DNA of 64,000 nt, taken from Elusimicrobiota bacterium. GTDB lineage: Bacteria > CG03 > SLGR01 > PWQF01. Under the pieces are notes generated by a model that saw nothing but the letters and a program-made list of their open reading frames with translations, was not told where the DNA came from and searched no databases. The translations under genes were made by a program, and so were the position numbers. This document shows, piece by piece, positions 1 through 64,000 of this stretch. How positions within the stretch are numbered: position 1 is the stretch's first letter; the number at the start of each line of letters is the position of its first letter. The DNA lies in assembly GCA_003557485.1 (NCBI GenBank), contig PWOI01000179.1, forward strand, positions 1 through 64,000, given 5' to 3'.

Positions 1-3000
1 CAGACGGCCGGTGAGGAGTTTGATGCTCTTCTCAGGGCTGTTGACGCTCACTGGAATGTAGTCCCCGACAGGACAGTTGAGGTGGAACTGACATCGTCGG
101 ACGAGTTTTCTTCCCCGATAGAACCGGTCTTTACAGGCTCCGAAACAGTTCAGTTCACAATATTTAACGCCTCTATGCATACTCTTACCGCAACAGATAC
201 AGAAGGGACATTGACTTCCTATACTACCCCTGACGCTATTGATGTTACATATAATGAGCCGGTAAAACTGCTTGTCGTAATGCCTGGCGAAACTTATGAC
301 CCCGGGAATTTTAGTGAAGGTGGCCGTAAAGGAACGCCTTCAGTTCAGACTGCCGGAGTCCAGTTCCGTCCGGATGTTTACGCTACGGACCAGTGGTATA
401 ACCACAACCCCGATACCGGTACGATACTTACATACTCAGTCTCCGATCCGTATGTTGAAGGGGCTGAAAGGACGATGACCGGCGGCCTTCACGACTTCCC
501 CGTTACCTTCTACAGGGCGGAAGAATCAGCGACAATAGAAGTATATGATACAGCCGGTTCACTTAGCACTTCAACCTCTACAGGTTTCCGGGTCCAGAAC
601 GCTCCTGCCAGCCAGCTTCACATAACAGTTGAAGGCCAGGAATACAGGCCCGGTGATGTTGCCGGCGGCGGTACGTTTGGTGACCCGGATACATTTTATG
701 CCGGAGTGCCTTTTACTGTAGATGTGCGAGCGGTTGACGATTATTATAATATAGACAGGTCAATACCGGTTAGCGTTGCCATAGGACTTAGCGATACCAA
801 TTCTGTTCCGCCTTCTCCCAATACTCTTCTTGAAGGAAAGAGGGATTTCATTATTACCATGCGGACTGCCGGAGAGCACTATATTGAGTCTTTTGACCTG
901 GAAACCGAGCTTGCAGATGCTCTCAGTTCTGCCGTTACTGTTGAACCTGGTGAACCGGTAAACTATCAGGTTCTCGTCCCGAATCAATTCAACCAGCCGG
1001 GGACTTCTTCCGGTAAATCGGGAACGGTAGGGGACCAGACAGCGGGAGAGCCTTTTAAAATAACAGTTAACGCCACAGACGGTGACTGGAACGTTGTTCC
1101 GACAACGGATGTTTTAGTAAATGTGACTCATAACGACAGTTTTGCCTTCCAGCCTGGAGAGATAATGCTGACCGGCGGCACAACAGAATTCTGGGTTGTT
1201 CCGGTAACTGCAATTGATAATTTCACCTTGACTGCCTCAGGCTCGCTTAACAGTTACCAGTCTTCCGCTCTAAAGGTGAATCCTGCATCGCCTGAAAAGC
1301 TTCAAGTTGTTCTTCCGGGTGAAACTGTGCTGGCGGGTAACGCAGACGAGCCGGAAGCGGTCGGTTCTTTCGCACCGTTCGGAAAGACAGCGATATCTTC
1401 TCCGTCTGACAGAACCGCCGGACAATCTACTGTTGTTGAAATAAGAGCAACCGACAGGTTCTGGAACCTTGTTGAAGTATCAGACACTGTAGGTATTACC
1501 GTAACATACAGCAACGCTCTTATTAACGGAATCCAGACTGTTTCAGCTTCAAAAAATCTTACAGCCGGTACGACGGATTTCACGGTTATATTTAAGACGG
1601 CAAATATGAGCAGCCTTCTTTATTCTACGCAGACTGTAAGCGCATCGGCTGCAGGATTTGAAACATATACTTCGACTTATATCCGCATAAACCCGGCAGC
1701 TCCGTCTCGCCTACAGGTTCTTCCCGAAGGCCAGTGGAACGCGCCCGGTACCGCAACAGGAAAGATCGGGGAGCCCGCAGTGCAGGTTGCCGGATCTACT
1801 TTTACAGTGACAGTAAATATTGTTGATAATTTTTATAATATAACCGGAGCAGTCAGCCCCGAGGCTTCAATTACAACCTCGGATCCCTATGAACCCTCAA
1901 CGCCGCAGCAGAAAGAAGTTCTTGGAGGCAGCGCTGGGTTTGAAATATACTTCCACAAGGCGGCTACGCAGACTGTTTCTGCAACAGCAGAAGGGGTCAG
2001 TTCAGGACAATCGGATATACTTGAAGTTAATGCAGCCGCTGCAGACCGACTCCAGGTTCTTGTCCAAGGAGTCAATCCGGTTCCGGGAGACACGGAGAAT
2101 AGGGGTCGTACAGGAGCGCCTGAAATCCAGACAGCCGGTCAGCCGTTTCCCGTTGAGGTCAGGGCTACAGACAGGTTCTGGAATCTTGTTGAAGAGGCCG
2201 ATGCTACGGTTGCTCTTACGGATGAAGATCCCAACAACGAGCAGCTTTCGGACAGATCTCTTGTAAGCGGAAAAACAGTTTTTGATCTTACTATGGTTAC
2301 AAGGGATGATACAGGGTTTAGAGTTACCGCTTCAACTGCTGACGGAACTGCTTATATGAGTGATACTTCAGCGCTGGTACCTGTAAAAGCCGGGGCTCCG
2401 TCCCGTTTTCAGGTCCTGCTCTATCCTGACGAATCAAATGTTCCGGGGGTAGGGAAGGATGGAGATGTCAGCGAAAAGACGGCGGGAGTGCAGTTTGCAG
2501 TCAGAGTAAACCTTACCGACGATAACTATAATATCACGGATGGACTTCCCTCCGGCCAGCGGCCGCAGGTCAGGATATATTCGGATGACCCGCATGCCCC
2601 GGCGCCGCCTACACCAGCTTCCATAACTGCTGACGGCTGGAGAGATTTTAATATTACACTAAGAACAGCGGGAACCTGGAATATTACAGCCGAAGAAACC
2701 GAAGCAACTTCAATAGGGATTGACCCCGATATCTCGTCTGATGTTCCGGTAGGTCCGAATGATCCGGCCCGGCTCCAGGTTCTTCTTCCCGGTGAGGAAG
2801 CCATACCCGGTTCAGTTTCCGGCAAAGACCCGGAGAAACTTCCCGATGATGATATTGCTGCCGGAGAACCTTTTGAAGTGCGGGTTAATATAACCGACGC
2901 ATACTGGAACCCGACTGTTGATACCAGGACTGTTTCTCTGGATACCTCTGATAGTCACGATGACAGTCCTTACAGTATTGATATCGTAGGAGGTGTCTGG

Positions 3001-4500
3001 GCGGATGAGATCACAATGTATACTGCAAAGCCGTCTACAATAACGGCTTCGCATGTAGATCTTGAGAACTATATATCCTCTGTTTTTGATATAAACCCGA
3101 ACTATCCGGTTAAGCTGAGAGTGATAGTTCCGGGTGTGGAACGAGACCCGGGCAATCTTGAAACTTCCGGGCGCAAAGGCGCCCCCTCTGACCAGACCGC
3201 CGGCGTAGAGTTTGCAGTTCAGGTGGATGCAGTAGATGACTGGTGGAACACGGCTTATTCTACGGCTGTAGTTGAGATTACGGCAACGGATGATTATTAT
3301 ACTGTTTCTCCGCAGCATCGCACTCTTACGGAAGGAACCACCACTTTCAGTCTTACGCTTAAAACTGCAGATGCAATAGGTCATGCGGTTACTGTTTCAG
3401 ATACTGCCGAAGTAAATCCGCTTTCTTCCGATACGTCCCAGCCGGTTCCTGTAAAAGTTGGATCTCCCAGAAAGTACCAGGTGCTTCTTCCGGGAGTTAA
3501 CTCTGTTCCGGGTTCAGCCAGCGGGTTTGACGGCGAACCTAACGACCAAACAGCAGGAACCGCATTCTTTGTAAGAGTTAATATAACCGATCAACACTGG
3601 AACGTTGTTCCGGATGCCTCACCGGCACCCTCAGTGCGTCTGTTTTCCAATGATGCCTATGCGGTACTTCACGGATATGGTGAAGTTGCGATAACCAGCG
3701 AGCAATTTTCAGATGGTCAGGCGGAAGTCTCCTTTACACTTACACATGCAAGAGATGGCGTAACAGTTCTTACGGCAGAAGATACTTCCGGTCGCACTCC
3801 TCCATATACATCTTATGCTTCGCATCCGGTAGATGTGAAACCTGCGACAGCAGACCGCCTTCGGGTTCTTGTGGGCGGAATGAATGAAGATTTAAGTAAT
3901 CTTGATCGTGGCCAGTCCGGAACGCCTTTGTCCAGAGTTGCCGGTGAGGTTTTTAACGTAACGGTTCAGTCCTGTGACGAGTTCTGGAATATTAATCCTG
4001 AAGCGGGAGGTGATGTTGCTGTTTCGATTTCCGATCCTTACGGATCTCCCGTTTCGACAGGAACTATGCATGACGGAGTCAGGGAACCGGATGTATGGTC
4101 ACGACGCGCCGGTGTCTGGACAGTTACCGCCGTAAGCACCTCCGGTATATATAATTCTCAGGCTTCGGAACCTTTTACTGTTACACCGGCAGATCTGAGC
4201 CGCTTGCTTATAAGGCTTCCGGGAGAAAGTTTCGATCCCGGTTCCGAAACAGGCCTTGCCGGTTCCGTCAGTCAACAACTGGCAGGTACCGATTTTGATT
4301 TTCAGGTTCGCGCTACGGACGACTACTATAACCTTGTATCGACAAATGCAGAGGTTACAATAAGTTCAACTGACGGGCAGGCATCTCATCCTTCTGTCCA
4401 GCAGCTATCGGGAGGTTCTAGATGGTTTAATATGACTTTAAGGACGGTACTGGAGGGGAACAATTATGTTTATTCCGATGCATATAATCTTGTCCGGGCG
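1..4500 (+). repeat. Tandem Ig-like repeat array A (about 13 units)
   Basis: In-frame diverged coding repeats. The QTAG-like landmark recurs at about 1, 346, 697, 1036, 1414, 1783, 2128, 2479, 2851, 3193, 3547, 3934 and 4276, giving a period of 340-390 bp. Each unit reads roughly LPGE...PG...G..G...QTAG..F.V.V..TD..WN. Divergence at DNA level argues for old duplication rather than recent slippage. Confidence 0.85.
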
Positions 4501-7500
4501 ACTTCCAGTGAAATTACGCTTAATCCGAGAAGAGCCTCAACACTTGAGATAGCAGGAATTCAGAACAGGCCTGCCGGGCAGTCAAATGACGTGACAGTTA
4601 CTGCAAGAGACCAGTTTGGAAACGTTGCTGACGGAGGTACCGGCGCATTTCCTGATGAGCCGGCATACGGCGGCGAGATAAGGTTCTCCGCAGACCCCGA
4701 TCCTACGGGCCAATGGCTTGGCGATCAGGAAACGGCCGGTGACGGACTTCCCACAAATTACAGTTTCAGTGAGGATGAAAATCAGACTGGAATAGTAACG
4801 CTTGCAAACTCTATCCATCTCAGGCGCGCTGCTGCAAACAGGTGGGTCCGCGCTGAGGATATATCTGTTCCTGCAATATATGGGGTCCAGAGCGGTATTG
4901 AAGTTTACCCGGGTCCGGTTTCAAGGTTCACAGTTCTTCCGATGGACGCTACCACGCGCCCGGCAGGAGATTCGATAACAATAACAGCTTACGCTACTGA
5001 CGGTTACTACAACCGTACGACCGAGGGGGCTACAGGATTGGAAGTTGCTATTACAACCCATTCCGCCACTTTTACCGAAACTCTTCTTAACGATAATCCC
5101 AATGAAGGACATTATTTTAACCAGACAACAGAGATAACGGATGAGGAAGGGGCGGTTACCGGCATACTGTATTACGTGTCGCAAAAGGCCGGTGACAGCT
5201 CACAGGTAAGGATAAGAAGCACTGAAGAACCTTACTTTGAGGGTATATCAGCAAGAATAACAACCGTAGGAGGAGTTGCCGATTATCTTACTTTTACACA
5301 GGGCAACAGCAAGTTTACTGCAGGTTCATCAATAGACGCGGCAAGGCCATACGAAATACTGAGAGTGGACAGGTTTGGCAATGATGCTGAGACAGGTTCC
5401 ACTACAGTGGATATAAAAACGGATTCCGGGTCACGCAACGACCATTCAGGCACATCGCCTCGCCATATTTTCAGGGAGTATGTCGGTTCTATTCCGGGGG
5501 AAGGAGTTCCCGGTGATCCGCTTAGCGATTCAAGCGGCAGCGGCTTCCAGGATATTATAATACATCCCGGCCAGACAAGGGCAAGGTTCTATTACTACGA
5601 ACAGAAATCTTCTTGGGAAACACCGCATCCCCAGGAAGGAGTGAAACGTTATTTTGAAGATATAACGCAGTCCTCCCATACAGTTACCGCTGCTGCAGGA
5701 CTTCCGGGTGACGGCCGGGGGGGAGAAGGGGACGGCGAATTTGACGTTAAAGTTGATCCGGCTTCCGTATCAGCCCTTCGTATTGTTACAGGCGCAAGGA
5801 CGCTTCAGGCTGGGACTACATCTCAGTACCTTGAAGTACGGCCGCGTGACGAGTTTGGAAATGAAAGGCATACCAACAGCCAGGTAAGGCTTTCTCTTAA
5901 CCCCGAATCAGGATGGTGTGCTTTTGTCACTGAGGAAGGGTCTTTCAGTCTTGAAGCCGCCGAGTGGTCTCCCGAATCTCCTTATATGTATCTGTCAACA
6001 GGGTCTCTTAACCAGCAATTTTACTATATAGACAACATAAGGGGAGAGCCCTATGTTGAAGTATCGGCTCCGGGAACAGCCTGGGGAACCGCCAGACAAT
6101 ACCAGACTGTAGATCCGGCTCCGATACATAAGATTGTTTTCATCTCAGACCCCTACACTTCAGGAAATCCTCTCGAAGCCGGTACTACTTCCTGGATGAT
6201 TCAGATAGAAACACAGGACCGTTTCGGTAACCGTTCTGAAGTTGATATAAGTGAAGAAATATTCCTGCGATTGCCCGGCCTTGATTCCGCTCAGTATGAT
6301 TTTTCAATGTCATCTGTTTCCTGGACATCAGAGGATATGATCAATGAAGTTACCATAACCACAGACACTGCAACGGCTCATTTCTGGCTCAAAATATACA
6401 GGTCCGGAAATTGGGGGCTTGAGGCGGAAAGAGCAACCGGCGGATGGCTTAAGGGGACCCAGAATGTATATGTTATAGGAGGGGAGATAACTCAGATATT
6501 TTTCTCAACTCCTGAAAGGAAGGTTGTTGCAGGATATACTGACTATGCGGAGTATGGTGAAGAGAAATACAGGATGACGTTTCAGACTCAGGATCGGTTC
6601 GGAAATATATCTCCGGTTAATGAAACTACCGAATTCAGGCTTCAGGGTGATTCTCCAAATGCTGACTTCTCAACAGATATGGGAGACACCTGGGGTAGAA
6701 ACATCGTAACAATTTCGGAAGGAAATTATCAGAGATCAATATACTATACAGATACTACTGCGGGAGCACATAATATTTATATAGTACCCGATGATTCTGC
6801 AATTGAATGGACGCCGGCTTCACAGCCCGTTACTGTCTACCCTTCCGACGCCGTGGGTTTTGCAATGAGTTTCAGGGATTCAAATAATGCTTCCGTATAT
6901 GTAGATAAAGAACTTAATATAAGAGCTATTGACGTATATGGAAATACAGCCTCCGGCTATCCTGATCCGTATGATCCTTATGTAGAAGCATCGACAGATA
7001 CCTGGACTTACTATACCGGCACAGCTACGATGACTGTAGTTTCCGAGGGATACATGTATCTTGTCGGCCATCCGGAAGGTAAGGAGCCGCTGGTTATTCC
7101 TTCTTTATACGATTTTACCGATAGCGTTAAGGGCGGGCCGCCGGCAACAGGACCCGGTGTAATTAATGTGCATGTTTACTCGACGGTTGTTTCTCAACCT
7201 CCCGATACACCTAGGCTCAGGGTCATTGTTGAGGATACAGAGAATCCGGATATAAGCGGTGCTTCTGCACCTCTTACCGTAAGAGGAGCTGTGGTACAGC
7301 CCTATACGGATCCTGTTACCGGAGAAAGGATAGGGCCGTCTGAGGTTTTTCAGGACGGAGTAAATATGACTATGGAACGCCTCGATCTTTTTACAAATGA
7401 AGGTGATGCGACCTGGAGAGGGCTGCGGGTTGATCTTAACCAGATGATACCCAATCCTGCTACTCATGAAGACGTAACAGCTGTAAGGCTGTGGCGTGAT

Positions 7501-10500
7501 GGTACCGGAGACGGCATATTCCACCATCCGGATGCGCACTCTCCTAACAACGAGAACGAGTCTTCAGGGGATATATTCCTGGCTTCTTCGACTTTTGACT
7601 CTTCCGGCAACGCGTTCCTTGCATTAGATCCGCCTCAGTTCGTGAGTGAATCCGTGGGCAGATTTTTCATAACTATAGATGTTGATGAATACGCGATACC
7701 GGACAGGAATGTTCAGCTCAGGTGGAGAAAGGACTATTTTACTCCGGCAGGGTTGCCGTGGACCGGCACACAGGTTGCCGACAATAATTTTGATATATAT
7801 ACTTCCACGGCTGTCATAAGGACTACGCCGGGAGACGTCATAGTTATTTCTAACGCATCATACAATGAAGGAAGCTATGCTGATACCTTTGGTGATAAGG
7901 AATTTGAACTGGTTTTTGATACCCAGACGATTCTTCAGGGTAGCAGATACGTGGGATTTAAGCGCCTTGATATGTTTACCACCCGCTACACTATAGACTG
8001 GTCAGAAATACTGATAACAAAGACCGGTAATCTTCCGGATGAGTATATTAACAGTATATGGATATACAGGAAGGTCAGCGAAGGAGCCGGTTTTGGAGGG
8101 CACGCCGCTGAACAGCTTATTTCCAGCGGAAATGACTACTTTGGAGAGCATGAACCCGGCGTAGCAAGAGTAGTGCTGAGAAACCCCTCCAATCTTTCCG
8201 AGCCAAGGCCTCAGACAATAAGTCCGTCAACTCAGACCTATTATATCGCAATGTCTATTGATGCATCGGCCCCGATAGGCAGGACAGTAGGCGTAAGAAT
8301 AGATTCCCGGGTTAATATAACGGCCCGCGACATAGCCGGCCGAAATCGTGTCGTCTCTTACTGGGATAGAAACAGAAACAGAGAGCAGGATGAAAACGAA
8401 CCGAACCTTTTCCCGACACAGACCCAGCGGCCGTCAATAGAGCCGACAGTAGATAAACTGGAGATAGATTGGGATATAGCACCCGGAAATGTAACTCAGG
8501 GAGACAGGAACCGTGTCTTTGCGATATTAAACCTGAGACCCGATGCTCATTCTATAACCTGGCAGGGACTCAGGATAGATAAAATCGGAACACTGCCGGA
8601 TTCGGATATAAACGCCGTTAAAGTATGGCACTGGGTGTCAGGCTCTACTACAGCACTGGGTTTTCCCAGGGTCAACCAGTCAACCGATACTCCAACCGGG
8701 CTTGCCGACCGGCTTGTTTCAGGCGGTTATGATGTATTTGTTTCTTCCTCGGTAAATATTGTTTTTCCCGAGGAAAGATGGCAGGACCTCAGAGATGAAT
8801 ACAAGACCTATCTGGTTACAATGGATATAGACGCTTTTGCGGATGAAACCGCAAATGTGGGAATGAGAATGATTGAGAATGATGAATATTTTACACTTTC
8901 CTGGCCAAATATAGTTTTGGAAGAGGGAGAGGAGGAGAGAGCGATCGAGATACCTTCCAAAGAAGTTAATCCCTATGCGGATAAAGTTACGGTTTATCCT
9001 GAAGACGCTACACATCTTATAGCTGACGGGCTGATTATACAGGCAGGCAGGAACCTCCCGGTCATAAGGATGACTATGAATACTGATCTTTCTTACGCAT
9101 GGTGGAAAGATTCAGCGGAGGATCCGGCTCTTACAATTTACCAGCACGGAACCGCTCCCGACAGTGCAATACAGGAAGTTAAACTATGGTATGACCGTAC
9201 AGGGGACGGCGTGCTAAGGCCCACGCAGGACGTGCTTATTTCAACAGGCAATGTTTTCTATGACGGCGTCTGTGAAATCAGTATACCAGAGTCAGCTGCA
9301 AAAATCCTTCTTGAGGGAGAAGATTTTTACGTTACCGAAATACTTCCTTGGAATAAACGCTTCTTTATAACTCTTGACATAGCCGGAGATGCAACTCCCG
9401 GTAGGACCGTTAAACTGGCAATTGATGAATCCGAGCAGTTTGTATTCCCGGATGTTGCAGGAGAAGGAGTAACAACAGAAAACTTCCCGTTTGAAACAAA
9501 CGAGCACCTGGTTGTTGCTTCTCCAAGAGTTGTTACGGTCTATCCTGAAGACGAAGCCCCCGAAGAAGTCTTCCAGGGTGAAAGAGACGTACTGATACAG
9601 ACGCTGCGTATGCAGTCGTCAGGGTACGAAGTTGAATGGAACGAGCTTATGATATCAAGAACAGGAAGCGATAATGATTCCGATTCTGATGTAAGGCTGG
9701 TAAAGCTTTACCGGAATACACATGCCGAAAAGAATTTTACTCCGGAAGCAGATATTCTTGTTGCAACCGGAACCTTTACGGACGGTTCATTGGTTCTCCG
9801 CTTCCGCGAGGGAGAAGGAATAGACGGGCCTCAGACAATAACAACAGCAGAAAATCAGTACTGGTTCATTGCCTTTGATATGGCTCCGGATGCTACTCCC
9901 GGGGCAAGAATAGGGATAAGGGTGGGACACCAGTCAAACTTTAATGTTGTGTATCCGCATTCTGTAAGCTCGGCAAATATACCGTTTGAATCAACCAGAA
10001 TGCAGCTTCGTCCGACTGAAGATACAATGATAGTCTCCTTGTCCGATGCCGGCCGCGGGCGTGTTACCCAGACCAACCGGAATATCAGGGTTATGTCCGT
10101 CAACCTTGAAGTGCCCGTATATAACCAGTCTGTTGTATGGCTGGGCGTGGATATTCACCGTACAGGCACAAGCAGTGACGCCGATGTCTCCGCTGTTAAG
10201 ATTTTCCGGGATGACGGCTCCGGAGAATTTGATCCCGATAACGACGAACTTATATCAACGGGTATGGATGTATTCAGGCAGGGTGTTGCAGAGATAAGGT
10301 TTCCTTCAGCTAACAGACAGACAATACTTTCCAGCTCTCAGCTGTACCATATTGTTCTTGATATAGCTAATATGGCACAGGTCGGCAGGACTATAGGGAT
10401 AGAGTTCAGGGATCCGAGAGACTTTAAGATATTTGACGGACCGGACGTTAACGGACCCAATGATATTGTCTTTGATGTGCTTACAATAGATGTGGAAGAC

Positions 10501-12801
10501 AATGCCTTTAACCCGTCCCACCGTGTTATTGAAGAGGGAACACATGTCAGGTGGAACTGGATGGCTGACGGACACAATATTGTTCCGGTAAGTATTCCTC
10601 CTGAAAGCACCTGGGAAGGCGTAAGCTATTATGAAAATTACGGATATATGCATACGCATAACTTCTACGAATCCGGTATGTATAGCTATGAAAGTGAAAT
10701 GAACGGCATGTTTGGTTCGTTTGAAGTCAGGCAGCGTAATGCCATAGAATCTACCAGGGCTATTATAGATGAGTTCTGGGATAAGATTACAGTTTCCCCG
10801 TTAAGGGATGAGGTCGGCCGTTCGTGGACTCCCGAGACCGTGGTTCAGGGAGAACGCAGGGTTCTTATGGATGCCTTCCAGCTCAATACTCAGATAGCCG
10901 ATGCGGTATGGGACGGCATTACCATACATCTTGAAGGAGAAGTCGGAGACCCGCTAGAAATGCTTGCGGAAGATGTTGCTAATGTGGAAATATGGTACGA
11001 TGCTACCGGCAGAGTGAGGTTTGAGCCGGACAGAGATCTTCTAATTACTTCAACCTCGGCAGTATTTGATCCGCTTACAAACACAGCGATAATAGATTTC
11101 GCAGAGCCCCAGAGGATTATTCCTTCCCGCAAGACCTATTTTATAGTATTCAATATGGCAACTGACGCCGAACCCGGCGCCCGTCTGGGAACCCGGCTTA
11201 CGCTTGGAAGTTTCTCTCCTTATATATCCGGTGAAAATGAAATGGCGGAACCCGGGACTCCGATACAGGAGAATGTATATGACATAGAGAGTTCCCTTAC
11301 CAGGGTTGAAGCGATGGAAATGAATTTTCAGGCGTTTGACCGCGTGCCTGCAGGAATAAGACAGAATGCAAGGGATATAGAAATAGCAAGCTTCAGGGTC
11401 CGTGTTGCTACAACCAATACCGCTGCTGCCGGAGGAAATCCCACACTGAACACAATACGAATAGAAAAAACAGGAAATATAGATGACAGGGATGTAACTG
11501 CTATTAAACTTTACGCGGATATGACAGGGGACGGCGTGTTTGACCCGGATAAAGACCTTCTTGTAAATGACCCGTCCGATCCGCAGAGTACCTTCTTTCC
11601 GTCCGGAATTGCGGCAGTGCATCTGCTTTCGGATAATGTAATAACCAACCAGTGGAGTACTTTCTTCCTGGTTGTTGATATAGACGAGGGAGCAACCCGC
11701 GGTGCCCAGTTCGGAATAAGAATAGCCGCCGCTACGGATCCGGAACAAGTTGATAACGGCTATATAGGGGTTAACCCCAGGCATAGGATAATACTTGAAG
11801 AAAATCAATTCCCGTTTGAAACCAGGCGCGCCAACCTGAGACATAAATATGCCCCCACGACTCCGGTTGTCAAAATTGATGAGTGGATAAACTCGGCTAC
11901 AACCGTAAATGCTTCCTGGTACTCGGAAACGGCTTCGCCGGCAGGGATAACGCATAATCTTTATTCTGCAGCCGGGTCTCCCTGGAGAGATCTTGGAGAG
12001 GGAACACAGGCTAAAGTCGAACTTCACGGACTTTCGCTGAGGCATGGCGAAATATATAACTTTACCGTACAGACGGCTTCCGAAGACGAGAGCCGCAATG
12101 TAGTTTGGTCAGATGTGGGTGAAGCCAACTTCAGGGTTGATTTAAATCCGCCGACAGCAGCCGGACAGCCGGTACCCGACCAATTGAGGCAGGGCCGTGC
12201 TCTTACAAGCTACAATGTAAACTGGGCAGAAGCAAGGGATAATGCAACCTCAATAGAGAGTGGAGTGAGACGCTATGAACTTCAGGAAAGAAGGGACACT
12301 TCGCCTATATGGGATCACATAGCTTATTTGAAAGTAGAAGACGGAGTCCATGATACGAATTATTTCTTTGAAAACAGGCCGGAAGGGCATTATTTTTACT
12401 ACAGGGTCAGGGCTCAGGATAAGGCAGGGAACTGGGGTCCGTGGTCTGAAATATCCGAACCTGCAGTTACAGGGGTTCCCGCGGATGTTATAAGCCAGAT
12501 TTCAAATTATCCCAACCCGGCCAGGTTTGATAAAGGTGACGAATATACAAATATAACATACCGCCTTAACCAGGATGCCGATGTTGATCTTTACCTCTAT
12601 GACCTTATGGGCCAGCTGGTCCGCAGATGGAAAATAAACAGGGGAGAAAACGGAGGAAACCAGGGAACAAATGTTGTGAAATGGTTTGGTGATAATGAAC
12701 GCGGGCTTGATGTGGCCAAGGGTGCCTATATACTTAGAATAGTTGTAAAATCCGACGAAGGAACAATAGAAAAAACCAGGAGCATAGCTATCATAAGATA
12801 A
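1..12801 (+). CDS. Giant multi-repeat secreted surface protein (5' end outside the window)
   Basis: The frame is open from base 1, and its first codons already match the internal repeat (QTAG...), so the protein continues upstream; at least 4266 residues are here. I see three successive module families. Nucleotides 1-4500 hold about 13 units of 340-390 bp marked by a PG...QTAG...TD-WN pattern. Nucleotides 4530-7200 hold about seven units marked by DxFGN. Nucleotides 7230-11800 hold about eight larger units with a Ca-binding-like DxTGDGxFDP loop. A cupredoxin-like domain is inserted at about 10480-10740. FN3-like domains (about 11840-12480) precede a C-terminal NYPNPA...FlgD-like beta domain ending in SIAIIR, the type used for type IX-like sorting in other bacteria. 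It is probably exported and surface-attached. The transposase follows after a short gap. The adhesin or stalk role is inference; repeats and C-terminal domain are seen. Confidence 0.85.
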   Translation, partial: QTAGEEFDALLRAVDAHWNVVPDRTVEVELTSSDEFSSPIEPVFTGSETVQFTIFNASMHTLTATDTEGTLTSYTTPDAIDVTYNEPVKLLVVMPGETYDPGNFSEGGRKGTPSVQTAGVQFRPDVYATDQWYNHNPDTGTILTYSVSDPYVEGAERTMTGGLHDFPVTFYRAEESATIEVYDTAGSLSTSTSTGFRVQNAPASQLHITVEGQEYRPGDVAGGGTFGDPDTFYAGVPFTVDVRAVDDYYNIDRSIPVSVAIGLSDTNSVPPSPNTLLEGKRDFIITMRTAGEHYIESFDLETELADALSSAVTVEPGEPVNYQVLVPNQFNQPGTSSGKSGTVGDQTAGEPFKITVNATDGDWNVVPTTDVLVNVTHNDSFAFQPGEIMLTGGTTEFWVVPVTAIDNFTLTASGSLNSYQSSALKVNPASPEKLQVVLPGETVLAGNADEPEAVGSFAPFGKTAISSPSDRTAGQSTVVEIRATDRFWNLVEVSDTVGITVTYSNALINGIQTVSASKNLTAGTTDFTVIFKTANMSSLLYSTQTVSASAAGFETYTSTYIRINPAAPSRLQVLPEGQWNAPGTATGKIGEPAVQVAGSTFTVTVNIVDNFYNITGAVSPEASITTSDPYEPSTPQQKEVLGGSAGFEIYFHKAATQTVSATAEGVSSGQSDILEVNAAAADRLQVLVQGVNPVPGDTENRGRTGAPEIQTAGQPFPVEVRATDRFWNLVEEADATVALTDEDPNNEQLSDRSLVSGKTVFDLTMVTRDDTGFRVTASTADGTAYMSDTSALVPVKAGAPSRFQVLLYPDESNVPGVGKDGDVSEKTAGVQFAVRVNLTDDNYNITDGLPSGQRPQVRIYSDDPHAPAPPTPASITADGWRDFNITLRTAGTWNITAEETEATSIGIDPDISSDVPVGPNDPARLQVLLPGEEAIPGSVSGKDPEKLPDDDIAAGEPFEVRVNITDAYWNPTVDTRTVSLDTSDSHDDSPYSIDIVGGVWADEITMYTAKPSTITASHVDLENYISSVFDINPNYPVKLRVIVPGVERDPGNLETSGRKGAPSDQTAGVEFAVQVDAVDDWWNTAYSTAVVEITATDDYYTVSPQHRTLTEGTTTFSLTLKTADAIGHAVTVSDTAEVNPLSSDTSQPVPVKVGSPRKYQVLLPGVNSVPGSASGFDGEPNDQTAGTAFFVRVNITDQHWNVVPDASPAPSVRLFSNDAYAVLHGYGEVAITSEQFSDGQAEVSFTLTHARDGVTVLTAEDTSGRTPPYTSYASHPVDVKPATADRLRVLVGGMNEDLSNLDRGQSGTPLSRVAGEVFNVTVQSCDEFWNINPEAGGDVAVSISDPYGSPVSTGTMHDGVREPDVWSRRAGVWTVTAVSTSGIYNSQASEPFTVTPADLSRLLIRLPGESFDPGSETGLAGSVSQQLAGTDFDFQVRATDDYYNLVSTNAEVTISSTDGQASHPSVQQLSGGSRWFNMTLRTVLEGNNYVYSDAYNLVRATSSEITLNPRRASTLEIAGIQNRPAGQSNDVTVTARDQFGNVADGGTGAFPDEPAYGGEIRFSADPDPTGQWLGDQETAGDGLPTNYSFSEDENQTGIVTLANSIHLRRAAANRWVRAEDISVPAIYGVQSGIEVYPGPVSRFTVLPMDATTRPAGDSITITAYATDGYYNRTTEGATGLEVAITTHSATFTETLLNDNPNEGHYFNQTTEITDEEGAVTGILYYVSQKAGDSSQVRIRSTEEPYFEGISARITTVGGVADYLTFTQGNSKFTAGSSIDAARPYEILRVDRFGNDAETGSTTVDIKTDSGSRNDHSGTSPRHIFREYVGSIPGEGVPGDPLSDSSGSGFQDIIIHPGQTRARFYYYEQKSSWETPHPQEGVKRYFEDITQSSHTVTAAAGLPGDGRGGEGDGEFDVKVDPASVSALRIVTGARTLQAGTTSQYLEVRPRDEFGNERHTNSQVRLSLNPESGWCAFVTEEGSFSLEAAEWSPESPYMYLSTGSLNQQFYYIDNIRGEPYVEVSAPGTAWGTARQYQTVDPAPIHKIVFISDPYTSGNPLEAGTTSWMIQIETQDRFGNRSEVDISEEIFLRLPGLDSAQYDFSMSSVSWTSEDMINEVTITTDTATAHFWLKIYRSGNWGLEAERATGGWLKGTQNVYVIGGEITQIFFSTPERKVVAGYTDYAEYGEEKYRMTFQTQDRFGNISPVNETTEFRLQGDSPNADFSTDMGDTWGRNIVTISEGNYQRSIYYTDTTAGAHNIYIVPDDSAIEWTPASQPVTVYPSDAVGFAMSFRDSNNASVYVDKELNIRAIDVYGNTASGYPDPYDPYVEASTDTWTYYTGTATMTVVSEGYMYLVGHPEGKEPLVIPSLYDFTDSVKGGPPATGPGVINVHVYSTVVSQPPDTPRLRVIVEDTENPDISGASAPLTVRGAVVQPYTDPVTGERIGPSEVFQDGVNMTMERLDLFTNEGDATWRGLRVDLNQMIPNPATHEDVTAVRLWRDGTGDGIFHHPDAHSPNNENESSGDIFLASSTFDSSGNAFLALDPPQFVSESVGRFFITIDVDEYAIPDRNVQLRWRKDYFTPAGLPWTGTQVADNNFDIYTSTAVIRTTPGDVIVISNASYNEGSYADTFGDKEFELVFDTQTILQGSRYVGFKRLDMFTTRYTIDWSEILITKTGNLPDEYINSIWIYRKVSEGAGFGGHAAEQLISSGNDYFGEHEPGVARVVLRNPSNLSEPRPQTISPSTQTYYIAMSIDASAPIGRTVGVRIDSRVNITARDIAGRNRVVSYWDRNRNREQDENEPNLFPTQTQRPSIEPTVDKLEIDWDIAPGNVTQGDRNRVFAILNLRPDAHSITWQGLRIDKIGTLPDSDINAVKVWHWVSGSTTALGFPRVNQSTDTPTGLADRLVSGGYDVFVSSSVNIVFPEERWQDLRDEYKTYLVTMDIDAFADETANVGMRMIENDEYFTLSWPNIVLEEGEEERAIEIPSKEVNPYADKVTVYPEDATHLIADGLIIQAGRNLPVIRMTMNTDLSYAWWKDSAEDPALTIYQHGTAPDSAIQEVKLWYDRTGDGVLRPTQDVLISTGNVFYDGVCEISIPESAAKILLEGEDFYVTEILPWNKRFFITLDIAGDATPGRTVKLAIDESEQFVFPDVAGEGVTTENFPFETNEHLVVASPRVVTVYPEDEAPEEVFQGERDVLIQTLRMQSSGYEVEWNELMISRTGSDNDSDSDVRLVKLYRNTHAEKNFTPEADILVATGTFTDGSLVLRFREGEGIDGPQTITTAENQYWFIAFDMAPDATPGARIGIRVGHQSNFNVVYPHSVSSANIPFESTRMQLRPTEDTMIVSLSDAGRGRVTQTNRNIRVMSVNLEVPVYNQSVVWLGVDIHRTGTSSDADVSAVKIFRDDGSGEFDPDNDELISTGMDVFRQGVAEIRFPSANRQTILSSSQLYHIVLDIANMAQVGRTIGIEFRDPRDFKIFDGPDVNGPNDIVFDVLTIDVEDNAFNPSHRVIEEGTHVRWNWMADGHNIVPVSIPPESTWEGVSYYENYGYMHTHNFYESGMYSYESEMNGMFGSFEVRQRNAIESTRAIIDEFWDKITVSPLRDEVGRSWTPETVVQGERRVLMDAFQLNTQIADAVWDGITIHLEGEVGDPLEMLAEDVANVEIWYDATGRVRFEPDRDLLITSTSAVFDPLTNTAIIDFAEPQRIIPSRKTYFIVFNMATDAEPGARLGTRLTLGSFSPYISGENEMAEPGTPIQENVYDIESSLTRVEAMEMNFQAFDRVPAGIRQNARDIEIASFRVRVATTNTAAAGGNPTLNTIRIEKTGNIDDRDVTAIKLYADMTGDGVFDPDKDLLVNDPSDPQSTFFPSGIAAVHLLSDNVITNQWSTFFLVVDIDEGATRGAQFGIRIAAATDPEQVDNGYIGVNPRHRIILEENQFPFETRRANLRHKYAPTTPVVKIDEWINSATTVNASWYSETASPAGITHNLYSAAGSPWRDLGEGTQAKVELHGLSLRHGEIYNFTVQTASEDESRNVVWSDVGEANFRVDLNPPTAAGQPVPDQLRQGRALTSYNVNWAEARDNATSIESGVRRYELQERRDTSPIWDHIAYLKVEDGVHDTNYFFENRPEGHYFYYRVRAQDKAGNWGPWSEISEPAVTGVPADVISQISNYPNPARFDKGDEYTNITYRLNQDADVDLYLYDLMGQLVRRWKINRGENGGNQGTNVVKWFGDNERGLDVAKGAYILRIVVKSDEGTIEKTRSIAIIR
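7230..11820 (+). repeat. Tandem repeat array C with calcium-loop-like motifs (about 8 units)
   Basis: Larger in-frame modules of roughly 480-550 bp. Shared landmarks are VxQG near the start, W.G..I..TG, DxDVxxVKLYxD, a DxTGDGxFDPxxDxL loop (about 7500, 9190, 10200, 11520), then YFIxxDIAxxAxPGxxxGIRI. The aspartate-rich loop resembles dockerin/EF-hand-type calcium sites; calcium binding is inferred. Confidence 0.75.
10480..10740 (+). other. Degenerate cupredoxin-like domain inside the giant protein
   Basis: The segment from VEDNAFNPSHRVIEEGTHV through GHNIVPV to SYESEMNGMFGSFEV follows the plastocyanin/cupredoxin pattern (NxFxPxxxxVxxGxxVxW, GHNxV, YxYxCxxHxxMxGxxxV). The Cys and the following His of the C-terminal copper loop are absent here (SYESEMNGM), while a new HTH triplet sits just before it. 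The fold is therefore likely, but classical type-1 copper binding is not. Confidence 0.6.
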
Positions 12802-12833
12802 CCCCGAACCCACCAAACCCGCATATTTTTTTT

Positions 12834-12873
12834 AAACCCTAAAACACCTCGGGGGTTTGGTAGTTCGATAATT
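12834..12873 (+). repeat. Left REP-like inverted repeat flanking the transposase
   Basis: This stretch matches the reverse complement of 13762-13800 at about 35 of 39 aligned positions with one gap. It contains its own AAACCC/GGGTTT hairpin potential. A further partial arm (12802-12821) is also complementary to 12851-12867, so the left end can fold into a larger palindrome. It lies between the giant gene's stop and the transposase start. It fits a REP or element end recognised by the adjacent HUH transposase. Confidence 0.75.
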
Positions 12874-12886
12874 AAAAGGAGGAGTA

Positions 12887-13744
12887 TTGGCGGAAAAAGT
12901 AAGACAATATCATAAGGGTTTCTGGTACCACGTCTATGCGCGCGGGCTTCAGGAAGTACCTCTTTTTGTATCAGATGACGAACGTATTTGGTTTATAGAG
13001 AAAATTGACGAAGTTTTTATCAGGAGGCAAATAAAACTTGGCGCATTAAGTTTAATGGGGACACATTACCATATGCTTCTTAAGATGGGGCCGGTTAGCC
13101 TAGATAAAGCCCTTAACGGGCTCCATATGACATACTCACATGTAAATAAAAAAAGAGCCCGTTGCGGGCCATTGTTTCGCTCCAGACCCGGTGCTGATAT
13201 TATACTCAATGACTCTTATCTGCAGCAGCTTGTTTCCTATATACATTATAATGCCGTTAAGGCGGGATTGGTTAGAAAGCCGTGTAATTACAAATGGCAT
13301 ACTGATGAAATATACCGAACGGGAAAATGGAAGCATGGATCTCTGCAATGCTGGGAATTTCCCCCTTATTTTAAAGATAGGGACAGGACCAAAATATATA
13401 AAGATTTAATGGAAGAAGAAGTTGATTGTCCGGATAGCAGGCGGGGTTATATAGGTGCGAAAAATGAATGGGATAAAATTCAGCGCAGGAATAATAGTAG
13501 AAAAGAAAGATTTTTAGACCGTAGAAACCGAAAAACAATGGAAGAGATTGCCGGCGTAAAAGCAAAAGAGGGTAATATTACGGTAAAGATACTTAAAAGA
13601 AGAGGTAGAAGCCAACCGGTAGCGAATATGCGCCAGGAAGCGATGGTAGAGATGTATGAACAAGGATACGGTCCGACTGAAATAGGGGAGTATTTTAACA
13701 GAAGCAAAAGTACAGTAATGCACGCAATAAATAGAAAGAAATGA
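12887..13744 (+). CDS. REP-associated (IS200-like) HUH tyrosine transposase, RAYT type
   Basis: A 285-residue Y1 transposase. GTHYHMLLKMG supplies the HUH metal-binding motif (H-Y-H), and the YLQQLVSYIHYNAVKAGLV helix supplies the candidate catalytic tyrosine and is typical of RAYT proteins. The C-terminal stretch EMYEQGYGPTEIGEYF through STVMHAINRK looks like a DnaA-C-type helix-turn-helix used for DNA binding. The start is TTG with a strong AGGAGG four bases upstream. It is a single gene flanked by inverted REP-like repeats with no second IS gene, which suits a domesticated or single-copy RAYT. Its TGA stop overlaps the next gene's ATG, so the adhesin downstream may be translationally coupled to it. 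The frame is intact. Whether it still mobilises REPs is unknown. Confidence 0.88.
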   Translation: MAEKVRQYHKGFWYHVYARGLQEVPLFVSDDERIWFIEKIDEVFIRRQIKLGALSLMGTHYHMLLKMGPVSLDKALNGLHMTYSHVNKKRARCGPLFRSRPGADIILNDSYLQQLVSYIHYNAVKAGLVRKPCNYKWHTDEIYRTGKWKHGSLQCWEFPPYFKDRDRTKIYKDLMEEEVDCPDSRRGYIGAKNEWDKIQRRNNSRKERFLDRRNRKTMEEIAGVKAKEGNITVKILKRRGRSQPVANMRQEAMVEMYEQGYGPTEIGEYFNRSKSTVMHAINRKK

Positions 13745-16700
13745 AAATAACAGCAAAAAAGTTATCGAACTACCGAACCCTCGAGGTGTTGTTAGGGTTG
13801 TTAGTTTTTGTCTGTTTTAATCTATATGCGGAAAGTCCGCCTGCTCCTTCAGAATTAAGTTTAAGAGTTGAGGGAACATCAGGGTCAGGTATTCCGGAAA
13901 ATTATGCAGGCATAGAGAATCCTTATCCGCAATTTAGTTGGGACTCCGCTAATCAGGAGGCTTTTCAGATTCAGCTTGGAATAGGGAATCCTGCAAATCC
14001 GTATAATGTTATATGGGATACGGAAAAAGTTATATCATCTAACAGTTACTGCTATTATGACGGTTCGGAACCCCTTCAATCCAGAGAACGATATCACTGG
14101 CGTGTGAGAATATGGGACAATAATGACCCCGAAGCGTCTCCTTCAGACTGGGCTCTGGACTCTCCTTCTTTTGAAATGAATACCTTTATATTTAACCGGG
14201 ACTTTGAACCTATTGGTAATCAGAGTCCGGCGTTTGCTTTCGGGGATGTAACTGGCAACGGTCTGAGAGATATAGTTATCTCCGCTCATACCGGAACTAC
14301 GGGGGAATTAATTGTATACGGGAATACTGGCAGCGGCGAATACGAAGCAGTATGGAGTACAGATTCGGTTGTTTCCGAATCAATAGCGCTTGCAGACCTT
14401 AACTCCAATGGCTCTCTCGACTTGATAGTGCTTAACAGGCAATCGGCTATGGACAGTCTCTATATTTTCAAAAACAAGGGAGACGGTACTTTCGAAAAAA
14501 TATTTCAGAGGACGGGTGACGGAAGCAGAGCTGTAGCTGTAGGGGATATTAATAGAAATGGTAGAATTGATATTGTTGAGGCATTTTACGGTGTAAACCG
14601 GGTTTGGTTAAACAGGAAAGAAAACTTTGATTTTACAGAGTATACTTTTGGAGGAAATAAAAATAATAATGATATTGCACTGGCAGATCTTAATGGAAAT
14701 GGATATCTTGATCTTATAGTAGCTAACAGCGGGGCAAATGAAGTTTATCTTAATACGGGTCAATTAAATTCACCATTTGAAAACACAGCTGATTGGAACG
14801 ACGAATCTCTTACTCCGGTTACAAGTAATTCGTTGGTGGTTATTGATATAAACGGAAATGGACTCTGGGATTTTGTCATAGGTGGCAGAATAGGCGACGA
14901 TCCGGCTTTTTACAGGCTTTATATGAATGAAGGTGACGGTACTTTTAATGGCGATGGGACTACCGAACCATACGATGCCGATTCAAGGGCACTTACATCG
15001 GGTGACATAAATAATAACGGGTTACTGGACCTTGCAGACGGGAATCTGGATAGGGACCTTATTCTTATTAATGAAGGAGGTAGTTTCGATCTGTTAAATG
15101 AAGGTTTTTATTCTAATGAACAGACTTACCGCGCAGTTCTTGCAGATTTTACGGGAAACGGGAAAGCAGACCTCCTTAGAGGGTTTACAGATTCTAAAAG
15201 CAAACTGCTTATACAGGTTCCGGATGACTTGTATGTTCCCTATGAGCCTCCCGCTCCCCCGACAGATAATTTTGCAGGATATTACTCAACTAGTACAGGA
15301 AAACTGCATTTAAGCTGGGGGCACGGGGAGAGCGGGTTTACTCCCCAGAGTCAGCTTTCCTACAATATACGCATAGGAACCTATCCGGGAGGAGGCAGTA
15401 TTATCTCCGGCGCTCTGGGCTCAACTGATAATTCAGGGTCATTTTGGGGCAATATAGGACGTTCAACATATGTAAATCTGCAAGTTGACCCACAAACTTT
15501 TTTCTGGAGTGTACAGGCTATTGATGGAGTTAAAAATGCCGGCCAATGGTCGGTTGAACATATAATTAATACTCCGCCGTCAATTGGTTGGGCCGAGGAG
15601 GGAGTTCTTCTTTCAACTTGCGCGCGCCAGTGGAGTTTTGACAAAATTACCGATAAAGAATATTTAACTTTCATATATCATGAAGATCGCAGAGGACTTA
15701 TAGACATAGACTTTAGGGTAAGTGATATTGAGGGAAACAGGGTGAGGCTTACCGGGTTTTCGTATTCCACTGCCGGAGCCGACGGAACATGGTATGACGT
15801 TGCCGATGATAGCCCGAATCTGACTCTTTCAGGTAATCAGGAAACGTCCAACTGGCCGGATAAAAATGGAGAGTGGTTTAAGGCAACCGGAGATCTGGAA
15901 ACGGAACATATGTTTACTTTTACTGCAGCTGATATGCTTAGGGATGAAGGCATTATAACAGGCAATAATTATAACTTTAAAACTTCCTCTTTTACTGTTA
16001 GGTTTACGGTTGTTGATGAACATGATGCCGAATCCGAGCCCGTGGTATCGGAATACTTTTCTGTTGATTTGAAGAGCCCCTCTGTTCCCGGATCCCTTAT
16101 CACAACCGGAACTTACGATAAAGATTCTATTACTCTTGAGTTCAGCACACCTTCTGCCGATGATAACTTTAAAAAATATATGATTTTTTACGGTGAGACT
16201 CCGGGTGAAGCAGGTCATTATTACCCGGGTTACGGTACTATACATGCCGATGAAGCTCTTTTGAGTTATGATTTCGCAGGCGCCACGTCAACTGTCTTCG
16301 AGGGATTAAATCCAGACACCACCTATTATTTCAGAATATGGGCCTATGATAAATTCGGTAATTACAGCAGGCAGCCGGAAGAAGAGATAACCGTTCGGAA
16401 AACAAACCATCCTCCAGATATTGAAATATATTCCGTATACCAGGCAACCGACGGAAGCGGGCTGGTCTATATTTCCTTCACCGGGTTTGATAACGATGTT
16501 GAATATTCAAGTTATTCCTGGAGCCAGTGCACCTTCAGCTTAGGGGGAAGTACATACGAAATGAAGCCTTCTACCGGTAATATTCTTTTTTCCGGAGAGC
16601 CGCTGCTCTTTACAAAAGATGTCTCTACTTCTGTTTTTGTATGGGATGCCGGACAGCAGCTTGCAGAGTTAACGGCCCTGTCGGATAATATACAGGTGAA

Positions 16701-19581
16701 TATTACTCTTACTGTTTTTGACGGAAGAGATACGGGATCAGCGGGATATTCTAATTTTAATGTAGACAATAAACCTCCATATTTTGAGGCTGGAGACCTG
16801 GAAATAGGGGAAGTTACTTCAGGGACTATAGAATGGCTTTGGCCAAGGGCCGTTGAGGAGAATTTTGTCAGGTACGAGCTTTGGTATTCTTCCGTAAGCG
16901 CTGAATCAGTCATTAACAGGTCAACACAAACGGCGCATTTTGAAACATTTGTAGATATCAATAAGACTGATGATATTACAGAAGAACTTCTTTCCCAAAC
17001 ACGGTACTGGGGGCAGGTTTGGGCTTATGACGGGCTGGGTTATGAAACCTATACATCAACGGTCTCACGAACTACCGGTTATCCTCCAAGTCTCTGGGTT
17101 TCGGCTCAGCCGGATCCAAAACGGGACGGCAGCGGCCACGTTGAATTTGAAGTTAAAATAAATGATCCTGATGGGTACGACAACTGGATAAGTGTCAAGT
17201 TTTCTACAGATGGTGTTCTATTCCATAATGCCCACATAGGTCAAATAACAGATAAGGACGGAATACAGCGCACACCCTATAACATTGAGGAATACCAGAT
17301 AAGCGGTATTCCTACAAAAGAAGGTGAGGACCTTATTACCAATACTCTGGTGATACGCTGGGATTCGAAAGACCAGCTTCCGGGTCATACATACGGATTG
17401 GATGGGCAGAATCACGAAAATGTCTATCTGCGTATAACTCCTTTTGATGGTTATTCAACAGGTGAAAGCACGCAGACCCAGGCCGTGCGAATAGATAATT
17501 CCAGGCCCGAACTTATAGTTTTTGATGATCCTGATCCTCTTATTAAAAGTTATAGTTGGTATAGTCACGATGATAGTGAATTAACGCTTTATTTTCATGG
17601 CGAATACGGCGAGCAAGGTGAATTTTTGTATGTGAGTACCGCATCTGTTGATTTTTCAAAAATTATGGTTTCAACAGGTACCGGACAGCCAGGGCAGTAT
17701 ATAGATCTTGAAGGTTCTGATGTTGAATTCTCGTTATGCGGAGATTATGTTCATATTACAATAACCGATACACACAGAAACTGGATTGCAAGACGTGATG
17801 GGGAGGGGAAGAGAGAAAATGTTTTTCTCAGGCTTTTATCCGGTGCTGTTGTTGACAGTTACGGTAATCCCAATATAGAGGAAGAACAGGTTAATTTTCA
17901 CTGGATTGATAAAAGTGATCCAGTTTATCGATCTAATTACCTGACTTGGTATCCTGCCTGGTATTCGTATCCTTTTGATACTTTACCTCAGCTTACGACA
18001 GCTACCTATGAAATTATAGGAGGGGATATCAAGCTTAAACTGGAATTTGATGAGTATATGGATGTGCGCAGTTTTAGGGATACTGATTTAAGTTCAATAG
18101 TTATTTATGCGACATCACCATTTGACAGCAGGGATCTTTCTCATGATGAGAATATAACTGTTTTAACAGAGGAAAGTGATTCAAAGATAATTGAATTTGA
18201 CATACCTACGGGATTTCATCTGCTGATATGGGATTTTCAGGACGGAAATTTGTTTCTTTCCATTCCTGAAGAAAGCGACCTTAGGGATTTATCAGGAAAT
18301 CATTTGCTTGAGATTTCAACTGATGGTTCCCGCAGGATAGAAACACCATCGGAAGAAGATGCGCCGACTGTCAGTACGCAGACTGTTTCTCCGAAACCCG
18401 GAGAATATAATGTGTCAAAGACAACAAGTATTTATGTTGGATTCAGTACTTTTCTTGTTGATGACCCCCCGGAGAGAAAAAGTCCCAGGGAAAGTATAAA
18501 TATCCGTCAGATTGAAGGGCCTACAGGCGAAAAATTAAGTAATGAAATATCGCCCGAAATAATAGTATACTGTAGAGAAGACAAACTTCTTGAATTTGTT
18601 CCTTCGAAACCCTTTCCGGGAAATTCCCTGATTGAAGTTACCATTGATGGGAATGAGATCTCTAATTTTTTTGGGGAACATATGGAGGAGGATTTTATAT
18701 GGAGATTCAGGACGCAGTTGGATAGAGGGAAAGATAATCTTATAAGAAGCCCTTCGGGCATAGTTGAAATACTTGTTCCCGCTGGTCAGTTTGTATCAGA
18801 CGGCGTAATAAATTTTACTGAAGGAATACCGTCCAAAGATCCCCATGATAAGGTATCAATAGATGCCTACAATGAGGCAGTAAGAAAAGAGAGATCTTGG
18901 GGTAACCCTTATAAATACCCTATAGAGGAGTTGAGCTTTGAGGTTCTTTTTTCAACTGATAGGAATAATCATTTTGACAGGGTTGCATTCACGGAGAATG
19001 CGCAGATAACTATAAACTACTCAACGGTTATAATAAGCGGCTTAACGAAAACAGGAACCTGGGACTATATTCGTTCTGATTCAAAAGATTACCGGCACAG
19101 TCCTCCTGTCGCTGAAAAGACTTTGCGAATCTATTACCTGGATGAGGACTCCCGGATGTGGCGCCCTCTTGCCTCGGAAGTAGATACGGACGAAAAAACC
19201 ATTACGGCACCTATGAGGCATTTTAGTATTTATACTGTTATGGGAGGGAAGAATTACAGTGCCGAAGATGCCTATGCGTATCCGGTTCCCTATAAACCCT
19301 CGGAAATACCAGAAGATTTTAAAGGCGACCCGGCAAGATCCGGAATAAGGTTTACGCGCCTTCCCTCAGAGTGCGAAATAGAAATATATACAATTTCAGG
19401 CCGGCTGGTAAATTCGTTTACCCATTCTGACGACAATCTGCTTCCGGGAGCGCAGGCAGGAAGCAGTTACTGGTACCCGGTGGAAAACAGAAACGGACGG
19501 CCTTTAGAGAGCGGTGTTTATATATATGTGGTTGAAAGTTCCGGAAACAGGAAAAGCGGAAAGCTTATGATAATACGATGA
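13741..19581 (+). CDS. Large secreted beta-propeller/FN3 protein with type IX-like C-terminal domain
   Basis: 1946 residues. An N-terminal signal peptide ends near FNLYAES. Seven FG-GAP/VCBS-type repeats (xxDxNGNGxxDxxV) at about nt 14200-15200 predict a seven-bladed integrin-like propeller with calcium loops. FN3-like modules follow (PDTTYYFRIWAYDKFGN is one edge), then a Big_5-like segment near 18360-18715, and a C-terminal FlgD-like domain (AYPVPYKP...EIEIYTISGRLV...GVYIYVVESSGN...KLMIIR). This C-terminus resembles that of the upstream giant protein, implying a shared export or anchoring route. The ATG overlaps the transposase stop and lacks a clear SD; its own stop overlaps the PorV-like gene start, indicating coupled translation. 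The function is probably adhesion or glycan binding (inferred). The signal peptide is partly REP-derived. Confidence 0.85.
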   Translation: MKITAKKLSNYRTLEVLLGLLVFVCFNLYAESPPAPSELSLRVEGTSGSGIPENYAGIENPYPQFSWDSANQEAFQIQLGIGNPANPYNVIWDTEKVISSNSYCYYDGSEPLQSRERYHWRVRIWDNNDPEASPSDWALDSPSFEMNTFIFNRDFEPIGNQSPAFAFGDVTGNGLRDIVISAHTGTTGELIVYGNTGSGEYEAVWSTDSVVSESIALADLNSNGSLDLIVLNRQSAMDSLYIFKNKGDGTFEKIFQRTGDGSRAVAVGDINRNGRIDIVEAFYGVNRVWLNRKENFDFTEYTFGGNKNNNDIALADLNGNGYLDLIVANSGANEVYLNTGQLNSPFENTADWNDESLTPVTSNSLVVIDINGNGLWDFVIGGRIGDDPAFYRLYMNEGDGTFNGDGTTEPYDADSRALTSGDINNNGLLDLADGNLDRDLILINEGGSFDLLNEGFYSNEQTYRAVLADFTGNGKADLLRGFTDSKSKLLIQVPDDLYVPYEPPAPPTDNFAGYYSTSTGKLHLSWGHGESGFTPQSQLSYNIRIGTYPGGGSIISGALGSTDNSGSFWGNIGRSTYVNLQVDPQTFFWSVQAIDGVKNAGQWSVEHIINTPPSIGWAEEGVLLSTCARQWSFDKITDKEYLTFIYHEDRRGLIDIDFRVSDIEGNRVRLTGFSYSTAGADGTWYDVADDSPNLTLSGNQETSNWPDKNGEWFKATGDLETEHMFTFTAADMLRDEGIITGNNYNFKTSSFTVRFTVVDEHDAESEPVVSEYFSVDLKSPSVPGSLITTGTYDKDSITLEFSTPSADDNFKKYMIFYGETPGEAGHYYPGYGTIHADEALLSYDFAGATSTVFEGLNPDTTYYFRIWAYDKFGNYSRQPEEEITVRKTNHPPDIEIYSVYQATDGSGLVYISFTGFDNDVEYSSYSWSQCTFSLGGSTYEMKPSTGNILFSGEPLLFTKDVSTSVFVWDAGQQLAELTALSDNIQVNITLTVFDGRDTGSAGYSNFNVDNKPPYFEAGDLEIGEVTSGTIEWLWPRAVEENFVRYELWYSSVSAESVINRSTQTAHFETFVDINKTDDITEELLSQTRYWGQVWAYDGLGYETYTSTVSRTTGYPPSLWVSAQPDPKRDGSGHVEFEVKINDPDGYDNWISVKFSTDGVLFHNAHIGQITDKDGIQRTPYNIEEYQISGIPTKEGEDLITNTLVIRWDSKDQLPGHTYGLDGQNHENVYLRITPFDGYSTGESTQTQAVRIDNSRPELIVFDDPDPLIKSYSWYSHDDSELTLYFHGEYGEQGEFLYVSTASVDFSKIMVSTGTGQPGQYIDLEGSDVEFSLCGDYVHITITDTHRNWIARRDGEGKRENVFLRLLSGAVVDSYGNPNIEEEQVNFHWIDKSDPVYRSNYLTWYPAWYSYPFDTLPQLTTATYEIIGGDIKLKLEFDEYMDVRSFRDTDLSSIVIYATSPFDSRDLSHDENITVLTEESDSKIIEFDIPTGFHLLIWDFQDGNLFLSIPEESDLRDLSGNHLLEISTDGSRRIETPSEEDAPTVSTQTVSPKPGEYNVSKTTSIYVGFSTFLVDDPPERKSPRESINIRQIEGPTGEKLSNEISPEIIVYCREDKLLEFVPSKPFPGNSLIEVTIDGNEISNFFGEHMEEDFIWRFRTQLDRGKDNLIRSPSGIVEILVPAGQFVSDGVINFTEGIPSKDPHDKVSIDAYNEAVRKERSWGNPYKYPIEELSFEVLFSTDRNNHFDRVAFTENAQITINYSTVIISGLTKTGTWDYIRSDSKDYRHSPPVAEKTLRIYYLDEDSRMWRPLASEVDTDEKTITAPMRHFSIYTVMGGKNYSAEDAYAYPVPYKPSEIPEDFKGDPARSGIRFTRLPSECEIEIYTISGRLVNSFTHSDDNLLPGAQAGSSYWYPVENRNGRPLESGVYIYVVESSGNRKSGKLMIIR
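13762..13800 (-). repeat. Right REP-like inverted repeat, inside the next gene's signal peptide
   Basis: Inverted copy of the left repeat. It lies in frame within the following gene and encodes residues 8-20 (LSNYRTLEVLLGL), which form part of its signal peptide. It carries an internal AACCC...GGGTT hairpin and a CCTCGAGG core. Confidence 0.75.
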
Positions 19582-20645
19582 AAAGGATTATTATAAAATC
19601 TATTTTTTCTTTTGCCGCAATTATAATAGTTGCAACTGCTCCCGTATTCTCTGTTTTCGGAGACGGGCCCGGAAGCACAGGATATGATTTTCTCAATATA
19701 CCCATAGGTGCGCGCCGCATAGGAATGGCCGCCGGGACAGCCGTAACCGGAGATAGTGACATATACTGGTGGAATCCTGCCGGGGTGGCATATGTGGAAA
19801 GGCCAGTTGTGAGCCTGATGCATAACCAGTTTATAGAAGGCATAAGCCAGCAGAGAGCAGGGTTCACGTTTCCGATGGAGGGCATGTCGGCGGGCGCTGT
19901 TAACCTTACAATGTTGTCGTATGGTGATATAGACGGGTATGACTGGGACGGCAGTCCGACCGGAGGGGTTTCTGCCGGAAGTTACAGTATATCCTATACT
20001 CAGGCAAAAAGATTTACTTATGATACTGCTGCTGGCTTAAGTTTAAAAGTTATACATGAACAGCTTGATGATGAAAGCGCCTTTGCCGCAGCTCTTGACG
20101 GTGGAGCTTTGTTTGAACCATATGAAGGAGTTTCTGTGGGGCTGGGATGGAGGAACCTCGGCGTAAGCGGTAATTTTATTGATGAGGCGCCACAGCTTCC
20201 TTTATCCTTGTTTTTCGGAGCCGGGTTGAGACTTAATTATTTTACTCTTTTTGTAACAGATATTTCTTATCTGGACGGAGAACTTAAATATGGTGCAGGG
20301 GTAGAGCTTAGTCTATGGGACTCTTTCTTTTTCCGTGGCGGTTGGGAAAGTTTTGCTGATGTTGATGAGACCTTCCGGCTTGGAGCGGGCTGGAGCTTCC
20401 GGGGAACCGGTATAAATTATGCGTTTGCTCCTTATGATAAGTTCGGCAGTACTCATAGGATGGATATAAGCTTTCAATTTGGTGAGCCGCCGCTTATAGA
20501 GAGAATATACCGCAGGGGGCAGAGTTTATATAGGCAGGAGAAATTTGAAGAAGCCTGGGTTGAATTCAATAAGGTAAAAGCTTTAAACTCCAGGTATAAA
20601 CGCATAAATTACTGGGTTGAAAGAGTGGAGGATGAAATAAAATAA
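19578..20645 (+). CDS. PorV/PorQ-like (UPF0164 family) outer-membrane barrel
   Basis: 355 residues with a signal peptide (MKRIIIKSIFSFAAIIIVATA). The mature start FLNIPIGARRIGMAAGTAV, followed by WWNPAGVAYV, is the hallmark of PorV/PorQ/UPF0164 proteins, which form 14-stranded FadL-like barrels and, in type IX secretion, collect substrates from the translocon. Alternating barrel strands continue to about residue 295, then a short TPR-like tail (IYRRGQSLYRQEKFEEAWVEF). It overlaps the upstream adhesin by four bases (ATGA), so both are made together. The natural reading is an export partner for proteins bearing the C-terminal domain found in its two large neighbours. Family assignment is firm; substrate pairing is inferred. 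Confidence 0.85.
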   Translation: MKRIIIKSIFSFAAIIIVATAPVFSVFGDGPGSTGYDFLNIPIGARRIGMAAGTAVTGDSDIYWWNPAGVAYVERPVVSLMHNQFIEGISQQRAGFTFPMEGMSAGAVNLTMLSYGDIDGYDWDGSPTGGVSAGSYSISYTQAKRFTYDTAAGLSLKVIHEQLDDESAFAAALDGGALFEPYEGVSVGLGWRNLGVSGNFIDEAPQLPLSLFFGAGLRLNYFTLFVTDISYLDGELKYGAGVELSLWDSFFFRGGWESFADVDETFRLGAGWSFRGTGINYAFAPYDKFGSTHRMDISFQFGEPPLIERIYRRGQSLYRQEKFEEAWVEFNKVKALNSRYKRINYWVERVEDEIK

Positions 20646-20656
20646 AGCGGACACTG

Positions 20657-20672
20657 TTTTGTCTTGACAAAA
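20657..20672. promoter_or_regulatory. Perfect dyad over the -35 of the motor operon promoter
   Basis: TTTTGTC-TT-GACAAAA is a 7+7 perfect inverted repeat that contains the -35 hexamer TTGACA. It could be a repressor operator. It has no T-run, so it is not a good terminator for the upstream gene. Confidence 0.45.
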
Positions 20673-20692
20673 TCGGATATGCGTGTTATTAA
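20664..20692 (+). promoter_or_regulatory. Sigma70-type promoter of the motor operon
   Basis: TTGACA, 17-base spacer, TATTAA (4 of 6 to consensus). The predicted start near 20699 gives a 220-base leader that contains the riboswitch. Confidence 0.6.
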
Positions 20693-20744
20693 TTTAGTGG
20701 GAGAGAGAAGGCTCCCATATTAGGTGAAAATTTAATATAGCCTG

Positions 20745-20822
20745 CTGATAAGGGCAACCGTCGGGTAACCGGCGGCTCGCAAAGTCACAGCTCCGGGTTA
20801 ACCGGAGGGCTGGTCTGCCGGT
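20745..20822 (+). ncRNA. c-di-GMP-I (GEMM) riboswitch aptamer
   Basis: The leader carries the GEMM-I signature in order: AAGGGCAACC, a 7-bp stem closed by a GTAA (GNRA) tetraloop (20758-20775), then CGCAAAG (20778-20784), then a second stem-loop with CTCCGG/CCGGAG arms, and finally TGCC (20816-20819), which pairs back to GGCA (20753-20756). The GNRA loop facing a second arm is the tertiary contact known for this class. It is followed by a stable hairpin and an intrinsic terminator, so control is probably transcriptional. It precedes PorV-, FliF/FliG-, MotA- and MotB-like genes, a fitting target for c-di-GMP. Whether ligand turns expression on or off cannot be read here. A covariance search against Rfam RF01051 would settle the class. 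Confidence 0.85.
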
Positions 20823-20838
20823 GGGACGTTTAATTTAA

Positions 20839-20911
20839 ACTGCAATATCAAAATTGCAGTAAAAGGAAATTAACGGCCGGTTTGCCTTTATCAGGTAATC
20901 CGGCTGTTTTT
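20839..20911 (+). terminator. Riboswitch expression platform: hairpin plus intrinsic terminator
   Basis: ACTGCAAT/ATTGCAGT (20839-20860) is a perfect 8-bp hairpin with a 6-base loop. A second stem, ACGGCCGG (20873-20880) with CCGGCTGT (20900-20907), is followed by a T-run (20907-20911). The T-run ends 7 bases before the downstream ATG. The first hairpin may be a spacer or part of an alternative fold. Confidence 0.7.
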
Positions 20912-20918
20912 ATTATAT

Positions 20919-22514
20919 ATGAACAAACTGTTTAAAAATTTAACGGTTTTTTGCCTGGCCCTTATTTACGCGGCCGCGCTGGGGTGGCTTTGCGTTGGAC
21001 TGGTTTTTGCCGGTAGCGGCGGAATGCCTGGCGCTTTTATGTCCTGGGGAGCAGGCGCAAGGTCCCTGGGAATGGGAAAGGCTTTTGTTTCAATTGCTGA
21101 TGATGCTACGGCTGCGTACTGGAACCCGGCAGGGCTTGCCGGTATTTCCCGTCCCGAACTGACGGCCCTGCATACAATACTCTGGGGCGGCACGGTTTAT
21201 GATTTTATAAGTTATGTTCAGCCTACAGAATTCGGGGGGACCTTCGGATTCAGCGGGACCAGGTTGTTTTTGGGCGGTATCGAGGGAAGGGACTCAGATA
21301 ACAGAAAAACTTATGACTTTGAAGACATACAGAGCGCTTACGGCATATCATACGGCCAGCGCGTGCTTGATAATCTTTCTGTAGGAGGCGGATTTAAACG
21401 AATGACGCATACTCTCGATGACCATACAAGCGGAAATTATACTATGGATATTGGAGTTCTCTATTCTCCGATTGACAGTCTCAGCCTCGGTATGAACCTG
21501 CAGAATCTTTTTGCAGTTAAGTTTGGAGATTCCACCGATACCAGCCTTCCTATGAACCTGCGCCTGGGCGCAAGCTATAGACTTTTAAGGGACAGGCTTC
21601 TTCTTGCTACTGATTTAGCCGCTTCGGTTTATGGATGGGATATGGGGCTTCCGGTTTTTATGGGAGCCGAGTACAAGGCTATGGATTTTCTTGATATAAG
21701 GTTTGGTGTCGACAGGGAAGAGATAAATATAGGCTTTGGTCTTACATATCTTGATTACGGGTTGGATTATTCATATGCTGCTCACGATTTAGGCGGTTCC
21801 CACAGGGTTTCCGCAACTGTAAAACTAGGAAGCTCTGTCGAAGAAGCAAAGCGCCGTACTGCCCGGGAACGTGAAGCTGCCGGCGATGCAGCCTACAGGG
21901 CGGGGTTATTCAGAGAGGCTGCCGGATACTATGAGCGCGCTTATGCAATGGATCCTTCTGACAGGGACCTTGCCCGAAAGCTGAATCTTCTTACAAGAAT
22001 AGCGCAGGTCATACCTTCTCGTGATGACGACACTCGCGAGGGTGAGCTTTTAAGGAGAGGGCTTAGGGAATATATAGAAGAAAATAATACCGACCTGCTT
22101 CTCCTTACACTGAACCATATGCTGGCCCTTGATCCCGGTGACCGTCAGGCGGAAAACCTGCTGCGACTTATCTCTTCAATAGAGGGTATCAGCCAGCCAA
22201 GGATAAGGGTTGCTTCCGGAATGAGCCTTTCCGAATACAAGCTGCACAGATCTCTGCAACGGTTTTATGAGGGGGAATATGCCAGGGCGATAGAACTGGC
22301 GCAGGATGTTCTTGTTATTGAACCGCGCAACGCTGAAGCCTACAAAAGAATAGGTTCGGCTTTTTATGCAATAGGCAATGAAGAGAGAGCAGTAGAAAAC
22401 TGGGAAGAATCGCTTAGAATTAATCCTGCGGATACCCAGCTGGAAAGGTTTCTTGAGAGAGTTCGTGGAGAAGAGGAGAGTCCTCCGGTAGAAAATATGT
22501 TAGATGAGTTTTAA
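20919..22514 (+). CDS. PorV/UPF0164-like outer-membrane barrel with C-terminal TPRs
   Basis: 531 residues, first gene of the riboswitch-controlled operon. A signal peptide (residues 1-32) precedes GAFMSWGAGARSLGMGKAFV and YWNPAGLAGI, the PorV/UPF0164 landmark, then a barrel to about residue 305. From about 315 on there are TPRs (GDAAYRAGLFREAAGYYERA; AEAYKRIGSAFYAIGNEERA), probably periplasmic. It is a paralogue of the gene at 19578 but with a longer TPR tail that could dock other envelope components. No Shine-Dalgarno is seen: the ATG sits directly behind the terminator T-run. The stop is 12 bases before the FliF/FliG-like gene. The function is inferred as the outer-membrane partner of the motor-like complex or of type IX-like export. 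Confidence 0.82.
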   Translation: MNKLFKNLTVFCLALIYAAALGWLCVGLVFAGSGGMPGAFMSWGAGARSLGMGKAFVSIADDATAAYWNPAGLAGISRPELTALHTILWGGTVYDFISYVQPTEFGGTFGFSGTRLFLGGIEGRDSDNRKTYDFEDIQSAYGISYGQRVLDNLSVGGGFKRMTHTLDDHTSGNYTMDIGVLYSPIDSLSLGMNLQNLFAVKFGDSTDTSLPMNLRLGASYRLLRDRLLLATDLAASVYGWDMGLPVFMGAEYKAMDFLDIRFGVDREEINIGFGLTYLDYGLDYSYAAHDLGGSHRVSATVKLGSSVEEAKRRTAREREAAGDAAYRAGLFREAAGYYERAYAMDPSDRDLARKLNLLTRIAQVIPSRDDDTREGELLRRGLREYIEENNTDLLLLTLNHMLALDPGDRQAENLLRLISSIEGISQPRIRVASGMSLSEYKLHRSLQRFYEGEYARAIELAQDVLVIEPRNAEAYKRIGSAFYAIGNEERAVENWEESLRINPADTQLERFLERVRGEEESPPVENMLDEF

Positions 22515-22526
22515 AGGAATCAAAGC

Positions 22527-24434
22527 ATGAATAAAATGATAAAAGTTCTGGTACTTCTTATGGCGCCCCTTTTTCTGGGCGCCTCTGATTTTATGGACTA
22601 TACAACTTTAATGAATCAGAAAATGGAAACCGAGAGGCGCCTTGAAGACCATCTGCAGGGAATTGTTTCCAGAATAGTCGGGGAAGGACGTTCCACAGTT
22701 TTAGTCAGCGTAAATCTTTCCGACCTGAGCCGCAGCCGTGAAACTGTAGAAGAATGGCTTGAGCGGGGTGAGGATGCCGAAAGGCGGCTTCCGATGCGGG
22801 AAGAATACCTTCCCGGTATACCCCGCAGGGAAGATATGGCAGAAAGAGAAACGGAAGTCGCCGAGCGGGCCGGTGGAAAACGCCTCCAGGACGTAATAAC
22901 TCTGCCTTCGGAATTTATAGAGAGTATGCGCATAAGCCTTATACTTGATTCCACTATATCCGAGACTGTAATCGCAACGGTGGAAAACGTTATAACCGAG
23001 GTTATGGACCTGGATGCAGCCCGGGGCGATCGTTTAACTATACAGACAGTGGATTTTGCGGGTAGAACGGTAGATTTTATGGGTTTCCTATTTAATCCAT
23101 ATTTTTATGTTATATCCCTGGTACTTATAATTATAACCATACTCGCGCTTTTTCTTTTCGGGCCGCTGAAAAAATTTCTTTTCGCTACTTTACAGACGAT
23201 GAAAGACTTAAAAGGAATGAAGAGCGAAACCGAATACTCAGGAGGCGGGGGCGGGGGCGGGGGCGGATTTGGCATAACGCCGGACGGCGAAATTGAAATG
23301 GAAGAAGAGATAGAAGAAGATGAAGAATTGAAAGAGGGGGAAGAAGCAGATATAGAAGGCGAAGAAGAAGACGAGGAGTTTAAAAAGATGACATATATAC
23401 CGCTTAAGTTTCTGGAAAACAAGGATTTGAAGAAACTGGCTTACCTTTTAAGTTTTGAAAAACCGGAAGTAGGGGCTCTTCTTCTTAAATATCTTTCGCC
23501 TCCGCGCGCTGCAAAAGTCCTCAGCTCAATTCCGGGAGAAGAAAGAACTATAGGAATAACAAGGGAGATTGTAAAATTTCAGAGAACTTCTAAGGAGGTC
23601 ATGCAGAAAATAGATGAGTTTCTTAGCAGAAAAATAGATTACATTGCCGGCGGCGCCGAAAGTCTTGTGGAAATGATTGAAATGATGGATGAAGAAAAAA
23701 GAGAGCAGCTCCTAAACCAGATTTCTTCTGAGGATCCTGAATTTGCCGAAAAAATTAAAAAGCGTATTTTCAGTTTTGAAAATATTGTAAATATGGATGA
23801 CCCGTCCATACAGACACTAATACAGGAAATGGAGACTGCCGACCTTGGCGCAGCCCTTAAAAATGTATCTGAAGAAGTAAGAAACAAATTTGTTTCCAAT
23901 ATGAGCGAAGGTGCGGCTGCTCTTTTAAAAGAGGAAATAGAATTTGGAAAGAAAATGACCGAGGAGCAGATAAAACAGAAACAAATGGAAGTTGTCGCAA
24001 AAATAAAAGATCTGGAGACGTCCGGCTCAATAGCACCCGTGACCGGCGCATCCAAAGAGGAATTATGGGTGGAAGAGCTGGGTGAGGGAGAAAAAGAAGG
24101 AGTTCTTGAGGAAATTATAAAGGCGGCCCAGGAAGCTTACGATAAGAAACAGGAACTTGAAGCTGCTGAGGCTGCCGGCCGTCAGGATGATGAAGCTGCA
24201 TTTGAAAGCTACCGTAAAGGTTTGGAACTCTATAAACACCAGGATTACGATAATGCAATAAAAGAGTTTAATAAATCCATTGCCTCCAATCCATCCCTGT
24301 GGCAGAGCTATCAATATATAGGTTCCTGCTATCTTGCGCTCGATAATCAGGATGGAGCTAAAAAAGCCTACCGAAAAGCCCTTGAGCTTAATCCGTCAAA
24401 CGAGCAGCTCAGGCAATGGTTGGAAAGTCATTGA
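22527..24434 (+). CDS. Natural FliF(beta-collar/TM)-FliG(M-C) fusion with C-terminal TPR
   Basis: 635 residues. After a signal peptide-like start, residues 25-180 match the FliF RBM3/beta-collar region (ERRLEDHLQGIVSRIVGEG; VENVITEVM.LD..RGD.LTIQTVDF). One TM spans 191-212. A Gly9 linker (239-247) and a long acidic stretch follow. Residues about 295-405 match FliG-M (GALLLKYLSPPRAAKVLSSIP; GGAESLVEMIEMMDEEKRE), and 405-505 match FliG-C (PEFAEKIKKRIFSFENIV; SEEVRNKFVSNMSEGAA), the torque domain that meets MotA. TPRs fill 555-632. FliF RBM1/2 and the first TM, and FliG-N, are missing; fusion makes FliG-N dispensable. The FliM-contact motif EHPQ is EKPE (311-314), and DDRSIQRLL is DDPSIQTLI. It is probably an inner-membrane rotor or scaffold. 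Homology is clear from motifs; rotation is inferred. Confidence 0.82.
   Translation: MNKMIKVLVLLMAPLFLGASDFMDYTTLMNQKMETERRLEDHLQGIVSRIVGEGRSTVLVSVNLSDLSRSRETVEEWLERGEDAERRLPMREEYLPGIPRREDMAERETEVAERAGGKRLQDVITLPSEFIESMRISLILDSTISETVIATVENVITEVMDLDAARGDRLTIQTVDFAGRTVDFMGFLFNPYFYVISLVLIIITILALFLFGPLKKFLFATLQTMKDLKGMKSETEYSGGGGGGGGGFGITPDGEIEMEEEIEEDEELKEGEEADIEGEEEDEEFKKMTYIPLKFLENKDLKKLAYLLSFEKPEVGALLLKYLSPPRAAKVLSSIPGEERTIGITREIVKFQRTSKEVMQKIDEFLSRKIDYIAGGAESLVEMIEMMDEEKREQLLNQISSEDPEFAEKIKKRIFSFENIVNMDDPSIQTLIQEMETADLGAALKNVSEEVRNKFVSNMSEGAAALLKEEIEFGKKMTEEQIKQKQMEVVAKIKDLETSGSIAPVTGASKEELWVEELGEGEKEGVLEEIIKAAQEAYDKKQELEAAEAAGRQDDEAAFESYRKGLELYKHQDYDNAIKEFNKSIASNPSLWQSYQYIGSCYLALDNQDGAKKAYRKALELNPSNEQLRQWLESH
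23241..23267 (+). repeat. GGCGGG hexanucleotide repeat encoding a Gly9 linker
   Basis: About four GGCGGG-type units in a row encode nine glycines between the TM and the acidic region of the FliF/FliG-like protein. Six-base slippage would change linker length without shifting frame. Confidence 0.8.
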
Positions 24435-24497
24435 AAGCGAAAATAGAATGCAGAACTTGAAAAAAAATAAATACTGTATTAGTACTTTACAATTCTT

Positions 24498-27400
24498 ATG
24501 AATCCTGAAAACAACCAAAATCATAATAAAGGGCAGGGACTTCCCGGACCGCCTCCGCCTCCCTTTTCGGGAGATGCCGGGAAGAATCCTTCGCCCGGAA
24601 TACCGGATATGCCGCCAATTCCCGGCTCTGCGCCACCCCCTCAGTCTATTGATGATGTTTTTACTCCTCAGGACCCCGGCATGGCAAAAGAAAAAAAACG
24701 TCCTTCTGAGAGAGAGAAACAGATTGAAGAAGAAATTTCCAGGCTGGACAGCCGTATGGAAAAAGAACGGCTTCAGCTGATGGAAAGGCTTAAGGAAAAA
24801 GAAAACGAAAACCTACGCCTGCAGGAACAGTTTCTTGAAAAAGAAAAAGAGGATGCCCGCCGTAAAAAGGAAGAGTTTGATAGATTGAAAGAAAAGCTTC
24901 ATGAACAGTTTGTCGAAAAGGAAAATAAACTTAAAGAGGAAAGAGAACAGTGGCGCAGAGAGCTTGACGAAATAAGAAAAGAAAACAGAAGCAGACTTGC
25001 CCTTGAGCAGACGCAGAACCAGATCCGCATAGAGGCCCAGCAGCAGGCTCGCGAAGAATTTCAGCAACAGATGAAAGAAATGAAAAAGGAGCTTGAAAAT
25101 GCCCGCCGCCGCGCTTACGAAGAGGCAATTAAACACAAGGAAGAAGAGAAAAATTCCATTAAGGTAGAGCAGGCCCTTAAAGAGGTCCTCCAATCAACTT
25201 CAATGAGCCAGAAAGCCGAGCAGGTTGAAAAGGAAAAAGAAAAACTCCGCGAAGAACTTTATCATCTTGAAAAAGAACTGGCATCCCAGAAAATTAATAT
25301 GACTCGCAAGCTGCAGGAGAGCGAGAATTTAAGAGACAATATCAGGCTTGACTATCATAATAGGATCCGTGAAAGCCGGAGTCAGTATGAAAGTAAAATT
25401 GCAGAGTTGAGAGAGACTGCTTCCGAGCTTGGCAATAAACTCTGGCAGGCCCGGAACAGCTATGAGAACAAAAAGGAGCTGTGGGAAGAAAGGGTCCGGG
25501 AAAATATTCAGGAAAAGGAAAATCTTACACTGCAGTACCAGAAACAGATAAGCGAACTCAGACTTGAATATGAACAGAAAATTACCGATGCGTTAAGCGC
25601 AAAAGAATCTGCAGAAAACAGGTATTGGGGAATTAAGGAAAAATTTGATGAGCAAACGGTTGAGCTTAATTCGCGTATTAAAGAACTTGAAAAAGAGAAA
25701 GACCTTATAGAAAAAGAATACGGAATGAAAGTCGCCTCTCTTGAAAGCGCCCTTAATGAAGAGAAAGCCGAACTTGCTGCCCAGAAAAAGATAAGCGAGG
25801 AAAGACTTAACCGAATTAACGATGAACTTCACGCAAAGGAGAACAGGTATAAGGAAAAAATAAGCGATATAGAAATAAATTATTCCGAAAAAATCCAGAA
25901 TATAAAAGAAAAATATAAATCCGGCCTTTCTGAAAATGAAAGAGAAATAGAAAAGCTTAAGGCGCTTCTGAAGGAAAGCCGTGAGAAATTATCACAGAAT
26001 TCCGGAGGATCTCACCGGGATTTTGAAAACAGCAAAAAAGAGGTAGAAGAAGCCCGCCGTCTAATGGAGAAGGAAAAGAACAGGTTCAATTTCCGGCTCA
26101 GAGAAATAGAGAATGATTATGAAAAGCGTCTCTCTGAACTTAAAGTTAAAAACAGCCGTCTTGAATCAAGGATATCAGCCCTTGAAGAAAAAAGAGAGAC
26201 CTCTATAGATAAATATAACGACAAGATAGAAGAACTCAACGGAAAAATAAATGAACTTAAAATTGAAAACGCAGCTTTACAGGGAGATTTACTGAAAACC
26301 GAGAGGCAGATTGAGAGTTCCGACAGAGCTTTAGAGGATATGGCCCGCAAAAATGCCGAAATTCACCACCGCCTTGTCAGCAGCCGAAAAGAAAATGATG
26401 AGGACATTTACCGGTTGAGAGAAGAAATAAATTCTCTGCGCAGGGAAAAAACCGAAGCTCTTCTAAGGATTGAGAACGAGCATTCCAGGGAATCGGAACT
26501 CTATGAGAACCAGCTTCTTCAGGCGCGCAGGGCAACAGAGGATCTCAGGCGCGAAAAAGACCGGCAGATAGATTCAATTAAACAGCAGTTTGATAATTAC
26601 AGAAAGAACTTTCAGTGGCTTAAACAGGAGTGGCAGCAGCAAAAAGAAGAACTCCGGGAAAATTTCAGCGTGAAGGAAAAGGGATATGAAAATGAGATAA
26701 AACAGCTTGAATCGGCTCTGAGCGAAGTGCAGAAACTGAAAACACATTCTGAAAGTGAACTTAACGCTGAAATTGAAGCTGTCAGGAAGGAAAAACAATC
26801 CCTGCAGGAAAAATTTGAATCAAAAATTCAGCAGATGAGGGATGAATTTGCAGCTAAAAAGACGGATCTTTATGAAAAACTGAATGAAAAACAAAGGAAT
26901 ATAAGCGAATTGGAAGCCCGTCTGGATACAGAAAGAGTTGACTATACAGCCCGGATCCAGCAAGCGGAAAAAGAGAAAACTGCTGTTTTGCGGGAAAAAG
27001 AGATCCTTGATGTAGAAACTGAAAAACTGAAAAAAGAGACTCATAGCCTCCAGCTCAGGTACGAAAGAGAAGCAGAAGAAAACCGTAAACTGAGAGAGGC
27101 TCTTCATCATGGTGAAAAGAAGTACAGAAACGAAATAGGAAAGCTTAAGGAATACTACGAGAAAAACCTTGAATCCCTTCGCAGAAGGCAGGATGGTATT
27201 GCAAATGTAGAGTATGACAGCCTTGATACTGAGAATAGAGAATTGAAGCATCAGCTTAAGTCTGCTGAATCTGAGATAAGCCGGCTTAAGTCACAGCTTG
27301 TAGAAAAAGAAGAGGCTCAGGAAAAAATACAGGCTGAAATAGATAAATATACAGCAGAAATTGATGACCTTACACAGGAATTGAAGCAAAGACAGTCTGT

Positions 27401-28406
27401 TATTGAACAACTTGAACGGAAAGTTTCTGATATTGATGATTCGCAGGCTGTGCAGGAGGATATAAGCCAGCTTAAAAAAGAAAACAGCGAATTAACCGGA
27501 CATTTGGAAGAATCATTGCGGGAAAGGGATATTCTTAAAGAGAAAAATGCCAGCCTTTTGTCGGAAAATGAAGCTAAAAAGCAGCAAATAGAACAGCTTT
27601 CCCTTAAACTTGAGGAAAAAGAAAGCCAAATAGGCCAGCTTCAAGGTAAAATTCCCGGAGAAGATATTATATCCGGTAAGAATGAGGAAATAGCAGAACT
27701 TGAAGATGAAATTAAAGAGCTAAGGTCCGCCCTTTCGGATTCTGAATCTAAAATAAAGCAGCTTTCAGAGGCTGCATCCCGTGCGGATTCTCTTATGGAC
27801 AGCAAAAAAGAGATAGAAGAACTTTCCGCTTCACTTGCGGAAAAACATTTGAAAGAAATTGAAGAGAAAGAAAGAATTATAGAAGAATTAAGAAAAGAAC
27901 TTGAGGAGTCCCTTGAAGAACTTGAAGAGAGGGAGCAGCAGCCTGTGACCGATGGGCTTAAATCTGAAAGGCTGCAGGTTCTTGCCGGGGAGAATGCTGA
28001 ACTCAAGGAAAAAATAAGAGAATTGGAGTCTCAGCTTGAGATAGGAATGGAGCAGCTTCGCAGTGAGAAGATGGTTCCGGAATATGATACAGAAAAAACA
28101 GACGAAAAAATAAAGCAAATCAATGAAAAATGGAGGAAAAAATGGGCCGGCCGCGAACAGAAAGTAAAAGATTTCATATCACAGGCAAAAGCCAGGCACA
28201 GCCAGCTTAAAGACAAGCTTCAGGTTGCTCTTGAAGACCAGAAAATTCTTTCACAGCTTGCAGAAAAGGAAAAACAACAGAAACAGAAGCTTGCTTCAGA
28301 GCAGGCCGAACTTATAAAAGAGCTTCAGGAAAGCAACAGGTCTTTTGTCAGTAAAATACTTGCCAAACTGAAAAAAGGCGGGCCTAAAGGCGTACTCATC
28401 CTTTAA
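24498..28406 (+). CDS. 1302-residue coiled-coil protein with proline-rich N-terminus
   Basis: No signal peptide or TM is seen, so it is predicted to be cytoplasmic. Residues 1-75 are Pro/Gly-rich (GLPGPPPPP; PPIPGSAPPP) and look disordered. From about residue 80 to 1290 the sequence is almost continuous heptad-rich Lys/Glu coiled coil, long enough for an extended rod. It ends with a basic tail (AKLKKGGPKGVLIL). No catalytic motif is seen. It lies between the FliF/FliG-like gene and flbD-motA-motB, so it is likely a structural or tethering part of the same machine. Coiled-coil scaffolds also occur in other motility systems, but I cannot assign orthology to one. No SD precedes the ATG. Family unknown. 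Confidence 0.75.
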   Translation: MNPENNQNHNKGQGLPGPPPPPFSGDAGKNPSPGIPDMPPIPGSAPPPQSIDDVFTPQDPGMAKEKKRPSEREKQIEEEISRLDSRMEKERLQLMERLKEKENENLRLQEQFLEKEKEDARRKKEEFDRLKEKLHEQFVEKENKLKEEREQWRRELDEIRKENRSRLALEQTQNQIRIEAQQQAREEFQQQMKEMKKELENARRRAYEEAIKHKEEEKNSIKVEQALKEVLQSTSMSQKAEQVEKEKEKLREELYHLEKELASQKINMTRKLQESENLRDNIRLDYHNRIRESRSQYESKIAELRETASELGNKLWQARNSYENKKELWEERVRENIQEKENLTLQYQKQISELRLEYEQKITDALSAKESAENRYWGIKEKFDEQTVELNSRIKELEKEKDLIEKEYGMKVASLESALNEEKAELAAQKKISEERLNRINDELHAKENRYKEKISDIEINYSEKIQNIKEKYKSGLSENEREIEKLKALLKESREKLSQNSGGSHRDFENSKKEVEEARRLMEKEKNRFNFRLREIENDYEKRLSELKVKNSRLESRISALEEKRETSIDKYNDKIEELNGKINELKIENAALQGDLLKTERQIESSDRALEDMARKNAEIHHRLVSSRKENDEDIYRLREEINSLRREKTEALLRIENEHSRESELYENQLLQARRATEDLRREKDRQIDSIKQQFDNYRKNFQWLKQEWQQQKEELRENFSVKEKGYENEIKQLESALSEVQKLKTHSESELNAEIEAVRKEKQSLQEKFESKIQQMRDEFAAKKTDLYEKLNEKQRNISELEARLDTERVDYTARIQQAEKEKTAVLREKEILDVETEKLKKETHSLQLRYEREAEENRKLREALHHGEKKYRNEIGKLKEYYEKNLESLRRRQDGIANVEYDSLDTENRELKHQLKSAESEISRLKSQLVEKEEAQEKIQAEIDKYTAEIDDLTQELKQRQSVIEQLERKVSDIDDSQAVQEDISQLKKENSELTGHLEESLRERDILKEKNASLLSENEAKKQQIEQLSLKLEEKESQIGQLQGKIPGEDIISGKNEEIAELEDEIKELRSALSDSESKIKQLSEAASRADSLMDSKKEIEELSASLAEKHLKEIEEKERIIEELRKELEESLEELEEREQQPVTDGLKSERLQVLAGENAELKEKIRELESQLEIGMEQLRSEKMVPEYDTEKTDEKIKQINEKWRKKWAGREQKVKDFISQAKARHSQLKDKLQVALEDQKILSQLAEKEKQQKQKLASEQAELIKELQESNRSFVSKILAKLKKGGPKGVLIL

Positions 28407-28410
28407 AAAA

Positions 28411-28638
28411 ATGATAAATGTGACCAAATTAAACGGCGATGGTATAATCCTTAACGCCGAACTTATAGAAACGGTTGAATCGCGCCCCGACACTCTTATA
28501 ACCCTTACTACTGGAAATAAAATTATGGTAAAGGAAAAAGTTGAGGATATAATAAAAAGGGTTGAGGATTATAAAAGGCAGGTAAATATGCTTACCCGAG
28601 AGAAGCTTAGTGCGTTGCTCAGGGAAGAAGAGGAATAA
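28411..28638 (+). CDS. flbD: FlbD family protein
   Basis: 75 residues with the FlbD pattern MINVTKLNGDGIILNAELIE...PDTLITLTTGNKIMVKE. FlbD is a small protein commonly encoded next to motA/motB in flagellar operons of spirochaetes, Clostridia and others; its molecular role is poorly defined. It starts 4 bases after the coiled-coil gene and ends 3 bases before motA, so it is tightly embedded in this operon. The C-terminal 20 residues are charged and helical. Confidence 0.85.
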   Translation: MINVTKLNGDGIILNAELIETVESRPDTLITLTTGNKIMVKEKVEDIIKRVEDYKRQVNMLTREKLSALLREEEE

Positions 28639-28641
28639 ATT

Positions 28642-29499
28642 ATGGACCTGACGACAGTAATAGGGCTTTCCGGAGGCATTATAATAGTTTTTACAGCGGT
28701 TGCTCTCCGTGGTGGTATGGCAGGCCTGCAGGGGTTTCTGGATATGCCTTCCGCTATGATTACTTACGGGGGAACCTTTGCCGCTCTTATGGTGAACTAT
28801 CCGATAGATAAAGTTGTAAAAGCCTTTAAAGTCGTCAAAAAAGTATTTACCGAACAGCAGGACGACCCTAACGATTATATTGAAAAATTCCGCCAGCTGA
28901 TTATCAAAGCCTCAAAACAGGGAGTTCTTTCCCTTGAGGAAGATATAAAAAAAATGGACAACGAATTTTTAAGAAATGGAGTTAAAATGGTCATGGACGG
29001 CCAGAGCCAGGAGCATATAGAAGAAGAAATGGAGACTGAACTGGCATTTACCAGGGAAAGGCATAAAATAGGCCAGGAAATTTTTGTGACACTTGGCACT
29101 TACTCCCCTGCGTTCGGTATGATAGGGACTATTATGGGTCTTATCCTGATGCTAGCCGACCTTCAGGATACTGCCCAGATAGCTGCCGGTATGGCGGTAG
29201 CTCTATTGACAACCTTTTACGGCGCCCTTGGCGCTTATCTTATTTTTCTTCCCATCGCCGGCAAGCTGAAAAGGCGTTCGGAAGAGGAGCTTTTTCTTAA
29301 AAGTGTCATAACCAGAGGCGTCATGTCCCTTCATGCGGGAGAGGTTCCTTCAATAGCGGTAGCTAAACTGCGCGCGTATATACCGAGATCCTCTTTTATG
29401 GAGCCTTCCGGCACAAAAAAAGGGAAGGCTGACGAAAAAGAAGAAGGAAACAAGAAGAAAAAAACAAAGGTAAAATACCGTAAAAAGAAGAAGAAATGA
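28642..29499 (+). CDS. motA: MotA/PomA stator proton- or sodium-channel subunit
   Basis: 285 residues with the MotA landmarks: two N-terminal TMs (IGLSGGIIIVFTAVALRGG; MITYGGTFAALMVN), a cytoplasmic loop with TRERHKIGQEIFVTLGTYS, the PAFGMIGTIMGLILML third TM and a fourth TM ending before KLKRRSEEE. In flagellar motors the loop's charged residues push on FliG-C, which here is in the fusion protein encoded two genes upstream. A very basic tail (KKKKTKVKYRKKKKK) is longer than usual and could contact the acidic linker of that fusion (inference). SD GAGGAA precedes ATG; the stop overlaps motB by 4 bases. Confidence 0.92.
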   Translation: MDLTTVIGLSGGIIIVFTAVALRGGMAGLQGFLDMPSAMITYGGTFAALMVNYPIDKVVKAFKVVKKVFTEQQDDPNDYIEKFRQLIIKASKQGVLSLEEDIKKMDNEFLRNGVKMVMDGQSQEHIEEEMETELAFTRERHKIGQEIFVTLGTYSPAFGMIGTIMGLILMLADLQDTAQIAAGMAVALLTTFYGALGAYLIFLPIAGKLKRRSEEELFLKSVITRGVMSLHAGEVPSIAVAKLRAYIPRSSFMEPSGTKKGKADEKEEGNKKKKTKVKYRKKKKK

Positions 29500-30350
29500 G
29501 CAAAATTGCCGCATTTAAGAGGAGTCTTCCTAAAGACGAGGGGGATATTGAGGTCGGTAAAGGCTCCCCCCCGTGGATGACTACTTATGGAGACCTTGTT
29601 ACCCAGCTCCTGATTTTTTTTGTTATGATGTTTGCGCTTGCCGCCACGCTCAATGAGCTGCAGTTGATAAGCATAAAACGCAGAATTGAGAACTACGCAT
29701 ACCAGAACCAGCTTGGCCATCTTATAATGCTCGATATTAACCCCAAAGGATTGGTAATAACCCTTAGCGAAAAAATGATGTTTGATTCCGGCCAGGCCGA
29801 GATATATGAGGATGCAAAAGCCATTCTCTCCGCAATAGCAGGTGAAATAATAGATGTACCCAATCCTGTCAGAATTGAAGGTCATACGGATAGCGTACCC
29901 ATCAGTACAGATAGGTTTCCTTCCAACTGGGAACTGTCAACAGCCCGGGCGACAAATGTAGCAAGATATCTTGTAGAGAACCTGGAATTTCCGCCTGACC
30001 GGATAGCTGCCGGGGGGTACAGTAAATACCATCCTGCGGTAGGAACGGAAATTGAAGATGAAATATTCAACTACAAGTTAAAAGTAAGAGAGGTTCCACA
30101 GCATTATTCCCTTGAGCTCAGGCGCGCATCCACTCCGGAGGAGGAAGACCTGGTTATGTTGAGAATAAGAGAAGAACAGCTTGAGATACAACGGGAAATG
30201 CAGGGAATAATTATGGAGCATATACGTATTGCAAACCTTGATGCGGACAGAAGAGCCCGGAACAGGAGGGTTGACATAATAGTGGAGAGGATAGGCACTA
30301 CTGTTGAAAGAAGAACGGATATCGCGGCGCCTGTTGCCGTTTCTCATTAG
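29496..30350 (+). CDS. motB: MotB-like stator subunit with an insertion in the OmpA domain
   Basis: 284 residues. PPWMTTYGDLVTQLLIFFVMMF is the MotB TM, with the ion-carrying aspartate at D33 (D32 in E. coli). The OmpA-like peptidoglycan-binding domain follows: SGQAEIYEDAKAIL, VRIEGHTDSVPI, NWELSTARATNVARYL, and RARNRRVDIIV near the end. Between KYHPAV (about 182) and RARNRRV (about 253) there are some 65 extra charged, helical residues where most MotB proteins have fewer than ten. MotA4B2-type units anchor to peptidoglycan and turn ion flow into torque. It overlaps motA (ATGA) and is the last gene of the operon. Channel residues are intact, so it should be energised. Confidence 0.9.
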   Translation: MSKIAAFKRSLPKDEGDIEVGKGSPPWMTTYGDLVTQLLIFFVMMFALAATLNELQLISIKRRIENYAYQNQLGHLIMLDINPKGLVITLSEKMMFDSGQAEIYEDAKAILSAIAGEIIDVPNPVRIEGHTDSVPISTDRFPSNWELSTARATNVARYLVENLEFPPDRIAAGGYSKYHPAVGTEIEDEIFNYKLKVREVPQHYSLELRRASTPEEEDLVMLRIREEQLEIQREMQGIIMEHIRIANLDADRRARNRRVDIIVERIGTTVERRTDIAAPVAVSH

Positions 30351-30359
30351 AATTGTGAT

Positions 30360-30388
30360 TTGCAAAAGTTGGAAAATTTTATTATAAG
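30360..30388 (+). promoter_or_regulatory. Likely trp operon promoter
   Basis: TTGCAA, 17-base spacer, TATAAG; a second overlapping option is TTGGAA-17-TATATG (30369-30397). Either would start transcription 25-30 bases before the leader peptide. Confidence 0.45.
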
Positions 30389-30424
30389 TGCTATATGACG
30401 GTTAGATATATAAGTATTACAGAA

Positions 30425-30448
30425 ATGAACTGGTGGTGGCCCATGTAG
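30425..30448 (+). CDS. trpL: Tryptophan operon leader peptide (MNWWWPM)
   Basis: A 7-codon open frame ATG-AAC-TGG-TGG-TGG-CCC-ATG-TAG with three consecutive Trp codons sits about 95 bases before trpE, followed at once by competing hairpins and two terminators. This is the classical arrangement for ribosome-mediated attenuation: ribosomes stalled on the Trp codons would change RNA folding and let RNA polymerase continue into trpE. There is no strong SD. The peptide is shorter than the 14-residue E. coli leader. Confidence 0.88.
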   Translation: MNWWWPM

Positions 30449-30480
30449 GGAGCGCTGCCGTGTCTTTATTTTTTAATCAG

Positions 30481-30508
30481 CGGCGCGCCCTCTGGCGGCC
30501 GTTTTTTT
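30481..30508 (+). terminator. trp attenuator, terminator 1
   Basis: CGGC (30481-30484) pairs with GCCG (30498-30501), and GCC (30487-30489) with GGC (30494-30496) around a CTCT loop, followed by seven Ts (30502-30508). Its 5' half can instead pair with 30447-30455 just after the leader stop, and its 3' half (30494-30500) with 30515-30521. Confidence 0.75.
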
Positions 30509-30513
30509 ATTTA

Positions 30514-30542
30514 GGGCCGCCTTTAAGGCGGCTCTTTTTTTT
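30514..30542 (+). terminator. trp attenuator, terminator 2 abutting trpE
   Basis: GGGCCGCC (30514-30521), TTTAA loop, GGCGGCTC (30527-30534), then eight Ts that end at the base before the trpE ATG. The 5' arm is also complementary to 30494-30500; that pairing would disable both terminators at once. Confidence 0.82.
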
Positions 30543-31997
30543 ATGCAAACAAAAATTATACCAGTAAGAGAAAAAATTGTAGCGGATTTTATAACCCCGG
30601 TTTCCGGGTATATAAGAATGGGAAGCGGAGATTATTCGTTTCTGCTGGAGTCTGCTGAAAAAGGAAAGGCCGGCAGGTTTTCTTTCGTAGGGTTCTGCCC
30701 CCGGCGGGTTTATGAACTCTACACTGACCGGGTAGATATTATGGAGAGGGCACAGGAGAATCCGAATGTTCTGACGCCTAAAAAGACCGTAAGAAGCAGT
30801 GACCCTCTCGCAGTAATTCAGGAAGTTCAGGACAGGTTTAAAGTTGAGGATAACGGCAGCCTTCCTCCTTTCTGCGGCGGGCTTGTGGGATACTCTTCAT
30901 ATGAGATGATTGAAACTTTTGAAAACCTTTGCCTTGAAAACCGGCCGGCTGCCGGGGAACCGCTCGGTGTTTTCATCTTTAGTGATGAAATAATCGCATT
31001 TGACCACCTTCACAATACCGCTGAGATAATAAAACTCGTAAGTGAAGAGGAGGGGGAGGATAAGGCCCGCCTACGCATACTGCAGATTAAGAACAGATTA
31101 TTGAATACTCAGGTCCAAATAAAACCGATGGCGATGGCGGGCGAGGGCCGCCCTGAATATAAATCAAATTTTACAGAGAGTGAGTTTAAAAAGGGTGTTA
31201 ACAAAATAAAAGAAGAAATTATGTCCGGGGAAATAATACAGGGGGTTTTCTCCCAGAGGCTCACAGCCGACGCGCCGGATGACGTTTTTGACTGCTACAG
31301 GGCTTTAAGGGTAGTAAACCCCTCTCCTTATATGTTTTACCTTAAACTTAAGGATACTGTCCTGTGCGGCTCTTCACCTGAAGTTATGGTAAAGTCTTCC
31401 GGCGGAAAAGCATGCCTGAAGCCGATAGCCGGCACGCGTAAAAGGAGCCTTTGCAGCAACGAGGAAAAAGAACTCAAGGAGGATCTAAAAAAAGACCCTA
31501 AAGAAATAGCGGAGCATATAATGCTGGTTGACCTTGGAAGAAATGATCTCGGGAAAGTCTGCAGTCCGGGCAGCGTTAAGGTTAAAAATCTTATGGCGGT
31601 GGAAAAGTATTCGCACGTAATGCATATGGTAACAGAGATAGAGGGAAACCTGGCTGAAGGGATAGGGAATACGGATGTTTTTAAAGCATGTTTTCCCGCC
31701 GGCACGGTGAGCGGCGCGCCCAAACTCAGGGCAATGCAGATAATAGACAGTCTGGAAAAAACACCGCGCGGGCCTTATGCGGGCGCAGTAGGTTATTTTT
31801 CTTTTACAGGTGATATGGATACCTGCATTGCAATAAGGACTATGGTGGTAAAGGGAAAGAAAGTTTTTATACAGGCCGGAGCGGGGATTGTTGCGGATTC
31901 GGTCCCGGAGAAAGAATATATCGAAACTATGAATAAAGCCGGCGCTCTGCTACAGGCCCTTTATATGGCCGGCAGCGGGAAGGAAGAGAATTTATGA
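30543..31997 (+). CDS. trpE: Anthranilate synthase component I
   Basis: 484 residues, full length. With TrpG it converts chorismate and glutamine to anthranilate. The N-terminal SFLLESAEKGKAGRFSFVG is the feedback site region for tryptophan (LLES). The chorismate-binding core shows SGEIIQGVFSQR, PIAGTRKR, EHIMLVDLGRNDLGKV, FPAGTVSGAPKLRAM and GPYAGAVGYFSF. It is the first structural gene of the operon, directly behind the second attenuator terminator, with the start fixed by MQTKIIPVREKI alignment to the family. Only a distant AAGG in the terminator hairpin could serve as SD. Confidence 0.96.
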   Translation: MQTKIIPVREKIVADFITPVSGYIRMGSGDYSFLLESAEKGKAGRFSFVGFCPRRVYELYTDRVDIMERAQENPNVLTPKKTVRSSDPLAVIQEVQDRFKVEDNGSLPPFCGGLVGYSSYEMIETFENLCLENRPAAGEPLGVFIFSDEIIAFDHLHNTAEIIKLVSEEEGEDKARLRILQIKNRLLNTQVQIKPMAMAGEGRPEYKSNFTESEFKKGVNKIKEEIMSGEIIQGVFSQRLTADAPDDVFDCYRALRVVNPSPYMFYLKLKDTVLCGSSPEVMVKSSGGKACLKPIAGTRKRSLCSNEEKELKEDLKKDPKEIAEHIMLVDLGRNDLGKVCSPGSVKVKNLMAVEKYSHVMHMVTEIEGNLAEGIGNTDVFKACFPAGTVSGAPKLRAMQIIDSLEKTPRGPYAGAVGYFSFTGDMDTCIAIRTMVVKGKKVFIQAGAGIVADSVPEKEYIETMNKAGALLQALYMAGSGKEENL

Positions 31998-32021
31998 TTC
32001 ACTGCCGGCAAAGGAGTTGAA

Positions 32022-33032
32022 ATGATAGTTAAAAAGTGCATAGAAATCCTGATAGAGAAGAAAGACCTATCAGCAGAACAGATGAGAAAAGCTATGGAGG
32101 AGATAATGGACGGTAATGCCGATTCCGCCGTAATAGGGGCTTTTCTTTCCCTGTTAAGATGCAAAGGCGAGACAGTTGAAGAAATAACCGCGGCCGCATC
32201 CGTTATGAGAGATAAGTCCGAAAAAATCAGTATAGAGGGAGACCTTCTGGATACCTGTTCAACCGGGGGGACAGGAATAAATCATTTTAATATATCTACG
32301 GCAGCTTCTTTTGTGGCTGCCGGGTGCGGCCTAAAGGTGGCAAAACACGGGAACCGGGCTGTTTCGGGCCGGTGCGGCAGCGCGGATGTACTTGAAAAAC
32401 TGGGTGTCTGTATCCAGCTGCCTCCGCATCAGGTAAAAAAATGCATTGAAAAAGCCGGAATAGGTTTTCTTTTTGCTCCAATTTTTCACCGGGCAATGAA
32501 AAATGTTGCGGTACCCCGCAGGGAACTCGGAATACGGACGGTTTTTAATATACTAGGCCCCCTGACCAACCCGGCAGGGGCCTCTTTTCAGCTTCTCGGA
32601 GTATTTGATGCGGAGTTAGCCGAACCGCTTGCGCGTGTGCTGGGTAATCTGGGCGTAAAAAAAGCTATGGTTGTTCACGGCGCCGGCGGAATGGATGAAG
32701 TATCTCTTGCCGGTCCGAGTTTAGTCTGCGAGCTTAAAGAAGGCGATGTCCGCCGGTATGAAATCGGTCCGGATGATTTCGGACTTAAAAGAAGCGGCAT
32801 AGATGAAATTGCCGGCGGCAACGCCGAAATTAATGCATTAGCAATTAAAAAAATTCTCAAGGGAGAGAAGGGGGCCTTCCGGGATATAGTCCTTGCTAAC
32901 ACTTCCGCTGCTCTTGTGACCGCAGGGCGAGCGGAAAACTTTAAGGATGGAGTAGAAATTGCACGCTGCTCTCTTGATTCCGGTAGCGCACTGAAAAAAC
33001 TTAAAGAACTTATATCAATTTCAGGAGAATAA
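32022..33032 (+). CDS. trpD: Anthranilate phosphoribosyltransferase
   Basis: 336 residues. It transfers phosphoribosyl from PRPP to anthranilate. Motifs are STGGTGINHFNISTAASFV (PRPP/anthranilate site), KHGNRAVSGRCGSADVLE, and AVPRRELGIRTVFNILGPLTNPA. SD AAAGGAG precedes the ATG. It lies before trpG rather than after it as in many operons, and its TAA overlaps the trpG ATG, so both are coupled. It is not fused to TrpG, unlike in enteric bacteria. Confidence 0.96.
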   Translation: MIVKKCIEILIEKKDLSAEQMRKAMEEIMDGNADSAVIGAFLSLLRCKGETVEEITAAASVMRDKSEKISIEGDLLDTCSTGGTGINHFNISTAASFVAAGCGLKVAKHGNRAVSGRCGSADVLEKLGVCIQLPPHQVKKCIEKAGIGFLFAPIFHRAMKNVAVPRRELGIRTVFNILGPLTNPAGASFQLLGVFDAELAEPLARVLGNLGVKKAMVVHGAGGMDEVSLAGPSLVCELKEGDVRRYEIGPDDFGLKRSGIDEIAGGNAEINALAIKKILKGEKGAFRDIVLANTSAALVTAGRAENFKDGVEIARCSLDSGSALKKLKELISISGE

Positions 33033-33613
33033 TGAATATTACAGTAATAGATAATTATGATTCGTTTGTTTACAACCTGGTTGATTATATGGGCAGGAGC
33101 CGCGGAGTGAAGGTAAGGATTTACAGGAACGACAGCGTATCTGCCACAGCTGTTATTGAGGAAAAACCTGATGCCGTGGTAATATCACCCGGGCCCGGAC
33201 GCCCGGAAAATGCGGGTATATGTATCGAGCTTATCAGGAAAATGCCGGACGGAATACCTTTACTGGGAGTCTGCCTGGGCCATCAGGCCATCGGAGCTGC
33301 TTTAGGAGCGGAGATAATAAGGGCGGCAAATATTTTTCACGGAAAGACTTCATCTGTCAGCCACAACGGCAAAGGGCTCTTCAATTCTATAGAAAATCCG
33401 ATGACGGCTACACGCTATCATTCACTTGTAATAGACAGAAAGACCCTCCCCGGCGAGCTTGAAGTTACCGCTGTTTCCGAAGACGGCGAAATTATGGGAG
33501 TAAAACACAAAACACGTAAAATATACGGCGTTCAGTTTCATCCGGAATCCATTCTTACGGAAGACGGACTAAAGTTAATGCGGAATTTTATGGATATAGC
33601 CCGGGAAAAATGA
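33032..33613 (+). CDS. trpG: Anthranilate synthase component II (glutamine amidotransferase)
   Basis: 193 residues, class I GATase providing ammonia to TrpE. The triad is visible: nucleophile in LLGVCLGHQAIG, and His/Glu in GVQFHPESILT. VIDNYDSFVYNLVDY is the family start. It may also serve as PabA if no other GATase is in the genome. It overlaps trpD by one base and trpC by four. Confidence 0.95.
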   Translation: MNITVIDNYDSFVYNLVDYMGRSRGVKVRIYRNDSVSATAVIEEKPDAVVISPGPGRPENAGICIELIRKMPDGIPLLGVCLGHQAIGAALGAEIIRAANIFHGKTSSVSHNGKGLFNSIENPMTATRYHSLVIDRKTLPGELEVTAVSEDGEIMGVKHKTRKIYGVQFHPESILTEDGLKLMRNFMDIAREK

Positions 33614-34371
33614 CAGTTTTAGATAAGATAATTAAAAGAAAGAAAGAAATGCTTGCCGGGGGCAGGTTTCCTGGGGCGCCGCCCGCGACTTGCGCAGAAT
33701 ATGAGAATTCCTTTAAAAAAAGGCTTACCGGAAAAGGCCTTTCAGTAATAGCTGAAATAAAAAGATGCTCTCCTTCTGCCGGGGAGATTACAGAAAAAAG
33801 CGTTGAAGAACTCGCCGAAATTTACGCAGACAGTACCGCAGCCTGCATATCCGTTCTGACAGAAGATCTATATTTCGGAGGAAGCCCTGAAGATATTACA
33901 AAAGTTAAAAAAATAACCTCAAAGCCGGTTCTTATGAAGGATTTCATAATTTTTAAAGAACAGATCTACCTTGCCCGCCTGTGCGGTGCAGACGCAGTTC
34001 TTCTGATATCTTCCATATTAAGTGAAGAAGAGATAAAAATATTAAACGAGACAGCTAAGCAGTGCGGCTTGTCGGTATTGAATGAAGTACATAGTCTGTC
34101 TGACATCAAAAAGCTGCAGGGTAACAAAAAGATTGAAATAACAGGTGTAAACAGCAGAGATCTTGTAAGCCTTAAGGTTGATGAATCTGTTCACGAAAAA
34201 CTTATTCCCTTTCTTGACAGAAGAACGTTGAAAATTGCCGAGAGCGGAGTAAGCCGGCCCGACCGCGCGCGGCAGCTTGAGAATATGGGATATGATGCAG
34301 TTCTGGCAGGAGAGTCCGTTATAGTTTCTTCTGATCCGGCCGGAAAAATAAAGGAGCTTGGAGGAAAGTGA
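33610..34371 (+). CDS. trpC: Indole-3-glycerol phosphate synthase
   Basis: 253 residues, TIM barrel closing the indole ring from CdRP. Motifs: VIAEIKRCSPSAGEI (catalytic Lys/phosphate region), SVLTEDLYFGGSPEDI, PVLMKDFIIFKEQIY, GADAVLLI, EVHSLSDIKKL, TGVNSRDLVSLKVD, AESGVSRPDRARQLENMGYDAVLAGESVI. It overlaps both neighbours by four bases. Confidence 0.95.
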   Translation: MTVLDKIIKRKKEMLAGGRFPGAPPATCAEYENSFKKRLTGKGLSVIAEIKRCSPSAGEITEKSVEELAEIYADSTAACISVLTEDLYFGGSPEDITKVKKITSKPVLMKDFIIFKEQIYLARLCGADAVLLISSILSEEEIKILNETAKQCGLSVLNEVHSLSDIKKLQGNKKIEITGVNSRDLVSLKVDESVHEKLIPFLDRRTLKIAESGVSRPDRARQLENMGYDAVLAGESVIVSSDPAGKIKELGGK

Positions 34372-34991
34372 CTCTTCTTAAAATATGCGGAATAACAAGC
34401 TTCGAGGACCTGAAAATGTGCTTTGAAGAAGGTGCGGATATCGCCGGCTTCAACCTGTATCCCGGGTCGGTGAGATATATTTCGGAGAATATGCTCAGGG
34501 ATCTTGTGGCGGCCGCTACAGGTAAATCAGCTGTTGTGACAGTTGATATGGAACCGGAAAAACTGATAAATACAGTTAAAGACTGCAGACCGGAATATAT
34601 ACAGCTCCACGGATCCGAAGATTACGGCTACTGCATGAAGATTAAGGACAGGTTCCCGGATATTAAATTAATCAGGAAAGTTACAATTGATATGAAAAAT
34701 CAATTTGACGAAGTCCTTAAATCGGCGGATTTTATTCTATGTGACGTTAAAACATTTCTGCACGGTGGCACAGGGCTGAAGTTTGACTGGAAAATACTGC
34801 GCCAAGTTCCGGATGGGATAAAAAAGAAAATGTTTATTGCAGGGGGAGTTACACCGGAAAACGTATCGCAGCTTGCCGGGTTAGGACTGGCCGGTATAGA
34901 TGTCGCTTCCGGCAGTGAAGTGTCAGCCGGTATAAAAGACCGCATAAAAATAAGAAAACTGACAGGAATAATAAAAAAGAGAGAAATATAA
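34368..34991 (+). CDS. trpF: Phosphoribosylanthranilate isomerase
   Basis: 207 residues, TIM barrel performing the Amadori rearrangement of PRA to CdRP. Catalytic Cys in LLKICGITSFED and catalytic Asp in FILCDVKTF are present, as are the phosphate loops GGTGLKFDW, AGGVTPENV and IDVASGSEVSAG. It is four-base coupled to trpC. A second, degenerate TrpF-like gene lies after trpA (36965); this copy is the functional one. Confidence 0.95.
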   Translation: MTLLKICGITSFEDLKMCFEEGADIAGFNLYPGSVRYISENMLRDLVAAATGKSAVVTVDMEPEKLINTVKDCRPEYIQLHGSEDYGYCMKIKDRFPDIKLIRKVTIDMKNQFDEVLKSADFILCDVKTFLHGGTGLKFDWKILRQVPDGIKKKMFIAGGVTPENVSQLAGLGLAGIDVASGSEVSAGIKDRIKIRKLTGIIKKREI

Positions 34992-36109
34992 TGAAAAACG
35001 GATATTACGGAAATTACGGCGGGAGTTTTGTTCCGGAAACTCTTATAGAGCCTCTCAATGAGCTTATTGCAAATTACAAAAACCTTAAAAAATCACCACG
35101 GTTCAAAGCAGAACTGAAAAAGCTGCTTACAGATTTTGCGGGAAGGCCTACTCCGCTTTTTAAATCAGAAAAACTGTCCGCGCGCGCCGGCTGCGAAGTT
35201 TACCTTAAAAGGGAAGACCTTGCCCATACAGGATCCCATAAAATAAATAATGCTGTCGGGCAGGCCCTGGTAGCCAGGTTTTCCGGAAAGAAGAAAATAA
35301 TAGCAGAAACAGGGGCAGGCCAGCACGGGGTTGCCGCCGCCTCCGCCGCAGTTGTAACCGGCCTTAAATGCAGGGTTTTTATGGGGGAAGTCGATATATC
35401 CCGGCAGCAGGAAAACGTAAGAAGAATGAAACTTTTAGGGGCCGAAGTAGTTCCTGTAAAAGAAGGAACCCGCACTCTCCGGGAAGCGGTAAGCGCAGCT
35501 ATACGGAGCTGGGTTTCGGATCCCCGTGATTCTTATTATCTTCTGGGTTCCTGCGTAGGCCCGCATCCCTATCCAATGATGGTGCGGGATTTTCAGTCTG
35601 TAATAGGAAAGGAAGTTAAAAAACAGCTCTCATACCCGCCGACACACTTGGTGGCCTGTGTGGGTGGAGGGTCCAATTCAATAGGGCTTTTTCATCCTTT
35701 TTTCGAAGATAGGAATGTGAAACTTATAGGAGTGGAAGCCGGCGGGGCAGCATCTATTAATAACGGCAGGATAGGGGTTCTTCACGGGACCCGTAGCTAC
35801 CTTCTTTACGGACGCAGCGGCCAGATAAAAGATACGCATTCCGTGGCTCCCGGACTTGATTATTGTGGAGTAGGGCCTGAACATTCCTATTATAACGATA
35901 TCCGCCGGGCTGATTATTTTACTGTAAGCGATGGCGGAGCGCTTAAAGCCTTCAGGTGGCTTTCGAAAAATGAGGGGGTAATACCTGCGCTGGAATCTTC
36001 CCATGCGATATGGTGGATGATGAATAATAAATTCAGCAAGGGTGACCGGGTTGTGGTTTGTCTTTCGGGAAGAGGAGATAAGGATCTGTCAGCCGCCGGT
36101 CAGGGTTAA
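34991..36109 (+). CDS. trpB: Tryptophan synthase beta subunit
   Basis: 372 residues (family usually 390-400). It is PLP-dependent, joining indole and serine. PLP lysine lies in REDLAHTGSHKINNAVGQAL; ETGAGQHGVAAASAA, CVGGGSNSIGLFHPF (phosphate of PLP) and GLDYCGVGPEHS are intact. NGYYGNYGGSFVPETL is the normal N-terminus, so the shorter length comes from small internal and C-terminal trims. It overlaps trpF by one base. Confidence 0.95.
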   Translation: MKNGYYGNYGGSFVPETLIEPLNELIANYKNLKKSPRFKAELKKLLTDFAGRPTPLFKSEKLSARAGCEVYLKREDLAHTGSHKINNAVGQALVARFSGKKKIIAETGAGQHGVAAASAAVVTGLKCRVFMGEVDISRQQENVRRMKLLGAEVVPVKEGTRTLREAVSAAIRSWVSDPRDSYYLLGSCVGPHPYPMMVRDFQSVIGKEVKKQLSYPPTHLVACVGGGSNSIGLFHPFFEDRNVKLIGVEAGGAASINNGRIGVLHGTRSYLLYGRSGQIKDTHSVAPGLDYCGVGPEHSYYNDIRRADYFTVSDGGALKAFRWLSKNEGVIPALESSHAIWWMMNNKFSKGDRVVVCLSGRGDKDLSAAGQG

Positions 36110-36127
36110 AGAAAGTTGTGACATGAA

Positions 36128-36919
36128 ATGAATGAACTTGAAAGAAAAATTAACTGGTTGAAAGAGGAAAAACTGACAGGCATAAGTTTTTTTATGACTG
36201 CCGGGTATCCGGATATGAAAACCTTCAGTGATACAGTCAGGGAACTTGACCGCCGCAGCCTTGCAGATTTTATTGAGGTAGGCGTGCCATTTTCGGATCC
36301 CCTTGCGGACGGCCCGGTTATTCAGAATTCTTCCAGGGAGGCAATAAAGCAGGGGGCAAGCCTTGGTAATATTTTTGAAGCAGTCAGGAAGATTAAAAAG
36401 GATACGGCTCTGCCCATGGTGATGATGAGTTATCTTAACCCTCTTACTTCCGGGGCCGGACTGGAAAAAAATCTTAAATGCGCCGCTGATTCGGGATTTT
36501 CAGCAGTAATAATACCGGATCTCCCGGCCGGTGAATCTGCGGAAATTGAAAAAACAGTAAAAAAGCCGGGTCTTGGACACGTATTTCTTGCTGCTCCTTC
36601 AACCCCGGATGAAAGGATAAGAGAAATATCCCTAAAGAGCTCACCTTTTCTTTATTATGTAAGTTCATACGGCGTAACAGGGGCGCGCCGCAGCCTGGAC
36701 AGTAAGCTTGCCTCCAGACTTGAAAGAGTAAGAAAATTGTCCCGTGTTCCTGTTTACTGCGGTTTTGGTATCTCAACCCCCGCGCAGGCCGCTTTATTGA
36801 AAAAAAGTCTTGACGGTATTATTATAGGTTCGGCGTTCATTGATAAATTAAAAACAAGACACTTTAAAGCCCCGTTAAAATTTGCTATAAGTATAAATAA
36901 ATCTCTGGGAAGGATGTAG
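36128..36919 (+). CDS. trpA: Tryptophan synthase alpha subunit
   Basis: 263 residues, TIM barrel cleaving indole-3-glycerol phosphate to indole for TrpB. FIEVGVPFSDPLADGPVIQ holds the catalytic Glu; the second catalytic Asp is in VIIPDLPAGE; YYVSSYGVTGAR and VYCGFGISTPAQ form the phosphate site. Last canonical gene of the trp operon, 18 bases after trpB. Confidence 0.95.
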   Translation: MNELERKINWLKEEKLTGISFFMTAGYPDMKTFSDTVRELDRRSLADFIEVGVPFSDPLADGPVIQNSSREAIKQGASLGNIFEAVRKIKKDTALPMVMMSYLNPLTSGAGLEKNLKCAADSGFSAVIIPDLPAGESAEIEKTVKKPGLGHVFLAAPSTPDERIREISLKSSPFLYYVSSYGVTGARRSLDSKLASRLERVRKLSRVPVYCGFGISTPAQAALLKKSLDGIIIGSAFIDKLKTRHFKAPLKFAISINKSLGRM

Positions 36920-36964
36920 GTGCGCTGCCCGGGCGGCGGAAGGAAAACAGGGTAAAAGTATCAA

Positions 36965-37567
36965 ATGCCTGCTGTAGATATATGCGGAATAACTAGTACA
37001 GAAGATGCCAAATGGGCCGCTATTCACGGAGTAGAGTATGTTACGGTTTACAGGGATCCTGAATCGGCTAGAACCATTTCTGTTTCCCGTGCGGAAGAAA
37101 TAAGGCATCTCCTGCCGGATTACAGCGAGGTATCTCTTGACTTCGGGTCTGCTGAAAATATAAATTTAAAAGAACTGGATAAGATTGCGCCATCAATAGT
37201 TAAGTTTTATATGCCGGAAGATCATTCTGAATTTGAAAATATTAAAGAACTGCTGGAGGGAAAAAATTACAAGCTGGTTATTAAAATTCGTCCCGGAAGC
37301 ATTTCTTCATATATGGAAGGGTTCAGCGGAATGATTCAGCTCGAATTGGATGAAAATGTGCAGGATGAGGAAATAAGCGTGCCGGAATACATAAACAATG
37401 AAAAATTTATGATTCTGGGTGATTTGCCGCTTGAGAGAATTAAAAAACTCTGCGGGATTACACAACCCCATGCATGGTGCCTGGAAAATATTATTTCCAG
37501 CGCGTCCTCAAGAAGGATAGATTACAGTAAAATGAAAAAATTTATCAGGGAGATAACTCTTTTATAG
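36965..37567 (+). CDS. Degenerate TrpF-like paralogue of unknown function
   Basis: 200 residues. The first 45 residues (PAVDICGITSTEDAKWAAIH, RTISVSRAEEIRHLLPDY) align well with TrpF, including its Cys. From there the sequence drifts: no GGTGxxFDW phosphate loop, the AGGVTPENV strand is reduced to ILGDLPLERIKKL, and the IDVASG loop to AWCLENIISSASS. The length still fits a TIM barrel. It sits between trpA and accD, 45 bases after trpA, probably in the same transcript. It is likely a duplicated isomerase that lost PRAI activity or acquired another role. It is not a frameshifted pseudogene: the frame is clean. Confidence 0.65.
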   Translation: MPAVDICGITSTEDAKWAAIHGVEYVTVYRDPESARTISVSRAEEIRHLLPDYSEVSLDFGSAENINLKELDKIAPSIVKFYMPEDHSEFENIKELLEGKNYKLVIKIRPGSISSYMEGFSGMIQLELDENVQDEEISVPEYINNEKFMILGDLPLERIKKLCGITQPHAWCLENIISSASSRRIDYSKMKKFIREITLL

Positions 37568-37569
37568 CA

Positions 37570-38391
37570 ATGAATTCCAAAAAAAATAATGTTCCGCACG
37601 GACTCTTTAAAAGGTGCCCTAAATGCGATTACTCTATTTACAGCAAAGAACTTCAGCTGTCGCTGTGGGTCTGCCCTAAATGCGATTATCACTTCCGGCT
37701 ACCGGCGCGGCGCCGCATAAAAATGCTTATAGATGAAGGGACTTTCAAGGAGTACGATTCTGATATATCAACTTCGGATCCGTTAGGTTTCAAAGATATA
37801 AAAACGTATCCGGAAAAAGTTTCCGAATATGTAAAAAAATCAGGATTAAACGAAGCAGCAGTTTCCGGAACGGCAAAAATCGGGGGATATGATGTATCCC
37901 TCTGCGTTCTTGATTTTTATTTTATGGGCGGCAGTATGGGCTCGGCTGTCGGAGAAAAGGTTTGCCGCGCCGGTGAACGCGCTCTGCGTAAAAAAATACC
38001 TTTCATTGCAGTATCTGCTTCCGGGGGAGCCAGGATGCAGGAGGGAATTCTATCTCTTATGCAGATGGCAAAAACTTCAGCGGTTATAGCCAAGCTGGAT
38101 AAGGAAAAGATACCTTATTTCTCGGTTATGTGCGATCCGACAACCGGAGGAGTCTCCGCATCTTTCGCCATGCTTGGTGATGTTAATATAGCCGAATCGA
38201 GAGCTTTAATAGCTTTCGCCGGACCGAGAGTTATAAAACAGACTATTAAACAGGATCTTCCGCCTGATTTCCAGAGCGCAGAATTTGTCCGGGACCACGG
38301 TATGATAGATATAGTCGTTGACAGGGAAGACCTGCGCGGTGAACTCATAAGACTACTCAGGCTTTTCTCGGGAAAGCCAGCCAATAAATAA
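37570..38391 (+). CDS. accD: Acetyl-CoA carboxylase carboxyltransferase beta subunit
   Basis: 273 residues. Four-Cys zinc ribbon at C16, C19, C35, C38 (CPKC...CPKC), then the crotonase-fold carboxyltransferase core: DFYFMGGSMGSAVGEKV, FIAVSASGGARMQEGILSLMQMAKT, FSVMCDPTTGGVSASFAMLGDV, AFAGPRVI. With AccA (not in the window) it moves carboxyl from biotin to acetyl-CoA for fatty acid synthesis. The trpA-accD-folC order is the one known from many proteobacteria. It starts 3 bases after the TrpF-like gene. Confidence 0.95.
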   Translation: MNSKKNNVPHGLFKRCPKCDYSIYSKELQLSLWVCPKCDYHFRLPARRRIKMLIDEGTFKEYDSDISTSDPLGFKDIKTYPEKVSEYVKKSGLNEAAVSGTAKIGGYDVSLCVLDFYFMGGSMGSAVGEKVCRAGERALRKKIPFIAVSASGGARMQEGILSLMQMAKTSAVIAKLDKEKIPYFSVMCDPTTGGVSASFAMLGDVNIAESRALIAFAGPRVIKQTIKQDLPPDFQSAEFVRDHGMIDIVVDREDLRGELIRLLRLFSGKPANK

Positions 38392-39636
38392 TTGCGGAAA
38401 ATAAGGCTTGACCTGGAGCCATTAAAAAAAGTTCTTACTGATATGGGTTCCCCTCATCTTGAGATTCCCGTTATATCTGTAGCCGGAACAAATGGAAAGG
38501 GCTCGGTTTGCGCTTTTTTGGACAGCATTATGGATAAAAAAGGGCTAAAGACGGGACTCTATACTTCACCGCATTTTAGAAACCTTCTGGAAAGGATAAA
38601 ATGCGGCCGTCGAAGCATCTCTTCCGGAATATATTCCCAACTAGAAGATAGAATACATGCGGCAGAAGAAAAATCCGGCGAAAAATTAACGGAATTTGAG
38701 TTTTCAACTGCGGCTGCGATACTCTACTTTAATATGGAAAAATGCGATTTAAATATAATGGAAACAGGAATGGGCGGCCGGCTTGATGCAACAAATGTAT
38801 GCCTTAACAAGAAAGCTGCCGTGATAACTTCAATTGATATAGACCATAGCGAATTTCTGGGAGAGACAAAAGAAGAGATAGCAAAAGAGAAAGCCGGAAT
38901 TATAACAAACTCTGCACCGGTTATAGATGCCTCGGGTACGGATGCGGTTGAGCGGGAAGCTGTCAGGAAGGGCGCGCCGGTAAAAAAATACGGCAGGGAT
39001 TTTGATGCTCTAAATATCAAAAAAGCAGGAGATAATGGATTGTTTTCTTTTGATTATATAAGCGGTAAAGTTGAAATTAAAGAGCTTATTCCTTCACTCA
39101 GAGGAATTCATCAATGTTGTAACGCCGCAGCTGCAGTGGCAGCGGCATTTGAATCAGGCTTTAGTGTTTCAGAGGATGATATAAGAAACGGGTTGAAAGA
39201 CGTCTGTCTTCAGGGAAGACTGCAGTTTATCGGACTGCCGGATGGAAAAACAGCTATACTTGATACGGCGCATAATCCTGCTGCCTGCCGGTCAGTAGCA
39301 GAATTTGTCAGGCAGCACCTGCCTCCCGAAAGGCGGCTTTTTACTGTTGCAGGTATGTTAAAGGATAAAAAATACCGGGAAATGATGGCTATTCTGGAAC
39401 AAGTTTCATATAAAATATTTACATTTACCCCTCCTTCTGAAAGAGGTCTTGAAGGAAAGAAACTTGCCGGTTTTGGCAGTGGTGCCCGCGGCTTTGAAAC
39501 CTTCAAGGAAGCCTACGGAGCAGTTCTTGAAATAATGCAGCCGGGTGAAGCTATGCTTGTATGCGGTTCCTTCGCTTCGGTGTCCGCCGCGCTTGATGCT
39601 TTAAGAGCAGGAAGAAATAAACGAAATGTTTGTTAA
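38392..39636 (+). CDS. folC: Folylpolyglutamate/dihydrofolate synthase
   Basis: 414 residues, Mur-ligase-like ATP-dependent enzyme adding glutamate to folates. P-loop ISVAGTNGKGSVCAFLDSI, then GLYTSPHFRNLLERI, METGMGGRLDATNV, TSIDIDHSEFLGETKEEIAKEKAGI and the C-terminal LDTAHNPAACRSV. The start is TTG immediately after the accD stop (zero spacing), so translation is coupled. It overlaps lptD by 11 bases. Confidence 0.93.
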   Translation: MRKIRLDLEPLKKVLTDMGSPHLEIPVISVAGTNGKGSVCAFLDSIMDKKGLKTGLYTSPHFRNLLERIKCGRRSISSGIYSQLEDRIHAAEEKSGEKLTEFEFSTAAAILYFNMEKCDLNIMETGMGGRLDATNVCLNKKAAVITSIDIDHSEFLGETKEEIAKEKAGIITNSAPVIDASGTDAVEREAVRKGAPVKKYGRDFDALNIKKAGDNGLFSFDYISGKVEIKELIPSLRGIHQCCNAAAAVAAAFESGFSVSEDDIRNGLKDVCLQGRLQFIGLPDGKTAILDTAHNPAACRSVAEFVRQHLPPERRLFTVAGMLKDKKYREMMAILEQVSYKIFTFTPPSERGLEGKKLAGFGSGARGFETFKEAYGAVLEIMQPGEAMLVCGSFASVSAALDALRAGRNKRNVC

Positions 39637-41626
39637 AAAAATAATTATAATGCTGCTTGTTTTTCTGCTTCCTCTGGCCCGTCCCTTTTTTGGTGAAGCT
39701 TCTTCAGAAGAGAAAATCGAAACGTTTGAAGAATGGGATGTTCAGATTACAGCCGATGAAATAGAATACGCCCGTGAAGATGAGATTATAAATGCCCGGG
39801 GTAGCGTCACAATTACCTACAGGGATATGGTTATGACGGCTGACAGAATGTCTTATTCAAGAGATAAGGCCCTGATCGAGGCGTATGGCAACATTTTTTT
39901 TGAAAGAGATTTTTTCTGCGTATGGAGTTCAAGTATGGTTTATAATATAGAAACTTCAACCGGCCATGTCTTTGCAGCCAGAGTTGTATCAAAGGAGATT
40001 CTCGGAGAAGAAAATGAACTGTCTACTCCTCCGCTTATAATTGAAGCCGAAAGCCTTGAACTCCGCGGCGACGATGAATTTTTTATTCCCCGGGGCAGGA
40101 TAACAACCTGTGATGATGACACTCCTCACTACTATTTTAAAGGCAGCAGTATATATGTGAAGCTTGAAGACAGGTTCAGCCTCAGAAATGCTCTTTTTGT
40201 GGTAAGGGGAGTTCCGGTTTTTTATTATCCCTATTACTGGAGAAATCTTGGCGAGCAGAAGTTGATATGGTATCTGGATATAGGGTCAAGCAATATAAAG
40301 GGTACTTTTGTCAGAGCGGGCGCATCCTATCCGTTTACCGAAAATTCACGTACCGGGCTGGGACTGGAAATTATGCAGAAGGGAGGGCCCGGAATTTACG
40401 CTTCCCACAGGTATTCAACTGCCGGCGGCCGTGCGGATTTTGACGTTTATTATCTTGCGGAAGAAGAGAGCCGTCAGGGACGGGTTCAGGCATCGGGCCG
40501 CCAGAACATTGATGAAAGACTGACCCTGCGCTATCGCGGGAGATACTCGAGTATGCGTATGATAGAGCAGGACTATTTCAGGGCGGAAAAGTACGGGGTC
40601 GACAGTCTTTACTGGCTCGGGGGAGTTGATTATGCCGGGGACGGGTATGCCCTGTCTGCATATTTTGACAGGGAAGACAGATGGCGGACGGATCGGGATT
40701 CATACAGTCTTTACCGGCAGACGCTTCCGGGTCTGAGCGCCCGCAAGTATCCTTTTAATGTAGGAAGAAGAATTATCGCAGAAGGATCTGCAGACTACAG
40801 GAGAAGATATGATGCAGCAGATGATACCCATTATTCTTATGTTAACTGGGATTCTAATTTGAGAAGAAATTTCAGGATTAATGTCGCACGAAGGACATAC
40901 ACGTCTTTTTCACCCGGAGCCGGTTATGACGGCAGTTATGCAAGGGAAGAAACTAAACATTATGGTTCCGTTTTTACGGAAAATAGGTTTGTTTACAGGG
41001 GGTATCTTACACTTGACAGTAATTACAGGTATAGAAGCGAACTGGGATATTATGACAGTCCGGCAACTAATTTGCTTGATTGGAGACTTACTTTCCGGCC
41101 CCGCAGGACCTTCAGAATGACCACCCGGAGCCGGTATGATTTTACTGCCGATAAAAGGCCGGTTGGGGATTTTATAAGCGAAGCCGAATATTTATTAGGA
41201 TCAATTAACTTTTATTTGAGAAACAGGTATGATTATTATGACCGGTACGCAAAGCAGTGGCTGGGAGAACTTTCAGCCGGAAGTTTTTCAAGGACAATTG
41301 TGCGTTATGAAAGGCCGGATCCGGGTTTTGACCCAAAAGTTCTGGATATAGAACAGCAGGTAAGGTTCCAGGCGGGACCCTTAGACCTGATTCCGGCTGT
41401 CAGGTTTGAGACAAAGGACTATTATGATTTCAATGAGTTTACCGAACAGCGGCTTGATGTTTTATGGGATATGCACTGCTGGGAATCCCGTATCCGGTTC
41501 AGACAGCGGGGAGATGAAAGTGAAGTATGGCTTCTTTTTAATATAAAAGTATTTGATGAAAACAGAATAGGGCTTTACGGAAATTTTTCTCCCGACATAA
41601 TGGATTTCAGGTACCATAACGAATAA
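39626..41626 (+). CDS. lptD: LPS-assembly protein LptD/OstA-like
   Basis: 666 residues. Signal peptide (LVFLLPLARPFFGEA), then an OstA/LptA-type beta-jellyroll (residues about 38-150: ADEIEYAREDEIINARGSVTI; ADRMSYSRDKALIEAYGNI). Next is the transition seen in LptD (RGRITTCDDDTPHYYFKGS; RNALFVVRGVPVFYYPYYW), then a Tyr/Arg-rich beta barrel to the C-terminus. It delivers LPS to the outer leaflet with LptE. It is shorter than E. coli LptD (784). Its presence supports an LPS-type outer membrane. Confidence 0.88.
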   Translation: MFVKKIIIMLLVFLLPLARPFFGEASSEEKIETFEEWDVQITADEIEYAREDEIINARGSVTITYRDMVMTADRMSYSRDKALIEAYGNIFFERDFFCVWSSSMVYNIETSTGHVFAARVVSKEILGEENELSTPPLIIEAESLELRGDDEFFIPRGRITTCDDDTPHYYFKGSSIYVKLEDRFSLRNALFVVRGVPVFYYPYYWRNLGEQKLIWYLDIGSSNIKGTFVRAGASYPFTENSRTGLGLEIMQKGGPGIYASHRYSTAGGRADFDVYYLAEEESRQGRVQASGRQNIDERLTLRYRGRYSSMRMIEQDYFRAEKYGVDSLYWLGGVDYAGDGYALSAYFDREDRWRTDRDSYSLYRQTLPGLSARKYPFNVGRRIIAEGSADYRRRYDAADDTHYSYVNWDSNLRRNFRINVARRTYTSFSPGAGYDGSYAREETKHYGSVFTENRFVYRGYLTLDSNYRYRSELGYYDSPATNLLDWRLTFRPRRTFRMTTRSRYDFTADKRPVGDFISEAEYLLGSINFYLRNRYDYYDRYAKQWLGELSAGSFSRTIVRYERPDPGFDPKVLDIEQQVRFQAGPLDLIPAVRFETKDYYDFNEFTEQRLDVLWDMHCWESRIRFRQRGDESEVWLLFNIKVFDENRIGLYGNFSPDIMDFRYHNE

Positions 41627-41632
41627 TTATCT

Positions 41633-41660
41633 TTGACATTGACGCATTTACAGGTAAAAT
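41633..41660 (+). promoter_or_regulatory. Promoter predicting a leaderless mRNA for the Crp/Fnr-type regulator
   Basis: TTGACA, 16-base spacer, TAAAAT. The -10 ends 6 bases before the ATG, so transcription should start at or next to the A of the start codon. No Shine-Dalgarno is present. Confidence 0.65.
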
Positions 41661-41666
41661 AATCCT

Positions 41667-42359
41667 ATGAGTATTATAGAAATTTTAGAAAAAATACCTC
41701 TTTTTTCTGAGATGGATAAAGCAGACCTGAATAAAATAAAAGAGGTGCTTAAAGAAAAAAGATATTCAAGGGACGAATCTATTTTCTTTGAAACCGACCT
41801 GGGAGATATATTTTACATAGTATATGAGGGAAGAGTTAAAATTTACAATATATCTCTTCAGGGGCAGGTGAAAATACTTGATTTTCTTGGAAAAGGAGAT
41901 TTTTTCGGTGAGATGGCTCTCATAGATGAGATGCCCCGCTCTGCAAACGCGCTGGCTGTTGAAGATACTGTTCTTTTAACCATAAGCCACAGTGAGTTTC
42001 AGCAGTTTCTCCAGAAGCAGCCGGATATTCTTTTTAAAATAACTAAAACTTTGTGCCGTAGGCTGAGAAAAGCTGATCTGGAGATAGAACTTATGGCTTT
42101 CGGAGATGTAAAAAGCCGCCTTGTATCATGCCTTCTTAATATAATTAAAAAGTATGGGATACAGAAAGGCGGCTCTGATATAATACCCCCCATATTTACA
42201 CATAAAGATTTAAGTGAAATAGTAGGGACTTCAAGAGAAGTTATTTCAAGGATACTTAAACAACTGAAAGAAGATAAACTTATTAAAATCGGAAAGAAAA
42301 GGGAAATATTAATACCTTCATCCGCCGCCCTTGAAAAACTTCTTAAAGAGTCCCATTAA
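41667..42359 (+). CDS. Crp/Fnr-family transcription regulator
   Basis: 230 residues. Cyclic-nucleotide-binding fold (LEKIPLFSEMDKADLNKI; FYIVYEGRVKIY; FLGKGDFFGEMALIDEMPRSANALA) then a winged HTH (THKDLSEIVGTSREVISRILKQLKEDKLIKI). The loop GEMALIDEMPRSANA resembles the phosphate-binding cassette of cAMP or c-di-GMP binders, including the RS pair. No N-terminal Fe-S cysteine cluster as in FNR. Probably leaderless. Target genes are unknown; the DNA-recognition helix TSREVISR is CRP/FNR-like. Confidence 0.9.
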   Translation: MSIIEILEKIPLFSEMDKADLNKIKEVLKEKRYSRDESIFFETDLGDIFYIVYEGRVKIYNISLQGQVKILDFLGKGDFFGEMALIDEMPRSANALAVEDTVLLTISHSEFQQFLQKQPDILFKITKTLCRRLRKADLEIELMAFGDVKSRLVSCLLNIIKKYGIQKGGSDIIPPIFTHKDLSEIVGTSREVISRILKQLKEDKLIKIGKKREILIPSSAALEKLLKESH

Positions 42360-42360
42360 A

Positions 42361-42690
42361 ATGTATCCGGTGCGGGACCTAAAAGCTGAAAAACTTTACG
42401 CTGCTGTAAAAAGAATTCCTCCGGGAAGAATCTCTACGTATATTGAAGCTTCCCGCGCCGCCGGAATTAAAAGCCCCCGTCATACGGGAAGGCTTCTTTC
42501 TAAAAATCCTTGTATTGGAAAAATACCCTGCCACAGGATAGTCAGAAGTGACGGCAGCGTCGGGGGATATTCCGGAGAGGGAGGAAAAGACGGAAAAATA
42601 AATATTTTGCGTTCGGAAGGGATAGAGTTTGAAGGAGACGTAATTAAGAATTTTTCGGACAGGTTTGTTCCGTTATCAAAAACACCGTGA
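42361..42690 (+). CDS. Methylated-DNA--protein-cysteine methyltransferase-like protein (C-terminal domain only)
   Basis: 109 residues. RIPPGRISTYIEASRAAGI and the alkyl-acceptor motif IPCHRIVRSDGSVGGYSGEGG define the MGMT/Ogt DNA-binding domain; the Cys of PCHR is present, so it is not an alkyltransferase-like (ATL) Trp/Ala variant. The N-terminal ribonuclease-H-like domain of full MGMT is absent. ATG chosen at 42361 because it follows the regulator's stop directly; an upstream in-frame ATG would lie inside that gene. It overlaps the GNAT gene by 4 bases. Confidence 0.88.
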   Translation: MYPVRDLKAEKLYAAVKRIPPGRISTYIEASRAAGIKSPRHTGRLLSKNPCIGKIPCHRIVRSDGSVGGYSGEGGKDGKINILRSEGIEFEGDVIKNFSDRFVPLSKTP

Positions 42691-42968
42691 AAGAAGAAAG
42701 AAAAGTAATACATGACAGAGAGGGTGAGAGGTTTTATATCGACACTTCCTATGGGGAAGCAACTATTAATTATACCTTGAAGAACGGAATCATGGAAGTT
42801 TATCATACTTTTGTGCCCGGTGAATTGAGGGGCCGGGGTTTTGCCGGCCTTCTGGGCGAGGAAGCTGCCCGCACTGCCTGCAGGGAAGGACTTAGAATTA
42901 AACCCTCATGCGGATTTATGGCGGCTTTTCTTAAAAAAAACAGAAAGTACTCTCATCTTAAAAAATGA
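42687..42968 (+). CDS. Small GNAT-fold N-acetyltransferase (YidJ/NATD1-like)
   Basis: 93 residues of the GCN5-related Acetyltransf_CG type: GERFYIDTSYGEATINYTL, the MEVYHTFVPGELRGRGFAGLLGEEA acetyl-CoA signature (RGRGFA), and IKPSCGFMAAFLKKNRKY at the end. Substrate unknown in the family. It starts inside the end of the alkyltransferase-like gene and its stop overlaps the DUF368 ATG. Confidence 0.85.
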   Translation: MKEERKVIHDREGERFYIDTSYGEATINYTLKNGIMEVYHTFVPGELRGRGFAGLLGEEAARTACREGLRIKPSCGFMAAFLKKNRKYSHLKK

Positions 42969-43867
42969 TTCTGAACTTTACAAAGGGAGTTCTTATCGGT
43001 ATCGCAAACATAATTCCGGGTGTAAGCGGCGGGACATTTGCCCTGGTTCTGGGAATATACACACGCCTCATTGATTCATTAAGCTGTTTGAGTTTCAATA
43101 TTCTTCTTCCCTCGAAATTTCGTGAGGAATTTAAACGGATAGACGGAGCTTTCTTATTTCAGGTGCTGCTCGGCGGGGTTGCCGGCATAGCTCTTTTGGC
43201 GGGACTGATGGATTACCTGTTAAAGTTTTACCCGGAATATACTCTTTCTTTTTTTGCCGGTCTTATACTGGTCTCCATATCAATTCCCTATAGGATGATC
43301 GAAAGTAAAGAAATTAAAAATATTATATATATGCTGCCGGGCCTTCTTCTTGTTGCTGCAGTCTACAGGTTCTGGCATATAGGGCATAATTCACAGATAT
43401 CGCTTGTGTTGGTTTTTATAAGTGCGGCATTAGGCATATCTGCTATGGTTCTTCCCGGGCTCAGCGGGTCATTTGTTTTACTGATTATGGGGGTATATGA
43501 ACCGGTGGTGGGACACATTAAAGATTTTTTCAGCCTCCCTCCTTCGTTAAACTCCTTCAAGTTCCTTGTGGTATTCGGGCTGGGGTGCGTCGCCGGCCTG
43601 GTTTTATTTGTAAGAATAATGAAGTATCTGCTTCACAGAAAAAGGAACCAGACCCTTTCTTTCCTGACAGGCCTCGTGGCCGGATCCTTTATTGTTCTGT
43701 GGCCTTTTAAAGATTATCCCCGCGCTATTGATGGGGCAATAGATATCAGCATAATAACGGCAGAAAACATAATTCCCTCCGACATGCGGCTAATAATTTT
43801 TTGTCTGATGCTTTTTACCGCCGGTGCGGCTGCCGGCGCAGGTCTTAAAATGCTTGAAAAAACCTGA
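42965..43867 (+). CDS. DUF368 membrane protein (polyprenyl-phosphate translocase family)
   Basis: 300 residues and about eight to nine TMs. KGVLIGIANIIPGVSGGTFALVLGIY is the DUF368 signature, echoed in the second half (MVLPGLSGSFVLLIMGVYEPV). DUF368 proteins were recently shown in Firmicutes and Vibrio to recycle undecaprenyl phosphate across the membrane for envelope polymer synthesis. Here it would serve LPS/peptidoglycan precursors. Function by family; no local pathway link. Confidence 0.88.
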   Translation: MILNFTKGVLIGIANIIPGVSGGTFALVLGIYTRLIDSLSCLSFNILLPSKFREEFKRIDGAFLFQVLLGGVAGIALLAGLMDYLLKFYPEYTLSFFAGLILVSISIPYRMIESKEIKNIIYMLPGLLLVAAVYRFWHIGHNSQISLVLVFISAALGISAMVLPGLSGSFVLLIMGVYEPVVGHIKDFFSLPPSLNSFKFLVVFGLGCVAGLVLFVRIMKYLLHRKRNQTLSFLTGLVAGSFIVLWPFKDYPRAIDGAIDISIITAENIIPSDMRLIIFCLMLFTAGAAAGAGLKMLEKT

Positions 43868-43933
43868 TATAATTGATATAGTCCGAATTGAATAGCAGGA
43901 AATTACAGTTGAATACAGAGAAAGGAAAAAACT

Positions 43934-44161
43934 ATGATAGATGAAAAGAAAATATGTCAGGTACTGGAAGAAGTCAGGCCGTCGCTCCAGGCTGACGGCG
44001 GGGACATAGAGTTTGTTGAATTAAGCCAGGACGGAATAGTCAAAGTTCGACTGAAGGGTGCCTGTTCGGGATGTCCGATGTCGCAGATGACGCTTAAAAA
44101 CGGTGTGGAAAGTATTTTAAAGGAAAGAATACCGGAAGTTAAATCCGTAGAGGCGGTGTAA
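43934..44161 (+). CDS. NifU-like C-terminal-domain Fe-S scaffold (Nfu type)
   Basis: 75 residues, IDEKKICQVLEEVRPSLQADGGDIEFV ... GACSGCPMSQMTLKNGVE. The CxxC in CSGCP binds a transferable Fe-S cluster. A single-domain version is common in anaerobes. SD AAAGGA precedes the ATG. It is 1 base ahead of tatA. Confidence 0.92.
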   Translation: MIDEKKICQVLEEVRPSLQADGGDIEFVELSQDGIVKVRLKGACSGCPMSQMTLKNGVESILKERIPEVKSVEAV

Positions 44162-44162
44162 A

Positions 44163-44366
44163 ATGCTGGGAGTAAAAGAGCTAGTAATAATATTTCTTAT
44201 TATTTTCCTTTTATTTGGCGCGAAACAGTTGCCGAAAATAGCAAGAGCTCTCGGGAAGGCAAAGAAAGAGTTTGAAAACCCTTCCGGGGATGAAGAAAAC
44301 GAAGACAAACCGGCATGTGAAAGTGATGCCGGGGAAGAAGAAAAAACCGGCGGCGACATACTGTAA
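44163..44366 (+). CDS. tatA: Twin-arginine translocase subunit TatA
   Basis: 67 residues. One N-terminal TM (ELVIIFLIIFLLFGAKQLPKI) followed by the amphipathic helix ARALGKAKKEFENP and an acidic tail. FGxxxLP is the TatA hinge motif. It forms the pore component of the Tat pathway together with TatC encoded 3 bases downstream. No tatB is seen, as in minimal TatAC systems. Confidence 0.93.
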   Translation: MLGVKELVIIFLIIFLLFGAKQLPKIARALGKAKKEFENPSGDEENEDKPACESDAGEEEKTGGDIL

Positions 44367-44369
44367 GGT

Positions 44370-45086
44370 TTGGATATAAGCCTCCCGTTTACCGAGCACC
44401 TGGAGGAACTGCGTCTCAGGGTACTTTATTCCGCAGCCGGAATAATTGCCGCTTCGGCGGTGTCGTTCTTTTTCCACGGAAAACTTCTGTCTCTGATTAG
44501 AGCTCCAATGGCAGGCAGCCTGATATTTATTTCTCCACATGAGGCTTTTATTGTTTCCCTGCGTGTTTCTGTTCTTTCAGGTATAGTTCTTTCGTTCCCT
44601 TTTGTTGCTTACCAGTTGTGGAAGTTTATTGAATCCGGGCTGAAGCCGGCAGAAAAAAAGTTTGTTTACTACTATCTGCCTTCTGCAATATTGCTCTTTG
44701 CGGCAGGTGTTGCTTTTTCTTTTATGGTTGTAATGCCCGCTGCGCTTAACTTTCTGCTTGGTTTCGGGGGAACCGGAATAAGTCCCTATATATCACTGGA
44801 AAGATATGTCTCTTTTGCATTCGGTTTTATAGTAGCTTTCGGAATTGTTTTCCAACTGCCTCTTGTAATGCGTATGCTTACATCACTGGGTATTGTTGAA
44901 AGGGAAACTTTCAGGTCCGGCAGAAAATATGCTGTTGTATTGATTTTTATATCAGCAGCATTGCTGACGCCTCCTGATATTTTCAGCCAGATTGCGCTGG
45001 CTCTCCCGTCACTGTTGCTGTATGAATTGGGACTGCTGGTTTGTGGCAGAGCAAGGAAGAAGTATGCCGTTGAGGAGGCGGCTTGA
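44370..45086 (+). CDS. tatC: Twin-arginine translocase subunit TatC
   Basis: 238 residues, six TMs. LPFTEHLEELRLRVLYSA is the conserved N-terminus that recognises the RR signal; SPHEAFIVSLRVSVLSG and FVAYQLWKFIESGLKPAEKKF follow. Start is TTG three bases after the tatA stop; the family's N-terminus supports it. Confidence 0.93.
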   Translation: MDISLPFTEHLEELRLRVLYSAAGIIAASAVSFFFHGKLLSLIRAPMAGSLIFISPHEAFIVSLRVSVLSGIVLSFPFVAYQLWKFIESGLKPAEKKFVYYYLPSAILLFAAGVAFSFMVVMPAALNFLLGFGGTGISPYISLERYVSFAFGFIVAFGIVFQLPLVMRMLTSLGIVERETFRSGRKYAVVLIFISAALLTPPDIFSQIALALPSLLLYELGLLVCGRARKKYAVEEAA

Positions 45087-45110
45087 CAATAATTAATTTT
45101 TTAATAGAAT
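45083..45110 (+). promoter_or_regulatory. Promoter predicting a nearly leaderless rpsP mRNA
   Basis: TTGACA, 16-base spacer, TAGAAT, ending 8 bases before the rpsP ATG. The start site would be about 2 bases upstream of ATG. No Shine-Dalgarno. TTGACA overlaps the tatC stop codon. Confidence 0.65.
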
Positions 45111-45118
45111 AACTCAAA

Positions 45119-45820
45119 ATGACTGTAAAAATAAGACTAAAAAAAGCGGGAAGAAAAAAAGATCCCCACTATAAGGTTGTAGCTGTTGATTCGAGAAAGA
45201 AACGAGACGGCCGCGTACTGGACTATCTTGGACATTATCATCCGCAGGATAGATTTCCAAATCTTGTTGTTGATATGGAAAGATATGAACATTTCATAAA
45301 AACCGGCGCCCAGGTGACGGATACGGTTAGAACCCTGATAAATAAGCTCAAACGTAATTATGTTGAGCCTGAAGAGGGAAAACCGAAAAAACCGGCACCG
45401 GATAAAGTTAAGGATACCTCAGATGCGGAAACTCCGGTTGCTACTGCTGAACCCTCGGAAAAAACTGAAGAGCAGGCACAGGAACCTGCCGTAGAGCCTT
45501 CGGCTGATGAAAAACCGGCACCGGATGAAGTTAAGGATACTGCAGATGCGGAAGCTCCGGCTGCTACTGCTGAATCTTCGGAGAAAACTAAAGAACAGGC
45601 ACAGGAACCTGCCGTAGAGCCTTCGGCTGATGAAAAAACTGATACCGGTGAAGAGTCCGGGGAACCATCTGATCTTAAAAAAGACATAGAAAAACCGGAA
45701 ACTGAAAATAAAAAGGAAGAATCTGAAAGCAAAGAAAAAGAAGAAATAAAAGAAAATTCTCCGGAAGAAAAAGCCGTTTCCGAAAAAGATAACGAAACCG
45801 GAGAAAAGGAAGAAAAATAA
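45119..45820 (+). CDS. rpsP: Ribosomal protein S16 with a long acidic repeat tail
   Basis: 233 residues; the first ~85 are a normal bS16 (TVKIRLKKAGRKKDPHYKVVA; DGRVLDYLGHYHPQD). The remaining ~150 are low-complexity Ala/Glu/Pro/Lys, with a 41-residue unit repeated in tandem (PDEVKDTADAEAPAATAE...; QAQEPAVEPSADEK) and then a Lys/Glu stretch. Typical S16 ends near residue 80-100. Acidic tails occur on some ribosomal proteins but this one nearly triples the size. It starts an rpsP-khpA unit, and rimM, usually next, is absent. Confidence 0.93.
   Translation: MTVKIRLKKAGRKKDPHYKVVAVDSRKKRDGRVLDYLGHYHPQDRFPNLVVDMERYEHFIKTGAQVTDTVRTLINKLKRNYVEPEEGKPKKPAPDKVKDTSDAETPVATAEPSEKTEEQAQEPAVEPSADEKPAPDEVKDTADAEAPAATAESSEKTKEQAQEPAVEPSADEKTDTGEESGEPSDLKKDIEKPETENKKEESESKEKEEIKENSPEEKAVSEKDNETGEKEEK
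45401..45646 (+). repeat. Two-copy 123-bp tandem repeat in the rpsP tail
   Basis: GATAAAGTTAAGGATAC at 45401 and GATGAAGTTAAGGATAC at 45524 start two adjacent, highly similar copies (period 123 bp, 41 codons), consistent with recent duplication. Confidence 0.85.
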
Positions 45821-45859
45821 GTTCGCAGGAAACATCCGATACGGCGAAAAGGAGGAGAA

Positions 45860-46102
45860 ATGAAAGACGTAGTAATCGAAATTGTAAAAAGGCTGGTTGA
45901 CAATCCGGATGACGTTGATGCCAAAGAGGTGGAAGGCGAACAGACTACAATAATTGAAATCACCACAAATCCCGAAGATATAGGTAAAGTTATCGGGAAA
46001 AAGGGAAGGACAATAAAAGCTCTCAGGACAATAGTAAACGCCGCAGCGGTAAAAGACGATAAAAGAGTCACTGTTGAAATAGTAGAACCTGACAGACGTT
46101 AA
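45860..46102 (+). CDS. khpA: KH-domain RNA-binding protein KhpA
   Basis: 80 residues, single type-II KH domain: VIEIVKRLVDNPDDVDAKEVEG, then PEDIGKVIGKKGRTIKALRTIV, with GKKG as the RNA-gripping GXXG loop. KhpA lies between rpsP and rimM/trmD in many bacteria. Strong SD AAGGAGG. A terminator follows. Confidence 0.95.
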   Translation: MKDVVIEIVKRLVDNPDDVDAKEVEGEQTTIIEITTNPEDIGKVIGKKGRTIKALRTIVNAAAVKDDKRVTVEIVEPDRR

Positions 46103-46119
46103 GGTTCCAAACAAAAAGA

Positions 46120-46173
46120 AAAACCCCTTTCTCTTCGGGCAGCGCTTCTGGCGTAAGAGTGAGGGGTTTTTTT
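46120..46173 (+). terminator. Intrinsic terminator between khpA and trmD
   Basis: AAAACCCCT pairs with AGGGGTTTT and CTCTT with AAGAG around a 19-base loop, followed by T7. The A-rich 5' flank would let it work on the minus strand too. trmD begins 15 bases after the T-run without a visible promoter, so this may be a partial terminator or attenuator. Confidence 0.85.
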
Positions 46174-46188
46174 GTTTAGACCCCTGTT

Positions 46189-46833
46189 TTGAAAAAAGAA
46201 ATAAGTGTAAATATTCTGACTATATTTCCTGAGGCAATCAGAGAATATACAAGGGTCGGCATACTTGAACAGGCCCGGAAGAAGGGCCTTGCCGGTTTCA
46301 GAATAATTGATTTAAGAGATTTTTCATCAGACAAGCATAAGAAAGTCGACGATTCTCCTTATGGAGGCGGTCCCGGTATGGTTATGTCGGTTGAACCGAT
46401 TGTAAAAGCCCTGGAAAGTATAGAAAATCCGGGGGTGAAAATACTTCTTTCACCTACGGGAGAATTGTTTAACAGAAAATTTGCCGCCAAACTTGCAGGA
46501 AAAAATTTAACTCTTATATGCGGCAGATATGCGGGCATTGACGAACGGGTAAAGAAGTATGTTGACAGAGTCATTTCTATAGGTGACTTTGTTTTATCGG
46601 GAGGCGAGCTGCCTGCCCTGGTTGTGGTTGAAGCGGCTCTGCGCCTTATTCCGGGTGTTTTAGGAAATGAGCAGTCTTACCGGGAAGACCTGGGTTATCC
46701 GAGTTATACTCGCCCGCAGGTTTTCAGGGGTGAGAAGGTTCCGGAAGTTCTTCTTTCGGGGGACCACCGGGAAATAGAAAAATTCAGAAAACAGGAGGCA
46801 AGATATGGTAAAGATGATAAAAGATCAGGTTAG
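46189..46833 (+). CDS. trmD: tRNA (guanine-N1)-methyltransferase TrmD
   Basis: 214 residues, SPOUT-class, makes m1G37. Motifs: ISVNILTIFPEAIREYTRVG, KVDDSPYGGGPGMVMSVEP, LICGRYAGIDERVKKYVD, ISIGDFVLSGGELPALVV, YTRPQVFRGEKVPEVLLSG. Shorter than E. coli TrmD (255). TTG start with no SD, just after a terminator. Its last 29 bases overlap rplS, which has its own strong SD within trmD. Confidence 0.94.
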   Translation: MKKEISVNILTIFPEAIREYTRVGILEQARKKGLAGFRIIDLRDFSSDKHKKVDDSPYGGGPGMVMSVEPIVKALESIENPGVKILLSPTGELFNRKFAAKLAGKNLTLICGRYAGIDERVKKYVDRVISIGDFVLSGGELPALVVVEAALRLIPGVLGNEQSYREDLGYPSYTRPQVFRGEKVPEVLLSGDHREIEKFRKQEARYGKDDKRSG

Positions 46834-47140
46834 GAATAATATTCCGGAATTCAGGCCCGGAGATGAAGTTAGGGTTGATTGGAAAGTAGGTCAGGATAGA
46901 AAAAGGATCCAAAGCTACGAAGGGCTTGTAATAGCAGTTAAAGGAAAAGGGATTAATAAAACTTTCACGGTCAGGAAACAGGCTTTCGGTATCGGGGTAG
47001 AAAAAATATTTCCGCTCCATTCTCCTCTCATAAGCAGTATAGAAGTTCTCAGAAGGGGGAAAGTACGAAGATCTAAGCTTTACTTTATGAGAGAGCGCTA
47101 TGGCAAAGCCGCGAAGTTGAAAGAAAAAAGAGAATTCTGA
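46805..47140 (+). CDS. rplS: Ribosomal protein L19
   Basis: 111 residues, bL19: FRPGDEVRVDWKV, RIQSYEGLVIAVKGKG, TVRKQAFGIGVEKIFPLHSP, GKVRRSKLYFMRERYGKAAKLKEKR. SD ACAGGAGG 8 bases before ATG. The stop overlaps the probable yraN start. Confidence 0.96.
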   Translation: MVKMIKDQVRNNIPEFRPGDEVRVDWKVGQDRKRIQSYEGLVIAVKGKGINKTFTVRKQAFGIGVEKIFPLHSPLISSIEVLRRGKVRRSKLYFMRERYGKAAKLKEKREF

Positions 47141-47484
47141 AAAACAATTTTTCAAAAGGAAGAGAGGCCGAAGAGAAAGCGGCCTGTTTTCTTTCTTCGA
47201 AAAACTATTCAATAATTGAAAGAAACTGGCGTTGTCCTTCGGGCGAAATAGATATAGTGGCCCGTGATGGTGAATATATCTGCTTTATTGAAGTCAAATA
47301 CAGAAGTTCCGATTCCCACGGCAGTCCCGCCGAAGCAGTAAGTGATCTGAAAATAGAAAAGCTGCAGGAACTTGCCAGATTCTACATTAGTTCTAAAAAT
47401 TTAAATAATACGGATATAAGATTTGATGTTGTTTCTGTAATGAGAGACCGCATAAGTCTTATAAAAAACGCCTTTGGGATATAA
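47137..47484 (+). CDS. yraN: UPF0102 (YraN) endonuclease-like protein, probably non-canonical start
   Basis: The family's N-terminal part (GREAEEKAACFLSSKNYSII; RNWRCPSGEIDIVARDG) is encoded upstream of the first canonical start (GTG 47257). Reading back in frame there is no ATG, GTG or TTG; CTG at 47137 (or ATT at 47134), overlapping the rplS stop, gives 115 residues, the normal family length. The core GEIDIV...FIEVK is the PD-(D/E)XK-like nuclease motif. Gene order rplS-yraN-comM fits known genomes. The exact start is uncertain. Confidence 0.85.
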   Translation: MKNNFSKGREAEEKAACFLSSKNYSIIERNWRCPSGEIDIVARDGEYICFIEVKYRSSDSHGSPAEAVSDLKIEKLQELARFYISSKNLNNTDIRFDVVSVMRDRISLIKNAFGI

Positions 47485-47502
47485 TAAAGAGAATATAAAT
47501 AA

Positions 47503-49041
47503 ATGACAATAAGCATAGGAAGGAGTTTCTCTCTTGCCGGAATAGATGCCCACCCTGTCACTGTCGAAGTTGACATAAGAAGGGGCCTTCCTTCGTACAC
47601 TACCGTCGGGCTTGCCGATAAGGCGGTGAAAGAAAGCAAAAACAGGATAAATGCCGCCGTTAAAAACTCGGGTTATGAATTTCCAGTTAAAAGGATAACG
47701 GTAAATCTTGCGCCGGCCTCGGTAAAAAAAGAGGGTTCCTCTTTTGATTTTCCCATAGCGCTCGGAATACTCCAGTCTTCGGGTACAATAAAACCCGGCC
47801 GGTTGGACGGCATAGCTTCTGTGGGAGAACTCTCTCTGGACGGAAACCTGAGGAGAGTGCGTGGTGTTCTTCCGATGGCTCGTTGCCTTAAAGAATCAGG
47901 CCTTAAAAAAATACTTCTGCCTGAAGAAAACGGTAAAGAGGCTGCTGTTGTGGAGGGAATAGACGTAATTCCCGTTGATAACCTGAAAACTGCCGTAGAT
48001 TATTTAAACGGTGATAAAAGCATTGAACCTTTTAAGCTTGACCTTCAGCAGGAGTTTCGCCACTCCTGCAGCTACAGGGAGGATTTTTCAGACATTAAAG
48101 GGCAGTACATGGCCAAAAGAGCTATGGAAATAGCTGCTGCAGGGGGGCATAATATTCTTATGACCGGTCCTCCCGGCGCCGGCAAAACTATGCTTGCCCG
48201 CCGCCTTCTTACAATTCTTCCTTCTTTAAGCATTAGGGAGGCAATACAGGTAACGATTATTCAGTCTGTTGCGGGAAAAGTCTCGCCGGGAAGTTCTCTT
48301 GTCTCCAGGAGGCCATTCAGGTCTCCCCACCATACTGTATCCGATATCGCGCTTGTAGGAGGAGGAAGCAATCCAAGGCCGGGTGAGATATCCCTTGCTC
48401 ACAGAGGAGTTCTTTTTCTTGATGAATTTCCTGAATTCAAGCGTCAGGCAATAGAAGTTATACGGCAGCCTATGGAGGATGGGACAATAACAGTTTCCCG
48501 CGCTGCGGATTCTGCAACCTATCCGGCATCTTTTATGCTGGTTGCGGCAATGAATCCCTGTCCGTGCGGTTATTTCGCTGTAAGCGGAAGGGAGTGTACC
48601 TGTACAGCGGTTGAAATAAAAAAGTACCGCTCTAAAATTTCAGGGCCGGTTATGGATAGAATAGATATGCATATTTATGTTCCTGCCCTGGGCAAGAAGG
48701 ATATCGACTCTCTGGACAGGGGGGAAACTTCGAATATAATAAGAAAAAGAGTAATTGAAGCCAGAAATATACAGAGAGAGCGTTACTTTCGTGAAGAAAA
48801 TATTTTTGCCAATGCGGAAGTTGACGGAAAAGTAATAGATAAATACTGCCGGCCTTCAAAAACGGCGTCCGGGCTGCTTATTGATTCAATGGAAAAGTAC
48901 GGGCTTTCGGTGAGGGCTTACAATAAAACGCTTAAAATAGCAAGGACAATTGCCGATATTGAGAACAGTGAGGAAATAACAGAACAGCATGCCGCCGAGG
49001 CCCTGCAGTACAGAATAGGGGACAGGCAATGGGACCTATAG
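47503..49041 (+). CDS. comM: Magnesium-chelatase-like AAA+ protein ComM/YifB
   Basis: 512 residues. Lon-S5-like N-terminal fold (GIDAHPVTVEVDIRRGLPSYTTVGLADKAVKES), AAA+ core with Walker A GPPGAGKT (222-229) and LFLDEFPEF, a four-Cys insertion (NPCPCGYFAVSGRECTC) and C-terminal helical lid. ComM is a hexameric helicase helping branch migration in natural transformation; dprA nearby (56375) fits competence. It overlaps the next gene by 13 bases. Confidence 0.94.
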   Translation: MTISIGRSFSLAGIDAHPVTVEVDIRRGLPSYTTVGLADKAVKESKNRINAAVKNSGYEFPVKRITVNLAPASVKKEGSSFDFPIALGILQSSGTIKPGRLDGIASVGELSLDGNLRRVRGVLPMARCLKESGLKKILLPEENGKEAAVVEGIDVIPVDNLKTAVDYLNGDKSIEPFKLDLQQEFRHSCSYREDFSDIKGQYMAKRAMEIAAAGGHNILMTGPPGAGKTMLARRLLTILPSLSIREAIQVTIIQSVAGKVSPGSSLVSRRPFRSPHHTVSDIALVGGGSNPRPGEISLAHRGVLFLDEFPEFKRQAIEVIRQPMEDGTITVSRAADSATYPASFMLVAAMNPCPCGYFAVSGRECTCTAVEIKKYRSKISGPVMDRIDMHIYVPALGKKDIDSLDRGETSNIIRKRVIEARNIQRERYFREENIFANAEVDGKVIDKYCRPSKTASGLLIDSMEKYGLSVRAYNKTLKIARTIADIENSEEITEQHAAEALQYRIGDRQWDL

Positions 49042-50969
49042 GATCTGGTTTTTTTAAAGATAAGTGGAGGATCATCATGTCAGCCGTATGGTTAATAGCG
49101 GTTCTCGCATTCTATTGCTGCTTGAATCCTGCTCCTCTTGGAAATTTTTTTCCGCCTCTTGCAGGGATGTTTTTTATCGGGCTTGCCGCCATCGGAAGCG
49201 GATTAAAAGTGCTTAATAAGTTAAATCTCCGGACCGATACTTTTCTTGAAAATATTACTTTTTCAGGAGGTTTCGGATTGGGAATCCTTTATATTGCAAG
49301 TCTTGCTTTAGGCCTTGCCGGGCTTTACAGGAGCGTATATGCATCGGGTGTTGTTTTTCTTCTTTTGCTTATTTCATTTCCGGAATTAAAAGACTGGATT
49401 AATAAATCGGTTTATAAACTAAAACAGCATTCTGGAAACAGGTTTTCACTTATAGGCGCCCTGTTTTTAATTGTTCTTGTTTCATTCCTGGGGATAGCCC
49501 TTCTTTCAGCAATAACCCCTCCAGTCAGCGAATATGCGTTGTCAGGATCCCTTGCAACATCCGGAAGCTATGTGATTCAGGGCGGCATCACCGCTTTCCC
49601 GTACAGCTATCAGATTCACCTTCCCCCCGGTATGAGTTCTCTTCAGGCTTTGGGGCTGCTCATAGCCGGTGAAACAGGTGCGGGCCCGGTGTCTTTTTTC
49701 TTTCTTTTTTTTCTTTTAACAGGCGTTTATTCAATGACCAGAAAGTTTTTTCACCGTAAAATAGCTCTTTTTGCATGTGCGATAATGCTGTCTACTCCTG
49801 CTCTGATTAATTTTTACGTTTCCGGACATCCTTTTATGGGAAGTGTGTTTTTCGGATTTCTTGCAGTATACTGTTATATATGCTGGACTTCACGTTCGGG
49901 GGAAATCACAGGGATGTCTGATAAGTGGATTGTAGCTTGCGGAATATTCGCCGGACTTTCAATATCATTCGGGTTCTACAGTATATTCGTGCCTATGGCA
50001 CTTGTTATAATGATAATATATTCCATAGCAGCAATAAAAAAAGATATAAGTTTTCAGGATGCAGTAAATCACGCTGCCTGGTTTCTAATTCCTTTTATTG
50101 CCGTGCTGCTCCCTCACGTTATTAAAAATCTTATCACAGCAGGGAACCCTTTATTTCCGTTTTTTTCCCGCGCTTTTATCCCTTTAGGTATAGAAGGAGC
50201 AAGGGAAAGTCTCTGGGGCTACCTTATGCCTCTGTGGAATATACCTTTTGCAGAAAACATTAGATGGAGCAATTTTTTCCTGATGGGGCCGCTTTACTTT
50301 CTCTTTATTCCGGCTGTAATTGCAGTAAGAGAGATAGGAAAAACCGTTAAGCTGCTTCTCCGCTTCACTGTATTATATCTGATTATTTATATTGTTGCGG
50401 GAAGAGATATGGCCTTTATTTATTTCCTTATGCCGGTTTTGAGCATTATTACGGCATATATAATAGTTAACCTTTACGGGCAGAAAAAGTATTTTTATCA
50501 TTTTGTAATGGCAGTATTTTTCATAGGTCTTTTCATAAATTTTAATCTAATAATGGGAAGTACAAAAAGTTACGGGAATATATACTTTACATTAGGATTG
50601 GAAAGCAGAGAAGAGCATCTTAAGAATAATCTCCCGGGGTATAGTGTGTTTCGGTATATAAACGAAAACACTCCTGCAGAAAGCGTCATACTTATTGCCG
50701 GAGAAACGAGAACATTTTATATTGAGCGCCCTGTTGTCGGCGGCGACGTTTTTATAGACAATCCGATTCTGGATATGATTCGCCGGCACGGCACACCGGA
50801 AGGATTTCTTGAAGAAATTCAAGAGATGAATATTACGCATATTCTTATCGGAGAGGGGTTCGGCAGATACTGGCCGGAGAGGGATAGGTTTATTTTTGAT
50901 AACATTATCAAAAATAATACTATCTTGCTTTTAGATAAAAAAGGCTACCGTCTTTATAGGTTTCTTTAA
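49029..50969 (+). CDS. Polytopic membrane protein, possible lipid-linked glycosyltransferase
   Basis: 646 residues with 12 or more predicted TMs and a soluble C-terminal ~110 residues (YRFINENTPAESVILIAGETR... region). The TM layout and an extracytoplasmic segment between early TMs recall GT-C enzymes (PMT/ArnT-like), but I see no clear DE or DD motif in the first loop to prove it. No signal to a pathway from neighbours (comM before, an intergenic RNA/promoter region after). Start ATG lies within the comM end. Confidence 0.6.
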   Translation: MGPIGSGFFKDKWRIIMSAVWLIAVLAFYCCLNPAPLGNFFPPLAGMFFIGLAAIGSGLKVLNKLNLRTDTFLENITFSGGFGLGILYIASLALGLAGLYRSVYASGVVFLLLLISFPELKDWINKSVYKLKQHSGNRFSLIGALFLIVLVSFLGIALLSAITPPVSEYALSGSLATSGSYVIQGGITAFPYSYQIHLPPGMSSLQALGLLIAGETGAGPVSFFFLFFLLTGVYSMTRKFFHRKIALFACAIMLSTPALINFYVSGHPFMGSVFFGFLAVYCYICWTSRSGEITGMSDKWIVACGIFAGLSISFGFYSIFVPMALVIMIIYSIAAIKKDISFQDAVNHAAWFLIPFIAVLLPHVIKNLITAGNPLFPFFSRAFIPLGIEGARESLWGYLMPLWNIPFAENIRWSNFFLMGPLYFLFIPAVIAVREIGKTVKLLLRFTVLYLIIYIVAGRDMAFIYFLMPVLSIITAYIIVNLYGQKKYFYHFVMAVFFIGLFINFNLIMGSTKSYGNIYFTLGLESREEHLKNNLPGYSVFRYINENTPAESVILIAGETRTFYIERPVVGGDVFIDNPILDMIRRHGTPEGFLEEIQEMNITHILIGEGFGRYWPERDRFIFDNIIKNNTILLLDKKGYRLYRFL

Positions 50970-50984
50970 GTCCGGAAAAACGGC

Positions 50985-51021
50985 ATAAAAAAGCGCCGGT
51001 ATCGGGGGGAGACACCGGCGC
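50985..51021 (-). ncRNA. Possible very short minus-strand RNA with C-rich loop
   Basis: On the minus strand a promoter (TTGACA 51052-51057, 17-18 spacer, TTATTA/TATTAT at 51028-51034) is followed at the predicted start (about 51021) by GCGCCGGT-13 bases-ACCGGCGC and six Ts. The transcript would be only about 35-40 bases, a hairpin whose loop reads GTCTCCCCCCGAT. C-rich loops of this kind target SD sequences in known sRNAs. On the + strand the same hairpin lacks a T-run. Confidence 0.45.
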
Positions 51022-51116
51022 AGTAGAATAATAACACAAAGTTCGTGAACCTGTCAAATATTTGAGCCAGGTATTCTTATAACACTAAATACCGGAAAAT
51101 ATAAAAGGTCAAATTC

Positions 51117-51145
51117 TTGAAAATGGACCCGGTATTAGATATAAT
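51117..51145 (+). promoter_or_regulatory. Promoter of the sucrose-phosphate-synthase-like gene
   Basis: TTGAAA, 17-base spacer, perfect TATAAT. Predicted start near 51152, giving a 37-base leader with AAAGGAAA as SD. Confidence 0.7.
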
Positions 51146-51188
51146 TTAGTGTAACTTGAGCCAATTCAGTCAATAAAGGAAAGCATTT

Positions 51189-52736
51189 ATGAGTGAACAA
51201 AAACAAAAGCTGACTATCTGCCTTTTAAACCCGCAGGGTCATGTGAGATGGAAAGAACCCCAGATTGCCGAACATCCCGATACCGGCGGCCAGATTGTAT
51301 ATATACTGGAGCTTGCCAAGGAATTTGAAAAAGCCGGATGCCGGGTTGATATTTTCACCAGGTATTTTAAAGATCCCGATTGGCCCGGTTACGACAGGGA
51401 AATAGAAGATTACAATGAGAATCTAAGAATAGCAAGAATAAAATGCGGTAAGGAAGACAGGTTTATACGCAAAGAGAAGCTCTGGCCTTTAATAAAAGAT
51501 TTTTCCGCCGGTGTGAAAAAGTTTTACAGGGATCAGGGATACCAGCCCGATATTATTACATCTCACTATGCTGATGCGGGCCTTGCCGCCGGTATACTTA
51601 AAAAAGATCTCAAAAAACCCTATGTACATACCGGTCATTCACTCGGAGGAAAAAAAATGGACAATCTCAACCTTTCCCGTTCTAATTTTGAAATGATAAA
51701 CAAAAACTTCAGTTTTCATCTAAGAATTTCTGCTGAGAGAATATCTTTCAAGAACGCTAACAGGGTAATTGTTTCAACACAGGAGGAAATAGATCAGCAA
51801 TACGGACACAGAGTTTATAAGTCGATAGTAAGCAGAAATAAGGAAAAATTCTGCATAATACCTCCGGGAATTGACCCGGAAAACTTTTTTTCATATCACC
51901 GGCAGGAAAAAGATACGGAAAAATATAAAAAAGCAGTAGGGTTGTTGAAGAAGCAGTTAAAAAGATCCATATCAAAAGAAAGAAAAGATTTGCCCTGTGT
52001 CTTTTCTGCTGCCCGCTTTGATGCAAAGAAAAACCCTACGGGACTCTTAAGGGCTTATGCCAGCAGCCGGCAACTTCAGGAGAATATGAACCTGCTTATT
52101 GTGGCAGGAAACGTAGAGAACCCTCTTACCCCTAAAAACAGGAATAAGTTTAAAGAGCATGAGAAATATATTATTGAGGATATAGCCAGCATAATAGAAG
52201 GCTGGAAGCTTAAGGGAAAAGTCTGTCTCAGTCCGGGGTTTGATTATATGGATGAAATGCCGTACATATACAGATATGCCGGTAGGAATAAGTGGATTTT
52301 TGTTAATCCGGCTCTTCACGAGCCGTTCGGGCTGACTATAATTGAGGCAATGGCCTCGGGGCTTCCCGTTGTGGCTACAAAACACGGGGGTCCTGCTGAG
52401 ATCCTTAATGGCGGAGAGTTCGGAATCCTTACCGAATCAATAGATCCTCTTTTGCTGGCCTCTTCCCTGGAAGAGCTTCTTATAGCGGGAAAATGGAGAA
52501 ATTTCTCTAAAAAAGGAATGGAGAGAGTTAAGAAAAAATTTACCTGGAAGGCAGCGACGGCCAGTTATATGAAAGTTTTTAAGAAAGTAAAAAAAGAGGG
52601 AGTACAGAATAAAGGTGATTTTCCCATTCCCGATTATTTTCTTAAACGGACAAAAAAAAATGAAAGTCATCTTATGAAGGAATTGAGAAGTTTAATGTTC
52701 AGTCAGAAGAGAGGAGGAAAGAATGCTGGGAGATAA
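51189..52736 (+). CDS. GT4 glycosyltransferase, sucrose-phosphate-synthase-like
   Basis: 515 residues, retaining GT-B enzyme. N-terminal EHPDTGGQIVYILELAKEF and VHTGHSLGGKKMDNL are characteristic of sucrose-phosphate synthases (HPDTGGQ...TGHSLG), and HEPFGLTIIEAMASGLPVVATKHGGPAEIL is the C-terminal nucleotide-sugar site with the catalytic E-x7-E. No SPP-type HAD phosphatase domain is attached. The acceptor could be fructose-6-P or another hexose, giving sucrose or a related compatible solute. It overlaps the kinase gene by 14 bases. Confidence 0.8.
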   Translation: MSEQKQKLTICLLNPQGHVRWKEPQIAEHPDTGGQIVYILELAKEFEKAGCRVDIFTRYFKDPDWPGYDREIEDYNENLRIARIKCGKEDRFIRKEKLWPLIKDFSAGVKKFYRDQGYQPDIITSHYADAGLAAGILKKDLKKPYVHTGHSLGGKKMDNLNLSRSNFEMINKNFSFHLRISAERISFKNANRVIVSTQEEIDQQYGHRVYKSIVSRNKEKFCIIPPGIDPENFFSYHRQEKDTEKYKKAVGLLKKQLKRSISKERKDLPCVFSAARFDAKKNPTGLLRAYASSRQLQENMNLLIVAGNVENPLTPKNRNKFKEHEKYIIEDIASIIEGWKLKGKVCLSPGFDYMDEMPYIYRYAGRNKWIFVNPALHEPFGLTIIEAMASGLPVVATKHGGPAEILNGGEFGILTESIDPLLLASSLEELLIAGKWRNFSKKGMERVKKKFTWKAATASYMKVFKKVKKEGVQNKGDFPIPDYFLKRTKKNESHLMKELRSLMFSQKRGGKNAGR

Positions 52737-53385
52737 AATAGTTGTCAGGGATCACCACACCCGCGCCGCTGAAGGAGTCTATGGACTTGTAAGGGAAAGA
52801 GTCCTTAATTCACCGGGAAGAATTGCCATAACAGTAGCCGGAGAGTCAGGAAGCGGTAAAAGTGAAATAGCAACCGAAGTGGGTAGGTTATTCAGGGAAA
52901 AGGATAATTTCAAATCCATTTTATTTCATCAGGACGATTACTTTATCAGGCCTCCTAAAACAAATACTGAATACAGAAAGAAAGGTTTAAAGCATGTGGG
53001 AATTCATGAAGTAAAAATGGACCTTCTTGACAGCCACCTGAAAGAGGCTAAGAGTCCGGAATTTTCTGAAAGCGGACAGATAAAAAAACCCCTTATAGAT
53101 TACGATAAAGACTGTATACTTGAAGAAAAGGTAGATGTTGAAAACATAAAACTTTTAATTGCCGAAGGAACTTATACCACAAGCCTTGAAAATGCTGATA
53201 TAAAAGTTTTTATAGATTTAGATTATAAAGAAACAAAAAAGCACCGAGAAGACCGTGGCCGTGATAAACTGGATAGTTATACAGAAAAAATATTAAAAAA
53301 AGAGCACAAAACAATTTCTTCGCATAAAAAGCATGCGGATATTATTATTGACAGCCGTTACACGGCTTTGAAATCCGGCGTTTGA
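52723..53385 (+). CDS. Uridine-kinase/phosphoribulokinase-family P-loop kinase
   Basis: 220 residues. Walker A VAGESGSGKSEIATEV, LFHQDDYFIRPP (as in uridine kinase and PRK), LLIAEGTYTTSLENADIKVFID (Walker B-like region) and a lid with HREDRGRDKLDSYTE. Strong SD AGGAGG inside the SPS-like gene; the two are translationally coupled, so its substrate may be a sugar or sugar-phosphate in the same pathway (inference). Not a classical Udk, which is usually ~210 residues with HPDAFD. Confidence 0.72.
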   Translation: MLGDKIVVRDHHTRAAEGVYGLVRERVLNSPGRIAITVAGESGSGKSEIATEVGRLFREKDNFKSILFHQDDYFIRPPKTNTEYRKKGLKHVGIHEVKMDLLDSHLKEAKSPEFSESGQIKKPLIDYDKDCILEEKVDVENIKLLIAEGTYTTSLENADIKVFIDLDYKETKKHREDRGRDKLDSYTEKILKKEHKTISSHKKHADIIIDSRYTALKSGV

Positions 53386-53410
53386 CAAAAAAAATAAGTA
53401 ATATTATCAT
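53382..53410 (+). promoter_or_regulatory. Promoter of the LysM-protein gene
   Basis: TTGACA, 17-base spacer, TATCAT. TTGACA overlaps the kinase stop codon. SD AAGGAG precedes the LysM ATG. Confidence 0.65.
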
Positions 53411-53448
53411 TACAATTAGATATTCAGAAGTCTAAATAAGGAGTTAAA

Positions 53449-54153
53449 ATGAATATTGAAACAAAAAATTGCCTTTTTGCAGTGCTTCTGGCAGCGGCCT
53501 TAATTGTCCCAGAAATAATTTATTCTGCCTCGCCTCCCCGGGTAACAATTCAGGCTGATGACATAGATGTGCCGGACGGGATGGAACTCGTACTGGATGT
53601 CTATACCGTAAAGAAAACAGATTCTCTTGCAGAAATTGCCCGTAGAAAGTTTGGAGACTGGAAGAAATGGCGAATTATTTATGAATATAATGATTATGTA
53701 AGGGACCCCCACTGGATTTTCCCTGGTGATACACTTATCGTTCCAGAACTTGTTAAAAAATTGCCGCAGGTGCCTGAGGCCGAGGTAGGAGAACCGGAAG
53801 AAGTTGAAATTGAAAAACCACGGCAGTATAGTGATTTTATTGCCCCGGAAACTTTTACTTTCGATGGGTCAATTGTTGACTTCAGAGACAGGAAGCAGAT
53901 GTATGCTCACCATGATTACTGTTTCATAGACCTGGGACGGCTTGACGGAGTAAGGGAAGGTTATAAATTTAATATATACCGCACTGACCGGCGTGTTCCT
54001 CACCCCCAGACCGGGCGGCTTCTCGGAACTCTTATGAAAAAAGTGGGAGAACTCAGAGTCACCTCGGATGTGGAAGACCGTTCTTCTACGGCTTTGATAA
54101 CGATGTCGCATACCCTTATAGAGAAAGGGGACCTTCTACTTCTCGCTGAATAA
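53449..54153 (+). CDS. Secreted LysM-domain protein
   Basis: 234 residues. Signal peptide ending near YSASPP. A LysM domain at about 50-100 (DVYTVKKTDSLAEIARRKFGDWKKWRIIYEYN...WIFPGDTLIVPEL) binds peptidoglycan. The C-terminal ~100 residues contain a beta-rich domain (FIDLGRLDGVREGYKFNIYR, VGELRVTSDVEDRSSTALI) like those in other LysM surface proteins of delta-proteobacteria-like genomes. It heads a LysM-TPR-XRE run with own promoter. Confidence 0.85.
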   Translation: MNIETKNCLFAVLLAAALIVPEIIYSASPPRVTIQADDIDVPDGMELVLDVYTVKKTDSLAEIARRKFGDWKKWRIIYEYNDYVRDPHWIFPGDTLIVPELVKKLPQVPEAEVGEPEEVEIEKPRQYSDFIAPETFTFDGSIVDFRDRKQMYAHHDYCFIDLGRLDGVREGYKFNIYRTDRRVPHPQTGRLLGTLMKKVGELRVTSDVEDRSSTALITMSHTLIEKGDLLLLAE

Positions 54154-54161
54154 GACAGACT

Positions 54162-54545
54162 GTGCTGAAAAAGGTCTTTTTGGTGGCTGTGCTGATCGGG
54201 GCGGCGGCATATTTATTCTATGATTTTGTTGATACCGGCCTGGCCCGTGATTTCATAATTGAAAATAGTGAAGAGTCCTGGGCGCCTCCGGCTCTATATT
54301 ATCTCGGGCATCTGTTCGCAATTATTCAGAACAATGACCGGGCAGAAGAGATATACGGAGACTATATCGAAAATTTCGGCGGGGAAAAACACTACCGCAG
54401 AGCACTTTACAGGTATTATTATATAGCTGCGCGGCAGAGGAGAGGTAAGGAAGCTTTTGAACGCGGGCAGCGTTATATTGAAGAATTTCCCGATAGCGAG
54501 CGGGTAAATATTATAGAAAGGCGCCTGCAGATGCTGAGAAAATAG
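54162..54545 (+). CDS. Membrane-anchored TPR-like small protein
   Basis: 127 residues. One N-terminal TM or uncleaved signal (LKKVFLVAVLIGAAAYLFYDFV), then two to three helical hairpins resembling TPR/Sel1 (WAPPALYYLGHLFAIIQNND; AEEIYGDYIENFGG; RRGKEAFERGQRYIEEFPDSE). GTG start 8 bases after the LysM stop. Unknown role; likely envelope assembly partner of the LysM protein. Confidence 0.65.
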   Translation: MLKKVFLVAVLIGAAAYLFYDFVDTGLARDFIIENSEESWAPPALYYLGHLFAIIQNNDRAEEIYGDYIENFGGEKHYRRALYRYYYIAARQRRGKEAFERGQRYIEEFPDSERVNIIERRLQMLRK

Positions 54546-54549
54546 AAGT

Positions 54550-54578
54550 CACTATAGAGAAATTAAATATATATAGTG
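54550..54578. promoter_or_regulatory. Inverted repeat upstream of the XRE regulator
   Basis: CACTATA-15-TATAGTG, arms of seven bases, 20 bases before the ATG. Could be an autoregulatory operator for the XRE protein. AT-rich, so chance is possible. Confidence 0.35.
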
Positions 54579-54597
54579 TGCAGGAGTTAAATAAAAA

Positions 54598-54987
54598 ATG
54601 AATTATTCTGGTTTTTCCCGTATAATAAAACAGGGCATAAAGAAAGAAGGAATAAGTTTGAGGGAACTGGCCCGTCGAAGTTCTCTTGACGTATCTTTTT
54701 TGTCAAAAATACTTTCCGGAAATAGAAACCCTCCCTCAAGCGAAGAAGATATAAAAAAAATAGCCAAAGGAATTAATGTTATGCCTGAAAAACTTATAAT
54801 ATCCAGCGGCCGCATACCTTCAAGTATGATGAAAATATTTGAAAATGAAGATTTTATTGACAATCTTATGAGGGGAGGAGCAAAAAATTCGGATATTCCG
54901 GATAGAACTGCGGAAATGGAAGAAGCGCCTCTCGCATCTATCGGTGATTTCACCGGACAGGGCCATATAGAGGACGAACTTCTTTAG
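54598..54987 (+). CDS. XRE-family helix-turn-helix protein
   Basis: 129 residues. HTH at about 15-60 (GISLRELARRSSLDVSFLSKILSGNRNPPSSEEDIKKIAKGINV is the XRE pattern). The C-terminal half is acidic and partly disordered. SD CAGGAG. No adjacent toxin or metallopeptidase gene, so not an obvious toxin-antitoxin or ImmR pair. Confidence 0.85.
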   Translation: MNYSGFSRIIKQGIKKEGISLRELARRSSLDVSFLSKILSGNRNPPSSEEDIKKIAKGINVMPEKLIISSGRIPSSMMKIFENEDFIDNLMRGGAKNSDIPDRTAEMEEAPLASIGDFTGQGHIEDELL

Positions 54988-55086
54988 GGCTGTTGTATAA
55001 TTTCCGTTTCCTTAAAGATGCAACTGCCGGCCTGAGGATTTATTTCAAGGATATCCTGTATTCACTTTGTTAAGTCTTAAAATAAA

Positions 55087-56382
55087 ATGAGAAAATACAT
55101 TTCGCCAAAAGCATTAATAATATTTATCTTTTTTTTCATCTCCTGTATACCCTTAAAGGTAGAGTCTGGCGGTCCTTTTGAACTTGAAGGCCCGGCTGAC
55201 CTGGATCCTCTTATAAAACATATTGCGCCGGCGAAAATGGTTCTTCTCGGTGAAGCTTCACACGGTACTTTGGAGTTTTACAGGTGGAGGAAAGAGATAA
55301 CGAAAACACTTATAAATGATTACGGTTTTGACTTTGTTGTTGTTGAAGGAGACTGGCCTGCTCATATCCGGCTGAACAGATACGTTAAAGGGAAAAAAGA
55401 GATTTCCGGTATGGAAGAACTGTTTGATATTTTTGACCGGTGGCCGCCCTGGATGTGGAAAAACAAAACAGTAGTTGACTTGATAAAGTGGCTCTCCGGA
55501 TACAATGCAGGAACTGATTCAAAAGCCGGATTTTACGGGATGGATGTTTACGGTGTTGAACTTGCCTATCATGATTTAATTGAAAAATTCCGGAATGAAG
55601 GCACGGAGTTTGCCTCCGGTATAATCTCGCTTATTAAGTGTATGGAGCAGTATGCGGGTGATATGCATGCCTATGCCAGGGCGTACTCGATGTCTCTGGC
55701 AGACTGCAGCACTCAGTTAAGGGAGGCCCGCCGCATGGTCAAAGAAAACATGCCTGAAAATTTCGAAAAAGATGAAGCACTTAACCTTGAACGCAATATA
55801 GCCGTACTATTTTATGGTGAGAAACATTTTCGCGCTATGGTAGATCCTTCTATGGACAACTGGAATGTAAGGGTAGAATTTATGAAAGAAACCGTCGAAA
55901 GACTTCGTGAGTACTACGGCCCGTCAAGCCGGGGAATAGTATGGGCGCACAATACTCACATAGGAGATGCCCGGGCCACAACAATGGCGCAGCAGGGGAG
56001 GATCAATATAGGGCAGCTTATGAGAGAGAATCTTGGTTATGAGAATGTGCGGCTTGTTGGTTTCGGTACAGGAAGCGGAACTGTAAAAGCCGGAAGTTCA
56101 TGGGGGGCCCGGGGTGAAGTAATGACCATTCCCGATCCGGTAGAGAACAGTTATGAATATCTTTTTAATCAGAAAGGGTACGATATACTGCTGTACCTTT
56201 TTGATGAAACAAACCGGGAGGGAGAACTTATGAACCCGCGGGGCCACAGGGCCATAGGTGTTGTATATAACCCCGATACCGAGCACCTTGGAAACTTTGT
56301 TCCCACAATACTGCCTCTCAGGTATGATGCCTTTATATATTTTCGCACTACCGAAGCTCTTCACGAATGGAAAAATGAGTAA
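55087..56382 (+). CDS. Erythromycin-esterase-like lipoprotein
   Basis: 431 residues. A lipobox-like FFFISC at residues 15-20 marks a lipoprotein. The EreA/ChaN-like fold shows MVLLGEASHGTLEFYRWRKEI, VVVEGDWPAHIRLNRYV, IVWAHNTHIGDARATTMA and VRLVGFGTGSGTV: His and Glu residues of the esterase site are present. Most family members are not antibiotic-resistance enzymes; the true substrate is unknown. A weak TATAAT lies near 55000. Overlaps dprA by 8 bases. Confidence 0.82.
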   Translation: MRKYISPKALIIFIFFFISCIPLKVESGGPFELEGPADLDPLIKHIAPAKMVLLGEASHGTLEFYRWRKEITKTLINDYGFDFVVVEGDWPAHIRLNRYVKGKKEISGMEELFDIFDRWPPWMWKNKTVVDLIKWLSGYNAGTDSKAGFYGMDVYGVELAYHDLIEKFRNEGTEFASGIISLIKCMEQYAGDMHAYARAYSMSLADCSTQLREARRMVKENMPENFEKDEALNLERNIAVLFYGEKHFRAMVDPSMDNWNVRVEFMKETVERLREYYGPSSRGIVWAHNTHIGDARATTMAQQGRINIGQLMRENLGYENVRLVGFGTGSGTVKAGSSWGARGEVMTIPDPVENSYEYLFNQKGYDILLYLFDETNREGELMNPRGHRAIGVVYNPDTEHLGNFVPTILPLRYDAFIYFRTTEALHEWKNE

Positions 56383-57499
56383 GTTCCGGAATAAAAATCC
56401 GGCATTATGCATAAGACTTGCCTCCGCTGAGGGTATAGGGCCCGTTACTGTTAAAAAACTATTAGACGCTTTCGGAGAAAATACAGAGAATATTTTCAGT
56501 TGTTCTGAGAAAGAAATCTCCGAAACAGCAGGGGTGACAGTTAATACTGCCTCACTGATTAAGAGAGCTCTTTCGGATATGTCCGGAGCCCGGCGGGAAC
56601 TTGAAAAAGTAAAAAAGAATGGTTACAGGGTTTACTGTTACGGTGATAGTGATTATCCCTTTCTGCTTAAACAGATACATGATCCGCCGGCCGTACTTTA
56701 TTCTAGCAGCCGGCTGCAGGAGTCTGACTATAATTCCATAGCGGTTGTAGGTACGAGAAGGGCATCGGATTACGGAAAAACGGTGGCTTCGCTTATTTCT
56801 CAAGGGCTGGCTTCGTACAATATATGCGTTGTGTCGGGAGCTGCTGCCGGAATAGATACGGAGGCGCACAGGTCGGCTCTTAAAGCAGGGGGAAGAACTA
56901 TAGCTGTTATGGGAGGAGGACTGAACAGGCCCTACCCTAGCAGTAATAGAAGGCTACTTGAAAAAATAGGTTTATCCGGTACAGTTCTCAGTGAATATTC
57001 TCCCGACGAGATTCCGAGTCCTGTCAACTTTCCCCGGCGCAACAGAATAATAAGCGGATTGTCACACGGAGTTGTTGTGGTAGAAGCAGCCCGGCGCAGC
57101 GGAGCTCTTATAACCGCATCCTTTGCGGCCGAACAGGGTAGGCAGGTCTATGCCGTTCCGGGAAGTGTTTTTGCAGGAGGCAGCCGCGGCTGCCTTGATC
57201 TTATAAGGGACGGGGCTGTACCCGTATCCGGGGCTGAAGAAATAATAGATGATATAAGAGGACAGCTTGACAGCGGTAAGCTGGAGAAATCGCGTGCTGA
57301 ATTTGAAACTAAATACTTCTCCGGATATGCCTCTGAAATCTTAAATTTTTTAAGTTCCAGGCCGGCGCATGTTGACATAATAAAAAACAAACTTAAAATG
57401 GATATAAGTTTTCTTGCTTCTCAGCTGACCAGCCTGGAGTTAAAGGGACTGATTAAAAAAATAGACGGAGATAAGTATATTAAATTAACAGATGAATAA
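56375..57499 (+). CDS. dprA: DNA-processing protein DprA/Smf
   Basis: 374 residues from ATG 56375, chosen because upstream in-frame ATG would lie deep in the preceding gene and add non-conserved residues. SAM/HhH-like N-terminus (IRLASAEGIGPVTVKKLLDAFGE), Rossmann core (VVGTRRASDYGKTVA, VSGAAAGIDTEAHRSALKAGG, AVMGGGLNRPYP, FPRRNRIISGLSHGVVVVEA, GALITASFAAEQGRQVYAVPG) and C-terminal winged helix. Loads RecA on transforming DNA. 8-base overlap with topA; dprA-topA-xer is a common order. Confidence 0.94.
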   Translation: MSKFRNKNPALCIRLASAEGIGPVTVKKLLDAFGENTENIFSCSEKEISETAGVTVNTASLIKRALSDMSGARRELEKVKKNGYRVYCYGDSDYPFLLKQIHDPPAVLYSSSRLQESDYNSIAVVGTRRASDYGKTVASLISQGLASYNICVVSGAAAGIDTEAHRSALKAGGRTIAVMGGGLNRPYPSSNRRLLEKIGLSGTVLSEYSPDEIPSPVNFPRRNRIISGLSHGVVVVEAARRSGALITASFAAEQGRQVYAVPGSVFAGGSRGCLDLIRDGAVPVSGAEEIIDDIRGQLDSGKLEKSRAEFETKYFSGYASEILNFLSSRPAHVDIIKNKLKMDISFLASQLTSLELKGLIKKIDGDKYIKLTDE

Positions 57500-59630
57500 A
57501 CCACTCATAATAGTTGAATCACCTACAAAAGCCAAAGTAATTGATAAATTTCTTGGAGGCAGCCATAAAGTAATTTCCAGTATGGGGCATGTTATGGACC
57601 TTCCGAAAAAGAAACTGGGTGTGGATATAGAAAAAAACTTTGAACCTCAGTATGAGGTTATAAGGGGCAAGGGTAAAATAATAAAAGAAATTTCCGGCTT
57701 AATGAAAAAAGCAGACAGGGTTTATCTTGGAATGGATGAAGACCGTGAAGGTGAAGCTATAGGATGGCATATTCTGCAGGCCGGCGGACTGGCCGGTACG
57801 GAAGAAAAAGCTGACAGGATAGTTTTCCATGAAATAACCAAGAGGGCTATAGAAAATGCCCTTCAGTCACCACGGAGTATAGATGTAAACCTGGTAGACG
57901 CCCAGAAAGCAAGAAGAATTCTTGATAGAATAGTCGGATACAAGGTTTCTTCTTTACTTTCAAAAAAAATAAGGAGAGGGCTTTCAGCCGGCCGGGTTCA
58001 GTCTGTTGCCCTGCGTCTTATTGTAAACAGGGAGCAGGAAAGAGAAGCGTTTACCCCCCGGGACTATTACACGGTCGAGGGAAAGATCGGCAAAGAAAAT
58101 ATATCTCTTGAAACTTCCCTGTGGGGCCGGCAGGGAAAGAAAATAAAGAAATTTGAACTGGATAAAGAAGCCTCGGACAGGATAGTAAGTGAATGTCTCA
58201 AGTCTGAGGCTGTTGTTGAAAAAATAACAAAAAAAAGCCGGAAAAACCATCCCTACGCTCCTTTTATAACATCTACTCTACAGCAGGAGGCTTACAGCAG
58301 ACTGAAGATGACACCATATGCGACAATGAGAGAAGCTCAGAAACTTTACGAGGGAGTAGAACTTCCGGATGGTAGTTCAGGGGGATTGATCACTTATATG
58401 AGAACCGATTCTGTGAAAATTGCCAGAGAGGCAGTTGAAAATTCCAGAAAGTTCATAGCTAATAATATAGGGCCGGAATATGTTCCGGAAAAACCTAATT
58501 TTTATAAGTCAAAGAAGTCGGCCCAGGAAGCCCATGAATGTATAAGGCCCACAGATGTCACACTAAGGCCGGAGTCTCTTAAGGACACACTGGATAAAAA
58601 CCAGTACCGGCTCTATGATCTTATCTGGCGAAGATTTGTCGCCTGCCAAATGAAGCCGGCTTTACTGGAGATGGTAAAAGTTGATATAAAATGTTCGGGA
58701 TACGATTTCAGGTCAAACGGCCAGAAAATTGTTTTTGACGGTTACAACAGGGTTTGGAAGGCAGAAATAAAAGAACAGAGCGTTGCCGGTGTTGAAGAAG
58801 GAAATGTACTTAACTGGCAAGAACTAGGGGCAATTGCACACCAGACCCAGCCTCCTCCGCGCTACACTATGGCAACACTTGTTAAAGAACTTGAAAACAA
58901 TGGTGTAGGCCGACCTTCAACGTATGCATCCATACTGAATACTCTTTTTAAAAGGAAATATATTTTTTCTGAGAAGGGACGGCTTGTTCCGGATGAAATA
59001 TCTTTTGAAGTTATAAAAGGGCTTCAGGATCATTTTCAGACAATTGTTGACTTGGAATTCACTGCGAAAATGGAAGAAAACCTAGATCTTGTTGCTGAAG
59101 GTAAAATGCAATGGAAAGAAATGCTTGAAGTATTTTACGAAAGTTTCAGGGATCAATTGGAAAAAGCAACTGAAAATATGGAAAAAACAAAAGATGAAGA
59201 AACAGATAAAATATGTCCGGACTGCAAGGAGCCTATGGTTATAAGAAGAGGAAGGAACGGTAAATTTTTGGCCTGCACAGGATTTCCTGCCTGTAAAAAA
59301 ACATATAATATTGATGAAGAGGGCAATATTGTTGAAGAAAAAAAATCAGATATAAAATGTCCGAAGTGTTCTTCTGCCATGATTGAAAAAAACGGAAGAT
59401 ACGGTAAGTTTTTAGCCTGCAGCAAATTTCCGGGTTGCAAAACTACTCTGGCCATAGATAAGGAAGGAGAACTGATAAAAATACCTCTGGGCTTTGAAAG
59501 ATGTCCCGAATGCGGAAAGAATACTACTATAAAAAGAGGAAGAAAGGGTATGTTTCTTGCCTGCAGCGGATACCCTAAATGCAGGTTTTCCATGAATTAT
59601 GAAAAGGCTCTGGAAAAATCCCGAAAGTAA
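57492..59630 (+). CDS. topA: DNA topoisomerase I
   Basis: 712 residues, type IA. Toprim with VESPTK Glu and D82-x-D84-x-E86 (MDEDREGE), catalytic Tyr302 in GGLITYMRTDSVKIA, and three C-terminal four-Cys zinc ribbons (CPDC...CTGFPAC; CPKC...CSKFPGC; CPEC...CSGYPKC). Relaxes negative supercoils. Normal length. Confidence 0.96.
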   Translation: MNKPLIIVESPTKAKVIDKFLGGSHKVISSMGHVMDLPKKKLGVDIEKNFEPQYEVIRGKGKIIKEISGLMKKADRVYLGMDEDREGEAIGWHILQAGGLAGTEEKADRIVFHEITKRAIENALQSPRSIDVNLVDAQKARRILDRIVGYKVSSLLSKKIRRGLSAGRVQSVALRLIVNREQEREAFTPRDYYTVEGKIGKENISLETSLWGRQGKKIKKFELDKEASDRIVSECLKSEAVVEKITKKSRKNHPYAPFITSTLQQEAYSRLKMTPYATMREAQKLYEGVELPDGSSGGLITYMRTDSVKIAREAVENSRKFIANNIGPEYVPEKPNFYKSKKSAQEAHECIRPTDVTLRPESLKDTLDKNQYRLYDLIWRRFVACQMKPALLEMVKVDIKCSGYDFRSNGQKIVFDGYNRVWKAEIKEQSVAGVEEGNVLNWQELGAIAHQTQPPPRYTMATLVKELENNGVGRPSTYASILNTLFKRKYIFSEKGRLVPDEISFEVIKGLQDHFQTIVDLEFTAKMEENLDLVAEGKMQWKEMLEVFYESFRDQLEKATENMEKTKDEETDKICPDCKEPMVIRRGRNGKFLACTGFPACKKTYNIDEEGNIVEEKKSDIKCPKCSSAMIEKNGRYGKFLACSKFPGCKTTLAIDKEGELIKIPLGFERCPECGKNTTIKRGRKGMFLACSGYPKCRFSMNYEKALEKSRK

Positions 59631-59672
59631 CTTTAAAGGGTGTATGTATCACGCCGCAAGGACATATGCCTT

Positions 59673-60590
59673 ATGAATAAAGAACGAGAAAAAACTGGAA
59701 AATGCCTGGAAGACTGCCGAAAGAAATTTATTGAATATATACGCTACGAAAAAGAATATTCTCCCGCAACTAGAAACGCATACGGGAAAGATATTAAGCA
59801 CTTCATAGAATTTTTAATAAGAAAGGGATTGACAGATTTTTCCCTGGTTAAACATACTGATATACGAGAGTACCTTGGGGAACTTCAGGGTAGATTATCC
59901 AGGTCTTCGATAAACCGGAAACTTTCTTCTATCAGGAGTCTTTTTTCATATATGCTTAAAGCAGGAATGATAGAGTCGGACCCTACCGGCAAAGTTTATT
60001 CTCCGGCCGCGCCGTCCCGGTCTCCGGAAGTTCTTACTGTTAAAGAGGTCGCGGCAATGATAAACGCCGCTGTTGAAAACAAAAAACTTAAAATACGGAA
60101 CAGGGCGATTATGGAATTTATGTATTCTACCGGATGCCGCGTTGAAGAAGCCGCCGCCCTTAATGTAAAAGACCTGGATTTACTGGGCGGCACGGTCCTT
60201 TTAAAGGGAAAAGGCAGGAAGGAAAGAATTGCGCCTATGGGACGCCCTGCAGTAGAATCTGTTCACAGATACCTGGTTTTCAGGGAACATAGCGGATGGG
60301 GAGAGGGATTTCCTGCGGTTTTTATAACCTATCGCGGCAACCGCCTGACTCAAAGAAGCATCCGAAGAATAGTTAAGAAGCAGGCGGCACTTGCGGGGAT
60401 AACTAAGAATACAGGACCGCATACTTTAAGGCACAGTTTTGCAACGCATATGCTTGAAAACGGTTGCAATTTAAGGACTGTTCAGGAGTTGCTGGGCCAT
60501 GTGCGCCTGCAGACAACCCAGAGATATACGCATCTTTCCAGAAAAAAATTAAAGGAGGTATACCTGCAATCGCATCCAAGAAACCTGTAA
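59673..60590 (+). CDS. Tyrosine recombinase XerC/XerD
   Basis: 305 residues using ATG 59673, preferred over GTG 59640 because AAGGA sits 10 bases upstream. SAM-like N-domain (FIEYIRYEKEYSPATRNAY) and catalytic domain with Arg in TGCRVEEAAAL, Lys in LKGKGRKERIAPM, HTLRHSFATHML, LGHVRLQTTQRYTHLS (His, Tyr). Resolves chromosome dimers at dif. Next to topA and dprA, as in Firmicutes and others, so a housekeeping enzyme rather than phage integrase. Confidence 0.93.
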   Translation: MNKEREKTGKCLEDCRKKFIEYIRYEKEYSPATRNAYGKDIKHFIEFLIRKGLTDFSLVKHTDIREYLGELQGRLSRSSINRKLSSIRSLFSYMLKAGMIESDPTGKVYSPAAPSRSPEVLTVKEVAAMINAAVENKKLKIRNRAIMEFMYSTGCRVEEAAALNVKDLDLLGGTVLLKGKGRKERIAPMGRPAVESVHRYLVFREHSGWGEGFPAVFITYRGNRLTQRSIRRIVKKQAALAGITKNTGPHTLRHSFATHMLENGCNLRTVQELLGHVRLQTTQRYTHLSRKKLKEVYLQSHPRNL

Positions 60591-61594
60591 GTAAGGCCGA
60601 TATAGAAGTTCTAACTGAAGAAACAGGGTGTAGTCCTGATGAAGCAAAGGAATATTATCGCAACGTGGATGGAAATATCTCGCTGGCTCTACAGAATATT
60701 TCAAGAGACATACATCCCATCGGTATTCTTAAATGCCGCTTCAGTTCGGTTAAGGCCGGCATATACGGACTTTTTCTTTTTATATTTAATGTAAGATATG
60801 AAAAAATAGTGAGAATAGCTTCGGTCGCCGGATGCAATCCGGAAATATGCGAAACCAATATTAATGACAATTGGTTTTCTTTCGAAAAGGAGTTATATTC
60901 CAAACGCCTTAAAGAAGGGAGTCTCCGTGATGTAACCCAGAATATGGAACAGACTCTCCTGAAAAAACTTGATGATAAAAAACCCGGGGGCTTTTTTGAT
61001 ATGTACAGAGCCGGCGACAGTGAAGGAATAAGTGCGCTTATGGAACAGGGCATTAGGGAAGTAGTTAAATATGACACCGGTGAAGATTGTCTTGTGGATT
61101 TAATGGTCAGGGCCCAGCGTCTAAATCTTAGACAGTTCAGGTACCTTACGGATTCAGAATCAGTTGCTGAGGAATTCAAGCTGCAACATGGCGACGAGCC
61201 TGCATATAGCACTCTTGTTGCACTGGATACAGAAATTGTTAAGGTTTCCGGCACTCCTGTCGTAAGAGTCGAGAAAATAGAAGCAGGAGATATGGTTTTT
61301 ACCAAGATCAAGGATATGAGGGATATAGGAATATATCTTTCACATCTTCTGGGAGCAAGAAAAGATGATGATTTTCTTCCTATTCCGTCAACAGTTGCCG
61401 ATGTGAAGGAAACAAAAGAAGGGATAGAGTTGGTTGTTCGTTTCGGGCCCGGTATCGTTGGAAGGTCCCTTGAAGACCCAAGAAAAAAAATAAGTATATG
61501 GAGGCCGACAGAGGCAAAACCCCCCTGGAGGCTATACGTAGGGACAGTTGCGCTTGCTCTAATAGTTTTGTATTATCTATTATTCCTTAGATAA
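60569..61594 (+). CDS. UBA-like, tail-anchored protein of unknown function; probable non-canonical start
   Basis: A UBA/TS-N-like helical domain (IEVLTEETGCSPDEAKEYYR...GNISLALQNI) starts near 60596. The first in-frame canonical start is far upstream inside the Xer gene (60464) in a segment with no conserved look. AAAGGAGG at 60551-60558 is followed at 10 bases by ATC 60569 (ASKKPVSKADIEVL), which gives 341 residues. The middle (about 50-310) is an unrecognised alpha/beta region with FNVRYEKIVRIASVAG and conserved-looking GPGIVGRSLEDPRKK; a single C-terminal TM (LYVGTVALALIVLYYLLFLR) anchors it. DUF-type, function unknown. Confidence 0.6.
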   Translation: MASKKPVSKADIEVLTEETGCSPDEAKEYYRNVDGNISLALQNISRDIHPIGILKCRFSSVKAGIYGLFLFIFNVRYEKIVRIASVAGCNPEICETNINDNWFSFEKELYSKRLKEGSLRDVTQNMEQTLLKKLDDKKPGGFFDMYRAGDSEGISALMEQGIREVVKYDTGEDCLVDLMVRAQRLNLRQFRYLTDSESVAEEFKLQHGDEPAYSTLVALDTEIVKVSGTPVVRVEKIEAGDMVFTKIKDMRDIGIYLSHLLGARKDDDFLPIPSTVADVKETKEGIELVVRFGPGIVGRSLEDPRKKISIWRPTEAKPPWRLYVGTVALALIVLYYLLFLR

Positions 61595-61635
61595 GATTGT
61601 AACTGCCGGAATTTTACTTTCATTAAAATTTTATT

Positions 61636-62757
61636 ATGAAAAAAACCTTTAATATTAATTTAGAAAAAATAAAGAAAACTGCTTCAAAATCAGCACTGAT
61701 CACTTTTGCAGCTGTCATTGTCGCCGGAGTAATCGGTACATGGTCAGTCAATATACTCATAAAACAGATAATACATGACCGCAGTGAAGTTTTAGTGCCC
61801 GATATAGAAGGTATGCCGCTGGAAGAGGCACTTGAACTTTTAAGCGAAAGAAATCTTTCTCTATCCCTGATTGCAAGGAAATATGATCCGGATATTCCCT
61901 CGGGAAGTGTAATATCGCAGACCCCGCCTCCGGGCCTCATGGTAAGGGAAGGAGGGGTTATTGAAACTGTTATTTCTTCCGGTGGACAGGTTGTTTTTGT
62001 CCCCAGGGTTGAGGGAAGGGTTCTCAGAGAGGCCGAAATGCTTATACGCCAGGCAGGCCTGCAGATGGGTGAACAGACCCGGACTTATTCCCGTACGGTG
62101 GAAGAAGGTTACGTGGTTTCCCAGTCCCCGCCTCCAGACGAAGTCGTTCAGGGTGATTCGTATGTTGATATTGTGGTAAGTCTCGGATCTGCGGATTATG
62201 ATAAAGTGGCCTATATGCCGGACCTGGAAGGAATGAGGATAAGAAATGCAGAGAGGGTCCTTAATGAGATGGGGCTCAGAATAGCGGCAGTAAAAGCGGA
62301 AATATATGAAGAATTGCCGGAGGGGACGGTTGTTAAACAGTCACCTGAGGCTGGTGTTGAAATAGAGACAGGTAAAAGCGTTGACCTTATTATTTCAAGA
62401 AAAAAACAGGAAACCCTTCAGGTTAGAGAAGAAATCATCAGATACAATATAACATCTGAAGATATCGGAAGTGATATAAAAATAATATTGTCCGACGATA
62501 TTAGGGACGAATATGTTCTATACGAAGAAACTGCTGAAGATGTGGAGAAAATTGAAATTCCGGTAAGGGTACTCGGCAAAGCAAAAGTCCAGGTTTTTTC
62601 AGGGAAAAATATTATTTCCGAAAAGATATATGAAGAAAAAAAAGAAACAGAAGAATACGAGGAGCTTTTAGATACGGAAGATCCCGGTGAAGATTTGTTT
62701 TTTGAAGATATTTTTCCTGAAGATTACGGGGAAATCGAAGAGTTTTTTATTGAATAA
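61636..62757 (+). CDS. Membrane-anchored PASTA-repeat protein
   Basis: 373 residues. One TM near residues 20-45 (SALITFAAVIVAGVIGTWSV), then three PASTA domains (VPDIEGMPLEEALELLSERNL; VPRVEGRVLREAEMLIRQAGL; MPDLEGMRIRNAERVLNEMGL), each with xSQxPPPG-type ends, then an acidic tail. PASTA domains bind muropeptides. No Ser/Thr kinase or PBP domain is attached, so a stand-alone sensor or scaffold. ATG has no SD. The stop is adjacent to rpe. Confidence 0.9.
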   Translation: MKKTFNINLEKIKKTASKSALITFAAVIVAGVIGTWSVNILIKQIIHDRSEVLVPDIEGMPLEEALELLSERNLSLSLIARKYDPDIPSGSVISQTPPPGLMVREGGVIETVISSGGQVVFVPRVEGRVLREAEMLIRQAGLQMGEQTRTYSRTVEEGYVVSQSPPPDEVVQGDSYVDIVVSLGSADYDKVAYMPDLEGMRIRNAERVLNEMGLRIAAVKAEIYEELPEGTVVKQSPEAGVEIETGKSVDLIISRKKQETLQVREEIIRYNITSEDIGSDIKIILSDDIRDEYVLYEETAEDVEKIEIPVRVLGKAKVQVFSGKNIISEKIYEEKKETEEYEELLDTEDPGEDLFFEDIFPEDYGEIEEFFIE

Positions 62758-63413
62758 TGAATAAGAAATTTGAAATATCAGCATCTGTTCTCAATATGGA
62801 TTTTTCCATGATGAGAGAGAGTATTGCTAAGATCGAAGAAACCGGTATAGATTCTTTCCACCTTGATATCATGGATGGAAATTTTGTCAATAATATTTCT
62901 TTCGGGCCGGATATATCAAAAACAATTATTTCTCTTGCGACAGTCCCGGTACATTCACACCTTATGGTAAAAAATCCTGAGAAATATGCAGACAGGTTTT
63001 TTGATGCCGGGACAGAAAGTGTAACAGTGCATGCAGAGGTTTTAAATAAAGAAAACCGGGGTTTGCTTGACAGGCCCCGTATGGGCCTGTCTCTTAATCC
63101 TGATATCCCTCTGGAAATTCTGGATCCGTACCTTGAAAAAGCTGAAAGGATTCTAGTAATGAGCGTTATGGCAGGGTTCGGCGGCCAGAAGTTTATGGAT
63201 GGCAGCCTTAAAAGAATTGAATCCCTCAGAAATAAAAGAGAAAAAAAGGGTTATTCTTTTCTTATTGAGGTGGACGGTGGAATAAATGGTGCAAATGCTC
63301 CTCTCTGCATAAAAGCCGGTGCGGATGTTGTTATAGTAGGTTCCTGGATAACTCTTTCGGATGATCCGTCCGGTAGGGTAAAAATTCTTAAAAGTATTCC
63401 CGGCCGGAAATAA
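62757..63413 (+). CDS. rpe: Ribulose-phosphate 3-epimerase
   Basis: 218 residues, TIM barrel: SASVLNMDFSMMRE, FHLDIMDGNFVNNISFGPDI (metal His, Asp), VHSHLMVKNPEKY, VMAGFGGQKFMDGSLKRIE (loop usually VNPGFGGQ), IEVDGGINGANAPLCIKAGADVVIVGSWI. Interconverts Ru5P and Xu5P. ATG overlaps the previous stop by 1 base. Confidence 0.93.
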   Translation: MNKKFEISASVLNMDFSMMRESIAKIEETGIDSFHLDIMDGNFVNNISFGPDISKTIISLATVPVHSHLMVKNPEKYADRFFDAGTESVTVHAEVLNKENRGLLDRPRMGLSLNPDIPLEILDPYLEKAERILVMSVMAGFGGQKFMDGSLKRIESLRNKREKKGYSFLIEVDGGINGANAPLCIKAGADVVIVGSWITLSDDPSGRVKILKSIPGRK

Positions 63414-63442
63414 CCGGAACCGGTTGTGTAAAACTTTTCATA

Positions 63443-63892
63443 ATGGTAAAAACAGCAGCAAGAAATAAGTCCGCGTATTACAATTTTAATATTATTAAAA
63501 AATTTGAGGCCGGAATATGCCTTAAAGGGTGCGAAGTCAAATCTTTAAGAGGCGGGCAGGCAGATATAAAGCAGAGCTTTGCAAAAATAATTGAAGAGGA
63601 GATATTTCTTCTGAATGCTCATATAGCACCTTATGACAAGGCGTCCGGAAACGAACAGTACGACCCTCTCCGGCCAAGGAAACTGCTTCTTAATAAAAAA
63701 GAAATACGGCAGATTGATAAGAAACTGCAGACAAAAGGATTTACCCTTGTCCCTGTTGAAATATATTTTAAGAGAGGCCGGGCGAAAGTAACCATAGGGC
63801 TGGCTGAGGGAAAGACAAAAACCGATAAAAGGCAGGCCATAAAAAAGCGGATAATGGAAAGGGAAATGGACAGGGAAAAGAAAAATTATTGA
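63443..63892 (+). CDS. smpB: SsrA-binding protein SmpB
   Basis: 149 residues: ARNKSAYYNFNIIKKFEAGICLKGCEVKSLRGGQADIKQSF is the family core start, then LNAHIAPYDKAS, LRPRKLLLNKKEI and the basic tail RQAIKKRIMEREMDRE. Brings tmRNA to stalled ribosomes. Conserved GCEVKS/ LRGG motif present. Confidence 0.96.
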   Translation: MVKTAARNKSAYYNFNIIKKFEAGICLKGCEVKSLRGGQADIKQSFAKIIEEEIFLLNAHIAPYDKASGNEQYDPLRPRKLLLNKKEIRQIDKKLQTKGFTLVPVEIYFKRGRAKVTIGLAEGKTKTDKRQAIKKRIMEREMDREKKNY

Positions 63893-63917
63893 CAAATAGT
63901 TGTTTTATATGTATAAA
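63889..63917 (+). promoter_or_regulatory. Promoter reading off the right edge
   Basis: TTGACA, 17-base spacer, TATAAA, with the -35 overlapping the smpB stop codon. Predicted start near 63924. The last 76 bases show no ORF of note; the product lies beyond the window. Confidence 0.6.
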
Positions 63918-64000
63918 TAAAATGACATTCCGGTTTTAAAGCAACCCGATTTTATTAAAACTTTATCCGCGTCCGGATTTCGAATCTTTTTTACATTTAA

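Follow-up and report, generated by a model that had tools for sequence, protein, structure and literature searches.

An operon encoding a FliF-FliG fusion, flagellar-type MotAB and a c-di-GMP-I riboswitch: a proposed non-flagellar envelope motor

FliF-FliG fusions made in the laboratory have been used in flagellar motors (PMC11481574). Among other ion-driven machines, GldLM of the Bacteroidota type IX/gliding machinery has a 5:2 arrangement that resembles MotAB, yet it is described as non-homologous (PMC13104615), and AglRS of the Myxococcus Agl-Glt machinery groups with generic ion transporters, not with flagellar stators (PMC12505986). The role of rotor genes in non-motile species is an open question (PMC12199754). 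In the literature that we searched, we found no description of FliG/MotAB without flagella (Elusimicrobia, Omnitrophota) or of a non-flagellar FliF-FliG; most subscription papers lay outside the search, and novelty is unproven. Here we analyze an operon in a 64,000-nucleotide stretch of an Elusimicrobiota genome (contig PWOI01000179.1; hereafter, the window), which an earlier note, made from sequence alone, had read as an undescribed envelope motor built from flagellar rotor parts. That core claim is supported, with function inferred. The operon is a concrete, recurring case of flagellar rotor parts retained without a flagellum and bears on the above question and on the origins of flagellar motors.

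Layout of the operon and its neighbors

The operon (20743-30350) comprises a c-di-GMP-I riboswitch and six same-strand genes with intergenic gaps of 12, 63, 4, 3, and -4 bases, and a strong terminator (30513-30535) separates it from the downstream trpE. Its features and those upstream are:

82..12801, + strand: giant surface protein, 4266 residues from the contig start, proposed cargo or adhesin, with a weak FlgD-Ig/type IX-like C-terminal domain
13741..19581, + strand: second large secreted protein with FG-GAP, fn3, Big_5, and a type IX sorting-domain-like C-terminus (profile search)
19578..20645, + strand: PorV/PorQ-family protein without a long TPR array (NF033709 112 bits, cut-off 90)
20664..20692, + strand: putative promoter, TTGACA-N17-TATTAA (read by eye)
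20743..20822, + strand: c-di-GMP-I (GEMM-I) riboswitch aptamer (Rfam RF01051)
20872..20908, + strand: intrinsic terminator hairpin, expression platform (-22 kcal/mol hairpin, then a U run)
20919..22514, + strand: PorV/FadL-family outer-membrane barrel with a TPR domain (NF033709; structure-model matches)
22527..24434, + strand: FliF(RBM3, beta-collar)-TM-FliG(M,C)-TPR fusion, proposed rotor (profile and structure matches)
24498..28406, + strand: 1302-residue cytoplasmic coiled coil (sequence reading)
28411..28638, + strand: FlbD (PF06289 7e-26)
28642..29499, + strand: MotA, flagellar-type stator A subunit (MotA_ExbB 6e-30; phmmer)
29496..30350, + strand: MotB, the stator B subunit, carrying channel Asp33, a plug, and an OmpA-like domain that binds peptidoglycan (domain matches, alignment)
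30513..30535, + strand: operon-ending intrinsic terminator (10-pair stem, then a T run)

Gene content and domain identities are shown by computation. The earlier note's six tightly spaced genes held, with their domain identities, on the gaps and family profile matches, as did its GEMM-like riboswitch (RF01051 above the gathering score) and its upstream PorV-like partner (19578-20645); two PorV-family proteins in the window exceed the NF033709 cut-off. Its statement that the window contains no other flagellar gene stands for the remaining ORFs scanned, in which no flagellar family scored above cut-off. The claim of one promoter held in part, as the element at 20664-20692 is rated weak because the consensus scan did not list it. 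The type IX-like C-terminal domains claimed for the upstream giants rest only on scores below cut-off: FlgD_ig at 6e-4 and 20.1 bits (cut-off 27) in the giant surface protein, and TIGR04183 at 19.3 bits in the 13741-19581 product, with scores of 19.3 and 22.3 bits across putative cargo (cut-off 23). At loci L047, L049, and L056, and at L158 of another phylum, a relative of the giant surface protein is encoded immediately upstream of the operon.

The first gene product (20919-22514) matches the PorV/PorQ family (NF033709 115 bits, cut-off 90) and TPR, and its structure model matches TodX/CymD/FadL and TPR folds. The coiled coil has a Pro-rich N-terminus, a composition of 46% E/K/R/Q, and a conserved hydrophobic C-terminal tail; no signal peptide was detected by eye, and complete relatives span 1156-1304 residues. 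The FlbD gene is present only in the closest relatives of the window, and we therefore rejected FlbD as a core part of the operon.

Homology of the rotor fusion and stator

Family profile searches of the fusion identified FliG_C (3.7e-31), FliG_M (3e-14), and TPR, together with a weak Pfam FliF C-terminal match at residues 129-177. Profile comparison by hhalign made the FliF RBM3 assignment firm (98.1%, E 7.9e-14), against 0.2% for unrelated MotA as a negative control. The full-length AlphaFold model was only moderate (mean pLDDT 63). The fusion model matched FliG structures 3usw (Z 17.9) and 8ucs_H (Z 14.8, rmsd 1.4), the latter being FliG bound to MotAB. Foldseek and VIA searches with the full-length model returned FliG and TPR matches and no FliF structure match, which is not evidence against FliF because a single domain fills the match list. 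The earlier note would have been refuted by the lack of an RBM3 or FliG-C match; with RBM3 identified by hhalign and FliG M-C by profile and structure, this was not met, and both identities are shown computationally to be real.

Not all of the flagellar proteins is retained. FliG_N is absent from the fusion (TIGR00207 146.9 bits against a cut-off of 226.7, with the match starting at model position 112), and so are TM1, RBM1, and RBM2 of a full MS-ring FliF, with only a signal-like N-terminus ahead of RBM3.

The window MotA scores 200-233 bits with MotP/PomA/MotA models and 22 bits with TolQ, is matched by phmmer to the MotA of 6ysf/8ucs (1.6e-49), and aligns over its full length with 9lu9 MotA and over nearly its full length with 6ysf; it is shown by computation to be of the flagellar type, with a large cytoplasmic torque region, and not TolQ-like. 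MotB contains MotB plug and OmpA domains.

Most of the genomes in which the operon recurs, across this phylum and a second one, encode one or two further FliF-FliG/MotA/MotB operons, which we term type II, and many carry two to three paralogous copies of fusion operons. The RBM3/beta-collar match ahead of TM2 in the type II fusion was 96.9%. Histidine kinases and response regulators are encoded alongside several type II operons, and where a type II operon has two MotBs, the second is without the ion-channel aspartate. Such operons may provide a natural stator with a single ion-binding B subunit and thus a test of how a 5:2 motor works.

Retention of torque and channel residues is shown by alignment. 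The FliG acidic pair D288/D289 is kept as EE throughout the type I fusions and in most of those of type II, the channel Asp is kept in the window MotB (Asp33) and in each of the 7 aligned MotBs of type I, and the MotA prolines and TT(F/L)YG are retained. At FliG R281 the fusions carry another residue, mostly G/A, and the R90-equivalent of the window MotA is Ser, adjoining a Lys; with these two replacements, the stator-rotor contact is altered. In an unrooted tree, the fusions split from flagellar FliG with 100/100 support.

Distribution, tested flagellar families, and riboswitch

FlhA (controls positive in 4), FliM/FliN, and rod/hook proteins were each found in 0 of the phylum's 16 genomes, 6 of which are ≥90% complete and <5% contaminated, whereas the controls were recovered for all three groups of families. 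The flagellar families tested, flagellin not being among them, are thus shown computationally to be absent from the phylum's genomes. A flagellar gene set elsewhere would have refuted the earlier note; neither the genome itself nor the phylum yielded one, as judged by FlhA, FliM/N, and rod/hook. A motor belonging to a flagellum encoded elsewhere is rejected on the same absence from 16/16 genomes. The lineage genomes of known title are all uncultured MAGs.

Conservation of the operon is likewise shown. The fusion is present in 13 of the 16 genomes and in all six genomes of a second phylum; the gene order proposed for checking in other genomes is conserved, and in both phyla the riboswitch, giant surface protein, and PorV-TPR are conserved beside the motor.

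The aptamer scores 43.8 bits with RF01051, against a gathering score of 35. At 7 other loci in the phylum and 1 in the second phylum, the same gene is preceded by an RF01051 element or its GGC variant. The riboswitch scan of the upstream region found none in L051 and none in any type II locus scanned. A chance match is rejected, given the same position in nine leaders and the absence from all type II loci scanned. In the window leader, an anti-terminator is possible through pairing of 20882-20894 with aptamer bases 20745-20757 (13 bp, one G-U), and thermodynamic prediction puts the terminator probability at 0.02 in free RNA and 0.96 with the aptamer sequestered. The model thus predicts an off-switch for the operon at high c-di-GMP, its direction being inferred; it is thermodynamically clear in the window leader only. 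This predicted off-switch favors motility as the output.

Proposed mechanism, rival explanations, and known systems

On balance, we lean toward the operon encoding a non-flagellar, ion-driven rotary envelope motor that moves surface proteins in a gliding-like manner, a function that is inferred. MotA/MotB stators, fixed to peptidoglycan through the OmpA-like domain of MotB, would push the cytoplasmic FliG_C domains of the membrane-spanning fusion. The fusion would assemble into a ring whose periplasmic RBM3/beta-collar part turns or drags periplasmic partners, the likeliest being the TPR domain of the PorV-family barrel; giant surface proteins moved via this barrel would make the cell creep over surfaces. 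The coiled coil, conserved in length and perhaps bound to the cytoplasmic TPR of the fusion, may tether motors or set their spacing or position. At high c-di-GMP, the riboswitch would fold and end transcription ahead of the first gene, so that the motor would be made in the motile, low c-di-GMP state. Ring formation, rotation, the PorV and coil contacts, switch direction, and gliding output are all inferences. The ring, rotation, and motility have not been observed so far, and a physical link between the rotor and PorV or the giant protein is without direct evidence.

The earlier note's suggested purpose, gliding or secretion, remains inference, and its secretion part is weakened. It remains possible that the motor energizes secretion, replacing type IX-like GldL/GldM to export the giant CTD-bearing proteins via an SprA-like channel and PorV-family partners. 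An SprA-like protein of ~1700 residues is present in 15 of the 16 phylum genomes, GldM in none, and GldL scores were at chance level only; all three non-phylum genomes with the same kind of fusion are SprA-positive, and many motor operons have genes for PorV-family and type IX-like CTD proteins next to them. The genome's own SprA-like copy (E 5e-59) is borderline, at 199.6 bits against a curated cut-off of 200. However, a survey of 386 genomes found SprA homologs in 141 and GldM in 3, and most SprA-bearing genomes have neither motor, so SprA does not need the FliF-FliG motor. Genomes without this motor commonly have SprA and no GldM, so the secretion reading is weakened and a replacement type IX motor becomes merely one option; as this combination is the rule in the survey, we rejected GldL/GldM absence as specific evidence of replacement. 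In addition, sprA is not next to the motor operon in the four loci examined, several paralogous motor operons per genome suit dedicated surface machines over one general secretion motor, and a c-di-GMP off-switch is better suited to motility.

A Tol-Pal-like envelope-maintenance, cell-shape, or surface-sensing device, with MotAB and FliG as force transducer or mechanosensor, seems unlikely. It would fit the peptidoglycan-binding domains of MotB type and trans-envelope layout, the kinases and regulators of several type II operons, and one type II MotB without the channel Asp, as expected of a regulatory or sensing subunit. Against it, type I retains the torque-related ion-channel and rotor residues, and the stator is of the flagellar kind rather than TolQ-like; recurrent giant surface proteins with a c-di-GMP switch are not known as a Tol-Pal trait. 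Least plausible, and already contradicted, is a functionless degenerate remnant of a lost flagellum. FlbD-MotA-MotB is a cassette in the flagellar operons of some groups, which would suit a remnant, but the frames are intact, architecture and riboswitch are conserved over two phyla, the fusion is new and includes TPR, two to three paralogous copies occur in many genomes, and the fusions separate from flagellar FliG at 100/100.

The surface-movement motor that we favor would offer bacteria a new means, directly controlled by c-di-GMP, of energizing surface movement or secretion. We regard as improbable a bolder reading, in which FliF-FliG fusion rings with flagellar-type stators form a separate class of rotary motor beside flagellar motors, (near-)universal in two candidate phyla. 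A cell would then contain several such motors, each paired with a PorV-type coupler and a surface protein of its own, and some would have asymmetric stators of one live and one dead B subunit. On this bolder reading, since every fusion is placed outside flagellar FliG (100/100, unrooted), the lineage might even retain a rotor-stator module that predates the flagellum.

Compared with the flagellar motor, the operon has flagellar-type MotA/MotB and a fusion with FliG M and C, including the acidic torque pair, and with the FliF RBM3/beta-collar and second TM helix. It differs in that the FliF part is without RBM1, RBM2, and TM1; the FliF and FliG parts are joined directly, without FliG_N or the FliF C-terminal tail, TPR is gained, and R281 is lost; the lineage is without FliM/FliN, export gate, rod, and hook; and PorV-TPR and a giant coiled coil are added, with giant surface proteins adjoining. 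The Bacteroidota type IX/gliding machinery (GldLM, SprA, PorV) shares the PorV-family barrel, an SprA-like translocon (here elsewhere in the genome), weakly scoring CTD-like ends of large surface proteins, and an ion-driven stator-type motor, which here is MotAB with a FliG rotor rather than GldLM. Myxococcus Agl-Glt likewise has a stator-like ion-driven motor and trans-envelope TPR proteins, and its AglZ is a large cytoplasmic coiled-coil protein, a parallel to the operon's coil; however, the operon's stators are MotA-type, Agl-Glt is without FliG or FliF, and PorV is not known to be part of that machinery. For rotor proteins in non-motile species, the relevant passages name no system, whereas the present case comes with its gene context, fusion partner, and regulation.

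Architecture of the operon and its fusion protein

The earlier note had read this region as a single operon in which a riboswitch precedes six tightly spaced genes, and this reading held by aptamer score, gene calls and domain searches. The weakest element is the proposed promoter: TTGACA-N17-TATTAA is visible at 20664-20692 and is not listed by a consensus scan.

20743-20822, +, c-di-GMP-I riboswitch (43.8 bits; cut-off 35)
after the riboswitch, ending at 30350, +, six closely spaced genes
30513-30535, +, strong terminator ahead of trpE

By domain searches, the six products are a PorV-family barrel with TPRs (PorV-TPR), a FliG-containing fusion, a coiled coil belonging to no family, FlbD, MotA and MotB. 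The fusion (22527-24434; 635 aa) runs from a signal-like start through a periplasmic domain, a transmembrane (TM) helix at residues ~190-215 and a Gly-rich acidic linker to FliG_M, FliG_C and TPRs. In profile alignment, its periplasmic part scored 98.1% probability (E 7.9e-14) against FliF RBM3 and the β-collar as they occur in flagellated genomes, the alignment stopping at the common RGD...F motif ahead of TM2; MotA, the unrelated control, reached 0.2%. The shorter fusions of a further class of FliF-FliG/MotA/MotB operon (type II) matched FliF RBM3 on their own at 96.9%. Foldseek with the fusion identified FliG M-C structures (1lkv, 3.5e-11), and VIA-align superimposed it on 3usw over 190 residues (Z 17.9, rmsd 12.9, the latter likely reflecting a different inter-domain angle) and on the MotAB-bound FliG domain of 8ucs over 88 residues (Z 14.8, rmsd 1.4). 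Lack of a structural match to FliF RBM3 and FliG-C, which by the earlier note would have refuted its proposal, did not materialize: FliF RBM3 was matched by profile and FliG M-C by structure. Compared with real FliF and FliG, the fusion dispenses with TM1, RBM1, RBM2, the FliF tail and FliG_N. From the order of signal and TM helix we infer a cytoplasmic location for FliG_C and the TPRs and a periplasmic one for RBM3.

The PorV-TPR model (mean pLDDT 64; barrel part low) shows a FadL/TodX-type barrel with TPRs after it. The coiled coil has a Pro-rich start, no signal peptide and conserved hydrophobic last residues, and its complete relatives span 1156-1304 aa although sequence identity is low. 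Length conservation and the missing signal peptide suggest that it could be a cytoplasmic spacer, ruler or tether; its tail is conceivably a docking motif.

28350-28406 and relatives, +, coiled-coil C-terminal tail, short, conserved and hydrophobic (GVLIL / GIMLL / GIIRF / DIIKF / GDIKF)

Relatives of the upstream giant surface protein (82-12801) lie immediately upstream of the operon at four other loci (L047, L049, L056, L158). The type IX-like C-terminal domains of the giant proteins score under curated cut-offs. An SprA-like protein was found in 15/16 genomes of the phylum (own-genome copy 199.6 bits vs a cut-off of 200) and GldM in 0/16. SprA homologues were also far commoner than GldM in a 386-genome survey (141 vs 3), most SprA-bearing genomes having no recognizable GldM motor; SprA without GldM is therefore, alone, no pointer to a motor replacing GldLM.

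The window also encodes a Y1-transposase-like (RAYT-like) protein fused to a DnaA C-terminal helix-turn-helix, between both giant surface proteins (12887-13744), a LysM protein matching FlgT_C only weakly, under cut-off (53449-54153), and an erythromycin esterase-like protein of unknown substrate (55087-56382; PF05139, 1e-83).

Occurrence of the fusion and absence of flagellar families

The rival named in the earlier note, a full flagellar gene set elsewhere, was not found: FlhA, FliM/N C-terminal and rod/hook families were absent from 16/16 genomes of the phylum, the window's own included (flagellin was not among the families searched). Six of these genomes are at least 90% complete, and E. 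coli, B. subtilis, Caulobacter and Thermotoga scored positive as controls. Since the window's own genome is a MAG (86.6% complete, 212 contigs), its absences are weak taken alone; the phylum-wide absence is not. Judged from these families only, nothing in the phylum points to a flagellum.

Fusions occur in 13 of the 16 genomes, the three without being 63, 66 and 84% complete. Recurrence of the gene order, a check proposed in the earlier note, was confirmed for the genes other than FlbD: PorV-TPR, fusion, coiled coil, MotA and MotB follow one another in L047, L050 and L051 and, up to contig ends, in L046, L048, L049, L052, L053, L054, L055 and L056. Contigs of these relatives are labeled Elusimicrobia, Sumerlaeota or Caldiserica at NCBI, where the lineage is therefore poorly placed. 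In the survey, full-length fusions of the window's kind were, outside the phylum, confined to three genomes (G353, G223, G082) of one other small phylum, in which 6/6 genomes carry them; remaining matches were mostly ordinary FliG (~340 aa). The operon of G353 is window-like (type I): its riboswitch is followed by PorV-TPR, the fusion and the Pro-rich beginning of a coiled coil, and a protein related to the window's giant one lies next to it. A looser "type III" cluster in G137 (L166:7072-10957) comprises FliF-FliG, a separate FliG, MotA, MotB and a giant protein; G274 (L164:9093-19000) has a FliF-FliG and separate FliG pair with a giant protein, and both genomes also encode ordinary FliG.

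Most of these genomes have more than one such system, type II operons being present in most relatives at up to two per genome. In the window's own genome (contig C165, locus L009), this operon encodes a fusion without TPR (type II fusions are about 436-464 aa), MotA, MotB1 and MotB2. In its neighborhood are genes for a TolC-family protein, a sigma factor, a histidine kinase, a response regulator, a PorV-TPR and a CTD-bearing protein.

L009:12629-13902, MotB1/MotB2 pair, MotB2 without channel Asp
type II operons of L039, L040, L041, L042, L057, L061, L063, L065 and L160, likewise

The channel aspartate is kept by MotB1 and replaced by Asn, Thr or Ser in MotB2 in 10/10 pairs examined; these are not all independent (three are from one genus), with about six genera in two phyla concordant. 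From sequence, we infer that the pattern may represent either an asymmetric stator in which only one B subunit binds ions or a B subunit specialized for regulation.

Proposed rotor-stator contact and riboswitch

Flagellar FliGs in our alignment retain R281 and the acidic pair 288/289 (E. coli numbering; PMC12505986). The pair is EE in every type I fusion and in the majority of type II fusions, a few having QE or EH instead, and R281 is substituted, mostly by Gly or Ala. The MotA E98 position is kept in nearly all type I rows and lost in most type II rows; the R90 position in the window is Ser, then Lys. From these residues we infer a contact that is partly kept and reshaped, which fits a dedicated rotor-stator pair. 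The FliG M-C tree split flagellar FliGs from all fusions with 100/100 support; being unrooted, with long branches, it is silent on which group came first.

A c-di-GMP-I aptamer, or a GGC variant whose ligand is not shown, precedes PorV-TPR in nine type I leaders, with a terminator-like hairpin between aptamer and start codon; neither form was found in any type II locus that was scanned. In the window, the aptamer's conserved 5' strand (20745-20757) is complementary to the inner strand of the terminator (20882-20894) over 13 bases, including one G-U. Terminator probability was 0.02 in folded free RNA and 0.96 with the aptamer sequestered, so ligand binding should give termination, and the model predicts an off-switch. 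The flgB operon of C. difficile carries such an off-switch. At L047, L048 and L049, exact complementarity is shorter (6-10 bases) and the terminator is favored in both states at equilibrium; the direction is therefore predicted for the window only.

Proposed motor, rival explanations and known systems

In our judgment, this is probably a working non-flagellar rotor-stator motor. Ion flow through MotAB would turn or step a FliF-FliG ring, PorV-TPR and the surface proteins would receive force from the periplasmic RBM3 part, and the cell would thereby move over a surface. We lean only slightly toward this chain as a whole. The earlier note had proposed an undescribed envelope motor, perhaps for gliding or energized secretion; we favor the gliding-like chain and keep energized secretion, in which the motor would serve export, as the main and still possible rival. 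A role in envelope maintenance or sensing ranks after it and appears unlikely, and the reading of the operon as a remnant comes last, with very little in its favor.

We found no description of this machine in the literature searched. Flagellar stators form one clade apart from generic ones (PMC12505986), and rotor genes occur in 11% of non-motile species, unexplained in that survey (PMC12199754). GldLM and AglRQS are described as gliding motors (PMC13104615). The part families are all known, and it is the assembly that is likely new, as far as the literature searched goes.
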